Assembly (NCBI GenBank): GCA_021234155.1
Contig: JAJEKV010000095.1
Location: 186,001 to 250,000, forward strand
Length of the DNA stretch: 64,000 nt
Reading direction: 5' to 3'
Source of the DNA: Isoetes taiwanensis
Lineage: Eukaryota; Streptophyta; Lycopodiopsida; Isoetales; Isoetaceae
Part shown: one piece after another, positions 1 through 64,000 of the stretch
Layout of the letters: every line of letters starts with the position of its first letter
How positions within the stretch are numbered: the stretch's first letter is position 1
Program-made: the position numbers and the translations under genes
The notes under the pieces: generated by a model
The model's input: the letters and a program-made list of their open reading frames with translations, nothing else
Database searches by the model: none
What the model was told of the DNA's origin: nothing

Positions 1-1010
1 CCCAATGTCTCCTTGTGTGTTCCCGTTTTTCTTATTCCCTTGTCCTTTTCCTTTGAATCCTTTCCAGAAGTTTCGGGGTTGTTTCTTGAGTAGTTTGGCC
101 AGTCCCCATTGGTGTTGTACCAAGTTTTTGCTTCTCTTTGTCTTCAGCATTCTCAAATATACCCTTTTCTCAGTTTGATATGTTTCCTTTCCTTTCTGCG
201 CTTTGACCTTTCTTTTTTGTTCCCTGCACTCATCATCGTACCAGACTGAGGCCCTGAAGGCACTATTCCCCCTTTTTCTTCTTCTTTTTCCAAAAACTTC
301 TGTTGCTACCTTCACTGTTATATCATTAAGCATGTCCCCATTTTCGTCTGCCCTGTGTTCTCCCCAGTTCCATCTTCCCATTTCTTCTTTGATAGACTGC
401 ACAAATATGTCTGCATGTTTACCCTGGAATTGTATTTTCAACTTTTCCTCATCTGTCCATGTTCCCTATTGTCTGTCATTTGTGATCTGCTCGTTTCCTG
501 TAAGTGTCAGCTGTATGGGGCTATGAACGCTCCGATGTTCTTTGAAGACCATCTCTATTACTTCTGCAGTTACTCGATATGTGTCCTCGTTAGGTTTCTC
601 TGCTACTCCTATCAGCCTAACATCATGCTTAATCCTACTCTATTCCTCATATTCCATGAGATGCGATTTTATTTTATCAAACGATTCCCATACATCCAAT
701 TCAACATTTCCTTTTTCTAATTCAACCAACCTCTTCAAGATTTTGGCTTTCTCCTCCTCAATCTCGTCCATTCTGCCTGCATATCCTCGCTCGTCTTCTC
801 TACTCCTTCTATCCTCACGTCCATGCTGGAGATGGCTATTTTGTTACGGTTGACCGTTTCTGCCAGCGTGTTGAGTGCATCCATACTTGGTATCCTGGAC
901 TCCAACTGCTTGTCCATCTGCGCTAGAAAATCTTTGAGGCCCTGCTGGTTGCTGGTGCCCTTGCCATATCTGCTCTCTTTTGCTGGCTGAGGCTGGTGTT
1001 TTCCGCCATT
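1..1010 (-). mobile_element. LINE-like retrotransposon remnant, left end outside the window
   Basis: Read on the minus strand, bases 390 to 1 encode a basic stretch containing VYLRMLKTKRSKNL and QPRNFWKGF. This resembles the linker between endonuclease and reverse transcriptase in plant L1-type ORF2 proteins. Upstream of it (about 1009 to 500) the minus strand encodes a charged coiled-coil-like stretch (AKILKRLVELEKGNVEL) and HDVRLIGVAE, reminiscent of an L1 ORF1 product. The reading frame changes several times and contains stops, so no intact protein is present. A possible start is the ATG near 1009 (MAENTSLSQQKR). No reverse transcriptase catalytic motif lies inside the window; it would be to the left. 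The assignment rests on family resemblance by eye. A different non-LTR lineage, or an ORF1 joined to ORF2 by deletion, is possible. Confidence 0.5.
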
Positions 1011-1364
1011 GCTTGGAAAAATGCAGCGTGCCGCTGTACTCTTCGTCCGGTTATCCGCTACAGACTCTGTGAGAGGAGATTTTTAGATTTTTCCTATCCG
1101 GTCTATATATTGTGTCCCTGAATGGTCTCTTATTTCAAAATGCACCGTTAATCCTAATTTTGAATTCGAATTTCGGAGTAGCCATTCTTTAATTGTTTTG
1201 CCCTCCCCTCCCCGCACTTATTATTTGTTCTGCCATGTGGGTTTCCTCGTATCACATCTTCTTCAATGATGAGTATCACATCTTCCTCGTATATTTCGGT
1301 ACTCCGCGAGGCAGTTGAGGCAGTTGGGGGTATTCTTGGAATATTCTGGTAGCATTTTTTAGTT

Positions 1365-1795
1365 AGTGGTCCGGATACCAGTTGGTGGGTTTAGCCCTCG
1401 CTATCCTGGTGTACGGCGGAGGTTGAACCTCTCGTCAAGTAACTTATTCCGTCAGCTTTATACTCTTTATAATCTCGCAATATGCGTTTTACACAATTTT
1501 TGCGATCTTTCGAGTTTATAGTGGTCCGGGTTTACCAGTTGGTGGGTCTAGCCCTCGCTATCCTGATGTACGGCAGAGGCTGAGCCTCTCTGTCCCGTAT
1601 CTTATTCCGTCCACCTTTTACTCTTATTTAGTCTTGCGACCCTTTGTGGTTTTTGATTTGGGTTTGCAGTAGTACAGTTTACCAGTTGGTGGGTCTGGCC
1701 CTTGCTATCCTGGTGTGCGGAGGAGGCTGGGCCTCTCGGTCCCACAGCTTTTCTGTCCACTTTTACCCTTAATCTTTCCATGTAGCTCCACTGCC
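1365..1795 (-). repeat. Three tandem ~150 bp monomers upstream of the LINE remnant
   Basis: The phrase ACCAGTTGGTGGGT occurs at about 1377, 1534 and 1681, each time followed by a related block (CCCTYGCTATCCTG, then a CGGAGG or CAGAGG and GCCTCTC block, then a T-rich tail). Spacings are 157 and 147 bases. The monomers lie immediately upstream of the minus-strand LINE-like ORF region, the position of promoter monomers in some LINE 5' UTRs. The promoter role is inference. Confidence 0.7.
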
Positions 1796-2559
1796 CGCTC
1801 CTTTTGTTGTTTTCGTCGCGTGCATACCTTTTTACCTGTTTATCTGTCTACCTTTTGACTTTTCTCTTTCCCATTATCATGGGTTCGTCCCGGGTCCATC
1901 ACGTCCGCCACCTTTTGTACCCGTTGTGTCATAGCTTGTGTCCTTTTGTTACATCCTGTGACAATATCCTATGTTTTCTCATCTGTTTACCAATCTCTTA
2001 ACTGCCGTGCTTGCTATCACCTCTCTTGTTTTCATATAAATTCTATTACTGTTTAACTATCAAAACACAATGCTGAAAATCACAGCTTTCCCAGATTACA
2101 TTCCTTTGTTAATATAATTACAATGCAATCCTCCCATTTTCATGTCCAGGGGATGCGTTACAGAACTAATTAATGAGTCCATACCGTAAGATGAAATTTT
2201 GCAATATCATAACAGAGAATATGAAGGTGTGGAAAATTCTAGAACCAGATGATCAAAATTGGACTAGAGCATAAAACTAAGAGCAAAAGCAAAGCAAAAG
2301 AAAATTGAAAACACAACAAGAGCCCGTTGTTCTCCATCCGTCTCCGTCCTCTGCAGGTTGCCACCCGATGTTCTCTTCCTTACTTTGGTCTGCTAATTCT
2401 TCCCTTTTTTGCTGATGTTTCCCCGTCCTTTTTTATTTTCTCTGTGTTCCTGGCTACCAGGGCCCGACAGGTATACTCCAATGGGTTCTTTTCACAGCAG
2501 TTTACACAAATCTTCCCGAAGTCTCTTATTAACAAATCATGCTTATAGATATCCGATTT
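1796..2559. other. Stretch without recognised gene
   Basis: T-rich and C-rich pyrimidine sequence with only short ORFs. I see no motif, splice pattern or repeat in it that I can name. Confidence 0.5.
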
Positions 2560-2937
2560 CTAGATTGACGCATGCATCTGCAGCACATGAAAACATTTCA
2601 TTACCCTTTCTTTGTCCCACCTTCTCACCGTATTGTTTCGATCGGCTAGAACACCGAAATATTCTAACAAATTCAGCTTGTATCCAAGATCCTTCATTGA
2701 TTGAGCGTGGTGGATCCTGTCACAGAACAGACAATGGACTCGGCCACAATTTAGGCATGAAGTAAGACCTTTTTCTAAACAAAGACAGTCTGCCTCACAG
2801 ATGCACCACGGCCCCTCATCCTCCAATTCGGAATTCCAAGGGACAGTGAGATTCCCTGGATTTTCTGTGCGGGTCTTCTTCTTTGCTGCCCGTTCTGGTT
2901 TATCATGCACCTCCAGCGCTCTCTTCCCCTTATCCAT
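2560..2937 (-). CDS. Small Cys/His-rich protein of unknown function (125 aa)
   Basis: An uninterrupted ORF with ATG at 2937 and stop at 2560. The N-terminal ~30 residues are basic and contain a possible nuclear localisation signal (RAAKKKTR). Residues ~48-80 hold a dense Cys/His array (CICEADCLCLEKG, then SCLNCGRVHCLFC, then DRIHH) of the kind that binds two zinc ions. The C-terminal third is predicted helical and ends MKCFHVLQMHASI. A TATA box about 100 bases upstream of the ATG supports a true promoter. I do not recognise the family. The Cys/His spacing resembles treble-clef or B-box-like fingers and also the short zinc modules near plant and animal transposases. It could be the first exon of a longer gene, because a GT lies near the stop. 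The neighbouring minisatellite is upstream of its promoter. Confidence 0.5.
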   Translation of the reverse strand: MDKGKRALEVHDKPERAAKKKTRTENPGNLTVPWNSELEDEGPWCICEADCLCLEKGLTSCLNCGRVHCLFCDRIHHAQSMKDLGYKLNLLEYFGVLADRNNTVRRWDKERVMKCFHVLQMHASI

Positions 2938-3036
2938 CCTGCTTTGAGCGCACTGAGCGCAAGAAATTCCGTCTTCTTACGGGCGCTTCCTCTGTAAACT
3001 AAGTTAGAACCCTAAAACAGACAGAAGGTACCCGAC

Positions 3037-3046
3037 TATTTATATA
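3037..3046 (-). promoter_or_regulatory. TATA box of the small Cys/His-rich gene
   Basis: On the minus strand the sequence reads TATATAAATA, a near-perfect plant TATA box. A start of transcription about 30 bases downstream would leave a 5' leader of roughly 75 bases before the ATG at 2937. Confidence 0.55.
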
Positions 3047-3240
3047 CTGAATGATTTTTAGGGTTTTCGTCCGCCTTTCTCGCGTTTTCCTCATTACGCG
3101 ATTCTTACACCGCTGTCTTTATCATGTCGTATCCGAGAGCCGCTATCATTTATTCGTATCCGGTGCAGTTAATGAGACGTATTCACTGTCGATATTTTCT
3201 GCCAAATCGTACTCTGCCTTCTTTCGTAGGCCTGCAGATA

Positions 3241-6200
3241 GGGTCAAACATGCCACCTAGGCTCAAACATGCCACCTGCCAAGGTGGTTCAAACATGCCA
3301 AGGTGTCTCAAACATGCCACCTAGGCTCCAACGTGCCAAGGTGGCTCAAACATGCCACGTGTGCTCCAACATGCCAAGGTGGCTCAAACATGCTACGCAG
3401 GCTCCAACATGCCACCTAGCCTCCAACATGCCACCTAGACTAAAACATGCCAAGGTGGCTCAAACATGCCACCTAGGCTCCAAAACATCAAGACATGCCA
3501 CCTAGGCTCCAACATGCCAAGGTGGCTCAAACATGCCACCTAGGCTCCAACATGGCACCTATGCCAAGGTGGCTCAAATATTCCACGTGGGCTCCAACAT
3601 GCCACCTAGGCTCAAACATGCCACCTAGGATCCAACATGCCAAAGTGGCTCAAACATGCCAAGGTGCTCAAACATGCCACCAAGCTCCAACATGCCAAGG
3701 TGGCTCAAACATGCCACATGGGCTCCAACATGCCACCTAGGCTCCAACATGCCACCTAGACTCAAACATGCCAAGGTGGTTCAAACATGCCAAGGTGGCA
3801 TGGCTCAAACATGCCACACAGCTCCAACATGCCACCTAGACTCAAACATGCCAAGGTGGCTCAAACATGCCAACACAGGCTCCAACATGCCACCTAGGCT
3901 CCAACATGCCAAGGTGGCTCAAACATGTCACGTGGGCTCCAATATGCCACCTAAGCTTCAACACACCATGGTGGCTCAAACATGCCACCTAGGCTCCAAC
4001 ATGCCACCTAAGCTCAAACATGCCACGTGGGCTCCAACATGCTACCTCGAACATGGCAAGGTGTCTCAAACATGCCACGTGGGCTCCGACATGCCACCTT
4101 GGCTCAAACATGCCACCTAGGCTCCAACATGCCACCTAGGCTTAAACATGCAAAGGTGGCTCAAATATTCCACGTGGGCTCCCACATGCCACCTAGGCTC
4201 AAACATGCCACCTAGGATCCAACGTGCCAAGGTGGCTCAAACATGCCAAGGTGTCTCAAACATGCCACCTAGGCTCTAACATGCCAAGGTGGCTCAAACA
4301 TGCCATGTGTGCTCCAACATGCCAAGGTGGCTCAAACATGCTACGCAGGCTCCAACATGCCACCTAGGCTCCAACATGCCACCTAGACTAAAACATGCCA
4401 AGGTGGCTCAAACATGCCACCTAGGCTCCAAAACATCAAGACATGCCACCTAGGCTCCAACATGCCAAGGTGGCCCAAACATGCCACCTAGGCTCTAACA
4501 TGCCACCTAGACTCAAACATGCCAAGGTGGCTCAAATATTCCACGTGGGCTCCAATATGCCACCTAGGCTCAAACATGCCACCTAGGATCCAACATGCCA
4601 AGGTGGCTCAAACATCTCAAGGTGCTCAAACATGCCACCTAGGCTCCAACATGCCAAGGTGGCTCAAACATGCCACGTGGGCTCCAACATGCCACCTAGG
4701 CTCCAACATGCCAAGGTGTCTCAAACATGCCACCTAGGCTCCAACATGCGAAGGTGGCTCAAACATGCCACGTGTGCTCCAACATGCCACCTAGGCTATA
4801 ACATGCCAAGGTGGCTCAAACATGCTACGCAGGCTCCAACATGCCACCTAGGCTCCAACATGCCACCTCGACTAAAACATGCCAAGGTGGCTCAAACATG
4901 CCACGCTGGGCTCCAACATGCCACCTAGGCTCCAACATGCCAAGGTGGCTCAAACATGCCACGCGGGCTCCAACATGCCACCTAGGCTCCAACACATCGA
5001 CATGCCACCTACGCTCCAACATGCCAAGGTGGCTCAAACATGCCACCTAGGCTCCAACATTCCACCTAGACTCAAACATGCCATGGTTGCTCAAGCATGC
5101 CACGCGGGCTCCAAGACCACCTAGGCTCCAACATGCCAAGGTGGCTCAAACATGGGACGTGGACTCCAACATGCCAAGGTGGCTCAAACATGCCACCTAG
5201 GCACCAATATGCCACCTAGGCTCAAACATGCCAAGGTGGCTCAAACATGCCACGTGTGCTCCAACATGCCACCTAGGCTCCAGCATGCCAAAGCGGCTCA
5301 AACATACCAAGGTGCTCAAAGATGCCACTTAGGCTCCAACATGCCATCTAAGCTCAAACATGCCACCTAGGCTTGAACATGCCACCTAGGCTCCAACATG
5401 CCAAGGTGGCTCAAACATGCCACCTAGGCTCAACGCATGCAATAGAGGCTCCAACATGCCAAGGTGGCACCAACATGCGACCTAGGCTAAAACATGCCAA
5501 GGTGGCTCAAACATGTCATGTGGGCTCCAAAATGCCACCTGGGCTCCAACACACCAAGACATGCCACCTAGGCTCCAACATGCCAAGGTGGCTCAAACAT
5601 GTCACGTGGGCTCCAACATGCCACCTAGGCTCCAACACACCAAGACATGCCACCTAGGCTCCTCAATGCCAAAGTGGCTCAAACATGCCACCTAGGCTCC
5701 AACGCACCACAGGGGAGGCTCCAACATGCCAAGGTGGCTCCAACATCGACCTAGGCTCAAACATGCCAAGGTGGCTCAAACATGTCAATGGGCTCCAACA
5801 TGCCACCTAGGCTCCAACACACCAAGACATGCCACCTAGGCTCCAACATGCCAAGGTGGCTCAAACATGCCACCTAGGCTCCAACATACCACCGAGGCTC
5901 CAGCATGCCATGTGGGCTCCAATATGCCACCTTGGCTCCAACATGCCAAGGTTGGCTCAAACATGCCACCTAGGCTCGAACATACCACCTAGGCTCAAAC
6001 ATGCCAAGGTGGCTCAAACATGCCGTGGGGCTCCATCATGCCACCTAGTCTCAAACATGCCAAGGTGCTCAAACATGCCACCTAGGCTCCAACATCTCAC
6101 CTAGGCTCAAACATGCCAAGGTGGCTCAAACATGCCACGCGGGCTCCAACATGCCACCAAGGCTCCAACATGCCAAGGTGGCTCAAACATGCTACGTGGA

Positions 6201-7105
6201 CTCCAACATGCCACCTAGGCTCCAACATGCCAAGGTCTCAAACATGCCATCTAGGCTCCAAATGCCACCTATGCTCAAACATGCCACGTGTGCTCCAAGG
6301 CCACCTAAGCTCCAACATGCCAAGGTGGCTCAAATATGGCACGCAGGCTCCAACATGCCACCTAGGCTCAAACATGTCAAAGTGCGTTAAACATGTTGAG
6401 GTGACTCAAACATGCCACCTAGGCTCAAACATGCCAAGGTGGCTCCAACATGACAATGTGTCTGAAACATGCCAATGTGGCTCAAACATGCCACCTAGGC
6501 TCCAACATGCCACGTTGGCTCCAACATGCCACCTAGGCTCGAACATGGCAAGGTGGCTCAAACATGCCACGTGGGCTCCAACATGCCAGCTTGGTTCCAA
6601 CATGCCAGCTTGGCTCCAACATGCCAAGGTTGGCTCAAACATGCCACCTAGGCTCCAACATGCCAAGGTGGTTCAAACATGCCACGTGGGCTCCAACATG
6701 CCACTTAGGCTCCAACATGCCAAGGTGTCTCAAACATGCCACCTGGGCTCCAACATGCCACCTAGGCTCAAACATGCCAAGATGGCTCAGACATGCCACG
6801 TGTGCTCCAACATGCCACCTAGGCTCCAACATGCCAAGGTGGCTCAAACATGCCATGCGGGGCTCCAACATGCCACCTAGGCTCTAACATGCCAAGGTGG
6901 CTCAAACATGGCACCTAGGCTCCAACACATCAAGACATGCCACCTGGGCTCCAACATGGCAAGGTGGCTCAAACATGCCACCGAGGCTCCAACATGTCAC
7001 CTAGGCTTAGACATGCCAAGGTGGCTCAAACATGCCACATGGGCTCCAAGGCCACCTAGGCTCCAACATGCCAAGGTAGCTTAGACATGGCACGTGGGAA
7101 ACGAT
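3241..7105. repeat. 19-bp minisatellite, about 3.9 kb
   Basis: The whole interval consists of variants of a 19-base unit, CTCMAACATGCCACCTAGG, alternating irregularly with CTCAAACATGCCAAGGTGG. The two variants differ mainly in the last block (CCACCTAGG versus CCAAGGTGG). These blocks are close to reverse complements of each other, so adjacent units can fold into hairpins. Three units equal 57 bases (19 codons), which keeps several frames open on both strands and produces long ORFs with a 19-residue period. Those ORFs are by-products of the repeat. The array is degenerate, and longer stretches recur: for example the order of variants near 3290-3490 is closely repeated near 4250-4450, so large blocks have been duplicated. 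Confidence 0.97.
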
Positions 7106-8143
7106 TTTATGATAAATATACATTTTATTTTCTATAGTTCTTTGAATCATTCTCAGAAGAGACCTTCAAGTCCATAAGACAATAGTTACATCCAATAAAA
7201 GATCACCGTAGATCATAGTTTAGTCTGAGAAGTCACGAGTTTATATGGCTTCGATGCATGCATGAAAATCTATAGTTTAATCTCGATCTTTTCACCATGC
7301 AGATGCTCGATTAGATGCCCTATTGCTACCAAGGTCTCTTTTATTGGACTTTCTTGAGATATCACTCCCAAACTACATAGATTAAGCATGCTTAAGACTA
7401 TAAGTAGGATGCAAAAAAACATCAAAGAGAGGTTCCTTACACCGGCGTATGATCAAGTACAACAATAATGAAGACACCTATGAGTAAGTGCAGCGAAGAT
7501 CATGAATCAATGCCTCAAGGAGAAAGTATTGCCACATGTGTATCCTGAATCATGCTTTTTTCTCCCATGCATTCTGTAGATGAAGGTTGAAATGCATGCT
7601 GTAAAGTCAGACTAGAAATAACTACGTGCTAGGCAAATGAAAACAAGCTGACCTGACCAAAAATATGGTGTGTTATCCTCCATTTCACTGCCTGCCTCAA
7701 ACCTGCCAACACATGTTCAGGTGCACTACTTATTGGCTGTCAACAACTGTCCTACTTCAATGTCCTTACATTTTAATGAAGTAAGGTTGCTTGGTGATAC
7801 GTGCCTCCATTTCCACCTTGCCAACATTTGCAATGAAGGATCATGCCACTGATGTTTCATTGCTACATCAACTAATTATGCACTTCTGGCATTACATTCA
7901 TTAAGGTTGATGCTGTATAACTCCACATGGCAACTCTTCCTGGAACTCAAAAGTACTTAAACTTAATTTGGCAGATGCATTAGTGTCTATAGGCCTTGCC
8001 CCTGCGAACACAATTCTTGCTTAAAATGAAGGATGCACTATCAATGCTCCCTATTACTTTGTAATGTTGCAATAGAAGACAATATTATTCTAGAATCTGA
8101 CTTTGAAGGCCAGTGTACCAAAAGACTTCGTCGCCCAAATGCA
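7106..8143. other. Stretch without recognised gene
   Basis: Ordinary AT-rich plant-like sequence after the minisatellite. I see short ORFs only and nothing I can name. Confidence 0.5.
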
Positions 8144-8632
8144 TCATGTCCAACCCATGAAATTTGTGATTTTGCCTACAAGTTGGAAGGAAGTTGCCTT
8201 TAGTTCCATGCATTGATACCAATTTGTAATATAACAACCATGGGCCTCATGCGGTGGGTTCTTCCATAACAGGATGAGTCCATTGCTGTGTTCACAAGAG
8301 TGTATCACCTGCAATTCGTGGGCAGTTAAACTGTAGCCAAGGTTCTGAATCCTGGTTCCTAAATCCAAACTTGTTGTGTTGTAGAGTGTGAGCGAAGTCA
8401 AATGTGGTCTTTTGAAGCTGGTGTGGTGGGTGTACACCCCATCTAAGTTGGACAAGTTCAGAAGCCATGAAGAAAAAATGAGTCGATTTGCAGGTGTTAG
8501 AACAGGGCTTTCGACATTACCTATCTCTCTAACGTTCCACGCATGAAAACTCCCGAATTCCCTCTGCTCTCTGGCTCTTACGGCTTTTTGCATGAGAGGT
8601 CCACTATCTTGAATCTCATCTATCCCCTTCAT
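8144..8632 (-). CDS. Hypothetical ORF (162 aa), doubtful
   Basis: The longest ORF in this otherwise empty region, running from ATG at 8632 to 8144. The translation is balanced in composition (SNLDGVYTHHTSFK, TSLTLYNTTSLDL, HELQVIHSCEHSNG) and not obviously low complexity, but I recognise no domain, signal peptide or membrane segment. No convincing promoter is seen upstream. It may be an exon of a decayed gene or a chance ORF. The repeated TSL/T-SLDL phrasing faintly resembles leucine-rich repeats, which is too weak to use. Confidence 0.25.
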   Translation of the reverse strand: MKGIDEIQDSGPLMQKAVRAREQREFGSFHAWNVREIGNVESPVLTPANRLIFSSWLLNLSNLDGVYTHHTSFKRPHLTSLTLYNTTSLDLGTRIQNLGYSLTAHELQVIHSCEHSNGLILLWKNPPHEAHGCYITNWYQCMELKATSFQLVGKITNFMGWT

Positions 8633-8979
8633 CGCATGCTCAAATCTGGGCCCTGTTCTGGTTTAAACGAGGCATATTCCTTTCTCACCTCCACTAGACC
8701 TAGGGTTGGCCCTTCGGGGAACCCAAAAACAAAAACCCTTAATTCTCGCTTGGCAATATCATAGGAAACAGATGTTATAGTTCGATGGCCAGGATAAGCT
8801 TAGATGAACGGCCAGGATTTCGATCCAGATCCTCTCATCCTATTGGTTGGACTTAAACGGCTTTGTTTCCCGCCTGCACCGTATCCCGCCTTGGCTGTTT
8901 TGGTATGGCCATGGCAATGGCTCCAGTGATCCACGGCTCCAGCGATGGCGAGGGCGATGGCGCATATAGCATCTTGAAG

Positions 8980-9180
8980 CTTGCACAGAGGCCAGAAAAT
9001 AGTGTTGGAAAATTCGGTGGAGGATGAAGGCACTGGCTTGATACCTCAGTCTGAAATCCGGTGAAGCTTCTGAAGCCTAGCAGTGCACAGAGGCCAAGAA
9101 ATGGTGTTGGAAAATCCGGTGGGGGATGAAGGCGCCGGCTTCATATCTAGCTCTGAAATCCAGTGAAGCATGAAGAGGGT
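8980..9180. repeat. Tandem duplication, two ~101 bp copies
   Basis: The phrase TGCACAGAGGCCARGAAAT begins at about 8982 and 9083. It is followed in both copies by GTGTTGGAAAATYCGGTGG and GATGAAGGC, then TCTGAAATCC and a GTGAAGC end. The copies differ by scattered substitutions. Confidence 0.85.
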
Positions 9181-9898
9181 AACCTCCTTCCCTCTTTCCC
9201 TTTTATTTTTCCTTCAGATTAGTCACTGACTGTTTTATTTAATCAGAGACATCGATGGGGTGAAGCATTGTGATTCATTGTGGCAAAGGCATTCCTCTTG
9301 CAGAAAGCTCATGAGCAAACGATTATCTACGGTGAGGGTGAGCCTACCATGCTGCTACTATTTCATTGATCTCTATTCCTTAACATTTTCATCTTTCTTT
9401 GTAGAGAAGTGTAAGGCCATAGATCTATGGCTGCTTGCAGCTGTAATTTGGTTGGAAGTGCTCCTAAGCAGAGAGTAAGAAAATAGTAAGAACCTCTCTC
9501 TGAGTCAGAAGATGATGACGAATTTGATGAAGAACAAATCCAGCCTAATCAGGTCTTCTATTGTTCTGAGCCTTTTTGGGTTTGGTTATTGGTTTTTGTT
9601 GGATTATATACTGAACTAAACCTTTAGATTGATAGTTTTGGATATGTGTCACTCTATCTGGTTATACTATAGTTCAGAGTGTGTATGGCTGACCTTGCAT
9701 TTATGGTTACCATTTTTTCTGGATCAGATGCATAAATAAGTGGCAACCACTTGATATTCTATACCCGATTTTCTCTGTTACATAGTACTTTGGTTTATCC
9801 TTTGGTGTAGTTGCTGGTTTAGACCATTTAGGTTTACTATTGCTCTACTCACCTGTTTACATGTTAATTTTAAGCACATCTCATCTTATCTTATCTCA
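9181..9898. other. Stretch without recognised gene, left flank of the Helitron array
   Basis: AT-rich sequence ending in a short ATCTT-type microsatellite (about 9876-9898). The last base, A at 9898, is the left half of the AT target dinucleotide of the Helitron array. Confidence 0.5.
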
Positions 9899-9953
9899 TC
9901 TTCTTATATTATAATGTTTTAGTGCAAGCAATGGACCACGCCCTAAATTCGGA

Positions 9954-10145
9954 CGGACGGCCGAGATTCTTAGGGCTAAAAAGTGGCCGGATTAGAGCTT
10001 CAAAAAGGGACAGGGCCATAAATACTGGGCTCTCTTTTTTTGCAAAAACGGACGGCCGAGATTCTTAGGGCTAAAAAGTGGCCGGATTATTAGAGCTTCA
10101 AAAAGGGACAGTGCCATAAATACTGGGCTCTCTTTTTTTGCAAAA
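9954..10145 (+). repeat. 95 bp tandem duplication in the Helitron A 5' region
   Basis: The block GACGGCCGAGATTCTTAGGG, continuing through GTGGCCGGATTA, GAGCTTCAAAAAGGGACAG and CCATAAATACTGGGCTCTC, is present twice with a period of 95 bases. The second copy has an extra TTA. The CATAAATA element in each copy could serve as a TATA-like box for transcription of the cargo; that is inference. Confidence 0.9.
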
Positions 10146-10439
10146 ACCCATGCAGTCGGTAGATCCAAAAGGGGGCAGACTGCTTAACAGAGGTCCGGTG
10201 GCGCATTGTTTTCTTAGACCAAGACCTCTGATCCAACACTTTCGATCCAACCCCGTTCTTAGGTCTTATTCAATCCTGCGTTTCTGTGTTTTCTGGGTTT
10301 TTAGATTTGGCCAAAAAACGCAGAAAAACCACTTGATTCTTGCCTTATCGTACCCAGTGTCAGGCTCAAGATCCCTGTCGCAGAGTTGTTGAATCCGGCG
10401 ATATTATACTCCCATTTTGCTGCAGAATTTCTTCCCAAA

Positions 10440-11655
10440 ATGTTTCCTCTGCAAGCATTTACTACTTTCTTCTCCGTTTTTCTGGTTTCTACCCTATTTT
10501 ATTCGTTGGAGGTTGGAGCGCGAGCAATTCTGCTGCAAAATGGGTTGAATCCCAATAATTCTTCCCCGCCGGAGTTGATTCTAGATCATTTAAACCGTGA
10601 AAATGTTTCCTATCCAGCTCGGATTCTTAATACTTTTAGTTCTATGGCGATCTCTAAGTATCTTGTGGTTGATCAGCATGGAAAAGGGGATTTCAATACG
10701 ATTCAAGCAGCTGTTGATTCAATACCAATCTACAACAGCCAGTGGGTGTATATTCAGATCAATGCAGGAATCTACCGGTAAGATCCCAGCACCCTTTTTT
10801 TCTGATCTTGAAAATATATTTCAAGATCTGGGTGCCACATTCTTGAGCTGGGTATACAGAAATATTTGTATAATTAAGCTCCCGTTCATATGAGATTTGA
10901 GAGCAGGGATTAAAATTGTTTCTTATTTTTTTGCAGCGAGAAGGTTACCATATCTTTCTGGAAGCCCTACATTATTTTTCAAGGAGCTGGTATGCAATCA
11001 ACGATTATTACATGGAGCCAGACTGCTGGAACCTCTGGAACGGCAGATAGTGCAACTTTTACAGCATGGGCACCGAATTTTATTGCGAAGGGGATCGGCT
11101 TCAAGGTCGGAATCACAACTTCTTGTCAGATTTGTAATGCATGCATTCATTATTCTGTATTCCAGGTTTAGATCAATCAATTTGACCTGTTTGAACATTA
11201 AATTCTTCGCAGATTTGTTATTAGGTTCCTAATTGGTGTTTCTAAAGGTTCGTAGATCAAGATTTCTGATCGATTTCTAGCTCGGAAGGGAAAATTCTTG
11301 CCAGATTTACTGTTGGGTGCTTGCGTTTTGATTAGAAATAGAATTAGATCGAGAGATTTGATCAGTTTGAAGCTCGAAACAGCAAAATCATGCCGGAATT
11401 TACATTTGGTAGATTAGAACGCACTGATTTTGGATTTAGATCTAACAGATTTGATACATTTTGCTACAGAACGGATCTCCAGCTCCACCTCCAGGGGCAC
11501 AGAACAGGCAAGCTGTGGCAGCTCTGGCAGCGGCAGATATGCAAGCATTTTACTCCTGTGGGTTCTACGGAGCTCAGGATACATTATTCGACTATGAAGG
11601 ACGGCATTATTACAAAGACTGCTACATTGAGGGCTCCATAGATGTGATTTTCGGC
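10440..11655 (+). pseudogene. Captured pectinesterase (pectin methylesterase) gene fragment, three exons
   Basis: Exon 1 (about 10440-10777) encodes a hydrophobic N-terminus consistent with a secretory signal (TFFSVFLVSTLFYSLEVGARA) and the family start YLVVDQHGKGDFNTIQAAVD, ending AGIYR. The intron begins GTAAGA at 10778 and ends TTTTTTGCAG. Exon 2 (10937-11105) continues EKVTIFWKP and FQGAGMQSTIITW. Exon 3 (11470-11655) encodes [39 protein letters not shown] and SIDVIFG. The active-site region QDTL and the second catalytic Asp in SIDVIFG are visible. Everything after IFG, including the conserved LGRPW arginine region, is missing, and the sequence switches to PPR-like coding at about 11656. 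Pectinesterases de-esterify cell-wall pectin. This copy cannot make a whole enzyme. The breakpoint directly after an exon core is typical of Helitron capture. Confidence 0.9.
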
Positions 11656-12200
11656 GGTGCCCTCCAACTGATGATGGAGCTCGCCGAATTATTCAACAGC
11701 GCCAGGCTTGGGAAAGCCAGCTTCGTAAGAATCAGGGAAGCCAAGCTAAGGCTACAAAGTGGATCCGTCGAACTCCAACCTTCTTTGGGAGGATATCATT
11801 GAAGCAAACGTGCAGCCACTTCCTCAAACTTTTGTTCTTATGTAGGAAAGTTTGTGGAAGGTTTGAAAGTGTTTGAAGACATGCAAGTTGCTGGCCATTA
11901 TCCTGATGAAATTGTGTATAACATGGCTATTCCAACCTATGAAGTTGCAGTGCAGGGGATAAGCCCAAACAAGGTCACTTATTCATCTATGTTGCACCTC
12001 TGTGATAAAGCTGGAAACTATGAACTCGCAGCATCAATATTTTCTGAGATGGTAAAGAGTGGGTGTCCAGCAGATGAGGCGGTCTATACTACAATCATTA
12101 CTATATATGGCAAGGCTGGGCCTCCACTTCCTAGAGAAAGAAAAATCTCATCTCCAGAAGTGCATGTTGATCCTTATGATTGGTGGCAGATAGACACTGT
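11656..12200 (+). pseudogene. Captured P-class PPR protein fragment, fused behind the pectinesterase
   Basis: Bases 11854-12120 encode two to three PPR-type helical hairpins: GLKVFEDMQVAGHYPDEIVY, then GISPNKVTYSSMLHLCDKAG, then ELAASIFSEMVKSGCPADEA and VYTTIITIYGKAG. Upstream, in a different frame (about 11700-11790), [10 protein letters not shown] resembles the N-terminal region of a family of plant P-class PPR proteins (EMB976-like). A short stretch after the last repeat (PPLPRERK) is shared with Helitron B near 19671. P-class PPR proteins bind organellar RNA. Here only a central piece is present, with frame breaks, so no function is expected. Whether a pectinesterase-PPR fusion transcript exists cannot be told from sequence. 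Confidence 0.8.
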
Positions 12201-12370
12201 AAGTCAAATGATTTCTACATTTGTTTGAATTTTCTTTTGCTTTCATACACATTATGCACCATTCATGCTTTGTGGTTTATTCATGCATTGTTGCACTGCA
12301 GCAGGACTTTACAACGGAGCCATTGATGAATGGTCGGGGCAATGATATGATAATGGAAGCCACAAAGCAA

Positions 12371-12470
12371 TATACCATTCATGCATTGTGCTCTATTCAT
12401 GCATTATTGCCCTGCAGCAATATACCATTCATGCATTGTGCTCTATTCATGCATTATTGCCCTGCAGCAA
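12371..12470 (+). repeat. Perfect 50 bp tandem duplication
   Basis: The unit beginning TATACCATTCATGCATTG and ending CCCTGCAGCAA occurs twice without mismatch (12371-12420 and 12421-12470), which indicates a recent duplication. A related, diverged copy lies just upstream (about 12253-12305). Confidence 0.97.
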
Positions 12471-12569
12471 GACTTCGTAATGATTATGTTTGTGACATTA
12501 ATCATCTACCAGCCCTTTAGCCTTTCCTACTTTTGTTTCTACCAGCCTTCAAGCTTTGCATTTGGAGAG

Positions 12570-13790
12570 TGCCAAGCTGTATCTTAGGCCAAATATCCAT
12601 GTTAAACAAACAAACATGTTGAGATTGAGGTTGAGCTTAGGCCAAAGATCCATGTAACAAATTATCCTTATCCTGTATCACCAAACAAACATGTTGAGAT
12701 TGAGGTTGAGCATGTTGAGATTGAGGTTGAGCTTAGGCCAAAGATCCATGTAACAAATTATCCTGTATCACCAAGGACTTCAGATGAACCATGACCTCAC
12801 GTCAAAACATGTCAAAACATTTCCAGTGACCTTTTGTTCATTACTCCAATCTCAAATAAACAAACACATCAAATATCCATTCACGTCAAAACATTTCCAG
12901 TGCATCGTAAACATTTCCAATGGTTCTCTTTTAAAAAAGGCTTTTCTTTTTAGAAAAAGGTCTATGCCTTTTTATTTTTTCATCTACGGCCCTTCTTTAG
13001 CCCTTTAGCCTTTCTGTTTTTGTTTCTACCAACTTTCAAGCTTTGCATTTGGAGAGTGGCAAGTTTATCTTAGGCCAAATATCCATGCATCACCAAGGAC
13101 TTTAGATGAACCGTGACCCTTTGTCCACTGCTCCAATCTCAAATAAACAAACACATCAAATATCTATTCACGCCAAAACAGTTCCAGCGGATCATAAATA
13201 TAAATAGGGTCGTTTATATACTTTCGTTCCTAAGAAAGCACTTTTTTATACTCTCTTTTAAAAAGGCTTTCCCTTTTAGAAAAAGGCCTTTGCCTTTTTA
13301 TCTTTTCATATACGACCCTTCCTTTCTACTTTTGTTTCTACCAACTTTCAAGACCCTTCTTTAGCCCTTTAGCCTTTCTACTTTTGTTTCTACCAACTTT
13401 CAACCTTTGCATTTGGAGAGTGCCAAGCTTTATCTTAGGCCAAATATCCATGTCAAATAAACAAACACATTGACATTGAGAACAAACACGTTGACATTGA
13501 GCTTAGGCCAAAGATCCATGTCAAATAAACAAACACGTTGAGGTTGAGCATTCAACTAAAAAAAAATAGATCTTTAGAAGTACAATAAAAAAGGCCATAC
13601 CTTTTGCCTTTTACACCTTTTCACTTTTGCTTTTCTACCATGTAGGCCAAATATCCATGTCAAATAAACAAACACGTTGAGGTTGAGCTTAGGCCAAAGA
13701 TCCATGCCAAATAAACAAACACGTTGAGGTTGAGCACCCATACAACTAATATACCTAATTTGCCTTTTGACCTTTTTACCTTTTACCTTT
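12570..13790 (+). repeat. Interspersed short repeats inside Helitron A
   Basis: Phrases such as AGGCCAAATATCCATGTCAA, AATAAACAAACAC, GTTGAGGTTGAGCTTAGGCC and TTTCTACCAACTTTCAA recur many times in shuffled order. There is no coding potential. Fragments were apparently duplicated several times within the element. Confidence 0.85.
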
Positions 13791-13859
13791 TACCTTTTAG
13801 TTAGGTTTAAAAAGATTCATGGAGGAGTAATGACCCACACAACTAACATCGTTTGGACA

Positions 13860-16800
13860 CGTAATCTGCAATGACGGAAGAACGAGAGAGAAGGCTTGCG
13901 GTCGAGCGAGAGAGGTACAGAAAGAAGCGTCATCACAGAGAACAACAATTAACGTGAAGTTCGATTGGAGAAACGAAGAGAGAATTACAAAAGAAGAAAG
14001 CAGCACAGCTTCAATAGAAACAAGACCAACATCGACAAAGATTAAGAAAACACTCAATATCGGTCGCCAATGGAGAGCCCCAACACTTGCCCGCGTAAAG
14101 CGTAAGAAGAGCATCAAGAGAGACTTGACGAACTTGCACAATATCATCGTCGTCCGGAGCCAGATCCATCTACATCTGAGAATAGCAAGGACACTTGAAA
14201 TCACACAAGTAGAACGACACCAGCGTGGGCCGCGTTCAATAGGGAATGCATATCGCGTGGTGCATTGTCGTTCAAAGACGATGGCACGAATGCTAACGTC
14301 ATGATGGACAAATCAACTGGAACCTCTACAACCAATGCCCCACCTAATTGGGAGATTATTGAGCCACCAAGACCCAAAAGCACTAACTTCCACCAACACA
14401 TTAGGACCTACAATAGTGCTCGCCTTTGCTTCCTTTGCCAACATCGAGCAGTTTGAAGGACCACGGACCGTATTGTTTCAAGATCCAAGGACAAACCTAC
14501 CATAGGGTAGGGCCCGACTCATCTTAGATAATTCCCGCCCCTTAACATACTCCGGCTCTACATTCTAGATGCCGACTATGCACATGAAGCCGAACCCAAA
14601 ATCCTCGGAATGCAAATTGCGATAGTGACCTACTCAAAGAGCGTATATGCGGAACTACGCGTAACCCCTATGCACGGCTCTCATGATGATGCACAGGTAG
14701 AAGAAGCGGGCACAACGTTGGTGAAGGCGTGATGACATCGGGGATGTACTTCAATGTTTCTCGAAACCTGGACCTTAGGAGATACAATTCAAGATGCTCA
14801 AATGAAGTTGCGGTAATATTTGTCAATGCGGGGCGGAGAGCCACCATTCGATAGGGACATCTGCATACATCAAAAGGGTGGCGGCCTCAAGAAGATTCCA
14901 ATCACAAACCCAAATCTTGATCCTTAGTTTACCCCATTTCTCTTTCCCTTTGGTGACCAAGAACGGACACGGGGAATCAAAAGCGGCGACTGCATCGGCG
15001 TCCTCTAACAAGCGAGAACCGCATTGACTATGTTTCAATTCTACAATTATCGGTGGCAATAAGGGAGGAGATTGGAACCCATTGCTTTGTCTTAGGGAAG
15101 CTAACACGGCAATTCATTGTTGATGTGTACTCAAAAGTGGAAACAAACAATCTAAAAGTGGATCAAACAAAATCAAAGGAAGTTGCAGTAGAGTTGTACC
15201 AAGGTCTCATTGACTACATAGATCCGCGGCGAGCAAAGAGGCTTAAGATCCCAAAATTTCGGTTATCCCGCCTTCTTCATACAATGGAAGCCCGAGAGCA
15301 ATGCAACGGGAACTACGAGGATTGATGGCCTTGATCCGAAGATTTGGCAAAGCTGATCTCTTTGTAACATTTACGTCCAACCCAAATTGGGTAGAGATTA
15401 GACACAACACCGCTACGGACAGCGGCCACATGATAGGCCGGATTTGGTTGTCTGGCGTATTTCACACAAAGCTCAAAGCATTCTTCCACGACCTCTTTGA
15501 AAATGATATCTTAGGCAAGGTGAAGGCACACATATACGATAGAGTTCGAAAGCGAGGCTTGCCACATTGCCACCTCCTCATGATTCTCGAACAAAGAAGA
15601 CAAAATCGAGATAGCGATGCCATTGACATCTGGCCAGTGCAGAGACCGAGAAAGCCGAACCTATCAAACCCATGGCCCATGCGGGGGACCCTCAACCCAA
15701 GCAGCTCCTTGCATACAAGCCAAGGAAGGCAATAGCGAAGGAATGCACAAAAGGATTTCCAAAACCATTTATTGACAATACCAAAGTCAGCGCCAAATGG
15801 CTATCCGAGTGAGAAGGCGGACCTGAGGCCACTTCATGAGGGGCAACCGCCCATTGACAACGGATGGATAGTTCCCCACAATCAATGGCTGCTTGAAAGT
15901 CTGAAGCACATATCAATGTTGAGCGGTGTTTCCATGGGCGTCGGTGGCGTGAAGTATATCTATAAGTACATCCACAAAGGCCGCGATCGGGCATCCATCA
16001 AGATCAGCGAAGAACCGGCGGGGAATCCACGTCCACATTCAATTGGGACGGTGGAGCAATACCTTGACACGAGATCGTCTACGCAATTGAAGCAATGTGG
16101 AGGCTATATGGATTCAAGATGCATGGCAACTCCCCACGATTACCACGGGCTACTGTTCACCTACCAAACAACCAAGGCACGTCTATTATCAAGAAGGCCA
16201 TGAAAGACAAGCCATCGGCGGCGGATGCAAAAAGCAAAGCGATGTTGATCGCATGGTTTGAACTCAACAAGGGCGACCCAGACGCGTGAATACACTTATC
16301 CGAAATCCCTCGGCACTATACATTCCGGCGGGCGTCCGGAAAAAGGGAGGGGAAGTTCAAGCTCATCACCACGGATGTACAACGTGAGCCCTAAGGACGG
16401 TGATATTACCTCCACCTCCTATTGCTACATATCAAAGGCAACTAGCTTTGAAGACATCGCGCACTGTTAATGGAAAACTATGTTCAACTTTCAAGGAAGT
16501 CGCCAAAGAGCTCGGCTTTTATTGGAAGACGATACCGAATGGGGAGTAATTTCGAAGGCGCAAGCGTCTTCCGGATGCCAATCCGCCTCGCCCGGACATT
16601 CGCATTCATTTGCCTATACAATGACCCACAAGATCCAATGCGGCTATGGGAGCTCTTCAAGGAGGACTGACGACGAAGACTACCAACGGAAGATGCCACA
16701 AGAGCGGGCTTATAACCACGCACGAAAGACATCGATGACATATTCCGGATGAGTGGTACGCACATGCCCGACAACTTGACTTTGAGAACCACGGATGGAC

Positions 16801-18260
16801 ATTCTAGGCAATCTCCCAAATGAACCCACCAGCCGATGCGAGAAAAGGAATTGAAAGAAGGGCAAGAAAACTACGGAAAGCTCAAGCGTGGGGGAGCGGA
16901 AGCACATAGCCGACATTATCCTCGATGCAATCAGCCCGACATCAAGCCCCATGTATCAATGTGGGCGGCCCGGGAGAGCCGCAGGCAAGACATTCCTCTT
17001 CAACGGTCGATCGGCATACTAAGAGGATGCGGCGTGGATGTTGTATCGGTAGCAGACGGGCATTACCCGACCTCCTCTTGAAGGGAGCACAAAAGTTCAT
17101 TCGGCGTTCAAGTTACCACTCAACCTCACACAAGAGGCAACCTACACTTTTCGTGCAACAAGCCAACAATGGGCGTACTTAGAAAGGCAAAGCGGGGCCG
17201 AAATGGGAATGACACATGCGCCAAGCACTCAGCTGCCCGTCGGCCGGGGTTCTACGCGAGATCGCCAAGATGACAGCCGTTTGGGGGAATGATAATGCTC
17301 ACGGGCGGCGATTTCGACAACAATTGCACGTGATCAAGCGTGCAACAAAGGCGAGAAATCATCTCGAAATGTGTCAAGAGAAACCCGTTGTGGATTAATT
17401 TCAAAACCCACAAGTCGACACAAAACATGCTGGTCGGAAAAGGCGAGCAAATCTTCTCAAAATTGGCGCTACGACTCATTAATGGGGAACGGATGAACAA
17501 TGAATCGGGACTCGACATTGACTTGGTTGAGATACCGAAGAATCGCGTGGTAGAAGAGGCGACCTGATTGGCGACATCTTCGGCAAGGAAATAACAGAGG
17601 CAAATGTGCACCTATTGTATGACAAGGCCATCTTGACTCCAAAGAATGAAGACACGCTAAGAATCAACGATAAGGTCCTTCTAAGGTTGAATGGACAACT
17701 CCATGCATTACCTGCAGTATAGATGCCATCATTGCGCGAAGATGCTACAAAGGGATTTCCCAATTGAGTTCATCAACCACCTGACTCCTTCTGGCATGCC
17801 ACCGCATAAGTTGCACATCAAGGACGGTGCCATCATCATCCTACTCAGAAACATGAACCCAAAGGCCGGTCTCTGCAATGGCACCCGCCTCCGTGTAATC
17901 AAAGCGCACCCAAGAATCATAGATGCGAGAAAAATAATCGGCACCTACAAAGGAACACGGGTCCTCATACCAAGGATAACACTGGAGCCATCGGATAGCG
18001 ACCTCCTCCCCTTCAGCGAAGCGGGTTCTCCATCGACTTGCATTCTCGATGACCATAAACAAGTCGCGCAAAAGGGCGATCAATGACCTCCGTTGGCATC
18101 TACCTACCAACTCGGTATTCGCACACGGCCCAGACTCTATGTCGCATTCTCAAGGTGCACCACACAACCGGAGTGAAGGTATACATTCAAGAAACCTCAA
18201 GGCAAAGAACCTGGCGCTAAAAACAAAAGGAGGTTCACTCCAAATGTAGTCTACAAAGAA
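13860..18260 (+). pseudogene. Helitron Rep/helicase (RepHel) pseudogene
   Basis: Pieces of the plant Helitron protein appear in order on the plus strand, in all three frames. An Arg/Glu-rich N-terminus (ERRLAVERERYRKKR, ~13880) comes first, then YNSA followed by FASFANIEQFEGPR (~14410). RDICIHQKGGGLKKIP follows at ~14855. The rolling-circle domain has FGKADLFVTFTSNPNW (~15340) and the HUH motif GLPHCHLL (His codons 15565-15573). The tyrosine motif KYIYKYIHKG is at 15952-15981. FKMHGNSPRLPRATVHLP is at ~16110. The helicase Walker A region (~16963-16995) reads GGPG, then after a one-base frame break AAGKTFLFN. The C-terminal helicase part contains DGAIIILLRNMNPKAGLCNG (~17830) and RPRLYVAFSR (~18128). 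At least six frameshifts and several stops make it inactive. The intact protein would nick and unwind DNA for rolling-circle transposition. Confidence 0.92.
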
Positions 18261-18317
18261 ATTCTACAGGATGAAATAGCCCCTTAGTTTCTATAGATTT
18301 CTTACATTGTACTAATA

Positions 18318-18343
18318 CCCAGCAGCACTGGGCACTATAACTA
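18318..18343 (+). other. Second, degenerate Helitron 3' end inside Helitron A
   Basis: CCCAGCAGCACTGGGC followed by ACTATAACTA is a variant of the family 3' terminus, 113 bases before the true end at 18458. The terminal CTAG has become CTAT. It suggests that an older end was bypassed or that ends were stacked by an earlier insertion. Confidence 0.7.
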
Positions 18344-18430
18344 TATTTGCATATTTCTCTACTCCAATAATAAAAGCTTACTGCACACATTTCTTATTGC
18401 AATAAAAACATTTACAAACTTCCAACGAAT

Positions 18431-18458
18431 GCCCAGCAACGCTGGGCACCGTTACTAG
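18431..18458 (+). terminator. Helitron A 3' terminal hairpin and CTAG end
   Basis: GCCCAGC-AAC-GCTGGGC forms a 7 bp stem with a 3-base loop (18431-18447), followed by ACCGTTACTAG. This is the replication-termination signal expected at a Helitron 3' end. Confidence 0.9.
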
Positions 18459-21400
18459 TCTTTTTATATTATAATGTTGTGTAATGGACCACGCCCTAGA
18501 TCGGACGGTTGTCGTTCGTTTGGCGAATCCGACGGTTCATATGCAGACCCATCTTTTGTTTTCACCCTAAAAAAAACATCCAGAGAATCTCAATGCCAAG
18601 AAAAAAAGAAGCCCTGTTCTGGCGATTGGCGATCTCTTCAGCTCTTGGTGATGGCAGTTTTGCAGGACGAAATGTCTTCAAGGTGGGTATGGCTATGGCG
18701 GCCTGCTATAGTGCAGGCTGCTATAGTGCAGGCGGCAACGGCAGCAGCAAAACACCTACGGATTTAGAACGACTTTAAGCAGTAAAGCAATTATGGCTAC
18801 TTCTTACTCTAAGTGATGGGAGAAAACGACAAAGGTAAGGGTTGTTGGGGATTGTCCGGATGTGGAAGATCAGAATCCAGTCGGTCAAAGACAGCTAAAA
18901 AAGAAGAGGTTGATGTTGTGCTACAATGCTTAAGATATGAACTTGAAAGAAGCCTGATTACTCTCCATTTTTCTGAGGCCGGCCTTAGGCGTGAAGCGAT
19001 CAACAACGGCAAGCGAGGAAGAACGATCCGGTCATGCATGCACTGATTCTTTTACGCTCCACTTTTTTGGCCCATGGGATTTTCTTCCTTTGAATCCTTG
19101 ATGGGATGCAATACCGGCACCTTGGGCTTCCGACCCATCTCTTTTTCATCCCAAAACAGTGGTAAATTCGCTCTTGGCACAAATTATCTGAAGCACTTCT
19201 TACGAAATGAGGAGGAATCTACCTCGAGTTTTATCTTGTGAAACAGGGCGCCATCTTGATGCAAACGATTGGGCACCACGAAGAATTTGATTCGATGAAG
19301 AAGATCACGAAGGCGGATTTGATTTCTTTGAAGATGATCATTTTAGGGTTTTAGATCCATGAGAGAAAAGGGACCATTTTACTTTGGGATTATCATCTCC
19401 ATAGGTACATTTGAAAACTTCCTCGCATGATGATGCATTAATTCTGGTCTTCCGGATGATCTAGCCCAGCTATGTCTTATGAGGATTCCCTTTATCAAAT
19501 ATGAGCCATCTTACTGATTCGTTTCTAGGGCATGGATGAAGACACTTTCATCACGGGTTTTATGGCATGAGAAAAGCTCTCAATTTAGGTCGAGGCTCAT
19601 ATATGCTTTGTGGTCCATGGAAATAGAGTTAAAATTTTTTAATCTTGAGACATGTACATGGTGTTGTTTGCCTCCACTTCCTAGAGAAAGAAACATCTCA
19701 TCTCGAAGTGCATGATTGGTGTGAATGATAGACAACCTGTGGGCCTGTTAAATGGTACCCTCTTTGTATTGGGCGGTGATCATACAGAGATGCATGTTGT
19801 GGAGCCAGCGTACTAGACCTTTAAGGCGAGTTCATTATTATAATTATTGCAGGAATTCTTTGGGTGAAGTGGCATCCATAGTCGCATCCATGCGTTCTCA
19901 TTCAAAGCAATTCCCCTTAGATAAGCAAATATATGTTATAGGTGGTGGCGGAGGATCTCATTGATGGTGCTTCTATCGAGCAAGAAGTCCCTTTTCCTTC
20001 CCCTTTTTTTTTTAGTTTTCAAAGCATGTTAATTTGTCGTATTAGCACACCGATTTGCGGGGCTATTTGATTATGGGCTCAGATATTCATATTGTTAACC
20101 CAAGCTTGATATCTTGCTTCACCGAAAGCAGTAAGTCCCTTTTCCTTCCCTTTTTTTTTTAATTTTCAAAGCATGTTAATTTAATGTATTAGCGATGATC
20201 ATTGATTTAAAGCTTAAAGCTCTCAAAATTTTAAGACAATAAGAGTTTAATCCGTCTTCCGAGTAAAATCCTTCCCTCTGTCTAGAACATTCCCTTCTAT
20301 TGTAAAGAAGCTTGATTGAGCAAATCTTCTGCAAATGAATCAGTATGGAGCCATTTTTTGTTTGTTTGTTTTTTGATTCTATAGATATTATATTTGATGA
20401 TCGTTCATTTTTTAGATATGATGGCCATGTTGTAAAAGCTAAATCCCTGAATCAATCCTCATTTTTCAACTTTGTACAATTTTGTAAGTGTTGTTATTTG
20501 TTGTTGTTGCAAGGATGATAGAAGCTTGATTCTTATTCTAGGTACGCAGGACATTTATTGATTATGGAGCTATTATGATTATTCTCTATTCTAAGAGATC
20601 CTGATTTGTTGGGCTCCTAATTTTATTGTGGGCACAAAATAGAAGATAAACTGGTTTGGTAAGTGCAAACGGTGCCATTATCCATTTAACCAGTAGCATA
20701 GTGGAATCCACCACGGTTTTGCTCCAGGCCATGCTGCAAAGGCTAAATCCCTGAATCAATCCTCATTTTCTAACTTTAAACGTTGTTGCAAGTGCTGTTA
20801 TTTATTGTTGTTGCAAGGATGATAGAAGCTTGCTTTCTAGGTTGTTGTAAGTGCTGTTATTTGTTGATCTTGCAAGGATGATAGAAGCTTGCTTCCTATT
20901 CTAGGTACGCAAGACATTTGTTGATTATGTATTAGATAATTTCCGGACGGGAGGAATTGCGGGAAAAACTGAGGGCGGCGCCGCTAAGCCGGCGCGGCGC
21001 CTGGCGAGCCGAGTCGCGCCCACCGAGGGCTGGCGGCTCCGAGAAATTTTTCCCGGCGGAATTCGACCGCCGGAAATTAACAAACGTGAATAAACGTTCT
21101 TTGAAATTACGCATCGTAAAAATTTTCCTGAGATTTTTGTGGCGAAACTTTTGTTCAACGGCTATGGCGGAGAAAGAGAAGGAAGAAAACGGCGATGGCA
21201 AAGGCGGAATTTGTTTTTTTTTTTCCCAACATAACGATATCTCTATGATTTGCCATGATTTGGTTCATTTCCCTGCCAAAAAAGAAAAGGGGCCGATTTC
21301 TAACAATTAGAATGTGCATCGAGAGTGTTCTTTTTTGTTTGCAAGGAAGAAACAGCGATGGGCAAGGATATGGCAGAGATATGGAATATGGATATGGAGA

Positions 21401-22719
21401 TATGGATATGGTAGATAAACAACGGGATATCCGTTTCAACGGATATGGAAGAAATGGCTTGAAACAAATGATGGGCTAGGCTAGGGGAGAGAAGATAGAA
21501 GGAAGAAATGGCTCAAAACAAATGATGGGCTAGGCTAGAGCAGAAGAAGAAGGATCTACCGGATCTAGGCAACGAAACTGCCAGAATTGAATGCAAAATG
21601 CAAATGCAAAAGTATGAAACAGAGGTGCTTGCAAAAAACAGAGCCGAGCGGCGCCGCTCCGCGAAACCTGCAAAATATTCTGCCTTATAAAAGTGACAGA
21701 TTTTGACAGTAATTTCAAGCAAACGTTTATTACGGAGATATTATGACTATTCTCTATTCTAAGAGATCCTGATTTGTTGGGCTCCTACTTTTATTGTGGG
21801 CAGAAAACAGAAGATAAAATGATCTGGCAAGTGCAAAACATGCGCTGCCATTATATATTTAACCAGTAGCATAGTGGAATCCACCACGGTTTTGCTCCAT
21901 ATAATTCTCAATTACCAATGTTATGACCGAAGATTAAATAAATACCCATTTACTTATTTGCACGATGATTATATTTTTAAGGGGTGATCATTTACCACAT
22001 TGAATGTTGAAATGTAATTAAATATGCTTCATCTTTCCTCCCATGTCTACAAGGACTTTCATATTGCACTCATATGAAAAGAGCTTAATTGCAATGTATC
22101 TTTAGATCAAACAAATGCGTTATAGTCTTTCTTTAGCTCAAGCAATATTGTGGAGCATTGCTCCTTTGGCAACTGTAAGTTTAAAATCCCATAAATCTCC
22201 ATAGACTATCAAGCTCAATTCGAATTAACGGGTTCAATATTCTTTCTGAAAGTTTCAAAGTAAATTTGATTATTTCTCCTAGAAAGTAATTCTAATTCAA
22301 GGCATAACTCAATGGGGTTTATTCAAACTTTATGTCATGCCCTAATATGGAACCAAGTTCTAGAATATTGCAATAGTCAACAACTGCCTATAGCTCTGCA
22401 ACCACCTTTAGACAACTAAACTTAGAGCTACCACCTTTAAACAATTGAACTTATGCGATAGTGAGGAATTCCTATGCGCATAAATTCCTTATAGCCTTGC
22501 CTTATGTCTTGGCCATGAGATATTGCCTATTGGTCTAACATGCCAGTTGACATTAAAGAGTGGGAGTTGCATATAGCATTGCTTCGAAAGACCAATATGC
22601 TACCATGCATTAAGATTAAATGTGAACAAATCAAAGAGGTGATCTTTCTAAAGTGAATCCACAAGCTTATCATTTACAAGTTACCAACTTCTCCCAGCAA
22701 CGCTGGGCACCGTTACTAG
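18459..22719 (+). mobile_element. Helitron B, non-autonomous
   Basis: It starts TCTTTTTATATTATAATGTT at 18459, directly after the CTAG of Helitron A, and contains the family block TAATGGACCACGCCCTAGAT. It ends with CCCAGCAACGCTGGGC (22693-22708) and ACCGTTACTAG at 22719, followed by T. No Rep or helicase motifs are seen. The interior holds a segment shared with Helitron A (19671-19713), a long internal duplication (20420-21905) and short ORFs. A few phrases such as NGTLFVLGGDHTEMHV (about 19752) look like real coding sequence of unknown or kelch-like type, but too little remains to name it. Confidence 0.8.
20420..21905 (+). repeat. Internal duplication of Helitron B split by a ~790 bp insertion
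   Basis: The stretch from GCTAAATCCCTGAATCAATC through AGCATAGTGGAATCCACCAC occurs at about 20420-20735 and again from 20740 to 21905. The second copy is interrupted after TTGATTATG (about 20930) by a GC-rich block that ends near 21733. The block's two sides carry related inverted sequences (AATAAACGTT with TTGAAATTAC near 21090, and their complements near 21710-21730). Inside it, a 53-base unit starting GAAGAAATGGCT is tandemly repeated (21449 and 21502). The insertion looks like a small foldback-type element; I found no clear target duplication. Confidence 0.7.
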
Positions 22720-22721
22720 TA

Positions 22722-24643
22722 TCTTATATTATAATGTTATACCGTAAGTGTGTAGTGCATCGAGCCCTAATTTGAATGGCCGAGATCATCTGGATGCATC
22801 CGAAGGCCTAGATTTATTGCACGACTTATCAACACTGTGATTGGTCGTGCTTCGATCTCTTAAGGGGAAAGGGTAAATGAAAAGGGGGAAAAGGAAAAGA
22901 GAAGTGGAAAGAGAGAATATGAAGGGCAAAAAGGCATGGGGAAAAGGGAAAAGGGTAAAAGGAAAAGGGAAAAGGGTGGAGATAAGAGAAGAGAAAAAGA
23001 CATGGAAAACGAAAAAGGGAAAGGGAACCTAGGAAAAGGGCATGAGGGAAGGAGGAAGAGATAAAGTGGAAACGGTAAATGGAAGAATTTGTAAATTGAG
23101 GAAACCGGGTGGGAAAGGGCATAAAAAAAAAAAGGAAAGAGGAAAAGGTTGGAAAAAGGAGAAAATGAAGGAGAAAAAAAACATGGAAAAGGGGAGGAGA
23201 AAAAAAGCATGGGAAAAGGAAGGAGCATGGGAAAACGGGGAAAAAGAGAAGCGTTAAGGAAAGAGGAAAAAGGAAGGGACAAATGGCATAGGAAAAGGGA
23301 AAAAAAAAAGCGAGGGAAAGGGAAGGGAAAAAACGCATCAAGAAAAGGGGAAGAGTGAAAGGTTGAAAAAATGAGGAAAAGGGAAGGGACAAGGGGGAAC
23401 AAGAAAAGGATGGGGAGAGGGGAAAAGAAAAGGGGCATAGAAAAAGGGAAAGTGAGAAGAACGAAAAAGGAAAGGGAAAAGGGGAAAGGGAACCTAGGTA
23501 AAGGTCCACAAGGAAAAAGAAAGAGGGAAACGAGAAAAGGGAAGGGGGAAGGGCATGAGAAAAGGGAAGAGGAAAATGGTGAAGAAAGCGAAAAAAGAAA
23601 AAAGGGAAAAGAAAAGGGGCAAGAGAGAAAGGGTGGGGAAAAGAGAAAAAATGGGTATAGGAAATAAGAGAATAAAACAAATGTGCAAAAGGCATGGAAA
23701 AAGGGAAAAGGAAAAGAAAAGGAAGGGAAAAAGTGCACAGGAAAAGGATCGGCAAAGGAGGAAAACGGAAAGAAAAAATCCATCAAAAAAAGGAAAAGGG
23801 AAAGGAAAGGGAAGGGAGGCGGGGGAGTGATGGAGGGAGGAAAAAAAAAAAAGGATAAGGAAAGGAAAAGAGAAAAAGAAAAAAGAAGGGTTGAAAGAAG
23901 GAAAAATTTAGGGGGAAGAGGGAAAGGGTGGGAAAGCGGAGGAAAAGGAAGCCGCGGAAAAATAGAAAGAAGAAAACGGTGGGAAAAAGGGCATGGAAAA
24001 AGGAAAATAGAAAAGAAAAAAGAATGGAAAAGGGGGGAAAGAGAGAGAGGCACGGGAAAAATGAAATGAGGAAAATGGAAAAGGGGAAGAGAAAAACGAA
24101 ACATGGAAAAGGGAAAGAGAAAAAGGGTGAGGAGATGGAAAAAAGGAAGGTAAAAAGGGCATGGAAAACGGGAGGGAGAAAAGAAAAATGGAAAGGAAAG
24201 GGCACACAAAAAAGGAGGAAAATAGTGGAAAAAGGAGGAAAAGAAAAGGGAAAATAGGCATGGAAAAGGGCGAAAGAGTAAAAGGTTGAGAAAAAGGGAA
24301 GACATGGAAAAATGGTGGGGAAAAGAGAAGGCATAAAAAAGGGGAAGGGAAAAGGCCAAAGAAAAAAGAGAAGAGGGAAAAGGTGTAGAAAGGAGCAAAG
24401 GGAAGGGAAAAATATTATCGGGAACAAGGAAGGGGGAAGGAAAGGGATGGGAAAACAAAAAAACATGTGAGAAAGACGAGAAAAAAAAAAAGAAAAGAAA
24501 GAAAAAATAGAGAAAATAAGAAAAAATGAAATGGGGATAGAGCAAAAGGGAAAGGGAAAGGGATAGGGCTTTTCTCACTGCATCCCAAAGCATTTACAGG
24601 CTCTCAATTTATGCCCAGCAACGCTGGGCACCATATTTACTAG
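22722..24643 (+). mobile_element. Helitron C, filled by a purine tract
   Basis: It begins TCTTATATTATAATGTTATA at 22722, preceded by A. It ends with TGCCCAGCAACGCTGGGCA (hairpin 24613-24629), then CCATATTTACTAG at 24643, followed by T. The 5' ~130 bases contain the family-type block GAGCCCTAATTTGAATGG. The rest is almost entirely an A/G-rich tract. No transposition protein is encoded, so it would depend on an autonomous relative. Confidence 0.85.
22860..24565 (+). repeat. 1.7 kb purine (A/G) tract
   Basis: Nearly every base on the plus strand is A or G, in irregular runs such as GGAAAAGGGAAAAGG. The recurrent interruptions are mostly GCATGG. There is no fixed period. The complementary strand appears as long Phe/Ser/Pro-rich ORFs, which are a composition effect. 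Such tracts can form triplex or R-loop structures. Confidence 0.95.
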
Positions 24644-26366
24644 TAGTTGTTTAAGTGCATTGAAATATGTAGTTCTGGAAATGGGGTTATTGTAATGTTG
24701 CATTAGCCTCATTGTTGTCTCATAGAAAGCTAGGTTGCTTAGCCTGTTGTTGAATTTAGTAGATCGATGCTAATACAACTCTCCTGTTTTTTTGGTCCTA
24801 CCATGAACTGTGGTTGTATTCTGTGGCAGCATTGATCATCTCACTGTAACCCCTAGACCTGAGCCTTTGCCTCTATTTTAATTTGTTTCTTACCCCTTCA
24901 TGTGGATCTGTTCCAACCCTATCAGTCTCGTTTAGGTGGAAATACCCTAGAGTTGGAAATTTTTTATTTAATAGGAATATTTGATAAACATTTAATAGTG
25001 ATAGAGATGAATGAGCATCTTTTTGACTAAAGGCCAGAAGTCTCTTCTTAAAAAATTCGCTAACATTTCCTTGTAATGCATACTATCTAAGATTGTTATA
25101 TCATTGCTTGAATGGATTTATTTCGGTTCAACTCCTAAACTACTTTATTAAACCATGGTTCTAAGTGAAAATATAATTGTGAGTAGAACAATCGAAAAAA
25201 CAATGACCATGTGGAATTTTTTTTTTTATCTACGGTTATTTGTTGCTGCTTTTTTTTTTTTTGTTAGTATAGTTTTTCAATGATTTTCTTTAGAACTATG
25301 TGTCCTTATCTGAGAAAGACTACATTTGAAAACAACTATTTAAAAAAAACAACAAGTGGATGTTATGTTAAGCCACATATTATTTTTTAGTGAAAACAAC
25401 ACTTGGAAAACTATTATTTTAAAAAACTACACATGGATGTTATATTAAGACACATTATTTTTTAGTAAAAACAACATTGGAAAACTACTATCCATGTGTA
25501 TATTTTGTAAACCACATGTTATTTTTTAGTAAAAACAACACTTAAAACAACTTCTATTCTAAAAAATGACACGTGGATATTCTGTTAAGCCACATGTTGT
25601 TTTATAGTAAAAACAACACTTCAAAACAATACATCGAATTTTTTTTTTTTTCTGTTCATTTCCTATGCATAGACTTTTTGGATAAAAACTACATGTTGTT
25701 TCTAGCATTTTCGGAACAAAACAATGGGTACTGTTTAAGTGTTGTTTTTTCGCAAAAAAGATACTAAAAAACTATACGTTGAGCAAATTTTGGGGTTATA
25801 GTGCTCCCGATGCCTTTGGCAAAGGAAGCAGATTAAGGGATCAAGCTTATAGTACCACAAGGGATCAAAGGAAGAAAGTCAAGACCTTTGAAGCGACATA
25901 ATTCAGGTTAGATAAGGAGAATGATAATTAAATTCTGTGATATATGCACAGTTCTGCAAAATTGGTTAGTCTAAGCTATTGAAGGCGACAATTTAGACGG
26001 TGGATATATTTATGGATGCTATGTGATTCACATGTCTTAAAGTTTTTGAATAGAGTTAATGCATTCAAAAATTTTATTGGCAGCTGTCTCTTAGCGGGGC
26101 CAAACAAAAATGCTAATACAAACAGGAAGAAGACTTATGTGATAATTGCGATAATATTTTAGAGTAGAGTTATTGGCTTATAGATCCATTCCTTTGCTTG
26201 CTTGCATAGTGTTGTAGCAGATGGTTGCTTTATTCTAGATGTGTAGGATTGTTTGTTGTTGTTAAAAACATGTAATTATAGGTGCCTACAAGTCTTTGCA
26301 TGTATTCTGCAGAAACGTAAACCGCTGTTTTGGAGAAATTCCTCGAATATTCCATATTTCTTTACT
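24644..26366. repeat. AT-rich spacer with a ~75 bp tandem repeat
   Basis: No gene is recognised. Between about 25328 and 25632 a unit of ~75 bases is present in about four diverged copies; each contains AAAACAACACTT, a GTGGATRTT phrase, AAGCCACAT and TTATTTTTTAGT. The rest is AT-rich with poly(T) runs. Confidence 0.7.
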
Positions 26367-26440
26367 TAACAAGATTGCGTATTAAACGGGAGCAAATCAT
26401 TGAAACGAGAGCAAAAGGAATATTCCTCAAAGATTCCCTT
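26367..26440 (+). repeat. Left terminal inverted repeat of the candidate large transposon
   Basis: TAACAAGATTGC, ATTAAACGGGAG, GAAACGAGAG and CAAAGATTCCC occur here in that order. The reverse complement of 37727-37786 has the same blocks with small indels. The degree of divergence suggests an old insertion. Confidence 0.6.
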
Positions 26441-26656
26441 TTTTTTTACAAAAAGGGGGTAAAATGAGGTTAAAAAAAAAAAAGATGCATGAAATTCTAT
26501 TTTGACCCCCCCCCCCAAATGACTAATTTTTTTTTGCAACGAAAGAATTGACTTTTTTAAAGTGTCACTTTTCTTAGCAAATAGAATGTTCTTCAAGTAT
26601 GTTTAAAGAGAGAAACTCTAATTTCGGAGGATAAAATATTTAACAAAAAATTGAAG

Positions 26657-29600
26657 TAAGTCCAGAATCGAGGCTTGATACCTTTTCATCTCCGAAGGGT
26701 ATGTCCGGTATGGTGACTGCGTTGGCGGGGGTTAAGCCGTTTTGCTAAGGTCTTTGGTAGGCGTGTCGGCGGCAGCAGAGCGGCGAGGAGTTGCATAGTC
26801 TTTATCGAGTTGAGAAGATTCGCGCTGACCTTCGATGGCATTAGGGGAGAATGCAAAGGTTGCAGTATTGTTGCTTTGGAGCAGATTAAAGTGCATGAGG
26901 CTGCGTGTGAAGGCAGCCCCACCTGGTTGAAGGAGGGGGATACAAGTTAAATTGTTCTTCTTGAGCGGCTAGGGCGGGCGATATCAAAGCATCTATGGCG
27001 CCCCTTGCTTTGCTCGATGGCCGGACTTTGGAGGATCCCGGCCGAGTTGCAGAGGTATGTGCATGCTCATTTCTCGGGTTTTTTTCGCAAACAAGACTCT
27101 TCCCTATGAGCGAGGGGAGATCACGGGAGCTTGTTTTGGGGGCTGTTAAGCCATCTATTTTGCCTCACCAATGTGAGAGCTTGGAGCAGGAGCTCTCCAG
27201 AGAGGATTTAGCGGAGGCATGTATGTGCATGGCCAAGGATAAATGTCCTGGGCTGGATGGCATCCCTGTGGGAGTTCTTTGGACTTATTGGGAGTGGGCT
27301 GGTGAGTCCGCGGTACGTGTGTATCTTGAGTTCTTTGCAGTCTTCTCACATGGATAGGATCTTGAATACCGCATGCATTTCCTTGATTCCTAAGGTTAGC
27401 GACCTTCTACTATTAATGATTGGAGGCCTATATCCTTGTTGTCCTCTGTGTACAAGATTATTGCGAAAGCCCTCGCCGAGAAGTTGAAGCCGGTGTTGAC
27501 TTCTTCCATTAGTAAGGTGCAGTCTGGGTTTGTTCCTGGGAGGAACATTTTGACTAATGTTGCCGCAGCTTATGAGGGCCTTTATTGGGCCAGGAGAACA
27601 GTCAAAGCATTGCCTATCTTAAAGCTTGACTTTGCCAAAGCTTATGATAGTGTCCGTTGGGGAGTTCTTGTCCGCCATGATGTTAGCGTTGGGGCTGGGT
27701 CCACGCTTTTCGTGAGACGATCATGAAGCTGCATAGGTCAAAGACGGGCTACGGTGGTGTGCCAGGGTGAACCCTCCGCCTTTTTCTCCTTAGGCAGAGG
27801 GGTGCGTCAGGGGTGCCCTTTGGCACCATTTTGTTTCGATTGTGGCGGAGGCAACCGTCTCGCCTTGTTTTTGGGCTGCAGTGGAGGAGGGGGTGGTGGA
27901 TGGGCTTTGGATGCGGGATGGTAGTCGCCAGATTATTAACCGGATTCGCCGATGACACTTTTCTCTTCTTGGTGGCGTAAGAGAGGAATTTTGCTAAATG
28001 TGAAGGGTTTCTTTGGATACTTTCTCCTTGGCCTCGGGCATTCTTCGAATTGGGGTAAATGTCTCGCATTATGGGCCCGATTGACTCGCCTCCCCCTTGT
28101 TTGGCTCTATTCCCTTGGAAGGTGCTTCCGGGTAATGTGTGTACTAAGTGTTGGGTATTCCCTTTGGAGGGATGTTTCCATGGGGAGGGTGTGGGATGAG
28201 ATTTTGCGGGGGGTTGCGTAAAACACCTCAATTGGTGGAAGGGTAGCAAGTTGTCCATGGCGGGTAGGATCACTATTGTCAAGTCAATGACTTTGTAGCA
28301 CTCATGTGTATACAAAGATCTGCGATGTTAGCTCCCTCGAGGGTAAGATACGGGCTTTGGATAAGATTGTTCAAATTTTGTGGGGGGGGGATGATGAAGG
28401 GGCGGTTGTTAAAGTGGCTTGGTAGAAGTGTCTCCGCCCCGGGAGGATGGGGGGCTTGGCCATTCTGGATTTGGCACCGCATAGTAAGGTGTTGGTCTCT
28501 AAGTTTATTTGGAGCATTCCCCCGGGATGGAGCATCTTCTCACGGTGCGGCACTATTGTGGCAATCTCTTCGCCATTGTGTGGCATTTGGAAAGTCGATG
28601 CGTGCATGTAGAGTTGCCCCGGCACTATTGTATGGTCTCCGCCTTTCCCACATGCGCCCCTTTTCTCCACGGGGGTGTTAGGGCTTGGGATCACGTATGC
28701 GTGTGCTCTTCCGACTAGATTATGCCTCAGTTTATCACCACTCTTCTCCTTTCTTGTGGGTTCCTCTACCTCCTAGCGACTTGCCCCTTGGCTGCCATCG
28801 CGGCATGCTCTGACGCAGGGGCGCTGGAGGCGAAGGAAACTCAGGCTCACCTTGGAGGATTGGTATTGGGATGGTCAGCTAGCCGTGGGAGTTCTTTTCG
28901 AGCTCGCCGCGAAGGACAGTGGACAAGGGCTATTCGGGAACAAGTGGAAGGGAGTATTCCGCTACATATACCTATAGTCCTTCGTGGTGATGTGGTGGTG
29001 CAGTTTGGAAGGTTCATCCGGATGTTGTATCTTCTTGTTTTGTGCGGTCTTGTTACCCGGTGTTGGCTATTCATGACACTCTGCCCCTCTCGGGCAAGTG
29101 GTCTCCGCAGCCTTCCAGGGTTCTCCGATGGCGCTTCGGTTTGGGCGTGGACATGGAGCTCACTTCCCCACCGGAAGGTTCGGGTGCTTATGTGGCGGTG
29201 GTGCACCGCATTTGTCTGTGGTGAATGTCCTTGTGAGTCGGGTTTAGGGCCGGTGTGAGCCCTCTTTGCCCCTTGTTGTGGTCTTCATCGTGAGAGGCGT
29301 GGAGCATTGTCTGGTTTTATGCCCTCATTTGCGGGTTGCTGGGATTGGGTCGGGGGCCTGTTTCGTGAGATTGAATAGCCAACAATTCTTTGCTTCATGT
29401 GTATCCCGGTGTTTGGCCACTTTCGTATGGCGGCAAGCCTTGCATCCGTGGCGTGGCTTGGTTGGTGTGGTTGATTTGGAAGCGGCGGCGGTTGTGGATC
29501 TTTCGGGGGATTCAAGACTGCGGCCTCTCCGATTCCTCGACTCGGTACAAGCTATTTCAAAGCTTTTTTGGTGTTCCGGGATTAGTAGGCGGAAGTTTTC

Positions 29601-29783
29601 CATTTGGCGGGACTTCTTGGGTGTGGTAGATGGTGATGGTCGGTTTGTACAAAGATGGAGTTGCGCTTGTTGTGGAGTGTCGAGGTATCACTGTCTCTTT
29701 GGGGCGTTCTCCTTCCTCCTCACTTGCTTTGTAACATTACCATTCTTTTAATATATATTGAATACGAGTTCTTCAAAAAAAAA
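26657..29783 (+). mobile_element. LINE (L1-type) with broken ORF2, 5'-truncated
   Basis: Plus-strand pieces of a plant L1 reverse transcriptase are seen in several frames. They are GLDGIPVGVLWTYW (~27250), NTACISLIPKV (~27367), SVYKIIAKALAEKLKPVL (~27440), KVQSGFVPGRNILTNV (~27514), LKLDFAKAYDSVRW (palm motif A, ~27620) and GFADDTFLF (the catalytic YxDD/FADD box, ~27944). Downstream, zf-RVT-like sequence (KVRVLMWRWCTAF, ~29179) follows. The 3' end is TTTTAATATATATTGAATAC, a short spacer and nine A (29775-29783), the usual plant LINE tail. TTGAAG occurs at 26651 and right after the A tail, a weak candidate target duplication. Endonuclease is missing or unrecognisable at the left. The LINE inserted into the candidate large transposon, so it is younger than it. 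Confidence 0.88.
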
Positions 29784-29889
29784 TTTGAAGATAGAATCTT
29801 CATATTCACATGCAAAATTCACGGTTTTTTCTAAGACTCGATTATGTGCAAAAGTGTGAGGAGTGATGAGAGAGGGATCCGGGACGTCT

Positions 29890-32215
29890 TCATATTCATT
29901 TATGCCATCGTCATCACCTTCACTTCTTTCATGTCATCCGAGGAAGTGCTCGAGTTATCTTCCTCATCACTATCAACAGACGGTGAAGCATTGTCACCAC
30001 CTTCTTCATCATCTTCTTCGTAATTACAAGCTTTTTTAAGCAAATTGATAGTCTTCTGGCGTAGACGATTGTCAGATTTCAATTTAAAATCATAGCACAA
30101 AATAGTCACGTCATTAAGGTTCAGCTCGTCCCTACAACCCACCTTCTTGGACTTTCTCCCTTTTCCTTGACTTCTCATTTCTAACTCATATCTACCTTCA
30201 AAAGCATTTTTACGGCGTGTTGCAAGCCAATGAATCTTGAGTTTAGTGACTAAGCCTTCCTCCTTGATTTATGTCAAGCACTTTTGCTATCGAGCAACGG
30301 TCGACCTTTGTCATCCTCCTCGTCCCGGAAGAGCAATTAGCATACCTTTGGTAATTTACGTGATATTACCTTGAGGCTCATTCTGCGTCTTGGTCCGAGG
30401 TACATGACTCGGTCCTCCTCGTCTTCTCTACTACTCGCAGGTGCAAATGTAGCATTTGCTTGGACTGCTTGGTCTTTGGGGTTGATGGAAGGTGTTAGGC
30501 CATTGAAATGGTTCTTGCAACTGTCTTAGAGCTATATGTTGTACAACAATTTTCTGTTCGAGAAAGAAATTACTCCACCACATCCGATCTTCTTCTAAGA
30601 AGTACTTAAAGCCTGAGGAAATTCCATTTTCAATGGCTTTTAAGGATGACTCGGGGTACTGTACCTTGGACTCCTTAGGATTTTTGAGAGGAAGTTGTTC
30701 AAAGACGCTCTATGAAGGAAGTGTCGGAATATATTTAAGGAAGCGTAATCCCTCCGGTGGACTCCAGTCCTTAGTTGTGGTATACTTCTTCCCTGAAGAA
30801 GCTTTGGCCATCCTTCAAGTAGAACTTGATATGATCTTTGAAAGGTGAGATCATTCAACTTGTTCGCTGACTTGTTCTCTGTTTGAGCGTTGAGAGAAAA
30901 CAAACTCTCTAAAATCAGCGGTCTCTTTAAGAAGATCGACCTTTGGAGTAGGAGTGTAAGAATCTTCAATAATTGAACTAAAGAAGGAAGACGTAAAAGC
31001 CTTCTTCCTTCTAAGTATACGTAAAATCTCTTTGAACATTTGGTCAATCGATCATGAGTGTGGCCTACAAGTAAGAAACCGAAGCTTCACTTTTCTAAAG
31101 ATCCCTAGCTCCACTAACATGGCATGATGACGCTAAAGAGTGTTTGATTCTTGTTCTCCCTTGTAGTATTGTCAAGTTTGCAGATAAAGCACCGGGTGGT
31201 AATTGCTCTTGCTTTCATACGGGACCTTGTTAAGAATTGTAATTGTGAGGTTCGGGTCACCATGCAAGTTTGGATACGTCAAAAATACTTTGCACTTTAG
31301 ACTTCCTTTGAAGACCATAGCTCCTACAAGGTGGACCTTAACAAAACATTCCTCTCGCACATCCTTAGGAATGTTCAAGAAATGTGGTAGAGTTGTTTTT
31401 TTGGTCCATTCCATCAATCACAAATGAGACATGTATTGCGATTGGGCGTTCAAGAGCTTTTTTTCTATGCTTGGCAAGCTTTCTTCTCTCTGCTGCTTGT
31501 TGTTCACGATGTCTGGCAAGGTTCTGTTGCACAATATCTGTAGAAGAAATCAGGTCAAAACATTTTCTCAGAAACAAGTGAGAGATTGGAGAACATGAGC
31601 TTACTTCTTTCGACCTCTGTCTTTGCAGTTTCTCGTTGACTCTTTAATTCTGCACACCTCGAGCAAAACGGACATTCTATGTTTTCTAGGAATTTTCACA
31701 AGACCCGAATTCACTTTTCCCGGTCCCGGTGAAGTGTGAGTAAGAGATGTCTTTGAAGCGGAGTGCAAATCTCTTTGTACTCATTAAAAACATCTTTTTG
31801 GTGATGTTATCAGTTAAATGATACATGTTCTTTGTTAGGTAGCTTCTCACATGTTTCTCTAAAATATTTCTCCATCCATGACACAACAAAGAAGGGCATG
31901 CATGGTTACAACTCTTCTTGGTCCACAATGATCATCGATTGCTGGATTTTTGTCGATCTTTTGTGTATTCTAGACATTACGGTGGACCCTAAGCGGTGGA
32001 CAACCATAAAGCATTTTCGGCAAACTTCTTGGCGGTTAATGTAGTGCAAGAAGGTGTTGCGGTCTGGTCTTACATGATAAGCTAAGTAGGCATGCAGTGC
32101 GCCAATGTCATGGAACTGTAGTTGTCTCTAGCGCTTTCGTAATTTAGCCATATTAAATCTGTTGATGCAACCCAATGAGCAGCATTTAGTTCTCAAAAGT
32201 CTCCTCATTTTGTGT
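29890..32215 (-). pseudogene. DUF7869-like putative transposase pseudogene
   Basis: Minus-strand pieces, in order, match a widespread family of transposon-encoded proteins of unknown chemistry. They are a zinc-type N-terminal block CCSLGCINRFNMAKLRKR (~32180), HDIGALHAYLAYHV and NRQEVCRKCFMVVHRLGST (~32040), WMEKYFRETCEKLPNKEHV (~31870), and CPFCSRCAELKSQRE (~31670). The core motifs follow: VSFVIDGMDQK (~31405), HLVGAMVFKGSLKCKVFLTY (~31330), NPLTITILNKVPYES-like text, KLDNTTRENKNQ (~31170), LVGHTHD then IDQMFKEI (~31050), and SYTPTPKVDLLKETADFREF (~30950). The tail contains FLEEDRMWWSNFFLEQK (~30580) and an acidic stretch (EEDDEEGGD). The acidic residues in IDGMDQ, LDN and HTHD-IDQ are candidates for a metal-dependent nuclease centre. 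Stops and frameshifts throughout make it a pseudogene. The family assignment is from memory of motifs. Confidence 0.7.
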
Positions 32216-32990
32216 TCATACATAAGATTTCTTCTTCTTTAGGAGGAGCAGCCCTCAAACCAAAATCCACCTTGAATTTCTTTGAAGATTGGCTTGAGAA
32301 CATGTAATCTCTTTGTTCCTCGTTGGTGTCTTCATCTTTGATGAAACTTCTACTGGGGGGGTGACTTCCTCTGTCTCCGAGTGGTGTGCTTGTAGAGGAA
32401 AAGCAGACCACGTGAAGTTGTTCCGGAATAGGCGGGGTGCAGGTGTTAAAGGATGGTGATGGCCCATAAGAGGTTGTGGCATCATTTGTTCTTGTACCAT
32501 CTTGAAAAGGAGTTCTTGCAAACATCTCCTTTAGGCCCGGACTGGAATTACGCAAATCCATGTGTCACAACCGTTGTTGTGTGAAGAGGAGTGCATCTTT
32601 GGGCGTCGTCCTCATTTGTAGTGAAGTCTGGTGAGAGAAATTGTAGTGAATCTCCACGGTCTTACGTGTTTTCTACGTGTTCCTTGTATGTTTGCAACGA
32701 AGGGGCGAAACTACAAAAGGGGGTAGCTTGTTCTTGAGCACCCTTTGTTGTGGAGCTTCAGAGGTCGGGGATGGAACAAAGGGTGGTGGCAACCCTCTCC
32801 GAACTGGTGGTGATTCTTTGGAAGGAGATGCGGTGTCTTTGTCTACGAGGACTTGGTGACGGTTGGAAGGGTGGTGGAAGTGGTTGTTATGTCTTTGGAC
32901 TCGGTGTGTCTTGAGAAGCAACAACGATGAAGCAGGTAGGAGGAGTCGGAGAATGCCGGTCTTCACTAGAAATAGCGTTGTTCCCAAAGC
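32216..32990 (-). pseudogene. Proline/serine-rich N-terminal region of the putative transposase
   Basis: Minus-strand coding text upstream of the transposase core (32205-32561 and 32673-32987) is rich in Pro, Ser and Thr. It has repeated PPPF(V)-S phrases such as RRGLPPPFVPSP and KLPPFVVSP. It lacks a recognised domain and looks like a disordered N-terminal tail, or a separate exon, broken by frameshifts. The link to the downstream core rests only on position and strand. Confidence 0.35.
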
Positions 32991-33470
32991 GTGTCCTCGG
33001 GGAGCAGGCGAGCTTGAGACAACAAAAGGTGGTGGAAGCTTGTTTCACGGCGGTTCGTCATCTTGACAAGCGCAAAATAGTAAAGAGATTTGAGAAACTT
33101 TACGTAATGCAGAGCTTTTCTTATTCGAATACTGCGCCCGCGTAGTACAAGTAGAAGTTCGGTACTAATCAAGTGAAAGTCAAAATAAAAGCTATTACGG
33201 AATACACAAGAGTAGGATAGTAAAAGCTAAGCGTATTAGGATCACATAGAAAAAGAGCAAGGCGAAAATGATACCTTTAAAAGGAAATTTGGTAGCCTTC
33301 GGTTCGCGTATTCAGTCCGAGCTCAAGTGGCCCGGTGCCGGCCGCCGATTATTATATTCTGTATTCGATTCACATAGAAACCATGGACGGGTCGGTGAGA
33401 AAGTACAACGTACAATCATTTGCATGTCTGTTTCTTATGAAGAATACCTTTGGCCTTCGGGAGTAACCTA

Positions 33471-33667
33471 AAAGTGTATTCCAATACTTTACCGCCCAGT
33501 GGAAGCGAAGTGTGTCCGAATACACTTTAAGCCCTCCACTTTCGAAAGTGTGTTCGAATACACTTTTTTCAAAGTGAAACGAAGTGTCATTCGGACAATA
33601 GTGTGAACCCCAACCGGTGAACTCTCCGGCTCCCGGCTTCGATCGAAGAAAGTGTATTCGAATACTT
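33471..33667. promoter_or_regulatory. Cluster of four GTGTATTC/GAATACAC palindromes between the divergent genes
   Basis: Near-palindromes of the form AAAGTGTATTC-GAATACACTTT lie at about 33471-33490, 33508-33528, 33545-33567 and 33649-33667. They are in the region between the putative transposase (leftward) and the methyltransferase gene (rightward). Their density suggests protein-binding or structural sites. Operator-like function is inference. Confidence 0.6.
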
Positions 33668-33889
33668 CCGTGTTTTAGGTTTTAGGGGTTACTTTTCCTT
33701 TTTTTTTAGTTAATTTAGGCGTTCTTGCTGCATTTTTAGCTTGTTTAGACCACTTTTTTGTCAAGATTGCAGTGCTTTTTGGCATTTTTGTCCTCTTTTT
33801 GCCCTCTTTTTTTCCCTTTTTGTAAGCCATTTTATATTGGAATAGTTCTTTGCCTTTTTTTTTCTAACAAGGTCGTGTTTACACAATTT

Positions 33890-36800
33890 GCCTGAACATG
33901 GCGGCAGCAGAAAGAGCGAGAAGAAGCCCCAAAAAATCTCACGAAACCGCACCCCACGAGAAGGGTTGAGGAGTCGGATCGCTTTGCTATCTCTGAAAAC
34001 TTCCAAACTCAATGGTTTTACAAGGGGTACTTACGGAAAGTCAAACACCCGACTTTTCTACATGTCTGCCGGAACCACGGAACCAAAGGTCACGATGGCG
34101 GGGAATTTGTGCGCATGGGCACCATCCGTCCGTGAGTGAGGTAGTAGGTGGCCCCGGTAAGGGAGGGAGATTGTCTTTTCGGACATCTCAAGGCTTTATT
34201 CATGTTGATGAATCCTACCTTAGAGTTGTGAAGGTAAATCCACATCCTCTTTATAAAGTATGTTTCTCACTACGAACAAGAGGTGGCTCTCGCCATCATT
34301 AATTACGTTCGGGAAATAACGGCGAGGACTTCCCCCCTGGCCGAGTCGGAGAACAAGGGAAGAGGAAGATCGAGGGAATTTATCGGGGAGTCCATCACGG
34401 TCTGCGAGCCCATCCGAAGTGAGTTCATCGAGGTTCGGGAAGAGCAGCCACCTCCACCACCACCCAAAAAGCGAGGCAAACCGTAGGCTGCTAAAAGAGC
34501 CTAAGAAAAAAAGCGGCTATCATTGAAGCAGAAGATGCTCTCGAGGAGAATGCACACAAGAAGAAGAAGGGGAAAGGCAAAGCACACGGCGTTGCCATCA
34601 AAAAAAAAAGTTGATAAAGCAATGAGAGAAAATGGAAGAGATAAACCTGCACAAATTTGTGCAAGGTGTCATTTATTTGCCGGTCACATCTATGAAGCTT
34701 CCTCCAAAAATGAAGCTGGAGAAGCGACCGCTGCGGGTTCGAAAGATATATCTGAGACCATCTAAGGAACCTCAAGGACGAGAATCCGGAACAATCCCAA
34801 TGCACATGTAGCTCAATTGTTGTTCTTGTTGATAGAAAGCGATGCACAACTCTGCAGAGTACGATAGAAAAAATGCGGACACATATATCGCATTATGTTT
34901 TGGGTGGGAACCCGGCTTTAAGGCAAGGAGGCAATTATACAAGGAAAAAAAGAATCCTAGGTACTTATGCGTTCTCAAATCTTCGTCTCGTGGTTTGACC
35001 AAACGAGGAAGCCAAAATCGTTGCCAACACTCACAATGCCGACAACGAGTACAAGTTAAAATGAGCTTTGTCGACAAAATCAGATTCATGCACAGAGAAT
35101 ATGTTATCTTCAAGGAAAAGTATGGAGAGGATCTCAAAAAGCCCACGATACTCCCTTGAACTTAAAGAAGCTTGTGCCATTGAGTGTTGCCTTAAATCTG
35201 ACGAGGCGAACAAGCGGGCATCACTCATTGGTCATGACAATTGGTTTCATCTAGCGTTCGGGGATGGCGGGTAAGGTTACAAAGCGTATTCGAGAATAAG
35301 ATTTAGTGTGCAACTAGCTTCTAAGTTTTTAATTTGTTTGCGGTAGATCGGGAGCTTGAGCGAAATATTTAATATGTTTGGAGCGGTGAGCTAAAAAGTA
35401 AGGAAAGGTGTGGGAGAAGAAAGAAAGCGGCGTCCCAAAGAAAGAAATGACCATCAGCATGCGGAGGGAGATGCGGGGGTTCACCGACCGCGAATTACTA
35501 GAACGACTTACGCAAAAGGTGGTGGACAAAGGAGTTCACACTTTCGAAGAAATGTCGAAGGAGTTGCACAAGTAAGCATACAATCATTGCTGCCTTTTCA
35601 CTTGTAGAATTACTGTCGGATAATGACAATCTAGTGCTCACGGAAATGCTTTCTCACCCTCGAGGGAGCGAAAGTGTATTCCGAATACGTTCTCTCTTCT
35701 TGTAGTGTAAAAGTGTATTCGAATACACTTTTACTCCTTTGAGTCGCTTAAAGCGTGATACGGAATACACACTCTAACTTGTTGCGTTGTAGAAGTGTAT
35801 TCCGAATACACTTTTTGCTTCTTCTTTTTGCGAGTTAAAGTGTATTCTGGAATACACTTCTGCAACAAGAAAAATATTGATTACAGCGCTTGTATTCTAG
35901 AATAACTTTAGGTGGCAGGAAGATAGTTTACTTCGCGTTTTCTCTTTTCAACTGCTAAAAAGGTTGTGTTTTTCTTTCTAGCCAAAAAAATGTTATCACC
36001 TGCCAGACATGTCTGATGGAGCAACTCAGCGTGGAGGCGTGGGAGAGGTGCAAGGAGCTTTATCCCATAGCTACATCCGGCTGGCGTATGCTTGATGCGC
36101 ACCAAATTTTGAAGGATGGGTACGCTGACTAAACACGTCATACTTTACTTGTCTCTGTCTCAATCTCCCCTTTGTTTGCAGAACAAGAAGAAAAATAAGG
36201 ACCTGCCAGAAGGTTTCATGCACCTCGTCAGACTGGCACGAGAAGAAAGAACACTGGCAGAGAGGAGAACTCTAGATGTGGAGCCTTCTGATTATGAAAA
36301 GTTTAATTTATTTGACCAAAATAATTTGTTTTCCATCATTTCGGAATTTGCACTAATTTGGTTGGGACGATAAAAGCCACAAGATTTCCTGCTTTGGTGA
36401 TTGCGGACCTTCCTTATGGCTTTAAACTAAAGGGACACCGTTCTGACGACCAGCCTTTTAAATTTTTAGAGTTTAACGCTTTCGTCGACGGCATCAAACA
36501 AGTCACAACGGCCAAGCACTGGCGTCTTGTCGTGTTTCACTCGAGCATGCAATCTGGCCTTGTGGAGTCCACGTTAAAAAACTCGCCGGATCCCCGGTGC
36601 AAATTTGGTTATGAGAATTTGGTTTGGTGAGTACTTTATTCGGAATACGTTGGGCTTGTTTCTTCTTTTTGTTTTAGTTTTCTATTCGAATATAATTGCC
36701 TTTGACTTGTTCTCTTTGTTTGTTTCTTGTTACGTTTTTCGTTAGTGACACCACTCTAATTTCTCTGGTACAAAACAAATATAAACTACCACCATGGTGG

Positions 36801-37268
36801 GCGAGATTCTTTGAGTAAGGTTGAATACCTCCATGTTGCTTCTTGGAGTTTCGATGGAAAAGCGCACCATGGAGCATTTTAACCACAATGACATGCCGAA
36901 TTTTTCTAATGTGTTGGAATTTCCATTTGTGCTTCAAAAGCTCTGAGGACCCTAGTGCACAAGGTAGAATTGTTAATCACTACCCGAAGCCTCAAAGCTA
37001 ATCAACCATCTCCTAGACATGTTTTCCGTCCGGAGATTGGGTGCTTGATGCCTTCTCGGCTCACGGTACAACAATAGCTTGTGCACTTAGGAAGGGCCGG
37101 AATTGTGTAGCAGTGGACATTGATAAAGAAGCTGTGCAATTCATCAAGATGAGACTGGCAGCCTTGCCTACCCTACCAGATGAGCACCAAGAGTTAGGGG
37201 CTAAATCCTCATCCGATTTTGCCAAGCTGACCTCTTCTGAGATCAGCCTCCATTCACTAGCTCTTTAA
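33890..37268 (+). pseudogene. Beta-class N4/N6 DNA methyltransferase gene, multi-exon, decayed
   Basis: The 3' half encodes a DNA methyltransferase of the bacterial-type N-4/N-6 family (PF01555-like). PALVIADLPYGF carries catalytic motif IV as DLPYG (GAC at 36406). NHYPKP then KLINHLLDMF (~36975-37025) resembles the KP block before motif I. GDWVLDAFSAHGTTIACAL and GRNCVAVDIDKEAVQFIKM (37035-37165) are AdoMet motif I (DxFxGxGTT, here with Ala for the first Gly) and its following acidic strand. Motif IV precedes motif I, as in the beta class. Upstream exons include WFYKGYLRKVKHPTF with HVCRNHGTKGHDGGEF (~34008-34110), a basic Lys-rich segment (~34500-34640), and QTCLMEQLSVEAWERCKELY (~36000), which joins DLPEGFMHLVRLAREER across a GT-AG intron (36119-36181). 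Frameshifts near 36330 and 36980 and several stops inactivate it. Substrate base cannot be told: DPPY favours adenine, SPPY cytosine, and this has DLPY. Confidence 0.75.
35671..35908. promoter_or_regulatory. Second cluster of five GTGTATTC/GAATACAC palindromes
   Basis: Sites are at about 35671-35691, 35709-35732 (AAGTGTATTCGAATACACTT, perfect over 20 bases), 35793-35816, 35837-35859 and 35889-35908. Half-sites are conserved while the centre varies from 0 to 2 bases (TTCGAA, TTCCGAA, TTCTGGAA). They lie in a non-coding stretch of the methyltransferase gene, probably an intron or a second promoter. Confidence 0.65.
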
Positions 37269-37726
37269 AGGATGAAGCTACTTTTGCAGCTGAAAGAAGT
37301 GGCACTAGCTACCATTCCTGAAGACACTACAAAAGTAGACAAGGGTAAGGCACAAAAAAAGGATCAGACTGTAGAATCTGGCACAGCAGAATCAAGCAAA
37401 AAGCATGATGAAGACTTGATTTGGACCTTTAGTGCGTCTTTTTCAAAAACATTATCTCGACCACCATGTGATGTTACAAATTGTATCATTGAAACACTCT
37501 TCATTATATAATAATTATTTTATTCACTACATTCTGGTGTTTTCAAGATAGTACTTTTTGAGAATACAAAAGCATGTCTAAATTCTTCCCTTTTCAAGTG
37601 TTGGTTTTGGCAAATTCCAAGTTATTTTACACTAGGGGGCCAAAAAAGAGGTAAAAAAAAATTAAGCCTATTGGAATTCCCAATTAGAAGGAAAAAAGTG
37701 TCATTTTCTAGATCAGGCTGTTTTTT

Positions 37727-37786
37727 TCAAGGGAATCTTTGAAACGGGAGTGCTGCAACACTCCCGTTTAATTTGCAATCGTGTTA
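37727..37786 (-). repeat. Right terminal inverted repeat with internal hairpin
   Basis: This is the inverted partner of 26367-26440. It contains a perfect palindromic stem ACGGGAGTG-CTGCAA-CACTCCCGT (37744-37767), a subterminal hairpin not present in the left arm. Confidence 0.6.
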
Positions 37787-38812
37787 CTTTAGGTATTTTT
37801 AGGTTTATGCGATTCCGGTGGCGCCGCTTATAGCATCGCCCGGCAGATTCTGGTGGCGCTCACAGCCGACCGGCACTGGCAGAGTAATCTTGTGCTTGTG
37901 TTCAGAATCATCACTTGCAGATCCGGCAGATAAGGAAGATCCGTCAGAAACAAGGACGATCCGTCAGAAACAAAGAAGATCCGGCAGAGCAAGGAAACAA
38001 GGAAGATCCGGCAGAGCAAAACAAGAAAGTTCATGTAGCAAAACCCTGTTCTTCATGTAGTGAGACCCTGTGCTTCAGATCCTGTTTGACCCAGTTTTTT
38101 AATCATATTTTTGATCCGGCGAAGCATCAAGAGCGGTAGAAACAACTTGCAGATCCGGCAGAGCTACAATGCATCAGACAATGAAATAGGAACGGAGGAG
38201 CTTCTTGATCCCTTATTCTTGATCCCCTGTTCTTGAGCCTCTGTTCTTCAGATTTGGCGGAGCATCAAGGGCGGTAGAAACAGGGTCGGAGCAAGAAGCT
38301 GAGATCCGACAGTAGAAACAGGTGTAGGACTTATCTCCTTGCTCAAAGATTCTTGCTTAAAGGGGCCAGGACTTATCTTCTTGCTCAAAGTTTGGATCAA
38401 ATCGAAAGAGAAACACAGATTAGATGGAACATACTAGACATCAAGTATTCCTCGCGTAATCAAGTATTCCTCGAGCTTCTGTGATTTTACAAAAAAACCC
38501 AAAGATCTGTGACTGGTCCCGCTAATGATTTTCCCTCAAATCCGTTGATTCAGAAGCTAACAAGAAAATTCGCAATGTCCAACACGCCGGAAACAAGCAC
38601 AAACAAGCACGGAATTTCTCCAAACCAGCGGTTCCGCATTGGTAACCCGGGCCAGATCTCGGGGGTTTCTACGGTAAAGCGGCGGCGGCGGCGGCGGCGG
38701 CTAACGCCCGGCGGCGGCGCCGCTTCGATTTATCGCCGAAACCCTCGATCCGCCGGTTACCTAGCACATGTAGACTTTGCTCTGATCTTAGATTTCAGGT
38801 GGTTGCATATTA
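37787..38812. other. Spacer with GATCCGGCAGA repeats and a CGG tract
   Basis: The phrase GATCCGGCAGA or GATCCGTCAGA occurs five times between 37918 and 38020, spaced 20-36 bases apart, and again singly downstream. A (CGG)7 trinucleotide tract lies at 38680-38700, followed by GGCGGCGGCGCCGC. No gene is recognised. A at 38812 is the left flank of Helitron E. Confidence 0.7.
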
Positions 38813-39249
38813 TCTTATATTATAATGTTTTAGTGCAAGTAATGGACCACGCTCTAATTTGAACGGTTCGGATTGATCTACCCAACGGTGCAGATGATGC
38901 CACATTAAATGCCTTTTTAGCTAAAAAAAGGCAAAAAAAAAGGGGTTTGGACGTATTATGCTGCTCTGCTTCGTTGTTTAATACGGTCATTGCTATGGAA
39001 TAGGTGGACCGTGCACAATGTTTTTGGCTGAACAGCGAGTAGATGGGTGGATCGTGCACTGAAGATTTCATCAGTCTCTTCATCTAAACATAAACATGAG
39101 GAATTAATAACATATAATGTTTAGGTTTGCTTCCTATCAAAGACATCTTCGACGACACTGTAATTCTTCTTTGGCGGCACCTTGACCTCTGGCGCTTGAA
39201 TCTGGATCCATGACTTTATGCAAAGCAGAGAAGCGGTGATGGCTCCAGG

Positions 39250-39958
39250 GTTTGGGTTAATTGGGCGTTCCATTGTTTGCAGAAATTCTGTTCGAAAGGC
39301 CTTGAAATCATGTTTTACACCAGTTGGATTTATTAAAGTATATGCTTGGCACTCCAACGGCGGAAATGATCTCCAGGGTATGATCCTTTCTTTAATCATA
39401 ACATGGAATGCTATGATTGGGTATTGCTGTCACTTACAGAGAAATAGGATAGTCTGTGCATGTTTTGAGCCATTGGTTTTTTTCAATCTATTTTGATCCG
39501 TTAGATACACTACTACAAAAATAGGTAGAAATGGCACAAAAGTGACATTTATCCTCCGCCGTTTTACCGGGCATAAACGTCACTTTTGTGCCATTTGGGG
39601 AGCACAAACGTCATAAACGGCACAAAAGTGACGTTTATGCCCGGTAAAAAGGCGGAGGATAAATGTCACTTTTGTGCCATTTCTACCTATTTTTGTAGTA
39701 GTGATAGGCGGTTGTTTTATCCGTTTTTGATTGGGGTCTGTGCTTCCGGATGCACATCCCATGCATTTCGGTCCTCAAACAACTCTGTTGAATCTGCTGC
39801 TTAAATTATTTGGAGCCGTACTTTAAAGGGCAGATGTGGGTTAATTGGGTGTTCCATCGTTTGCAGAAATTCTGTCCGGCGGAAACGATCTCCAGGGTAT
39901 GATCCTTTCTTCAATCATAACATGGAATGCTATGATTGGGTATTGCTGTCGCTTATAG
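39250..39958 (+). repeat. ~120 bp direct duplication inside Helitron E
   Basis: GGGTTAATTGGGYGTTCCAT, then GTTTGCAGAAATTCTGT, then ATCTCCAGGGTATGATCC through GATTGGGTATTGCTGTC occur at 39250-39437 and again at 39838-39958. The second copy is shorter by an internal deletion. The CACTA MITE lies between the copies. Confidence 0.9.
39508..39703. mobile_element. CACTA-type MITE, 196 bp foldback
   Basis: It begins CACTACTACAAAAATAGG and ends CCTATTTTTGTAGTAGTG, with nearly perfect inverted arms of about 85 bases. The 3-base target duplication ATA is present on both sides (39505-39507 and 39704-39706), as expected for CACTA (En/Spm). The arms carry a repeated GGCACAAAAGTGAC motif. Transcribed, it would form a long hairpin. 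Confidence 0.95.
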
Positions 39959-42457
39959 AGCTCTGCAGGTCTAGGAGAAGGCAAGTTCTTTTGGCCTGGC
40001 ATCACCTGGAAGTATAGCTGCCTCAAAGCAAAGGCTGCGTTGGACACTTGAACTTCATGAGCGCTTTGTAAATTCAGTTGCTTAACTTGGTGGTTCATAA
40101 AGTAAGTATCAAACTCAAATTCATATAATTGCAAGCTTTCGAATAGCTGAATCAAATTGCATTCTATGCTTGAAGAGAATCAAGTTGTCTCATTCTTTAC
40201 TTATCCTTCCTTTCCAGCTGTTTGCTGTGCTCTTCAGGGCTGTCATATTTAATCTACCTAAGCAACCGGTATGCATGATATTATAAGGACTCTGGATCCA
40301 AACCTGGTGTGTAAAAATACAAATTGAAGGAGTTTTTTTAATTCTTAAATAGATATAAAGGTTAGAGTATGTGAGCATGAAGTGACTTGGGACTGTTGTA
40401 AACAAAATATGAAGTGACTTGGGATTTGTTATAAACAAAGTGCAGATGCAATGAAGCCGAGGCTAATGATTATATGCATCACTCTTCTGCTATCAGATAT
40501 TTGGTATATAATGCAGGAGCAACTCCAAAAGGAGTTTTGAGTATGATGGAGATGTCGGCTCTTACTATTTACCATATAAAGAGTCATTTGCAAGAAATGA
40601 TCTTTGTATTTCTGGCCAATTTTACTTCCCATTTTGTATAATGATTTATTATGTTCTATTTGCAGAAATATCTTCTAACAAAATATTTCCCAACGACTCT
40701 CAATGGTAATTAGGGATTGGCGACATCATGGCCGTTCCTTATTCATTTGTTGTTCATTGGATAATTACGTTGGGCATATGTTTCAGAAGGAAACCCAAGC
40801 AACCCAAAGGCAGGCCTTTTGGATAATGCACCGTAAGTTACATTCCTAATTTCTTTTTAATAAATGTAGAAAATGCTTTTTAGTTTAGAGTAAGGTACAA
40901 AAATGACATAGTTTTGGTGAAGGGTTTTTAATAAGTACATCAGTATTAAGCTGTTTATGCATGTTCCAGAGGGACACAAATAATAGAAGCATTGCAGTTG
41001 CAGATTGAAGTTCAGAAGTGACTTCATGAGCAGCTTGAGGTAGGGTATGGTCGCCATATTCCGCGCACTTAAGGGGCAAATTGTCCTCATGCACCCGGAT
41101 TTCACCCGCCTTTCGATCCGTCAAATTATTCGGATACCTAATGTTGTCTGTACATCTTCCCGAAGACAATTTTCCGAAATTCAATCTCGCCGAAAGTTAT
41201 GGTCGCATCAAGGAAGGGGGGTCAAAGGTCCACCGTCGCCAGGCTCATAACCACACTTCGTGATATCCGAGGCCGTCTTGAAATTGGGTTATTGCACGCT
41301 TGGCGTCGCCGCGTTGCCTCCCTACCGCGACCGGTTGCTACCTATCGCCCACGCATGCTTGGATCTTCACGCCATCTGACCTCCGCCTTAGAGGCCACAA
41401 TACATTAATATCGTACCCTAGGTGCCGTATCACGAGGCCTAGGTCGCCCGACTCATCGATCACGTATGGTACCGGCTATCGAGGTACCGCCAACGGTAAT
41501 GGTTGCCTTTTTGGCCCTCTTTGTGCAAAAATCGAGGCGATTTTCTGCACTCCACCTCCAATTCGTAAGCCAAATTAGATAGAACATTCTCTACCATGTC
41601 CGGATGAAAATTAATTATTTTGTAAAAGCCGATTTTTGAAATCCTTACCCATCATTGCGGTTCAGCCTTTAAATGGAGAGATCGAAAAGCGGTAGATCCA
41701 TTCGCTCAAGCATCCGGGTTTTAAGGCGTCGGAGGTAAGTTACGGCGGCCTGAATTGTTTTTGTTTGAATCATGCATTGATCTTCGTTTTTGGATTTGTC
41801 TTCACGGGGTTTAGAAGCCATGGATCGGAAAGAACCCGGTTATCCGGGGTCCGCGGCGGAGGTGGGATGTGGTGAGAGGTAGGGGTATGGTCCGTCGAAG
41901 AGGGGGCTCGCCCTACCCCGAAAGTGCTCCTTCCTCCCCGTCGGCTCCTCCTCGACCTCAACGACTCCTAATTCCTTCAAAATTAGGAACTGTTTGGTTA
42001 CCCGAGAGATCCGCGGTAAGTAGGTTCTTCTGTCGCCGTGGAGGTCTGCGCCCAAAATTGTCTCTCAAGTTGGCGGGCTCGTTGAGAGAATGATCTGATC
42101 CTTTGCCGGATCGTAGTCCAGGGGCAGCGACCATGTGCTCTTCGAGCCACTCAGAGGTTAAAGACCTCGCCCCCTTTGTCTGAGAAAGGCCAACCCGGAC
42201 GATCCTCCCTCCTCTTCCTTCTTGGTTTAGCTTTAGAAACTTGACCCTTGGGCTAATTTTGTCTGACTGAGGGCACAATTTTGTATGATCATTATTTTTG
42301 TTTAATGGAATGATCTTATTACTGTCACTGTTGCTTATGTTCATTGATGTTCATTGCCATTGTTCATTGCTGCTGTTATTTATGTATGATAATGATCGTG
42401 TCTGGTCCATGCTCCATACTTCTAATGGATTTGCAAATCATGGAAACAGCAGAATGT

Positions 42458-42732
42458 GGGTGTAAATATGGTAATGCTACCCAAAAAAGCGCGAAAGCAC
42501 ATAGCACCTAAAGCACCTATGACTAAGAAAAAATGTGTCATATAACTTGACCTCCACAATTTGTATGCTCCTCCACGAGATCTATATCATCGCTCCTTGC
42601 CTTCCTACATCATATATATTGTTTTTTAAGTAATAACTCTAAGGTCGTTGAAGCGAAATATCTTCAAACGTGTATCACCTAAAGCACCTAACCGGATGGT
42701 GCTTTTTGGGTAGCATTACCATATTTACACCC
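42458..42732. mobile_element. 275 bp MITE with ~33 bp terminal inverted repeats
   Basis: It starts GGGTGTAAATATGGTAATGC then TACCCAAAAAAGC, and ends with the inverse GCTTTTTGGGTAGCATTACC then ATATTTACACCC. ATGT occurs directly on both sides (42454-42457 and 42733-42736), a candidate 4-base target duplication. The superfamily is unclear. Internal AGCACCTA(A/T) phrases are also partly repeated. Confidence 0.85.
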
Positions 42733-43439
42733 ATGTGCAACAGTCTTATCACTATTTTAATCATAAAACTTGTACAACAAGTTCACTATTTTGTGCATAT
42801 ATTATGTACAATAAGTTGTCGAGATACTTAATTGTCTTGGGTTTCATCCGAGTCTTCAGATACCTGTGCACATTGTCTGTTAATAGCAATGTCAAATGAA
42901 AGGTGAACCGAAAATTATGATTGCAAAGTGACCAAACATACCTGACTATCAGCGGGTGTAGCTATGAATGAGGTCCCCCTCTCCAAACCTTGGAGTTGGG
43001 CGGGTGACTCGAGCCATGTCGACCCTCGGATCCTTGCAAAGTCAACATCCATCTCCTTTGCCGCGGCTTAATTCTGGGGTCCCGCCAATTTCCACCATCT
43101 CCCCGATAATCCTTGCCTTGTCTATTGCGGCAACCTGGTCATGTTGAGGGTCCTGAATTGGCGGCGTAGTTCACCCATCCACGGGTGTCCAGTCTCATTG
43201 AGTTCAAGTGAACAATATCGGCATGTTGTTGTATAGCTGGCTGACCCCACCTCTTCAATGGTGAATTGGCGTCTTTGATTGGGTTTTACTCTGAGGCCTA
43301 ACTAGAGGTATGCAACCCTCTATACTTACATTATGCTCATGACCCGGCATCAACCAGAAAGCAGATATGTGTGTCATCTAAAAGCGCACATGACTTGCTC
43401 CTCATCAAAGCATCATCCAATGGTTGTGAGTTGAGGTCT

Positions 43440-45340
43440 ACACGGGGGAGTAGCAGGAACAGCGAGGTCCAAGAGCTTGGTCAATTCCTGGGGACGTCTG
43501 ATTTGCAGCAATGGGTGCCCCAAGTGGACTTAACCCTTGTCTCACCCTAAGTCTGTTTCTCACCTGTAACCTTTGAAAACCAAATATGGATGCCACTCTA
43601 GACATCCCTCTTGGGTACATGAACTCCCTAAGCCTTACTGACGCTGCGGCTTCCCTTGCATCGGCCAACTTCCCTCTGCTCTCTCTCCTCCCTATTAGCT
43701 TTGTGCCCTTTTGGCGGCATCCTCCTTTCAGCCTTCCTTCTTGCGGTCTCAACCTTCCTTGTCGCCAATTTGTTCCATTTTCAATTTTCGGCCTCTGCCC
43801 TTCTAGCACATTACGCTCTCAATGCCTCCACGAAACCATCACTTGATATGTGAACTCTCCCTCCTAGATCGGGGGGCAAAGCCTCTCTTCCTTGCCCTTA
43901 TGGTGCGTGATGGCATGCCACATGTTTGAGACCCTCAACATCATTGACATGCACGACTCACAACAGGTTCCTTCCATGGGTAATTCATGGGTATGTTCCA
44001 CATTCTCGGCTTGTGGCACTTGCTCCAGCGGATGAATTGTGTGGTGTTTGGTCATTTTGCACATCAATTGGGAGTTGTCGGTAAGGCCTCCCCATAGCTG
44101 GTGCATACGCCATGTCAAAGGCCTCCACTTGTGCCATATCACGGATGATAATCTTCTCCGGCTGCTCGGCTGGCTTGTAATGTCTTCAACATGCACCCTC
44201 CCAAACTGGTACATTCTTGGCACGGCTTAACCTTCTCTGGTCAAGGGCGGATACGGTGGCTCTAAACCTGCCTTGATGTTTTGTGGTGTGAGGCCACATG
44301 CAATTGATTGTGAAATCAACTCTGCTATCTCCTCCTTCTTTGGTTCAGCCCTCCCTTTGCTAACCATATAGGCGCTCTATGCCTCTTGAATCTTTGCCTT
44401 AAAGGGGCAAAGCATGCCACATCTAGAGGTTGAAGTCTATGAGATGTGTGTGGAGGCAATAAGGCAAAGTGGATGCCCTTCTCTTTTGCCTCCAATATGA
44501 CTTCCAGCTCTCACGTGAGCGCCATGACCATCCAATATGATAAGGTGAGGCTGGTGCGGGGATACACCACACGGAACTCTTCTCGCAAAATGTGGATGAG
44601 CCATGACTTACTTGATTCGATGTCATCCAAGCCGAAGATTGGGTGGACAGCTGAATGGCACCTTCTTCACATCTTGCAATGTGATCATGCCTCATCGTTA
44701 CCTTTAAAATATACATGTTGGGAATCCTGTACCCCTCGGCATTAACACAAACCAAATTGTAACCCATTCCCTATTGTTCATGACTACTTCACTCACTCTA
44801 TTCCCCCCCTTTCTAGTAATGATTTTTAGCCCTTTCACTTTCCCCGCCTGAATTCCGGTTAAAATTCGGCATTCCATATCCTTGAGGTTGGGAAGGCAAA
44901 TTAAAGATAAATCTGCTTAAGCCCGGCATAGAAGTTGTCGAGGGTTATCTGTGTCATGGCACGGGCCCGGCCACATCTAGGGTTTACGGACTCCTTAGAG
45001 CAACCGGGGTGTCTTTGCTAAAAGAGCTTCCACCACTTAGTGCACGGTACTCCCAGATTCACCACATGACCCCCACAGCTTTAGCCATCTCTGCTGCCTT
45101 CTCCTTGGCCAGATAGTGTAACCCCATCCCTTGCTTTCGCCTGCTAAAGGGTGGTTGACTCCTCCTCTTGGAGAGTTGTCAATATTTGTGGATGGTTTGT
45201 GCGCTTGTGGCTTGTTCAACCATATAGCCAATCCCCGATTGTGGACTCGGTATACAGACCTCCTAGATGCTTCTCTTATCGAAATGCCAAATTCGCTTAC
45301 CTCTTCGAGGATGTCGAGCATTTGCTCTTAGTCCATTGAC
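43440..45340 (-). pseudogene. Pogo/Tigger-like DDE transposase pseudogene
   Basis: Minus-strand pieces in order are as follows. A CENP-B/psq-type HTH reads LEEVSEFGISIREASRRSVY (~45310). WNAE (~44870) stands where family members have the first catalytic Asp in NADETG. NREWVTIWFV or CVNAEGYRIPNMYI follows at ~44740. HLIILDGHGAHV (~44540) holds the second Asp. LPPHTSHRLQPLDVACFAPL (~44457-44400), read in another frame, holds the third acidic residue. A basic C-terminal tail follows (RKIENG, RESRGKLADAREAA, ~43800-43650). The first Asp codon is destroyed by a small indel, and there are multiple frameshifts and stops. Pogo transposases cut DNA at their element's ends. I could not identify the ends; they should lie within 41040-46270, since the element sits in the MYB-CC intron. 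Confidence 0.88.
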
Positions 45341-47915
45341 CTCTCTGCTTTCGGCCTCCTTGACATTGGACTGGTAACAGCCGACTGTGGTGCCCTCCTC
45401 TTTGTCTGGGCGCTTGAGACCCTCTTGGATGATGCGGTCTCACGGTACCCCTCACGCATCAGTTCTCTTCCGTGCCCTCGTCGAAACCATGGCTACCGCC
45501 GTGCTTTTAAACCCTCGCTTTCGATAACATATGAACTATGGAAGGAGGGCAAGATTTTTATGGCCATGGAAGCCATAGCGGGTGTCGAAGTTGAAATTCA
45601 ATTGAAATTCGAAGAATGCAATCGAGTGCAAGCTTTGGCCAAATCGTTTTAAACCGCATTGAATTCGGTTCAAATCGGCATGCTTTCGGGGTTTTTCTTC
45701 AACATGGACACCGGGGATTCACCTTTGATGGCGTATAACCCATGAGAGTTCAGCGGAGGGGTGTTTTTGGACCATTTCGCGCATTATACTTAGGGGTTAG
45801 GGGTGTTTTAGGCACTAATTTGGAGCAATATCTATACACGAGAGGGTCAAATTGCCTTGTATAACTGCGTATACAAGGGGGGTTTTTTGCTACCCTCCGA
45901 ACGCAGATGCCATACCCCCTTATGTATAAGTGCACCCCCCGGGCATGGACATGGTAGACCGATTACGCAGTATGGTGTCTCAGGGGCGCGATTATGCGGG
46001 ACATGCGCTCACTACAGAGGCCACTGCAGGCATGGTTGATGGACCCTGGTGTCTCGGTTGACGGAATACCAGATAATGACACCTGGCCACAAAAGGACGG
46101 TACATGGACGCATATACCCATGACAGCATGACAACAACACGCGAAAGGAGGGGGGGTTTTCCGTCGCTACGAGGTGAGGTCACGGCAGAAGGCAACCATA
46201 CCCTAAGCTATAAAACAGTTGAAAATTTATTCCTCAAGGGATTACTGATTGGTTTGTGAAAACAATTTGCCAGGTTCAAAGGCATTTACAAGTATTGAGG
46301 CTCAAGGAAAATATTTGCAAAAGATATTGGAAGAACAGCAAAAATGAACAAGGTTCTTAGCTCTATCGGGAGCCTAAATGGGTCAACAGAACATCCTGAT
46401 TAGAACATCCTGATTTGGATGTTGATGCTTTTGAACCAAGTTCAATTACTTTAGCTAAGGATGATTCTCTAGCATTAGTGTCGGTTGCTTCAGGCAAGGA
46501 TGATTCTCCACCGTTAGTGCCTTTCTCATCTGCTGAAGCAGACAAGAGGATGATGATAATCACAGTGGTGGCATTGAAAATTTGACAATGCAAGGAGTTT
46601 GCAAGCCTCCACCTTCTAAAAGATGCAAACTGGATGTGTGCGAGCCAAAAATGGCAGCGCAATATGGAGGGGGTGATACTCAGTCACAGAGTGATTATTA
46701 CATACATTTGTATCAGGCAATACCTACACAACATGGATCATTCGATTATGCTGTGCATACCTCCACAAACAATGTTCTTAATGGTGTAGATCATGAATGA
46801 AGACCATTATAAGGAAGTGATGGTAGGGAAGATGAGCCTGAGAACACAGGGAATGGTTATTTGGAGTTGCCGAGATGAAGAACACCCTTGAGAGCCCCGA
46901 AATCTTTGACAAGTTGACCCAATAAACTTCAAGTGGGGACTTTGCTTTTTGAAATTAGACACGCTTGCTTCTGGCGCATGCTTTTTGGAAAGTATCATTA
47001 GAGCGTTCTTGGTTGAAGAACAAAAAATTGTGGAAAAGGTATTGAAGATTCACAAGGCAAAAGAAAAGCATTCTGCTAAAGCACAAGCTTAAGTTCTGCT
47101 GCTCATAGAGAAAGTTGAATTGTGCGCAGAAATAATTTTACCGAACTCATTTTGTAGTCAGTGCATTTTCCTTTTGATGACAAACTACTTACAAATAAGG
47201 TGATACACATTCAAAAAATTGAATTCTAAAGACATATAGACTAGGCCAAATTTTCATTCTACTTTCTACTTGGAAAACAAATGTAACTACAAGTAATGTG
47301 ATGTTATGCATAGTCCATAGAGTTTACAAGGGAGCATAAGTGTGCAAGAGATTTAAGAGGCATTTATAGTGGCCTTTAATATTTGGTTATTAATGTTTGT
47401 AGACATGGGTGGAATCTGGTATTTGCCATCCAATGCCCCTCACCCAAATATTATAACGAATTCCTTGAAAAGAAGACATAGGTAGAATCTGATCCTTCAA
47501 ATTTGCTATCAAATGGCCTTCATCGAAAATAGTAAGAAAACCAAGTACAACGTATGAGGTTGATATTTTAAGATGATTTATTAACAATTTGTATTGTAGT
47601 GCTTTTAGGTTCTGTTGGGCCCAGACTTGGGCCAGTACTTGAAGCATCTCTCAATCCCACTACCCAGTGAGACGCAAAGCCATTGTGGTATGATATGTGC
47701 CACTTTTAGCATGTGGCAATGTGGAGACCTAACAATTGCTATGAACAAGCATCATCCTGTTCTACTCAAAGCTCTCAGATAGATACCGATGCAACACTAT
47801 CTAACATGAAGGAGCTAGATGTCTTATAGACATTGTTATACCTTTGAAAAGTTTTCGCTATAATAAAGAATTAAATAGTTGGATTATTCCCGCAAGCTTT
47901 TCTTTTGCAACCAAA

Positions 47916-47965
47916 AACTTACAGGCTCCCAACATATGCCCAACAACGCTGGGCACCATTACTAG
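47916..47965 (+). terminator. Helitron E 3' end
   Basis: The family subterminal phrase ACTTACAGGCTCCCAACATA is followed by GCCCAACAACGCTGGGC, then ACCATTACTAG. One stem base is changed (CCCAAC for CCCAGC), weakening the hairpin. Confidence 0.8.
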
Positions 47966-49607
47966 TGCAACTAGATAGATTAGGTGTCGGACACATGATT
48001 ATGTAGTTCTGTTCTGTACATGCAGGTCTGTCAAAGCATATATCTTTAGCTAAAGATGGCTGCTTCGGATATGGTGCTTAATTTTTTTTGAAGGTTCTGC
48101 TTGCAACAAGCGTAAGTTTGATATATGCAAAATATTTCTAAGCTTAGTGGTCTACTTAGGTTGTGACCTTCTATTAAAGCCCCTTCGTAACCCTATAAGT
48201 TTATTAGTTAGTTGCTATTTTTGCAGATATTTCACAGGCCTGGCATCAAGATGGAGCCAGGATTTGCCATAGCCGAAAGACGAGATAGAGACTTTTTTTT
48301 CTGCCCAAATGGTTAAAGTTGCATAGTGGAAGAGGTTTGTGGAGTTGAAATAGGCATCCTTCACACAATATTTGGAAGCCTATGACATTCATTTTAGTGC
48401 ATCCTGATGAGATGTATTAGTGTATTTTAGTGCAACCTAATTAGATTCGTTTTCTGTGATTCTTAAGGAAAACCAAGCCTCTTAAGGCACCGATGTTCTC
48501 AATCAATGATGTTCTCAAGCAATGTTATAATATTTTTAAAACACCCATGCACTTTGCTTGAGAGTTCTAGCTTAAACTTAGAAAATGTTGTGGAGGGATC
48601 AGACGCTGTAATAAAGAATATATTAATTCTGGAATATGGCCCTCATTTTAGTCAAATAGAGCATGAACTACCTACAGCAAGACAAACTTCTGTGAGTTTC
48701 TTATGGCAAAGCAAGCCGCAATCATTGTTTTAAGAATGGGAACACACCATGCGCTTCAATTAGAGTTAGAACATGATGTGCTCTCCATTGTTGAATTGAA
48801 GTCGAGAGCTGACCTTCATTGCTTTGTGTCATCAGAGATTGCACAATTTCACATGTATTCTAAGTGTTTTTGGGATCAACAATTGTGAGAGTTGAACAAT
48901 GAAAGAAACTAATTGCACAATTTCACATGTATTCTAAGTGTTTTTGGGATCAACAATTGTGAGAGTTTTTTACCATAACGTAAAAAGTTGAATGCTTCCT
49001 AACACTTAGCATGCCATGTTTCTGAAGAGGAGTTTGTATGCTCATTTGTCAATATATGCAAGTATTGATATGAGTCATTACTCTTTGAGGAGTCCATGAC
49101 CATAATTGAAAAGATATTAAAGACAAAAAATAATAAAATTTATTACAAAAACATAAAAAGATGTAACATAGCATTCAACCACTTACATAGCATAATAATA
49201 TCCATGGGATGTAACAAACTTTCCATCATAATTATAGTTATCGTTATCATTTTGTGACAATGTGGGACTTGGTAGAAGAAGAGTTATAGAAGCAAAGATA
49301 ATTGAAACCAAATATTATAGATACAAAGGACACAAAAGTTCTGCCCAAATTACACATTATCAATTGCATGAATCTCACACTATCCTAAGGCACGATTATG
49401 TATAACGACATGTCTCCGACTTTGCCCATGAATTTCCATAGAACGAAGATGACGTGTCTCCAGCCCATGAATTTTCATATTACAACAAAGAAGCTCTAAA
49501 GTTTATAATATTTAGCTTATCTCACGATTAGAAACTTAGTTTATGTCTGGCTCTGATCATCTACATGTATTCAACTTATGCCCAGCAACGCTGGGCACCA
49601 TTACTAG
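47966..49607 (+). mobile_element. Segment ending in another Helitron 3' end, no 5' end found
   Basis: GCCCAGCAACGCTGGGC (49580-49596) and ACCATTACTAG (to 49607), followed by T, form a perfect family 3' end. I find no TCTTATATTATAA-type start between 47966 and here. The interior is AT-rich with no recognised gene, apart from a ~55 bp duplication at 48839-48967. It may be a 5'-truncated Helitron, or Helitron E may really end here. Confidence 0.55.
48839..48967 (+). repeat. Tandem duplication, 55 bp matches with 74-base period
   Basis: TTGCACAATTTCACATGTAT through GGGATCAACAATTGTGAGAG occurs at 48839-48893 and 48913-48967 without mismatch. Confidence 0.95.
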
Positions 49608-51145
49608 TTGGTTTATACTTTGAGCATTACTATAGACAAGGTAGAAAGGTTTATTCCAAGTTTCAAGTAGCACCTTGCAAGATTTGTAATAAAGAATAGT
49701 TCCAGCTAGAGAATTGAGTTCAGATCTGCCATTTAACCATTTCTTTTAATCATTTCTTTTTTTTCTTTTTTTCTTTTTTGCTTTTAACCTTTTCTTTCTT
49801 TTTTACCAGAGTTAAGGAAATGAGGGTACCTTCTGTCAGTGGATTCAAGTCCAATTCTATCTCAATGTAAGCAGCATAGAGTTCTTGAGCTTGGAGCAAG
49901 CAAGAAGTTCAAAACAAGGTAAATTTGGAGCTATATATGGTATTATCCTATTTTTTGGACTGAGGAGATGGGGCCAGAGGTAATAATATATCATCCTTTT
50001 AAACAAATACCCTTAAAGCTACTAGGGAGTTGATGCTTTTAGAAGATGCATAAGTTGACATTGCAGAATTATGAAGAAGTAGCTTTGCTGCCTCTCTTAA
50101 ATTAATTAGTAGTACTTTGCAGGATTTGTAACAAAAAGAAGAAAGATACAGGTCAAGAATAAGTTCCAGCTAGAGGAATAAGTTTAGATCTACCATTTAA
50201 GTAGATGTGTACATTGAGGACCAATTCTTTCTCAACATAAGTAGCACGTAGTTTGAGCACATATGAAGAAGTTTAAAAAGAGGTAATTCTGGTTGTTTGG
50301 GGCTAAAGAGATGGTAATCTACTTCATTAATGCAAGTTGCTTTACTATTCGGGTCATTTGTTTTTTGTTTTCAATGCTTACCTCCCATGCAACCTGTTCT
50401 TGAAGTGCACAAAGGAATGTAATGTTGGACATGGTCCACGGATTGCAATTCTATAGGGAAGGCAAAGAAGAAATTAGAGCATAAATTATAGAAAGCAAGG
50501 AATCATACCTGTAGTACGAAATTGCAATAAGAAGCAAAAGCAAATAGAAAAAGAGCATCATAGACAACGTGATTGTTCAGAAGCAAAGCAACAAATGGAC
50601 AAAAAAAACCCTTCATTTATGATGGGCAATTGAATTGGATTGAATGCCAAACTTGGCTTTCAATCCCATCTCATTCCATCCAATGATTAGGATCTATAGT
50701 GTGACATCGCAATAACATGGTGAAAAACAAAAGAGGATCATATGCCACTCAATTGTACACAACACGAAGACACATTCACTCGCTTATATATTCTATATAG
50801 ATAGCATCACAACTAAATAAAATTCTAAGACATTCCTATTGAAGACATTCTATATAGATAGCTTCACAACTAAATAAAATTTTAAGACATTCCTATTAAG
50901 ACATTCTATATAGATAGCATCACAAATGAATAAATTCTAAGACAAGAAATATACACACAATGCCCCTTCTCCGGATATTATAAATTGGAATGCCCACCAA
51001 TATTTATAGACCCCCAACATTTACAGGTCATCACAAGATACCCACCAGCATTTACACTTATCACCCACCAGCATTTACATTTATCGGTTCCCAAACATTT
51101 AGAAGCCCTCACACGATGCCCCGCAACACTGGGCACCATAACTAG
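49608..51145 (+). mobile_element. Segment ending in a degenerate Helitron 3' end, no 5' end found
   Basis: GCCCCGCAACACTGGGC (51119-51135) then ACCATAACTAG to 51145, followed by T, is a variant of the family 3' end with a mismatched stem. Upstream (51000-51110) the subterminal phrase CAACATTTACAGG and CCACCAGCATTTACA are repeated several times. No gene is recognised in the interval. Confidence 0.5.
50790..50943 (+). repeat. ~55 bp tandem repeat, three copies
   Basis: ATTCTATATAGATAGCATCA then CAACTAAATAAAATTCTAAG and ACATTCCTATT recurs three times (about 50790, 50846 and 50903), the last copy incomplete. Confidence 0.9.
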
Positions 51146-52767
51146 TAGGTACTATAAAAGGTATAACTAGTTGGTACTATAAAAGGTACATTCAAGGAAA
51201 CAGGTGAAAGATAAAAAGAGCTGCCTTTCTAATATAGGCAGCTTGGGTAACACCAATGCATAGCCACCAGCAACTCGTACAAAGATCCAAATAGCAACAG
51301 GTGGATTTCTTAGATGTACTAAAGGATTAAGTGGTAACAAATAATCTGTTCATTCTTCTATATGTTCCACGTTCAACACAATCAATACATAGCAATAGCA
51401 ATGCATAGCGCAGCATCAACGCTGAGCACTTTGCACTCTTTCTGATAAATTTTGCTAACCTGTATTTCGCACAAAAGAATGAAGAATATGAGTCAAGAAA
51501 GCTTGTTCATCCATACCTTTGAGGCTATCATCTCTTTCATTCTTGTACCAATTCCTACCGTCCCGGTACATGCGGGAGCATATAATAAAGAGTGGAACAT
51601 TCTTCTGGTTGTAAAGGCTCTTCTTCAATTCTGCCTGGAATTCATGAGCTAATTCTGCCATTATTTTACCCTTCCACTTCATATCATAAGCTTTGTTCTT
51701 TAAGCTCTGATCTGCTTTGGTTCGAACCATAGCACATTCTTTGTTCCAATTTGCGGCTTCTACAGCGAGTTGAACATCTACCTCTAAGAATATATCACTG
51801 GTTAAAATGAGAATAAAATCAAAGGCGTAGAGCTTTTTATCCTTAAAATAAGTTGCTGCTGGATGTTTTAAAGTGTCAGCACCAAGAAGCTTCCAAAAAA
51901 CAACATTGGGAAATCTAGAATTACTATAACGCTTTACTTCATCAGTGGTTTGCATTGTTGACCTACCATTAGATCATTACTTCACCATTTAATCTTAACC
52001 TAAGTCCCATATTAAAACTCAACTTCATATAGCAACCCCTGAGTGCATATAAGAAGAAGACGACTTACACTCACTAAAGCAATATCTTGCAATTCAGAAG
52101 CAAAAATTAGTAAAGTTTGCAGCTTTTTGGGAAGCTTGCATGCATATAAGTTTTGACATGGTAATTATTGGGTTATAAGTTCTTTAAGGTTTTGCCTTAT
52201 GATAATGTGAGTAAAGAAGAACCTATTGTGTTGCAACATATTTTTTTGGCAATGGTTCGACAAAGCTTTTGTTTCCTACGATATTATAGTAGCATAACAC
52301 ATATATTATAGGAGGCTTTATTTGCAATGTTTTACATTTAATAAGCAAGAGTCATGAACACAGACAGGTTCATATTTTGTTTGCATACACCAAGTATTTT
52401 TAAAGATACTCTAGGTAGATGTGCAAAGTTCTTTTAAAGGTAGCTATACATAAGGGTGCAACACAATGAACAAGCTATCTATGTTAACAGTAAATAACGC
52501 AAGAATACCTTCAAAGGATTACATGGTGGTGGTGTTCACAAGGCATCTATAGCCACAATACATCCACATCCATGTGCAAGCAACAAGAAAGAGTAAGTAT
52601 ATGAAATTTAGTACAATACAACATCAACCCCCCATAGAAATGACCACTTGCAATTTACAGGTTCCTAAAACGATTCAATGGCCCAGAAGTTGCTCTATAC
52701 AAATACACAAGTTTCTAACATTTATAGGTTTCCAAATTATGCCAGCAACGCTGGGTACCGTTACTAG
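51146..52767 (+). mobile_element. Segment ending in a Helitron 3' end, containing an IRG-like fragment
   Basis: GCCAGCAACGCTGGGT (52741-52756) and ACCGTTACTAG to 52767, followed by T, match the family 3' end with one lost stem base. No 5' end is seen. An IRG-type GTPase fragment lies inside on the opposite strand, possibly captured. Confidence 0.5.
51455..51955 (-). pseudogene. IRG-type (immunity-related GTPase-like) G-domain fragment, 166 aa
   Basis: The open frame from 51955 encodes most of an IRG-like G domain downstream of the P-loop. RFPNVVFWKLLGADTLKHPA (residues 14-33) corresponds to the G3 region, where IRG proteins have W-DLPG-GT; here Asp and Pro are replaced (WKLLGAD). LYAFDFILILTSDIFLEVDV (42-61) is the hydrophobic strand and following helix typical of IRGs. 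MVRTKADQSL (76-85) is the G4 motif (TKxD). VPLFIICSRMY (120-130) corresponds to G5. No P-loop (GxxxxGKS) is found in the frame or in the next 3 kb upstream on this strand. IRG proteins act at membranes in animal cell-autonomous defence and occur patchily in other eukaryotes. The damaged G3 and missing P-loop argue for a pseudogene or captured fragment. Confidence 0.7.
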
Positions 52768-53020
52768 TTTGGAATAATGGAATGATGTTTAAAAAAGAGA
52801 CCAACCATGGTACAATCTGGCAAACCATGCATGCTTTTACAAGAATGGATGAGTATTTATAATTATAAATTGCCTTCGATTTTAAATATATTATTGTATT
52901 GCTTACCACTACAAATGGCATAGTGGATAAATCACAAAAACATACAACTTGATATATGCCAATTCGATTAACAAGCACTAAACAATACATCTATTTCTCT
53001 CAAAATGGCAATGGTTTATA
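52768..53020. other. Short spacer between Helitron segments
   Basis: AT-rich, no recognised feature. A at 53020 is the left flank of Helitron D. Confidence 0.5.
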
Positions 53021-54760
53021 TCTTTATATAATAAAAATATAGCGTGTGTCTTCCATGGAGACCTAAATCCAATGGTTGAGGATTTGATCGACCAACGGTG
53101 AAGATGACATGTGCACGACTTCAACTAAGATTAACTCAATCCGACAGTCAAGGGGTGAAATGGGAAAGGGAAAAGGAAAAAGAAAGGGAAAATGGAGAAA
53201 AAAGGAAAAGGGAGGGGAAAAGGACAAAAGGAAAGGGAGAAAGAAACAAAAAAAAAAGGAAATGGGAAAATAAAATAAAAAAGGAAAAAAGGCAGAATAG
53301 AAAAAAAAGGGGAAAAGGGAGAAAAAGAACAAAAAATGAAGTAGAAAGGGAAAGGGGAGGAGAAAATTATAAAGGGAGGCAAAAGGGCGAAGAAGAAGGA
53401 AGACAAAAGAGATTGAAGGAAAAGGGAAGGAAAAAAGGAGAAAATAAGAAAAAAAAGTGGAGAAAAAGGGAAAAGAAAAAGTAGAAGGCAAAATAAGCAG
53501 AAGGAAAAGGGGAAGACAAAAGGGCGAAGGAAAAGGAAGAAAAAAAAGAAGAAAAGAAAAAATGGAGAAAGGGTTGGGAAAAAGAAAAGGTTAAAAAAGA
53601 AAGGGAAAGAAAAAGGAAAGGCCAAAGGGGAAATGGAAGTGAAAAAAGGGGAGAAGAAAAGTTAGGAGAGGATAGAAAAGGGCCATTGGGAAAGGAAAAG
53701 GGAAAAGGGAAGCCAAAAAGGAAGGGAAGAAGGGAAAAGGAAAAAGGAAAGGTGAAAAAGGGGAAAATAAAAAAAAGAAGAAGCGGGAAAAATGGGGAGG
53801 AGAAAAATGAAAAAATTGAAGGGGAAAAAAAAAGGAGAAAGAGCGAAAAAGGAAAAAGGAGAAAAAAATAAGTAGAAAAGGAAGGGGGAGAAAATGATAA
53901 AGGGAGACAAAAGGGCCAAAGGAAAAAGGGAAAGGAAAAAGGAGAAATGAGAAAAAAGTGGAGAAAAAGGGGAAGAAAAAAAGGGGAAGGCAAAAAATAG
54001 GAAGGAAAGGGAAAGACAAAGGGCCAAAAGGAAAAGGGAAGACAAAAGGGCGAAGGAAAAGGAAAAAGAAAGGGGAAGGAAAAAAAAAAAAGAGAAGGAA
54101 AAAAAAGGTGGAGAAAGGGGTTGGGAAAAGGGCTTAGGAAAAGAAAGGGGAAAGAAAGAAAAAGGGGCCAAAGGGAGGGAAATGGAAGGGAAAAAAGGGG
54201 AAAGAAAGGATTGGGAGGAGGAAAAAGGGCCATTGAGAAAGGAAAAGCAAAGGAAGGAAAGGGAAGGAGGAAAAGGAAAAAAAGGAAGGTGAAAAGAAGG
54301 AGGAAATAAAAAAAAAAAAAAGCGGGGAAAAATAGGAAGGCGAGAAAATGTAGAAAAATTGAAGAAGGAAAAAAGAAAAGGAGAATTGGCAAGCGAAAAG
54401 GGAAAAGCAGAAAAAGGGGGGGAAAAGGGAAAACACAACGAAAAAAGAAAAAGTAAAAGGACAAAATGGAAATGGGGAGAAAAGGAAAGGAAAAACAGAA
54501 AGGGAAAAAAAGAGTGAAAAAGAACAGCGGAAGAAATGGGATAGTGGAAAAAAGGTAAATAGAAAATAGAAAAAAAAAGGAAAAAGGGGGAAAAATGGAA
54601 AGTAGAAAAAGGCAAAAGGGGAAAAGGGGAAAAACTTGGGAACCTTTGGGAAATCGTGGAATGCCTTAATTGTACAATCTTAAAAATGTGAGTTCATTTA
54701 ACAATCGGCCCAATGTATCATTGTTCTAGCTATGCCAAAGAACGCCGGTCTCCATTCTAG
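53021..54760 (+). mobile_element. Helitron D, filled by a purine tract
   Basis: The 5' end TCTTTATATAATAAAAATAT begins at 53021 after A. It is followed by GGAGACCTAAATCCAATGG, a diverged form of the family block. The 3' end is TGCCAAAGAACGCCGGTC then TCCATTCTAG at 54760, followed by T. The hairpin is badly degenerate compared with the consensus, so D is either older or a distinct subfamily. Nearly all of the interior is A/G-rich, as in Helitron C, in the same orientation. Confidence 0.7.
53150..54640 (+). repeat. 1.5 kb purine (A/G) tract
   Basis: Irregular A/G runs (GGGAAAAGGAAAAAGAAAGG and similar) are broken mostly by GGCCAAAGG, GGGCCATTGGG and GGCAAAA phrases. The opposite strand shows Phe/Ser/Pro-rich ORFs due only to composition. 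Confidence 0.95.
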
Positions 54761-55829
54761 TAAATAAATAAGCTTTGGTTTTGTGAACAATTTATTGTTG
54801 GTTTCCACGCCATTATCTTTGCCTTTATGATAAAACCAATATGAGGTAGAGATAAACCTAAGTTATTTTTAATTTGTACATCTAAACTAAAATTGATATG
54901 TAATATAAAACATCATTGGTTTGCTTGAACACGGGATATTTTAAAAAGATGGAATGCCATTATCTATATTTTGATAGAAAACATACATTATCTTTGGTAA
55001 TAAACTTGAATACTTATCACATAAGGCAACAATTGCTCATATGAAAAGACATTGATGAGTTCATACAACAACTACTGTGTGAGTGCATAATACTTCAAGC
55101 TAAAGCCACTAGTAGTTTACAAATAGAATATGTCTTAGTTTTTTTACTAAGTTGATACCAAATGTTAATTCAAAGCATAATTGGCTTACCTCATCCATAA
55201 AATACTTTGAAGATGCAAAACCACCACGGTATTGAGAGATAACCTGTTAATCGTTTTAATAAAGAACTTAAAGCCTTTATTCTATGCAAACACTGGTGGT
55301 TTACAAATGGAATATCTCGCAATTTTCTTACTAAGCTAAATTCGAAACATAATTGGCTTATCCCCAACACAAAATATTTTGAAGATTCAAAGCCACCACT
55401 ATGTTGAGACATAAAGTGTTACTTGTTTTCATAAGAAACTTGACGCCTTTATTCGATGCAACATCAATGATTCATGCAACAAGATATTAATGAGATGATT
55501 CAGAGACCACTATGAGTTGCCCAATTCTTTAAAATTAAAAACACTAGTGGTTTACAACCTATACTATTATTTGAGCCACATATCACCTGGCCACAAAACA
55601 TAGCAATAAACCAAGAGAATTGACCACCCTAAGGAACCATAGTAAACAAGGTGCTACGCACGGAGGGTTGCCCTCTGTGCCCCGAGGGTGAAGTGGCTTA
55701 AATCATAATTCAAAGTCATGTTTTCACAATCAATTAAAATTGCTACAATACGTGATGCTTGATTCTTGTTTTCAACCAGAATTTCTTCCTTTATCCCTAA
55801 AATATTATTTTAGTACAAACAAACTTACC
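54761..55829. other. Stretch without recognised gene
   Basis: AT-rich. Two related blocks, each containing ATAATTGGCTTA, CTTTGAAGAT or TTTTGAAGATT, GCAAAACCACCA or GCAAAGCCACCA, and TTGAGA, lie near 55175-55240 and 55345-55410, an old duplication. Nothing else is recognised. Confidence 0.5.
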
Positions 55830-56360
55830 CAAATCACAACAACCATGTCAGCATCTTGTAGATTCTCATTTCCTTTAAGCGACTACGTCCAGTGTGCATC
55901 AGACTTGGATCTAGCACGATGTTCATCAATGATTTTCTGCACAAAGAACGTGACTTTTGGAACCCAAACTTGGCAATGAGGATCGACAGATTGCAAAAAG
56001 GAAAGATGGCCAGCTCAATTGAAAGCAAGCAAAAGCTCAAATCCTTCTCTAGCTATATTCTGTAGATCATGATCCTCAATGCAATCAGAAGCAAATTTTC
56101 TTTCAAACACAGTACTCGTGATATTTTTAAGGGATGCTCTTCGGAGAAAAGGTCTTAACATAAATTGCTTCATCATGTTTGGAGCTAGAAATAATTTCTT
56201 GAACCATACGTGCAGTTTCCATCTCTCTTGGAGGGCGAAGTCTGAAGTTTCAGTTATGTAAGCAATTTCAGTGCCCTGCAATTTCAATATCATGGATAGC
56301 CAGCCTTGCCCAAGATAGAAGTGGACCTGGAGGGTGCATTCTTAAACTTTTCTTTACTAC
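55830..56360 (-). pseudogene. Cytochrome P450 CYP78A fragment with rearranged order
   Basis: Two parts of a CYP78A protein are visible on the minus strand. At 56355-56268, after an acceptor-like TTCTATGCAG, lies [20 protein letters not shown] then [11 protein letters not shown], the K-helix and following region. The ExxR Glu is replaced by Lys. Immediately after it (56260-55840) comes a part that belongs upstream in the protein: ARMVQEIISSSKHDEA, LRRASLKNITSTVFERKF, LQNIAREGFELLLAFN, AGHLSFLQSVDP, PKVTFFVQKIIDEHRA, then SLKGNENLQDADMVVVI. The C-terminal part of the protein therefore precedes the N-terminal part here, and the haem-binding Cys region is absent. Frameshifts and stops interrupt it. 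CYP78A enzymes are ER-bound monooxygenases that control organ and seed size. This is a scrambled, non-functional piece. Confidence 0.85.
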
Positions 56361-57109
56361 TGCCTGCATAGAATTATTCTGTGATAACCAATTTTTACCA
56401 AGTATGCAATGAGATATATTGATTATCCTTTGCACAGAGACAATTGAGATATAATGCAGTTTACAAAAGTGATCGGCTTAGTTTCTATTTATGTGTTTGA
56501 AGTGAAAGCCAATAGACTGCTTGGATAAATACAAATGGTTACCCATTTTAGGTAAAGACAATCTGAGACTGGATATCCATTGTTGATCAATGAAACCGTA
56601 GATCAAGTGCACAGGAACTGATCTTGTTCAACTTAACAAATACACAGCCCAAGCATAACTCTTTGATGCAAGAAAAGTCACAAAGCAATCAGGGAACAGT
56701 AGTTGCAAGCTTTTTCACTTTAGTTTCAAGGCCAATAGTGTTGTTCTTCAGTAACTGCAAAATGGAGAAGACAATTGGTCAACAATCACAATAAGAAAAG
56801 CAGAATGCAACATCGCTTTTGTCCACACATATTCGTATCTACAAGCATCATGCACAAACATATATCCCGACCAAAAAACAATTTTCTAAGAACAATTAGG
56901 CTTTGATCATAATGTTCCAAGAGAACCTCGACAATGCTTGCATAGCATGTGTTGTGACTTTAAGGGCAGTCTTTCTACAAAAATTGATATACTCGTTTTA
57001 TCCTTGATGCCACAGCAACTTGCTGACTACACATGCTTAAAGGACATCTCCCTAACTCTATGGAAATAACGTCGTACATCGCACTTGCACTTGCATTATC
57101 CGTAGTCAC
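56361..57109. other. Stretch without recognised gene
   Basis: AT-rich. Further CYP78A intron sequence may be present at the left (the acceptor-like end near 56356 implies this). No other feature seen. Confidence 0.4.
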
Positions 57110-57684
57110 CAGGGAAAAAAATAGCGGCTAATATTAGCCAAATGGCGATTTTTTGGACATTTTTGGAAAAAGTACGGCTAAACTATAAAGGAGAAAATTT
57201 TTGGAAAAAAGAAAAAAATCGCCAAATATTTTCAAAGTTGATCTCCCTTACACCAAGGTTTAGCCAAACATAAGAAAGAAGGAGAGGAAAAATTCTTCCA
57301 CTTTAGCCAAACGTTCGAAAGTTTTCCTACGCATTTAGGGATAGATTAGCCATACTTTTTAATAACTAATGTAAAATATGAGATTATTCATGAGATTATG
57401 GAATAGATGTTGCTAATACTATATTAGATGGACAGTTTTTTGTTCTCCAACTAGTAGATTTCTATTATTAATATGTTCGTACAATAAAAAGTTTGGCATA
57501 GCATAAATGTTTGGCTAAACTTTATATAAAGGTTGAAACAAAAAATAGCCAAACATTCAAAACTAGTAAAGGAAAATTATTCAACTTTAGCCAAACATTC
57601 GAAAGTTTTCCTATGTATTTTGGGTTAAATTAGCCAAAGTTGTTCTAGCTAATCTAAAATATGACTTTAGTAATTTTTTCCCTG
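57110..57684. mobile_element. hAT-type MITE, 575 bp
   Basis: The ends are CAGGGAAAAAA (57110) and TTTTTTCCCTG (57684), the hAT terminus. CCGTAGTC lies at 57100-57107, two bases before the left end, and CCGTAGTG directly after the right end: an 8-base target duplication with one mismatch and a 2-base offset. The interior has repeated blocks (AGCCAAACRTTCGAAAGTTT at ~57320 and ~57590) and no coding capacity. Confidence 0.8.
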
Positions 57685-59309
57685 CCGTAGTGGCTTCTGT
57701 TTAAAGCCAAAAATGTGTTAGCATTGGTGCCATCTTAGGATGCATACTTCTGATGCCACATAGAGGTGCAGATGTTTTTAAGAGAGATACTTGATTCAAA
57801 AGACAAACATAAGAACATAGTAAAATCCAGCATTATACCATGGACTACCATGGGCTAGTGCGTAATTAGACAACAACATGTCTGCAACAAGTCCTATATT
57901 ATGTCCTCCTTTATTGGCTTATGATGTTTTCTGCAATCAGGCTATTTGGATAGCTTGCAAAGCTTCCACAGAAAATTTGACAGTCATTGATCTTATGCAA
58001 TGTCACATGAATACAGAATACGTTGCAGAATTACCAGCTTTATTAGATCGAAAAAACATCTGGAATCAATACTAATTTGTCAAACAGATAATATTGCATT
58101 GGCATCCACTGATATTCCTTTTAAGAACTGGCAAGCAGTGAACTGGCATCTTATTTAGCTCTAGCAAGGAAAAAAGATCGATATGTGAGGCATGGTATTC
58201 TCTATTGCATGTTAAATTGAGCAGGCAAAACAACTTCACCTAATGAAAAGAAAAGACTCAAACCTGACAAATTTGGCAAAAATTTGAGGAAGATGCAGTG
58301 GCTCATTCAGAAGTTGCCTCATGCAATTTCGTGTTTGTCTACTGCTGCGATTTAGTGGCTTGGAATAGAAGAAAACCTCCAGCAACAGGATAGCTACCTC
58401 CAGTGCTTGATTAAGAACTGACTCTGTGCATATATGAAAATCGATATATGAAGTCTACAAAAAAGTCATGGTGGGCTAATATAATAAGCATTATAATAAA
58501 TCATGCTCTTCCTAGATTTACATCCTTATCCCTGTCCAATTCACAATCTAAGCTACCTAAGCTCACAAATTCATGGGTTCTGTGGCAAAAAGGGGGATGT
58601 ACGAACATCTATTAGAAGTTATATATATCAGATCTAATTGCTGACCTGACATGTCAATCCCAAGTTCATAACTAATACACAACTTATGCATCAAGACCAT
58701 CAGTATCCATTGGGATGGGATATTTAACATCACTTTAGAAAAAACAACATCCTCAGCATTTATTACCTCTTTTCTTCCTGCAATATAAGTGAGAGATGCT
58801 ACTTAGGGTTTGTCTCAGAGAAATTTAGAGATATGAATCATAGCATAGCGATTTGAGAATAGAAGGAGCAAATATAGAGATTGTAGAAACAACTGCCGGT
58901 GAGAAAAATTTACAGATATGAATCATAGTAGAATAGAAAGAGCAAATATAGAGATTGCAGAAACATCTACCGGTAAGCATGACGCTCGTAGAAGTAGATA
59001 AAAAATTGAAACATCTCTTACCTATGATAAAATATCACCTAGGTTATGGTGATTTATGGCCGAATACCAATTTGCATGAAAATGCCAAACGGCCCCCTTC
59101 TTCAAAAGTCTCCTCTTTCGAATCCAAATTAGCCAATTAGTCTCTGTTAATCCAAGCAGTGGTCGGAACTGCATGCCATCTATTCCTCAGAGTAAACCCC
59201 AAATTCCAAAGTAAACTGAAGAGTAGGCATTCCAATGGACATTAACCAGAGCCCCATATCTACTACTCTTAACTTTTTAACTGTATGTTTATATTAATAG
59301 TTACTACTA
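57685..59309. other. Stretch without recognised gene
   Basis: AT-rich. A near-repeat AGAAATTTAGAGATATGAATC and GAAAAATTTACAGATATGAATC context occurs at ~58818 and ~58900 with nearby AGCAAATATAGAGATTG copies. Only short ORFs are seen and none is recognisable. Confidence 0.5.
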
Positions 59310-59340
59310 CTAGTAATGGTGCCCAGCGTTGCTGGGCAGA
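59310..59340 (-). terminator. 3' end of a minus-strand Helitron of the same family
   Basis: On the minus strand the sequence is TGCCCAGCAACGCTGGGCAC then CATTACTAG, ending at 59310 and followed by T. It is a perfect family 3' end in opposite orientation to all others. The element's body must extend to the right. I see no matching 5' end before 64000, so the duplicated promoter, the unknown exon and the argininosuccinate lyase pieces (all minus strand) may be its cargo. Confidence 0.85.
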
Positions 59341-59969
59341 AGTTCTTAATGTTGCTCTGCGACTCGCTTGAAAACAACAACAAGCTAGCTAGGCTTTTCA
59401 TTCATCTCAGCAGTTTTTTCTACAATGGTATAGGGTGGGTAGCTGCACATCGCAGGCTACCCAAAAAAATGAAAAACATAGGGAATATCCGGTTATAACA
59501 CTTGGACCCCAAAAAAATTTGTGTGCTTTCTGAGATGTTGGCTAGTGTGTACTGCTTAGAGAGTTTATCGGAGGGATTAAAAAACCCCAGCCCTTCGGGT
59601 TTTCTGGAAAAACCCTAGCGATAAAATCTTTGAAGGGGCTTGAACAACGCGAGGGCTAAGCGTTCCTTAATAAAAACCCACGCTCCGGGAGAATACCGCT
59701 GATCGGCGCATCACCTCGGACTGCACATCATCAGGAAAACGTAAAATCAATAGAAAAAACCCGAAAAAGCGAGGGCCCCGGTCCGCAGCGTGCCAGCCAT
59801 GACAAAGAAAACAATATTTACACCTCAAAAAGCTATGGGGCCTGGTCTAATGCATGCATGCTTTCGTCTTGAGCAAGCTGATCCATTCTGGCGGACATTT
59901 ATAACAAAAACAACAACATAACATATAAATAACAAATTTAAGGGGGGAAGGGTGGGAGCCATGGATCTT
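59341..59969 (-). other. GC-rich unrecognised sequence
   Basis: More GC-rich than its surroundings. On the minus strand it contains CTAGGGTTTTTCC and AAAACCCGAAGGGCTGGGG phrases typical of plant promoter or leader sequence, but no ORF I can identify. Confidence 0.4.
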
Positions 59970-60558
59970 GAGATCAAAGAATAGAAACCATGGACTGAGA
60001 GAGATGAGAAAGCCAGATGAAACGGTCGATGAAGAACTCGCAATAAATAGCTCAACCCTAACCCGATGAACGGCCCTAAAATGCATCGCGATGCATGCAT
60101 GTGCGGCGATGCAATGCATGCATGCTCGCCTTGAGCAAGAATCCCGATCCACGCGGATCGATAGCATTTCTTGCTCGCGATCGCTTTTGAAAACAACAAA
60201 TATCCCGATACCGAGAACTTCAAATACTAGATCCAAGAGAAACATTGAAGAATTGTCCTATCCTGGGACTAAAGGACAAGGATAGAAGAGGTTAGAAAGG
60301 ATAGGAATGGTCAAGAAAAAGAGTAGCTCATGCAAGAAGAAGCCCCTCCGCATGAGATCAAAAAGAATAGAAGCCATGGATCCGCCGAGATGAGAAAGCG
60401 CCCGATGAACGGTCGATGAAGAACTCTGCAATAAATAGCGATCGCCCAACCTGATGAACGGCCTAAAAATGCATGCGATGCATGCATGTGGCGCATGCAA
60501 TGCATGCATGCTCGTCTTGAGCAAGAATCCCGATCCGCTACGCGGATCGATAGCAATA
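59970..60558 (-). promoter_or_regulatory. Duplicated promoter-like segment with CATGCATG (RY) motifs
   Basis: Two ~200 bp copies, 384 bases apart (59970-60168 and 60354-60558), share AGATCAAA, CGATGAAGAACT, GCAATAAATAG, GATGCATGCATG, TGCAATGCATGCATGCTC and CTTGAGCAAGAATCCCGATC. On the minus strand each copy has CATGCATG elements followed 50-75 bases later by a TATA-like CTATTTATTGC. This is the layout of a seed-type promoter with RY elements, which ABI3/FUS3/LEC2-type B3 factors bind. No gene is recognisable downstream. Confidence 0.5.
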
Positions 60559-60599
60559 GCATCGGTCTCGCAAAACAGTAATATATGCAACTCCCACAC

Positions 60600-61790
60600 T
60601 CTTTAATGTCTTCTCACCGACATGTTAGACCAATAACCAACATGGCCAAGGCATAAGGTAAGGCTGTAAGGAATCCATCATGTCTTCTCGTAGAAATCCC
60701 TCCAATAAGAAGATGAACACATTGTTGTCACTTGTTTCTATTAAAACCATAACTATCCATAAGATTTATGAATTATTTCATAATGTTTCTTTTAGACTAC
60801 ACTTGCTTAAATTGTTTCAATGCTTATATGGCATCATATTTGCAAGTCTTTGATGAAATATAGTGCAATTGACGGATACTTTTTAAAAACACTTTATGCC
60901 AAAACCATCATTTTGATTTATGCTCATTAGGCTTAAATTTAAGCATACCATCATTACATATATTACATTATGAAATTGCACAAACGATTAATGTTGAAAT
61001 CAGATAGATATATTTAGACTGAGAGCATATATTGTACAAATCCTCTCTTTTAATTTTTGTAATGAACAACTCATTATACTGATGATACTACCATCCATGA
61101 GACTTCAACTTACACCCAGGGTATCCATATGCATTTCAGAGGCCAAATTTCTAGCCGAATCACCTGCAACTCGAACTATGAGCATCAACAATTTGCACCA
61201 TCTCATGTGCATCATTTTTATCTACTCTCAATTCACGAATTAATTACATCCTGAAATTCTTCCATGCTTCTAACATTGTCTCTCTTTTTACCAAACATCA
61301 TAAAGATCAACTGCAAATATTTACAATAAGAACTTGCCCCACTGTTACCTAAAATTCTCCCACAACTCATACTGCTCTTAACAGCGTTCTAATGCAAGCT
61401 GCAGTCCCTCATGACATTATACAAATGTAAATCACATGCTAAATATGGTCATTCTTGGAGGCTTTTATTTCTACAAACATTGCGATTGGGATGATAAGAT
61501 TGTAAATATGTAGGCAATTTGTGGTTCGCAAGTTTTCCAAAGTAAGGCTAGCTTTTGCGAAACTGCAAAAGAAGGTGAATGACAAAAGAAGGTGAAGTGT
61601 CTTCCATCCAAAATAGAGGACAAAGCTATTTGAAAACACAAAGCACATCCACACTGATTACATGCCAATATACCTGGGAATAATAGTGCATTTTCTGCTC
61701 CTGAACTACAACTTTCTGAGCATCAATGGCACAACAAACCTCAAATTATCAATCACGTATCACTAGAACCTAGATTTTGCAACATAATTA
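60600..61790. other. Stretch without recognised gene
   Basis: AT-rich, short ORFs only, nothing nameable. Confidence 0.5.
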
Positions 61791-61794
61791 TGAC

Positions 61795-62408
61795 TGTGTC
61801 CAACAACAAAGAGAAAAAACAGAATGATTTTATATCACTGCAAAGACTTCAAAAGAACATACCTTGAGAAGAGCAGTTCTGTTATACAGGAGAGGAGGAC
61901 AATTTAATTATGTAGTGCATATGCACATAGTGGATCTGTCTACCAAATTATGGCTTTAGCCCATTTCTCAACTTCTGAAAAACAGTCAAATCGTCTCCAA
62001 AAGATCATCCCGTTCATCTGCAACATAAAACGTCTCGTCATTAGAAAAGAACAGGAAATAGAGACAGGGAAAATAGTAAAAAGAAGGGGATGAAATATCT
62101 TGCCGTGTCCAACAACAAAGAGAAATAAACAGAATGACTTCATATCTCTGCAAAGACTTCAAAAGAACATATCTTGAGAAGAGCAGTTCTGTTATACAGG
62201 AGGACAATTTAATTATATAATGCATATGCACATAGTGGATCCGTCTTCTAAATTATGACTTGAGCCCATATCTCAACTTCTGGAGAACAGTGAAATCGTC
62301 TCCAAAAGATTATCCCATTCATCTGCAACATAAAATGTCTTAGAATTAAAAAAGAACAGGAAATAGAGACATGGAAAATAGTAAAAAGACGGGGCAAAGA
62401 TTTACCGG
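61795..62408 (-). repeat. Tandem duplication, two ~305 bp copies
   Basis: GTGTCCAACAACAAAGAGAA begins at 61797 and 62106 (period 309). The copies stay alignable through TGCATATGCACATAGTGGAT, GAAATCGTCTCCAAAAGAT-type text and ATCTGCAACATAAAA. They differ by scattered substitutions and small indels. On the minus strand a TTATGTTGCAG acceptor-like end precedes ATGAACGGGATGATCTTTTG in each copy, so a duplicated exon is possible. Confidence 0.9.
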
Positions 62409-62690
62409 AATAGATTTCTCAGACAGATTTGTTGTCTCAGATTCTAAAAATCAGTCTCATTTGAAGCTATTTAGTGCACTGAGCAACTCCTCCTGTTAGA
62501 ATATGAACATGAATTCTTTCTTTAAAATTTGCCATAGCCTGAGTAAAGCTTCCTTGCTGTGAATCGGCATAGTTAAACCTGTCGTAATACACCTAACACA
62601 CGACCTGAAGGATGGTGCAAAAGCCATTTGAATGCATGCCAGAGCAAAATAATAATTTAACAGTCAAAAAATTCTGAAATAACTACTTAC

Positions 62691-63040
62691 ACTATTGAGA
62701 CGATTCTTGATCATGGGAAGCTGGAAATTGGTGTTGGATAATTTCTCTCTAAACTGCAACATCACATCGTCTGCATCAAGCCCCTTGGCCTCATTTCCTT
62801 CTAACTTTGATATAACATTCATATCATGGGCAAAGACCTCAGTCTTGATCTTTTTAATCCTTTTAGCCTGGGTTGAATCAGAAATTGTTATGAAGCTGTT
62901 GTCATCTTTGCTTTCTTGAGAGGTTTTTGTTGAATCTAGACTACGTTGCCTTTTAAATCTTATAGACATGGCAATACATATGCCAGACCTTCGCCCGTTG
63001 GAGATAAAACTACGTTTTACCATTCACATGGGTATTCCAC
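62691..63040 (-). CDS. First coding exon of an unrecognised gene (~111 aa)
   Basis: On the minus strand an acceptor TATTTTGCAG ends at 63041. An in-frame stop follows, then ATG at 63023. The frame is open to a consensus donor GTAAGT at 62690-62685, after MIKNRLNS. The exon is basic at the start (MVKRSFISNGRRSG, MSIRFKRQRSLDSTK), with a possible nuclear signal (KRIKKIKTE), and amphipathic later (GLDADDVMLQFREKLSNTNF). Intact splice sites and an intact frame suggest a real or recently captured exon with an intron in the 5' leader. I do not recognise the family. The following exon should lie below 62685 but was not identified. Confidence 0.45.
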
Positions 63041-63401
63041 CTGCAAAATAGTATAATCGAATTGAACCAGGACGGTATTCCAGTATTTAATTGTAAATAA
63101 TTTTGCAATCAAATAGTTCATCCTTGCCAATCAAATCTCTCCATTTGACCCTTCAAATGACATGAATATGCGCAGCTTGCAGGCTTGCAGTTGGCAAACC
63201 AAAATAAAAATCTTGAACAAATTCACTTGCTTCACCCTCCATTAGCACCACAGCTTCTAAATGTTCCAAATAATATGAATATGAGCAAAAAAAAACTAGC
63301 CAGAGAAATGAACATGCATTTTTCACTTCAACTTGCACAAGGTTTCTTATTCAGACTAAAAATTATTGCACCTAAAGTTGTTTCTCCAGTATGTTTCACA
63401 A

Positions 63402-64000
63402 CTAAGTGCTGCTTAAAATCTCCAGCTTCTGGCACCAATAGTCCATTTGGTCTTTTACAGCAGTTGCACCAGTCGGTCCAAAGGATTGAAATTTCCTAAT
63501 TGCGTTTTCAACACCAAGAAAACCATAGACGTCATCTTCAAATACTGGATGGATACTTCTTAGCTAATGTAATGCAAGGTTTTGCAGCTCTGTTTGTTTG
63601 CTAATAGCTAATGCCACAGCTTTGCCTACAATCTCGTGAGATGTGCGAAATGGTATGCCCTAGCAACATAAGAACATTGTTTAGAAAGCCAAAAGAACAT
63701 ATAAAAGTAATGGTTAAAAAGTCAACCTTTGAAACCAGGTAATCGGCCATTGTTGTGGCATCAAGGTGTCTAGCAGACAAGGATTGTGCAATTCTTTCTC
63801 GATTGAAAGTCACATTTCTAGCAAACTCGGTGCTCATTTCTAACATAGCCATGGTAGTTCTTACACTATCAAATAGAGGCTCTTTATCCTCCTGGACATG
63901 AAAGTTTTTATCACTGGACATGAAAGTTTTTATCATTGAGACTACAGAACATAAATGGCAACAGCATACGAACAAGTTCCATAGAATCAGGATTTTTCTT
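63402..64000 (-). pseudogene. ASL: Argininosuccinate lyase pseudogene, 3' exons
   Basis: Minus-strand exons of argininosuccinate lyase (last step of arginine synthesis, plastid). The first, 64000-63970, is cut by the window edge and encodes KKNPDSMELVR from the fumarase/ASL signature. The next (63891-63727) encodes EDKEPLFDSVRTTMAMLEMS, TEFARNVTFNRERIAQSLS and HLDATTMADYLVSK. The last (63659-63402) encodes GIPFRTSHEIVGKAVALAIS, IHPVFEDDVYGFLGVENAIR and MDYWCQKLEI. About 29 residues normally between MELVR and EDKEP (the part ending LPHAYNRDLQ in relatives) are missing; only an ~80 base intron-like gap is there, with a 22-base tandem repeat (TGATAAAAACTTTCATGTCC). A TAG stop at 63564-63566 interrupts the last exon where relatives have an acidic residue. 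Both defects point to a pseudogene, perhaps Helitron cargo. Confidence 0.9.

Follow-up and report, generated by a model that had tools for sequence, protein, structure and literature searches.

A quillwort DNA transposon pairing a DUF7869 transposase with a predicted beta-class amino-methyltransferase and carrying clade-specific palindrome arrays

The window analysed here is a stretch of 64,000 nucleotides from the quillwort Isoetes taiwanensis (contig JAJEKV010000095.1, positions 186,001 to 250,000 of the forward strand). It contains a decayed DNA transposon of a family that usually measures about 8.4 kb (Table 1). A repeat search found inverted arms of 26 nt that are 88% complementary (26367-26392 and 37761-37786), and the flanking ACTT duplications set the limits of the element. 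The inverted ends 11.4 kb apart described in a previous sequence-only reading are thus real, and a 25-base pattern fitting both of them has 647 exact matches (333 + 314) in the 1.66-Gb genome, as against none for the reversed pattern. The size given in that reading belongs to the window copy alone, which is 11.4 kb long because some 3.1 kb of LINE-like sequence has been inserted at about 26.67-29.78 kb, an insertion missing from the nine other aligned copies. This insert is nested and foreign to the transposon proper. The leftward transposase and rightward methyltransferase reported in the same reading were both confirmed, by PF25273 in copy L001 and PF01555 in copy L003, although both genes are broken in the window copy.

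Table 1. Features of the transposon copy in the window (coordinates are those of the window).
Feature	Position	Strand	Basis
Element as a whole in the window, 11,418 bp including the nested insert	26368-37785		ends and flanking duplications
Target-site duplication ACTT, left	26364-26367		identical 4 bp at 37786-37789
Left terminal inverted repeat AACAAGATTGCGTATTAAACGGGAG	26368-26392	+	repeat search; genome-wide exact end counts
LINE-like nested insertion, limits approximate	26673-29780	+	alignment gaps L001-L009; reverse-transcriptase-like frames by eye
Broken transposase gene, inferred start codon around 33061	30116-33061	-	tblastn, L011 frame
DUF7869 region of transposase	31000-31600	-	tblastn; PF25273 in copy L001
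Palindrome array I, decayed GTATTC/GAATAC units in the space separating the divergent genes	33469-33665		repeat search
ParB-like region of rightward gene, frameshifted in window	34635-35247	+	tblastn; F10-family homologue matches PHROG 1033
Palindrome array II, inferred intron between ParB-like and methyltransferase exons	35666-35871		repeat search
Methyltransferase exon, catalytic (motif DLPYGF, 36406)	36263-36627	+	tblastn
Methyltransferase exon, motif I for AdoMet (DAFSAHGTT, 37047)	36769-37205	+	tblastn; PF01555 on equivalent L003 exon
Right terminal inverted repeat (AACACGATTGCAAATTAAACGGGAG read on minus strand)	37761-37785	-	repeat search; end counts
Target-site duplication ACTT, right	37786-37789		identical to left flank

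Ten copies were read with both ends, namely the window and L001-L009, a set that excludes a pair on C985 whose genes lie 14.9 kb apart. All ten have identical 4-bp flanks, and in all ten the transposase similarity lies on one strand and the ParB-like region and both methyltransferase exons on the opposite strand. The further copies that the sequence-only reading had proposed to look for, with the same ends, both genes and a target-site duplication, therefore exist, but the frame lists reveal no copy of the 8.4-kb family, among those read, in which both genes are open. In addition, 4-bp duplications flank the elements F12, F13, F15 and F17, whose ends were located independently of the duplication. 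F10 is left out of this evidence because its end search demanded equal 4-bp flanks; no right end was found for F11, F14 and F18, and that of F16 was sought within the fetched DNA only. The family is probably an autonomous DNA transposon of DD(D/E) type, with AACA...TGTT ends, and belongs to a large superfamily in this genome. By analogy with transposons of this type, it would move by cut and paste.

The leftward gene would supply the DUF7869 transposase. In copy L001 the domain is matched with an E-value of 8e-43, and the 987-aa transposase frame of L011 covers positions 30116-32813 of the window (tblastn). The motifs VVIDGMD, LQLDN and GHTHDQIDQ are invariant in three clade representatives and could supply three acidic residues; Sola1 transposases have a DDD catalytic triad. 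Literature searches found no paper on DUF7869 under that name and nothing usable on the classification of Sola elements. Membership in MULE, hAT, CACTA or piggyBac was dropped because the duplications are 4 bp long without a fixed sequence, and the duplications of those groups differ from this pattern.

In the rightward gene, the ParB-like region is followed by a predicted beta-class N6A/N4C methyltransferase. The N6_N4_Mtase domain (PF01555) is found in the motif-I exon of L003 (E 1.7e-14, 54.7 bits against a curated cut-off of 26.7) and in all three rows of the methyltransferase alignment, and the methyltransferase profile matches CcrM (6pbd, E 4.5e-11), MboIIA and RsrI. Moreover, catalytic motif IV precedes AdoMet motif I, both in the window (DLPYGF at 36406, DAFSxxGTT at 37047) and in F10 and F13. 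Judged from these matches, the enzyme is a predicted beta-class amino-methyltransferase related to CcrM. Motif I reads DAFSAHGTT in the window, as against DAFSGSGTT in L003, L005, F10, F13 and F18. The canonical tetrapeptide of beta-class N6A/N4C methyltransferases is DPPY or SPPY; the quillwort enzymes have DLPY (the 8.4-kb family of the window) or DIPY (F10 and F15), and so depart from DPPY at the second residue. In most comparisons between families, pN lies well below pS, as in the motif-I exon of F18 against F13 (pN 0.05, pS 0.77); the same exon of F12 against F10 displays little constraint (pN 0.50, pS 0.88). At the level of coding substitutions, these data show that the methyltransferase is under constraint between families. 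Within the family of the window, dN/dS ranges from 0.05 (F18 against L001, ParB-like region) to 0.96 (window against L001, catalytic exon), the values of degraded copies being inflated by frameshifted codons.

The N-proximal region of the predicted protein can be assigned to ParB only weakly. One of its four aligned members, the F10-family homologue, matches the ParB-like PHROG 1033 (E 4.5e-6). Pfam returned DUF6551 for all four, with a best E-value of 0.0021 and the first member below the curated cut-off, besides two other names at chance level in one member each, and a PDB search with this region gave three matches (best E 0.28), none significant and none to ParB. Searches of IMG/VR confirmed no relatives of the ParB-like region, the methyltransferase or the transposase, and the ParB-like region of F10 had no match in phage records at E 0.1. 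The methyltransferase matched 138 phage records, all below 60% identity, and the 15 matches listed are below 27%.

The first-look candidates exceed a thousand, and where they lie near a transposase a single arrangement predominates. Among the best 150 matches per domain, we found 24 DUF7869/methyltransferase neighbour pairs no more than 15 kb apart, against a mean of 0.38 in a shifted-position control; 22 of these pairs are divergent and two are not. The pair recurs across families that share only about 50% transposase identity. The sequence-only reading had named independent occurrence of the two genes as the observation that would count against their association. The predominance of divergent pairs and the presence of both genes in all ten full copies do not point that way. 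Both match lists stop at 150 entries, however, so free-standing copies of either gene may exist beyond them, and in F11, F14 and F16, three out of nine further DUF7869 loci that were read, tblastn of the fetched DNA detected neither a ParB-like nor a methyltransferase exon. At F15, the same search detected no motif-I exon. Altogether, our results support a large transposon with terminal inverted repeats in which a DUF7869 transposase and a beta-class amino-methyltransferase form a stable pair.

The element also carries 14-bp palindromes of the form xTAT-N6-ATAx, arranged in arrays between the divergent genes and in the inferred intron. Neither the two arrays nor the ParB-like region had figured in the sequence-only reading. 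Array I of L001 holds intact palindromes, including three at spacings of 35-38 bp. The motif GTATN6ATAC occurs at 110 sites in 16 loci, where 0.5 are expected and 200 first-order Markov resamplings gave 3 at most; these loci were drawn from the match list with their upstream DNA unseen, and three of them (L026, L038 and L040) have no visible array in the fetched 2.8 kb. Genome-wide, GTATTCCGGAATAC occurs 3720 times (reversed control, 0), GTATAAATTTATAC 12556 times (17) and CTATGCGCGCATAG 1551 times (0). The six central bases differ between transposase clades and follow them, the class D motif having been recognised only after inspection of two loci that lacked the expected one. Conservation is higher in palindrome cores than in spacers (0.911 versus 0.676; 0.955 versus 0.876). 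A test for phased spacing counted spacings inherited by tandem duplication as independent, which makes its p-values too small; it did not support phasing in class B (n = 6, p about 0.11) or class D (n = 10, p about 0.25). A non-autonomous family of 3.8 kb retains only the ends and the arrays. Its copies hold 7-9 palindromes each and have no similarity to either gene, and 4-bp duplications flank four of the four.

The clustering of family-specific palindromes beside a methyltransferase suggests that these elements may mark or protect their own DNA, and makes the arrays a concrete candidate target for self-modification. The rightward gene would supply a ParB-like protein fused to a beta-class amino-methyltransferase. 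This protein would bind the 14-bp palindrome arrays of its own element, which span the shared promoter region and lie within the intron of its gene, and would methylate the array DNA (6mA or 4mC). This methylation would keep host silencing from closing the promoter region and tag the element as self. Non-autonomous relatives with ends and arrays would be served in trans and, since each clade has its own palindrome centre, each family would serve itself. We infer that the arrays would be read by the ParB-methyltransferase rather than by the transposase, and that their methylation would be the step that counteracts silencing. A VANC-like role of this kind, in which the protein binds and methylates its own arrays to escape silencing, may be put at slightly less than an even chance. 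The full version, in which the protein writes and reads self on clade-specific, helically phased arrays, cancels silencing through 6mA or 4mC on its own promoter, and uses the palindrome centre as an address that diverges between families and that non-autonomous relatives exploit, is the most far-reaching reading, with a probability of roughly 0.35.

Alternatively, the arrays could be sites for the transposase (or a host factor) that aid synapsis or transcription, with the methyltransferase acting elsewhere or everywhere, for instance by modifying the ends and so timing transposition, in the manner of Dam with IS10 and Tn5. The palindrome centres track the transposase tree, and in the non-autonomous family the arrays lie inward of the termini by about 370-800 bp on the left and 460-600 bp on the right, where subterminal transposase sites might be. 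In autonomous elements, however, about 4 kb separate the arrays from the left end and 2 kb from the right end; they occupy the divergent promoter region and the inferred intron, and we consider this explanation rather unlikely. The position of array I between the two genes would also suit an autorepressor or copy-number governor that methylates the shared promoter region to shut both genes off, and a bacterial-type 4mC enzyme of bdelloid rotifers has been tied to transposon silencing (reported in PMC8885841). This seems improbable, as neither array II nor the arrays found in elements without genes serve the pair as promoters and, on general grounds, competing parasites would hardly retain purely self-limiting genes.

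Giant transposons commonly carry passenger genes, according to PMC12477816, and many quillwort copies are decaying, as the catalytic-exon ratio of 0.96 between the window and L001 illustrates. A chance passenger without any role in the element is nevertheless disfavoured and very improbable, given the low pN relative to pS in most between-family comparisons and the recurrence of the pair, divergent in 22 of 24 neighbours among the best 150 matches per domain, at about 50% transposase identity. It is just as hard to credit that the host domesticated the enzyme and that a transposon then multiplied this host gene, leaving the copies as its remains. Liverwort sperm use a bacterial-type 4mC enzyme (cited in PMC8885841), but over a thousand first-look candidates, mostly in one arrangement where they lie near a transposase, argue against such an origin.

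Self-methylation of the arrays, the reading that we prefer, gains from them a likely cis target, which was previously missing for testing it. Since the centres are clade-specific and gene-less elements keep the arrays, self-methylation against silencing is directly testable. The full version, if true, would mean that plants have invented sequence-specific anti-silencing a second time, by a chemistry distinct from that of VANC, and that transposons of a vascular plant make a non-canonical DNA mark.

Bao and colleagues are said to have defined Sola1 in 2009 by a 4-bp target-site duplication, a length with which the quillwort duplications agree (ten of ten copies of the family, four of four non-autonomous copies and four more elements). 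Duplications of 4 bp are also described for Sola2 (PMC3627910). The sequence-only reading had considered the gene pair undescribed, which proved wrong: Sola1-1_Ec32 of the brown alga Ectocarpus is a large DNA transposon with a similar transposase/ParB-methyltransferase architecture, likened here by description only (PMC12477816). The authors of that paper likewise suggest that proteins of this sort act on the very transposon that encodes them, by binding and modifying it, and point to similar proteins elsewhere, citing a 2011 paper and Petroll et al. 2025. The algal element measures 21.5 kb, compared with 8.4 kb in the quillwort, and palindrome arrays, present in the quillwort element, go unmentioned in the part of PMC12477816 that describes it. 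Since the architecture is already known from algae, its occurrence at high copy number in a vascular plant is a first for a land plant rather than a new kind of element.

VANC, encoded by VANDAL21 of Arabidopsis, induces loss of methylation and is not known to be a methyltransferase. The VANDAL21 transposase is a MULE, a group whose duplications are 9 bp long. Membership in VANDAL/VANC was rejected, since the Pfam results for the quillwort transposase include no MULE match, the second gene has no VANC-like match, and the duplications are 4 bp long. Like the quillwort element, VANDAL21 encodes a second protein and carries arrays of short, family-specific motifs, both within introns and in the upstream DNA of the transposase gene (as described in PMC5735166), and motif and protein diverge together (PMC5735166, PMC10398659). 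Unlike the palindromic quillwort units, the VANC motif YAGTATTAY is no palindrome and lies in one orientation. Virus-borne Mariner elements, as presented in PMC3627910, likewise hold a methyltransferase gene within a DNA transposon, but have a transposase of a different superfamily and methyltransferases of the classes Methyltransf_26 and C5. Finally, according to PMC8885841, N4CMT of bdelloid rotifers and the 4mC methyltransferase of Marchantia are bacterial-type amino-methyltransferases active in eukaryotes. N4CMT resembles the quillwort enzyme in its PF01555 domain, with the catalytic part first, yet it bears a chromodomain instead of a ParB-like region, and both it and the Marchantia enzyme are host genes, whereas the quillwort methyltransferase is a gene of the transposon.

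The inverted ends and divergent gene pair that the sequence-only reading proposed for the window belong to a DNA transposon repeated across the Isoetes taiwanensis genome. A repeat search of the window found the ends to be real, and a 25-base pattern fitting both of them gave 647 exact matches in the host genome (1,658,258,908 bases, 1110 contigs), against 0 for the reversed control. Among 17 facing end pairs on a single contig, picked from the first 100 end places, 12 span 8.0-8.8 kb. We chose nine full copies by left-end plus right-end or methyltransferase matches sharing contig and strand. As anticipated for a search with the termini, all ten copies, including that of the window, combine the same ends and a 4-bp duplication with both genes: transposase similarity lies on one strand, and the ParB-like region and both methyltransferase exons lie on the other. 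The 4-bp flanks are identical within each copy and differ in sequence among copies, which sets the limits of the window element. Pairwise identity among the ten is 85-94%, and an inserted LINE-like sequence (about 26.67-29.78 kb) accounts for the greater length of the window copy.

Coordinates of the element and of other features (window positions unless a locus is named)
Feature	Position	Description
Transposon	26368-37785	Limits from identical 4-bp flanks
LINE-like insertion	26673-29780	Reverse-transcriptase-like frames (by eye); missing from nine other aligned copies
Right-end hairpin	37740-37785	Short hairpin (AAACGGGAGTG...CACTCCCGTTT) adjoining terminal repeat (by eye)
Second inverted pair	26320-26342 / 38611-38633	23 nt, 96%, 12.3 kb apart, outside both ends; element may be nested in another repeat
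Purine-rich tract	22001-25000	Strong; skews at 23-25 kb: GC 0.61, AT 0.56
Purine-rich tract	52001-55000	Strong; skews at 53-55 kb: GC 0.64, AT 0.62
Inverted repeat	39508-39703	Two 89-nt arms (98% complementary) with an 18-nt spacer; possibly a small foldback element
Direct repeats	39358, 39877	Two, 84 nt, flanking the inverted repeat
Copia-like frames	L016:3043-6652	CCHC, integrase, reverse transcriptase (by eye), within another transposase gene copy

The leftward gene matches DUF7869 (E 8e-43), and in the related element F11 (L011) the transposase frame is unbroken over 987 codons. C-terminal to DUF7869, the L011 transposase has a conserved region (KGMLIALP...WIAKVL...LKIHWL) that resembles chromatin-reader folds by eye and has no match in Pfam. 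The rightward gene encodes, after a ParB-like region, a methyltransferase whose catalytic DLPY precedes AdoMet motif I, the beta order; its introns were drawn by eye from frames and splice-like borders. The ParB-like label is based on a PHROG 1033 match in one of four members (E 4.5e-6) and on the algal protein already published, with which it agrees. Against solved structures, a profile from three methyltransferase rows matched CcrM (E 4.5e-11), MboIIA and RsrI; from these relatives, our guess is that 6mA would be somewhat likelier than 4mC.

First-look searches of the genome gave 9907 candidates for DUF7869 and 1444 for N6_N4_Mtase, and the best 150 of each, when scored, were all above the cut-off. 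Within these best 150, members of the two lists lie within 15 kb of each other in 24 cases (shifted-list control: mean 0.38, maximum 2 in 200), and 22 of the 24 are divergent like the window pair. In these lists, independent occurrence of the two genes, which the sequence-only reading had named as a refutation, did not emerge as the pattern, and free-standing copies of either gene may exist beyond them. Opposite-strand ParB/methyltransferase exons were also present in four (F10, F12, F13, F15) of six other DUF7869 loci fetched with extended flanks. Exon identities in F10 are 50% (ParB), 44% (catalytic) and 62% (motif I); F15 has ParB at about 34% and, of the methyltransferase exons, the catalytic one only. 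By eye, F11 has the beginning of the gene followed by other sequence, and no such exon was found within the 15 kb fetched for F14. The AACA...TGTT ends recur in F10 and F15 despite transposases only 50% and 48% identical to that of F11.

Between families, changes in the methyltransferase are mostly silent. Comparison of F18 with F13 gave pN 0.05 and pS 0.77 for the motif-I exon, and 0.11 and 0.87 for the ParB region; raw pN/pS for the ParB and methyltransferase exons ranged from 0.06 to 0.56 in the listed comparisons among F10, F12, F13, F15 and F18. Within the window's family, dN/dS falls as low as 0.05 in less decayed pairs, and the enzyme therefore looks constrained in active lineages. The window copy gave dN/dS of 0.59-0.96 across four regions against L001, and copies like it are dying remains. 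Reshuffling of the two genes between elements may explain L013+L021 and L018, in which the transposases are close (dS 0.24) but silent sites of the ParB-methyltransferase genes have reached saturation (pS about 0.8).

All ten copies carry arrays of a short palindrome. The motif GTGTATTC occurs, on both strands, 14-25 times per element and once in the remaining 52.6 kb of the window; the best form is AAGTGTATTCCGGAATACACTT. Some centres have decayed, for example to CCAG or CTGG, as would be expected from CpG deamination, the presumed cause. One array lies between the two genes and the other in the inferred intron separating the ParB-like and methyltransferase exons, and in both the cores are conserved above the spacers. 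Other families have their own palindromes: GTATGAATTCATAC at both positions in F10, GTATAAATTTATAC at both in F15 and in the upstream array only in F14, and CTATGCGCGCATAG, a fourth motif recognised after the fact, in the same upstream region of L037 and L039. All four classes fit xTAT-N6-ATAx. Sixteen further DUF7869 loci, whose upstream DNA was unseen when they were picked, contain 110 GTATN6ATAC sites, where 0.5 would be expected and 200 Markov resamplings gave 3 at most; 11 loci have three or more, two (L037 and L039) have the fourth motif instead, and no array is visible in three. Genome-wide counts are 3720 for class A (control 0), 12556 for class C (control 17) and 1551 for class D (control 0). 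Class A spacings have their peak at 42 bp and those of class C at 21, 30-32, 41-42 and 62-63 bp, lengths close to whole numbers of helical turns; the class B and D samples are too small to judge.

Palindrome classes and support for the corresponding transposase groups (FastTree)
Class	Central bases	Loci	Support
A	TCCGGA	window, L001-L009, F11-F13, F16-F18	beyond branch with 0.999
B	GAATTC	F10, L025	0.999
C	AAATTT	F14, F15, L027-L036	0.998
D	GCGCGC	L037, L039	1.000

The four classes coincide with four groups of the transposase tree, from which L026 and L040 are absent because of their short length. L038 groups with class C yet lacks an array, and class B elements also carry a few class C-like sites. 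Palindromes also persist in elements devoid of the genes. L041, a 3.78-kb element on contig C4, shares with L001 only about 260 bp of left end and 280 bp of right end, with a palindrome array inside each. With its 1.3-kb mid-piece as query, 40 of 70 candidates were scored, and 14 of these matches, counting L041's own, exceed 1 kb. L041 and three more copies have the same ends and different duplications (ATAC, TTCT, TACC, ACAT). Each of them carries 7-9 palindromes, where 0.005 at most would be expected, and a search of the four for similarity to the transposase, ParB or methyltransferase found none (best E 0.74). This pattern indicates that arrays are retained by elements that must borrow proteins.

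These gene-less elements, the fusion itself and the placing of family-specific palindromes across the promoter region common to both genes and within the intron suggest that the ParB-like protein fused to the methyltransferase would load onto the arrays and mark DNA there. Alternatively, the transposase could be the array reader, which would fit the tree equally well; against this reading, the arrays of autonomous elements lie internally. For a loading and marking ParB-methyltransferase, the outcome may be either anti-silencing or self-limitation.

The sequence-only reading knew of no described plant element with the gene pair; the pair is already documented in algae (PMC12477816), and the element is therefore of a known kind. 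In the main texts of the open-licence papers searched, we found neither a land-plant occurrence of the element nor any mention of such arrays. The 4-bp duplication and the published algal parallel make placement in Sola1 likely. As a working model, VANC of the Arabidopsis VANDAL elements comes nearest: its motif arrays are located in introns as well as upstream of the transposase gene, motif and protein diverge together, and the outcome is anti-silencing (PMC5735166, PMC10398659).
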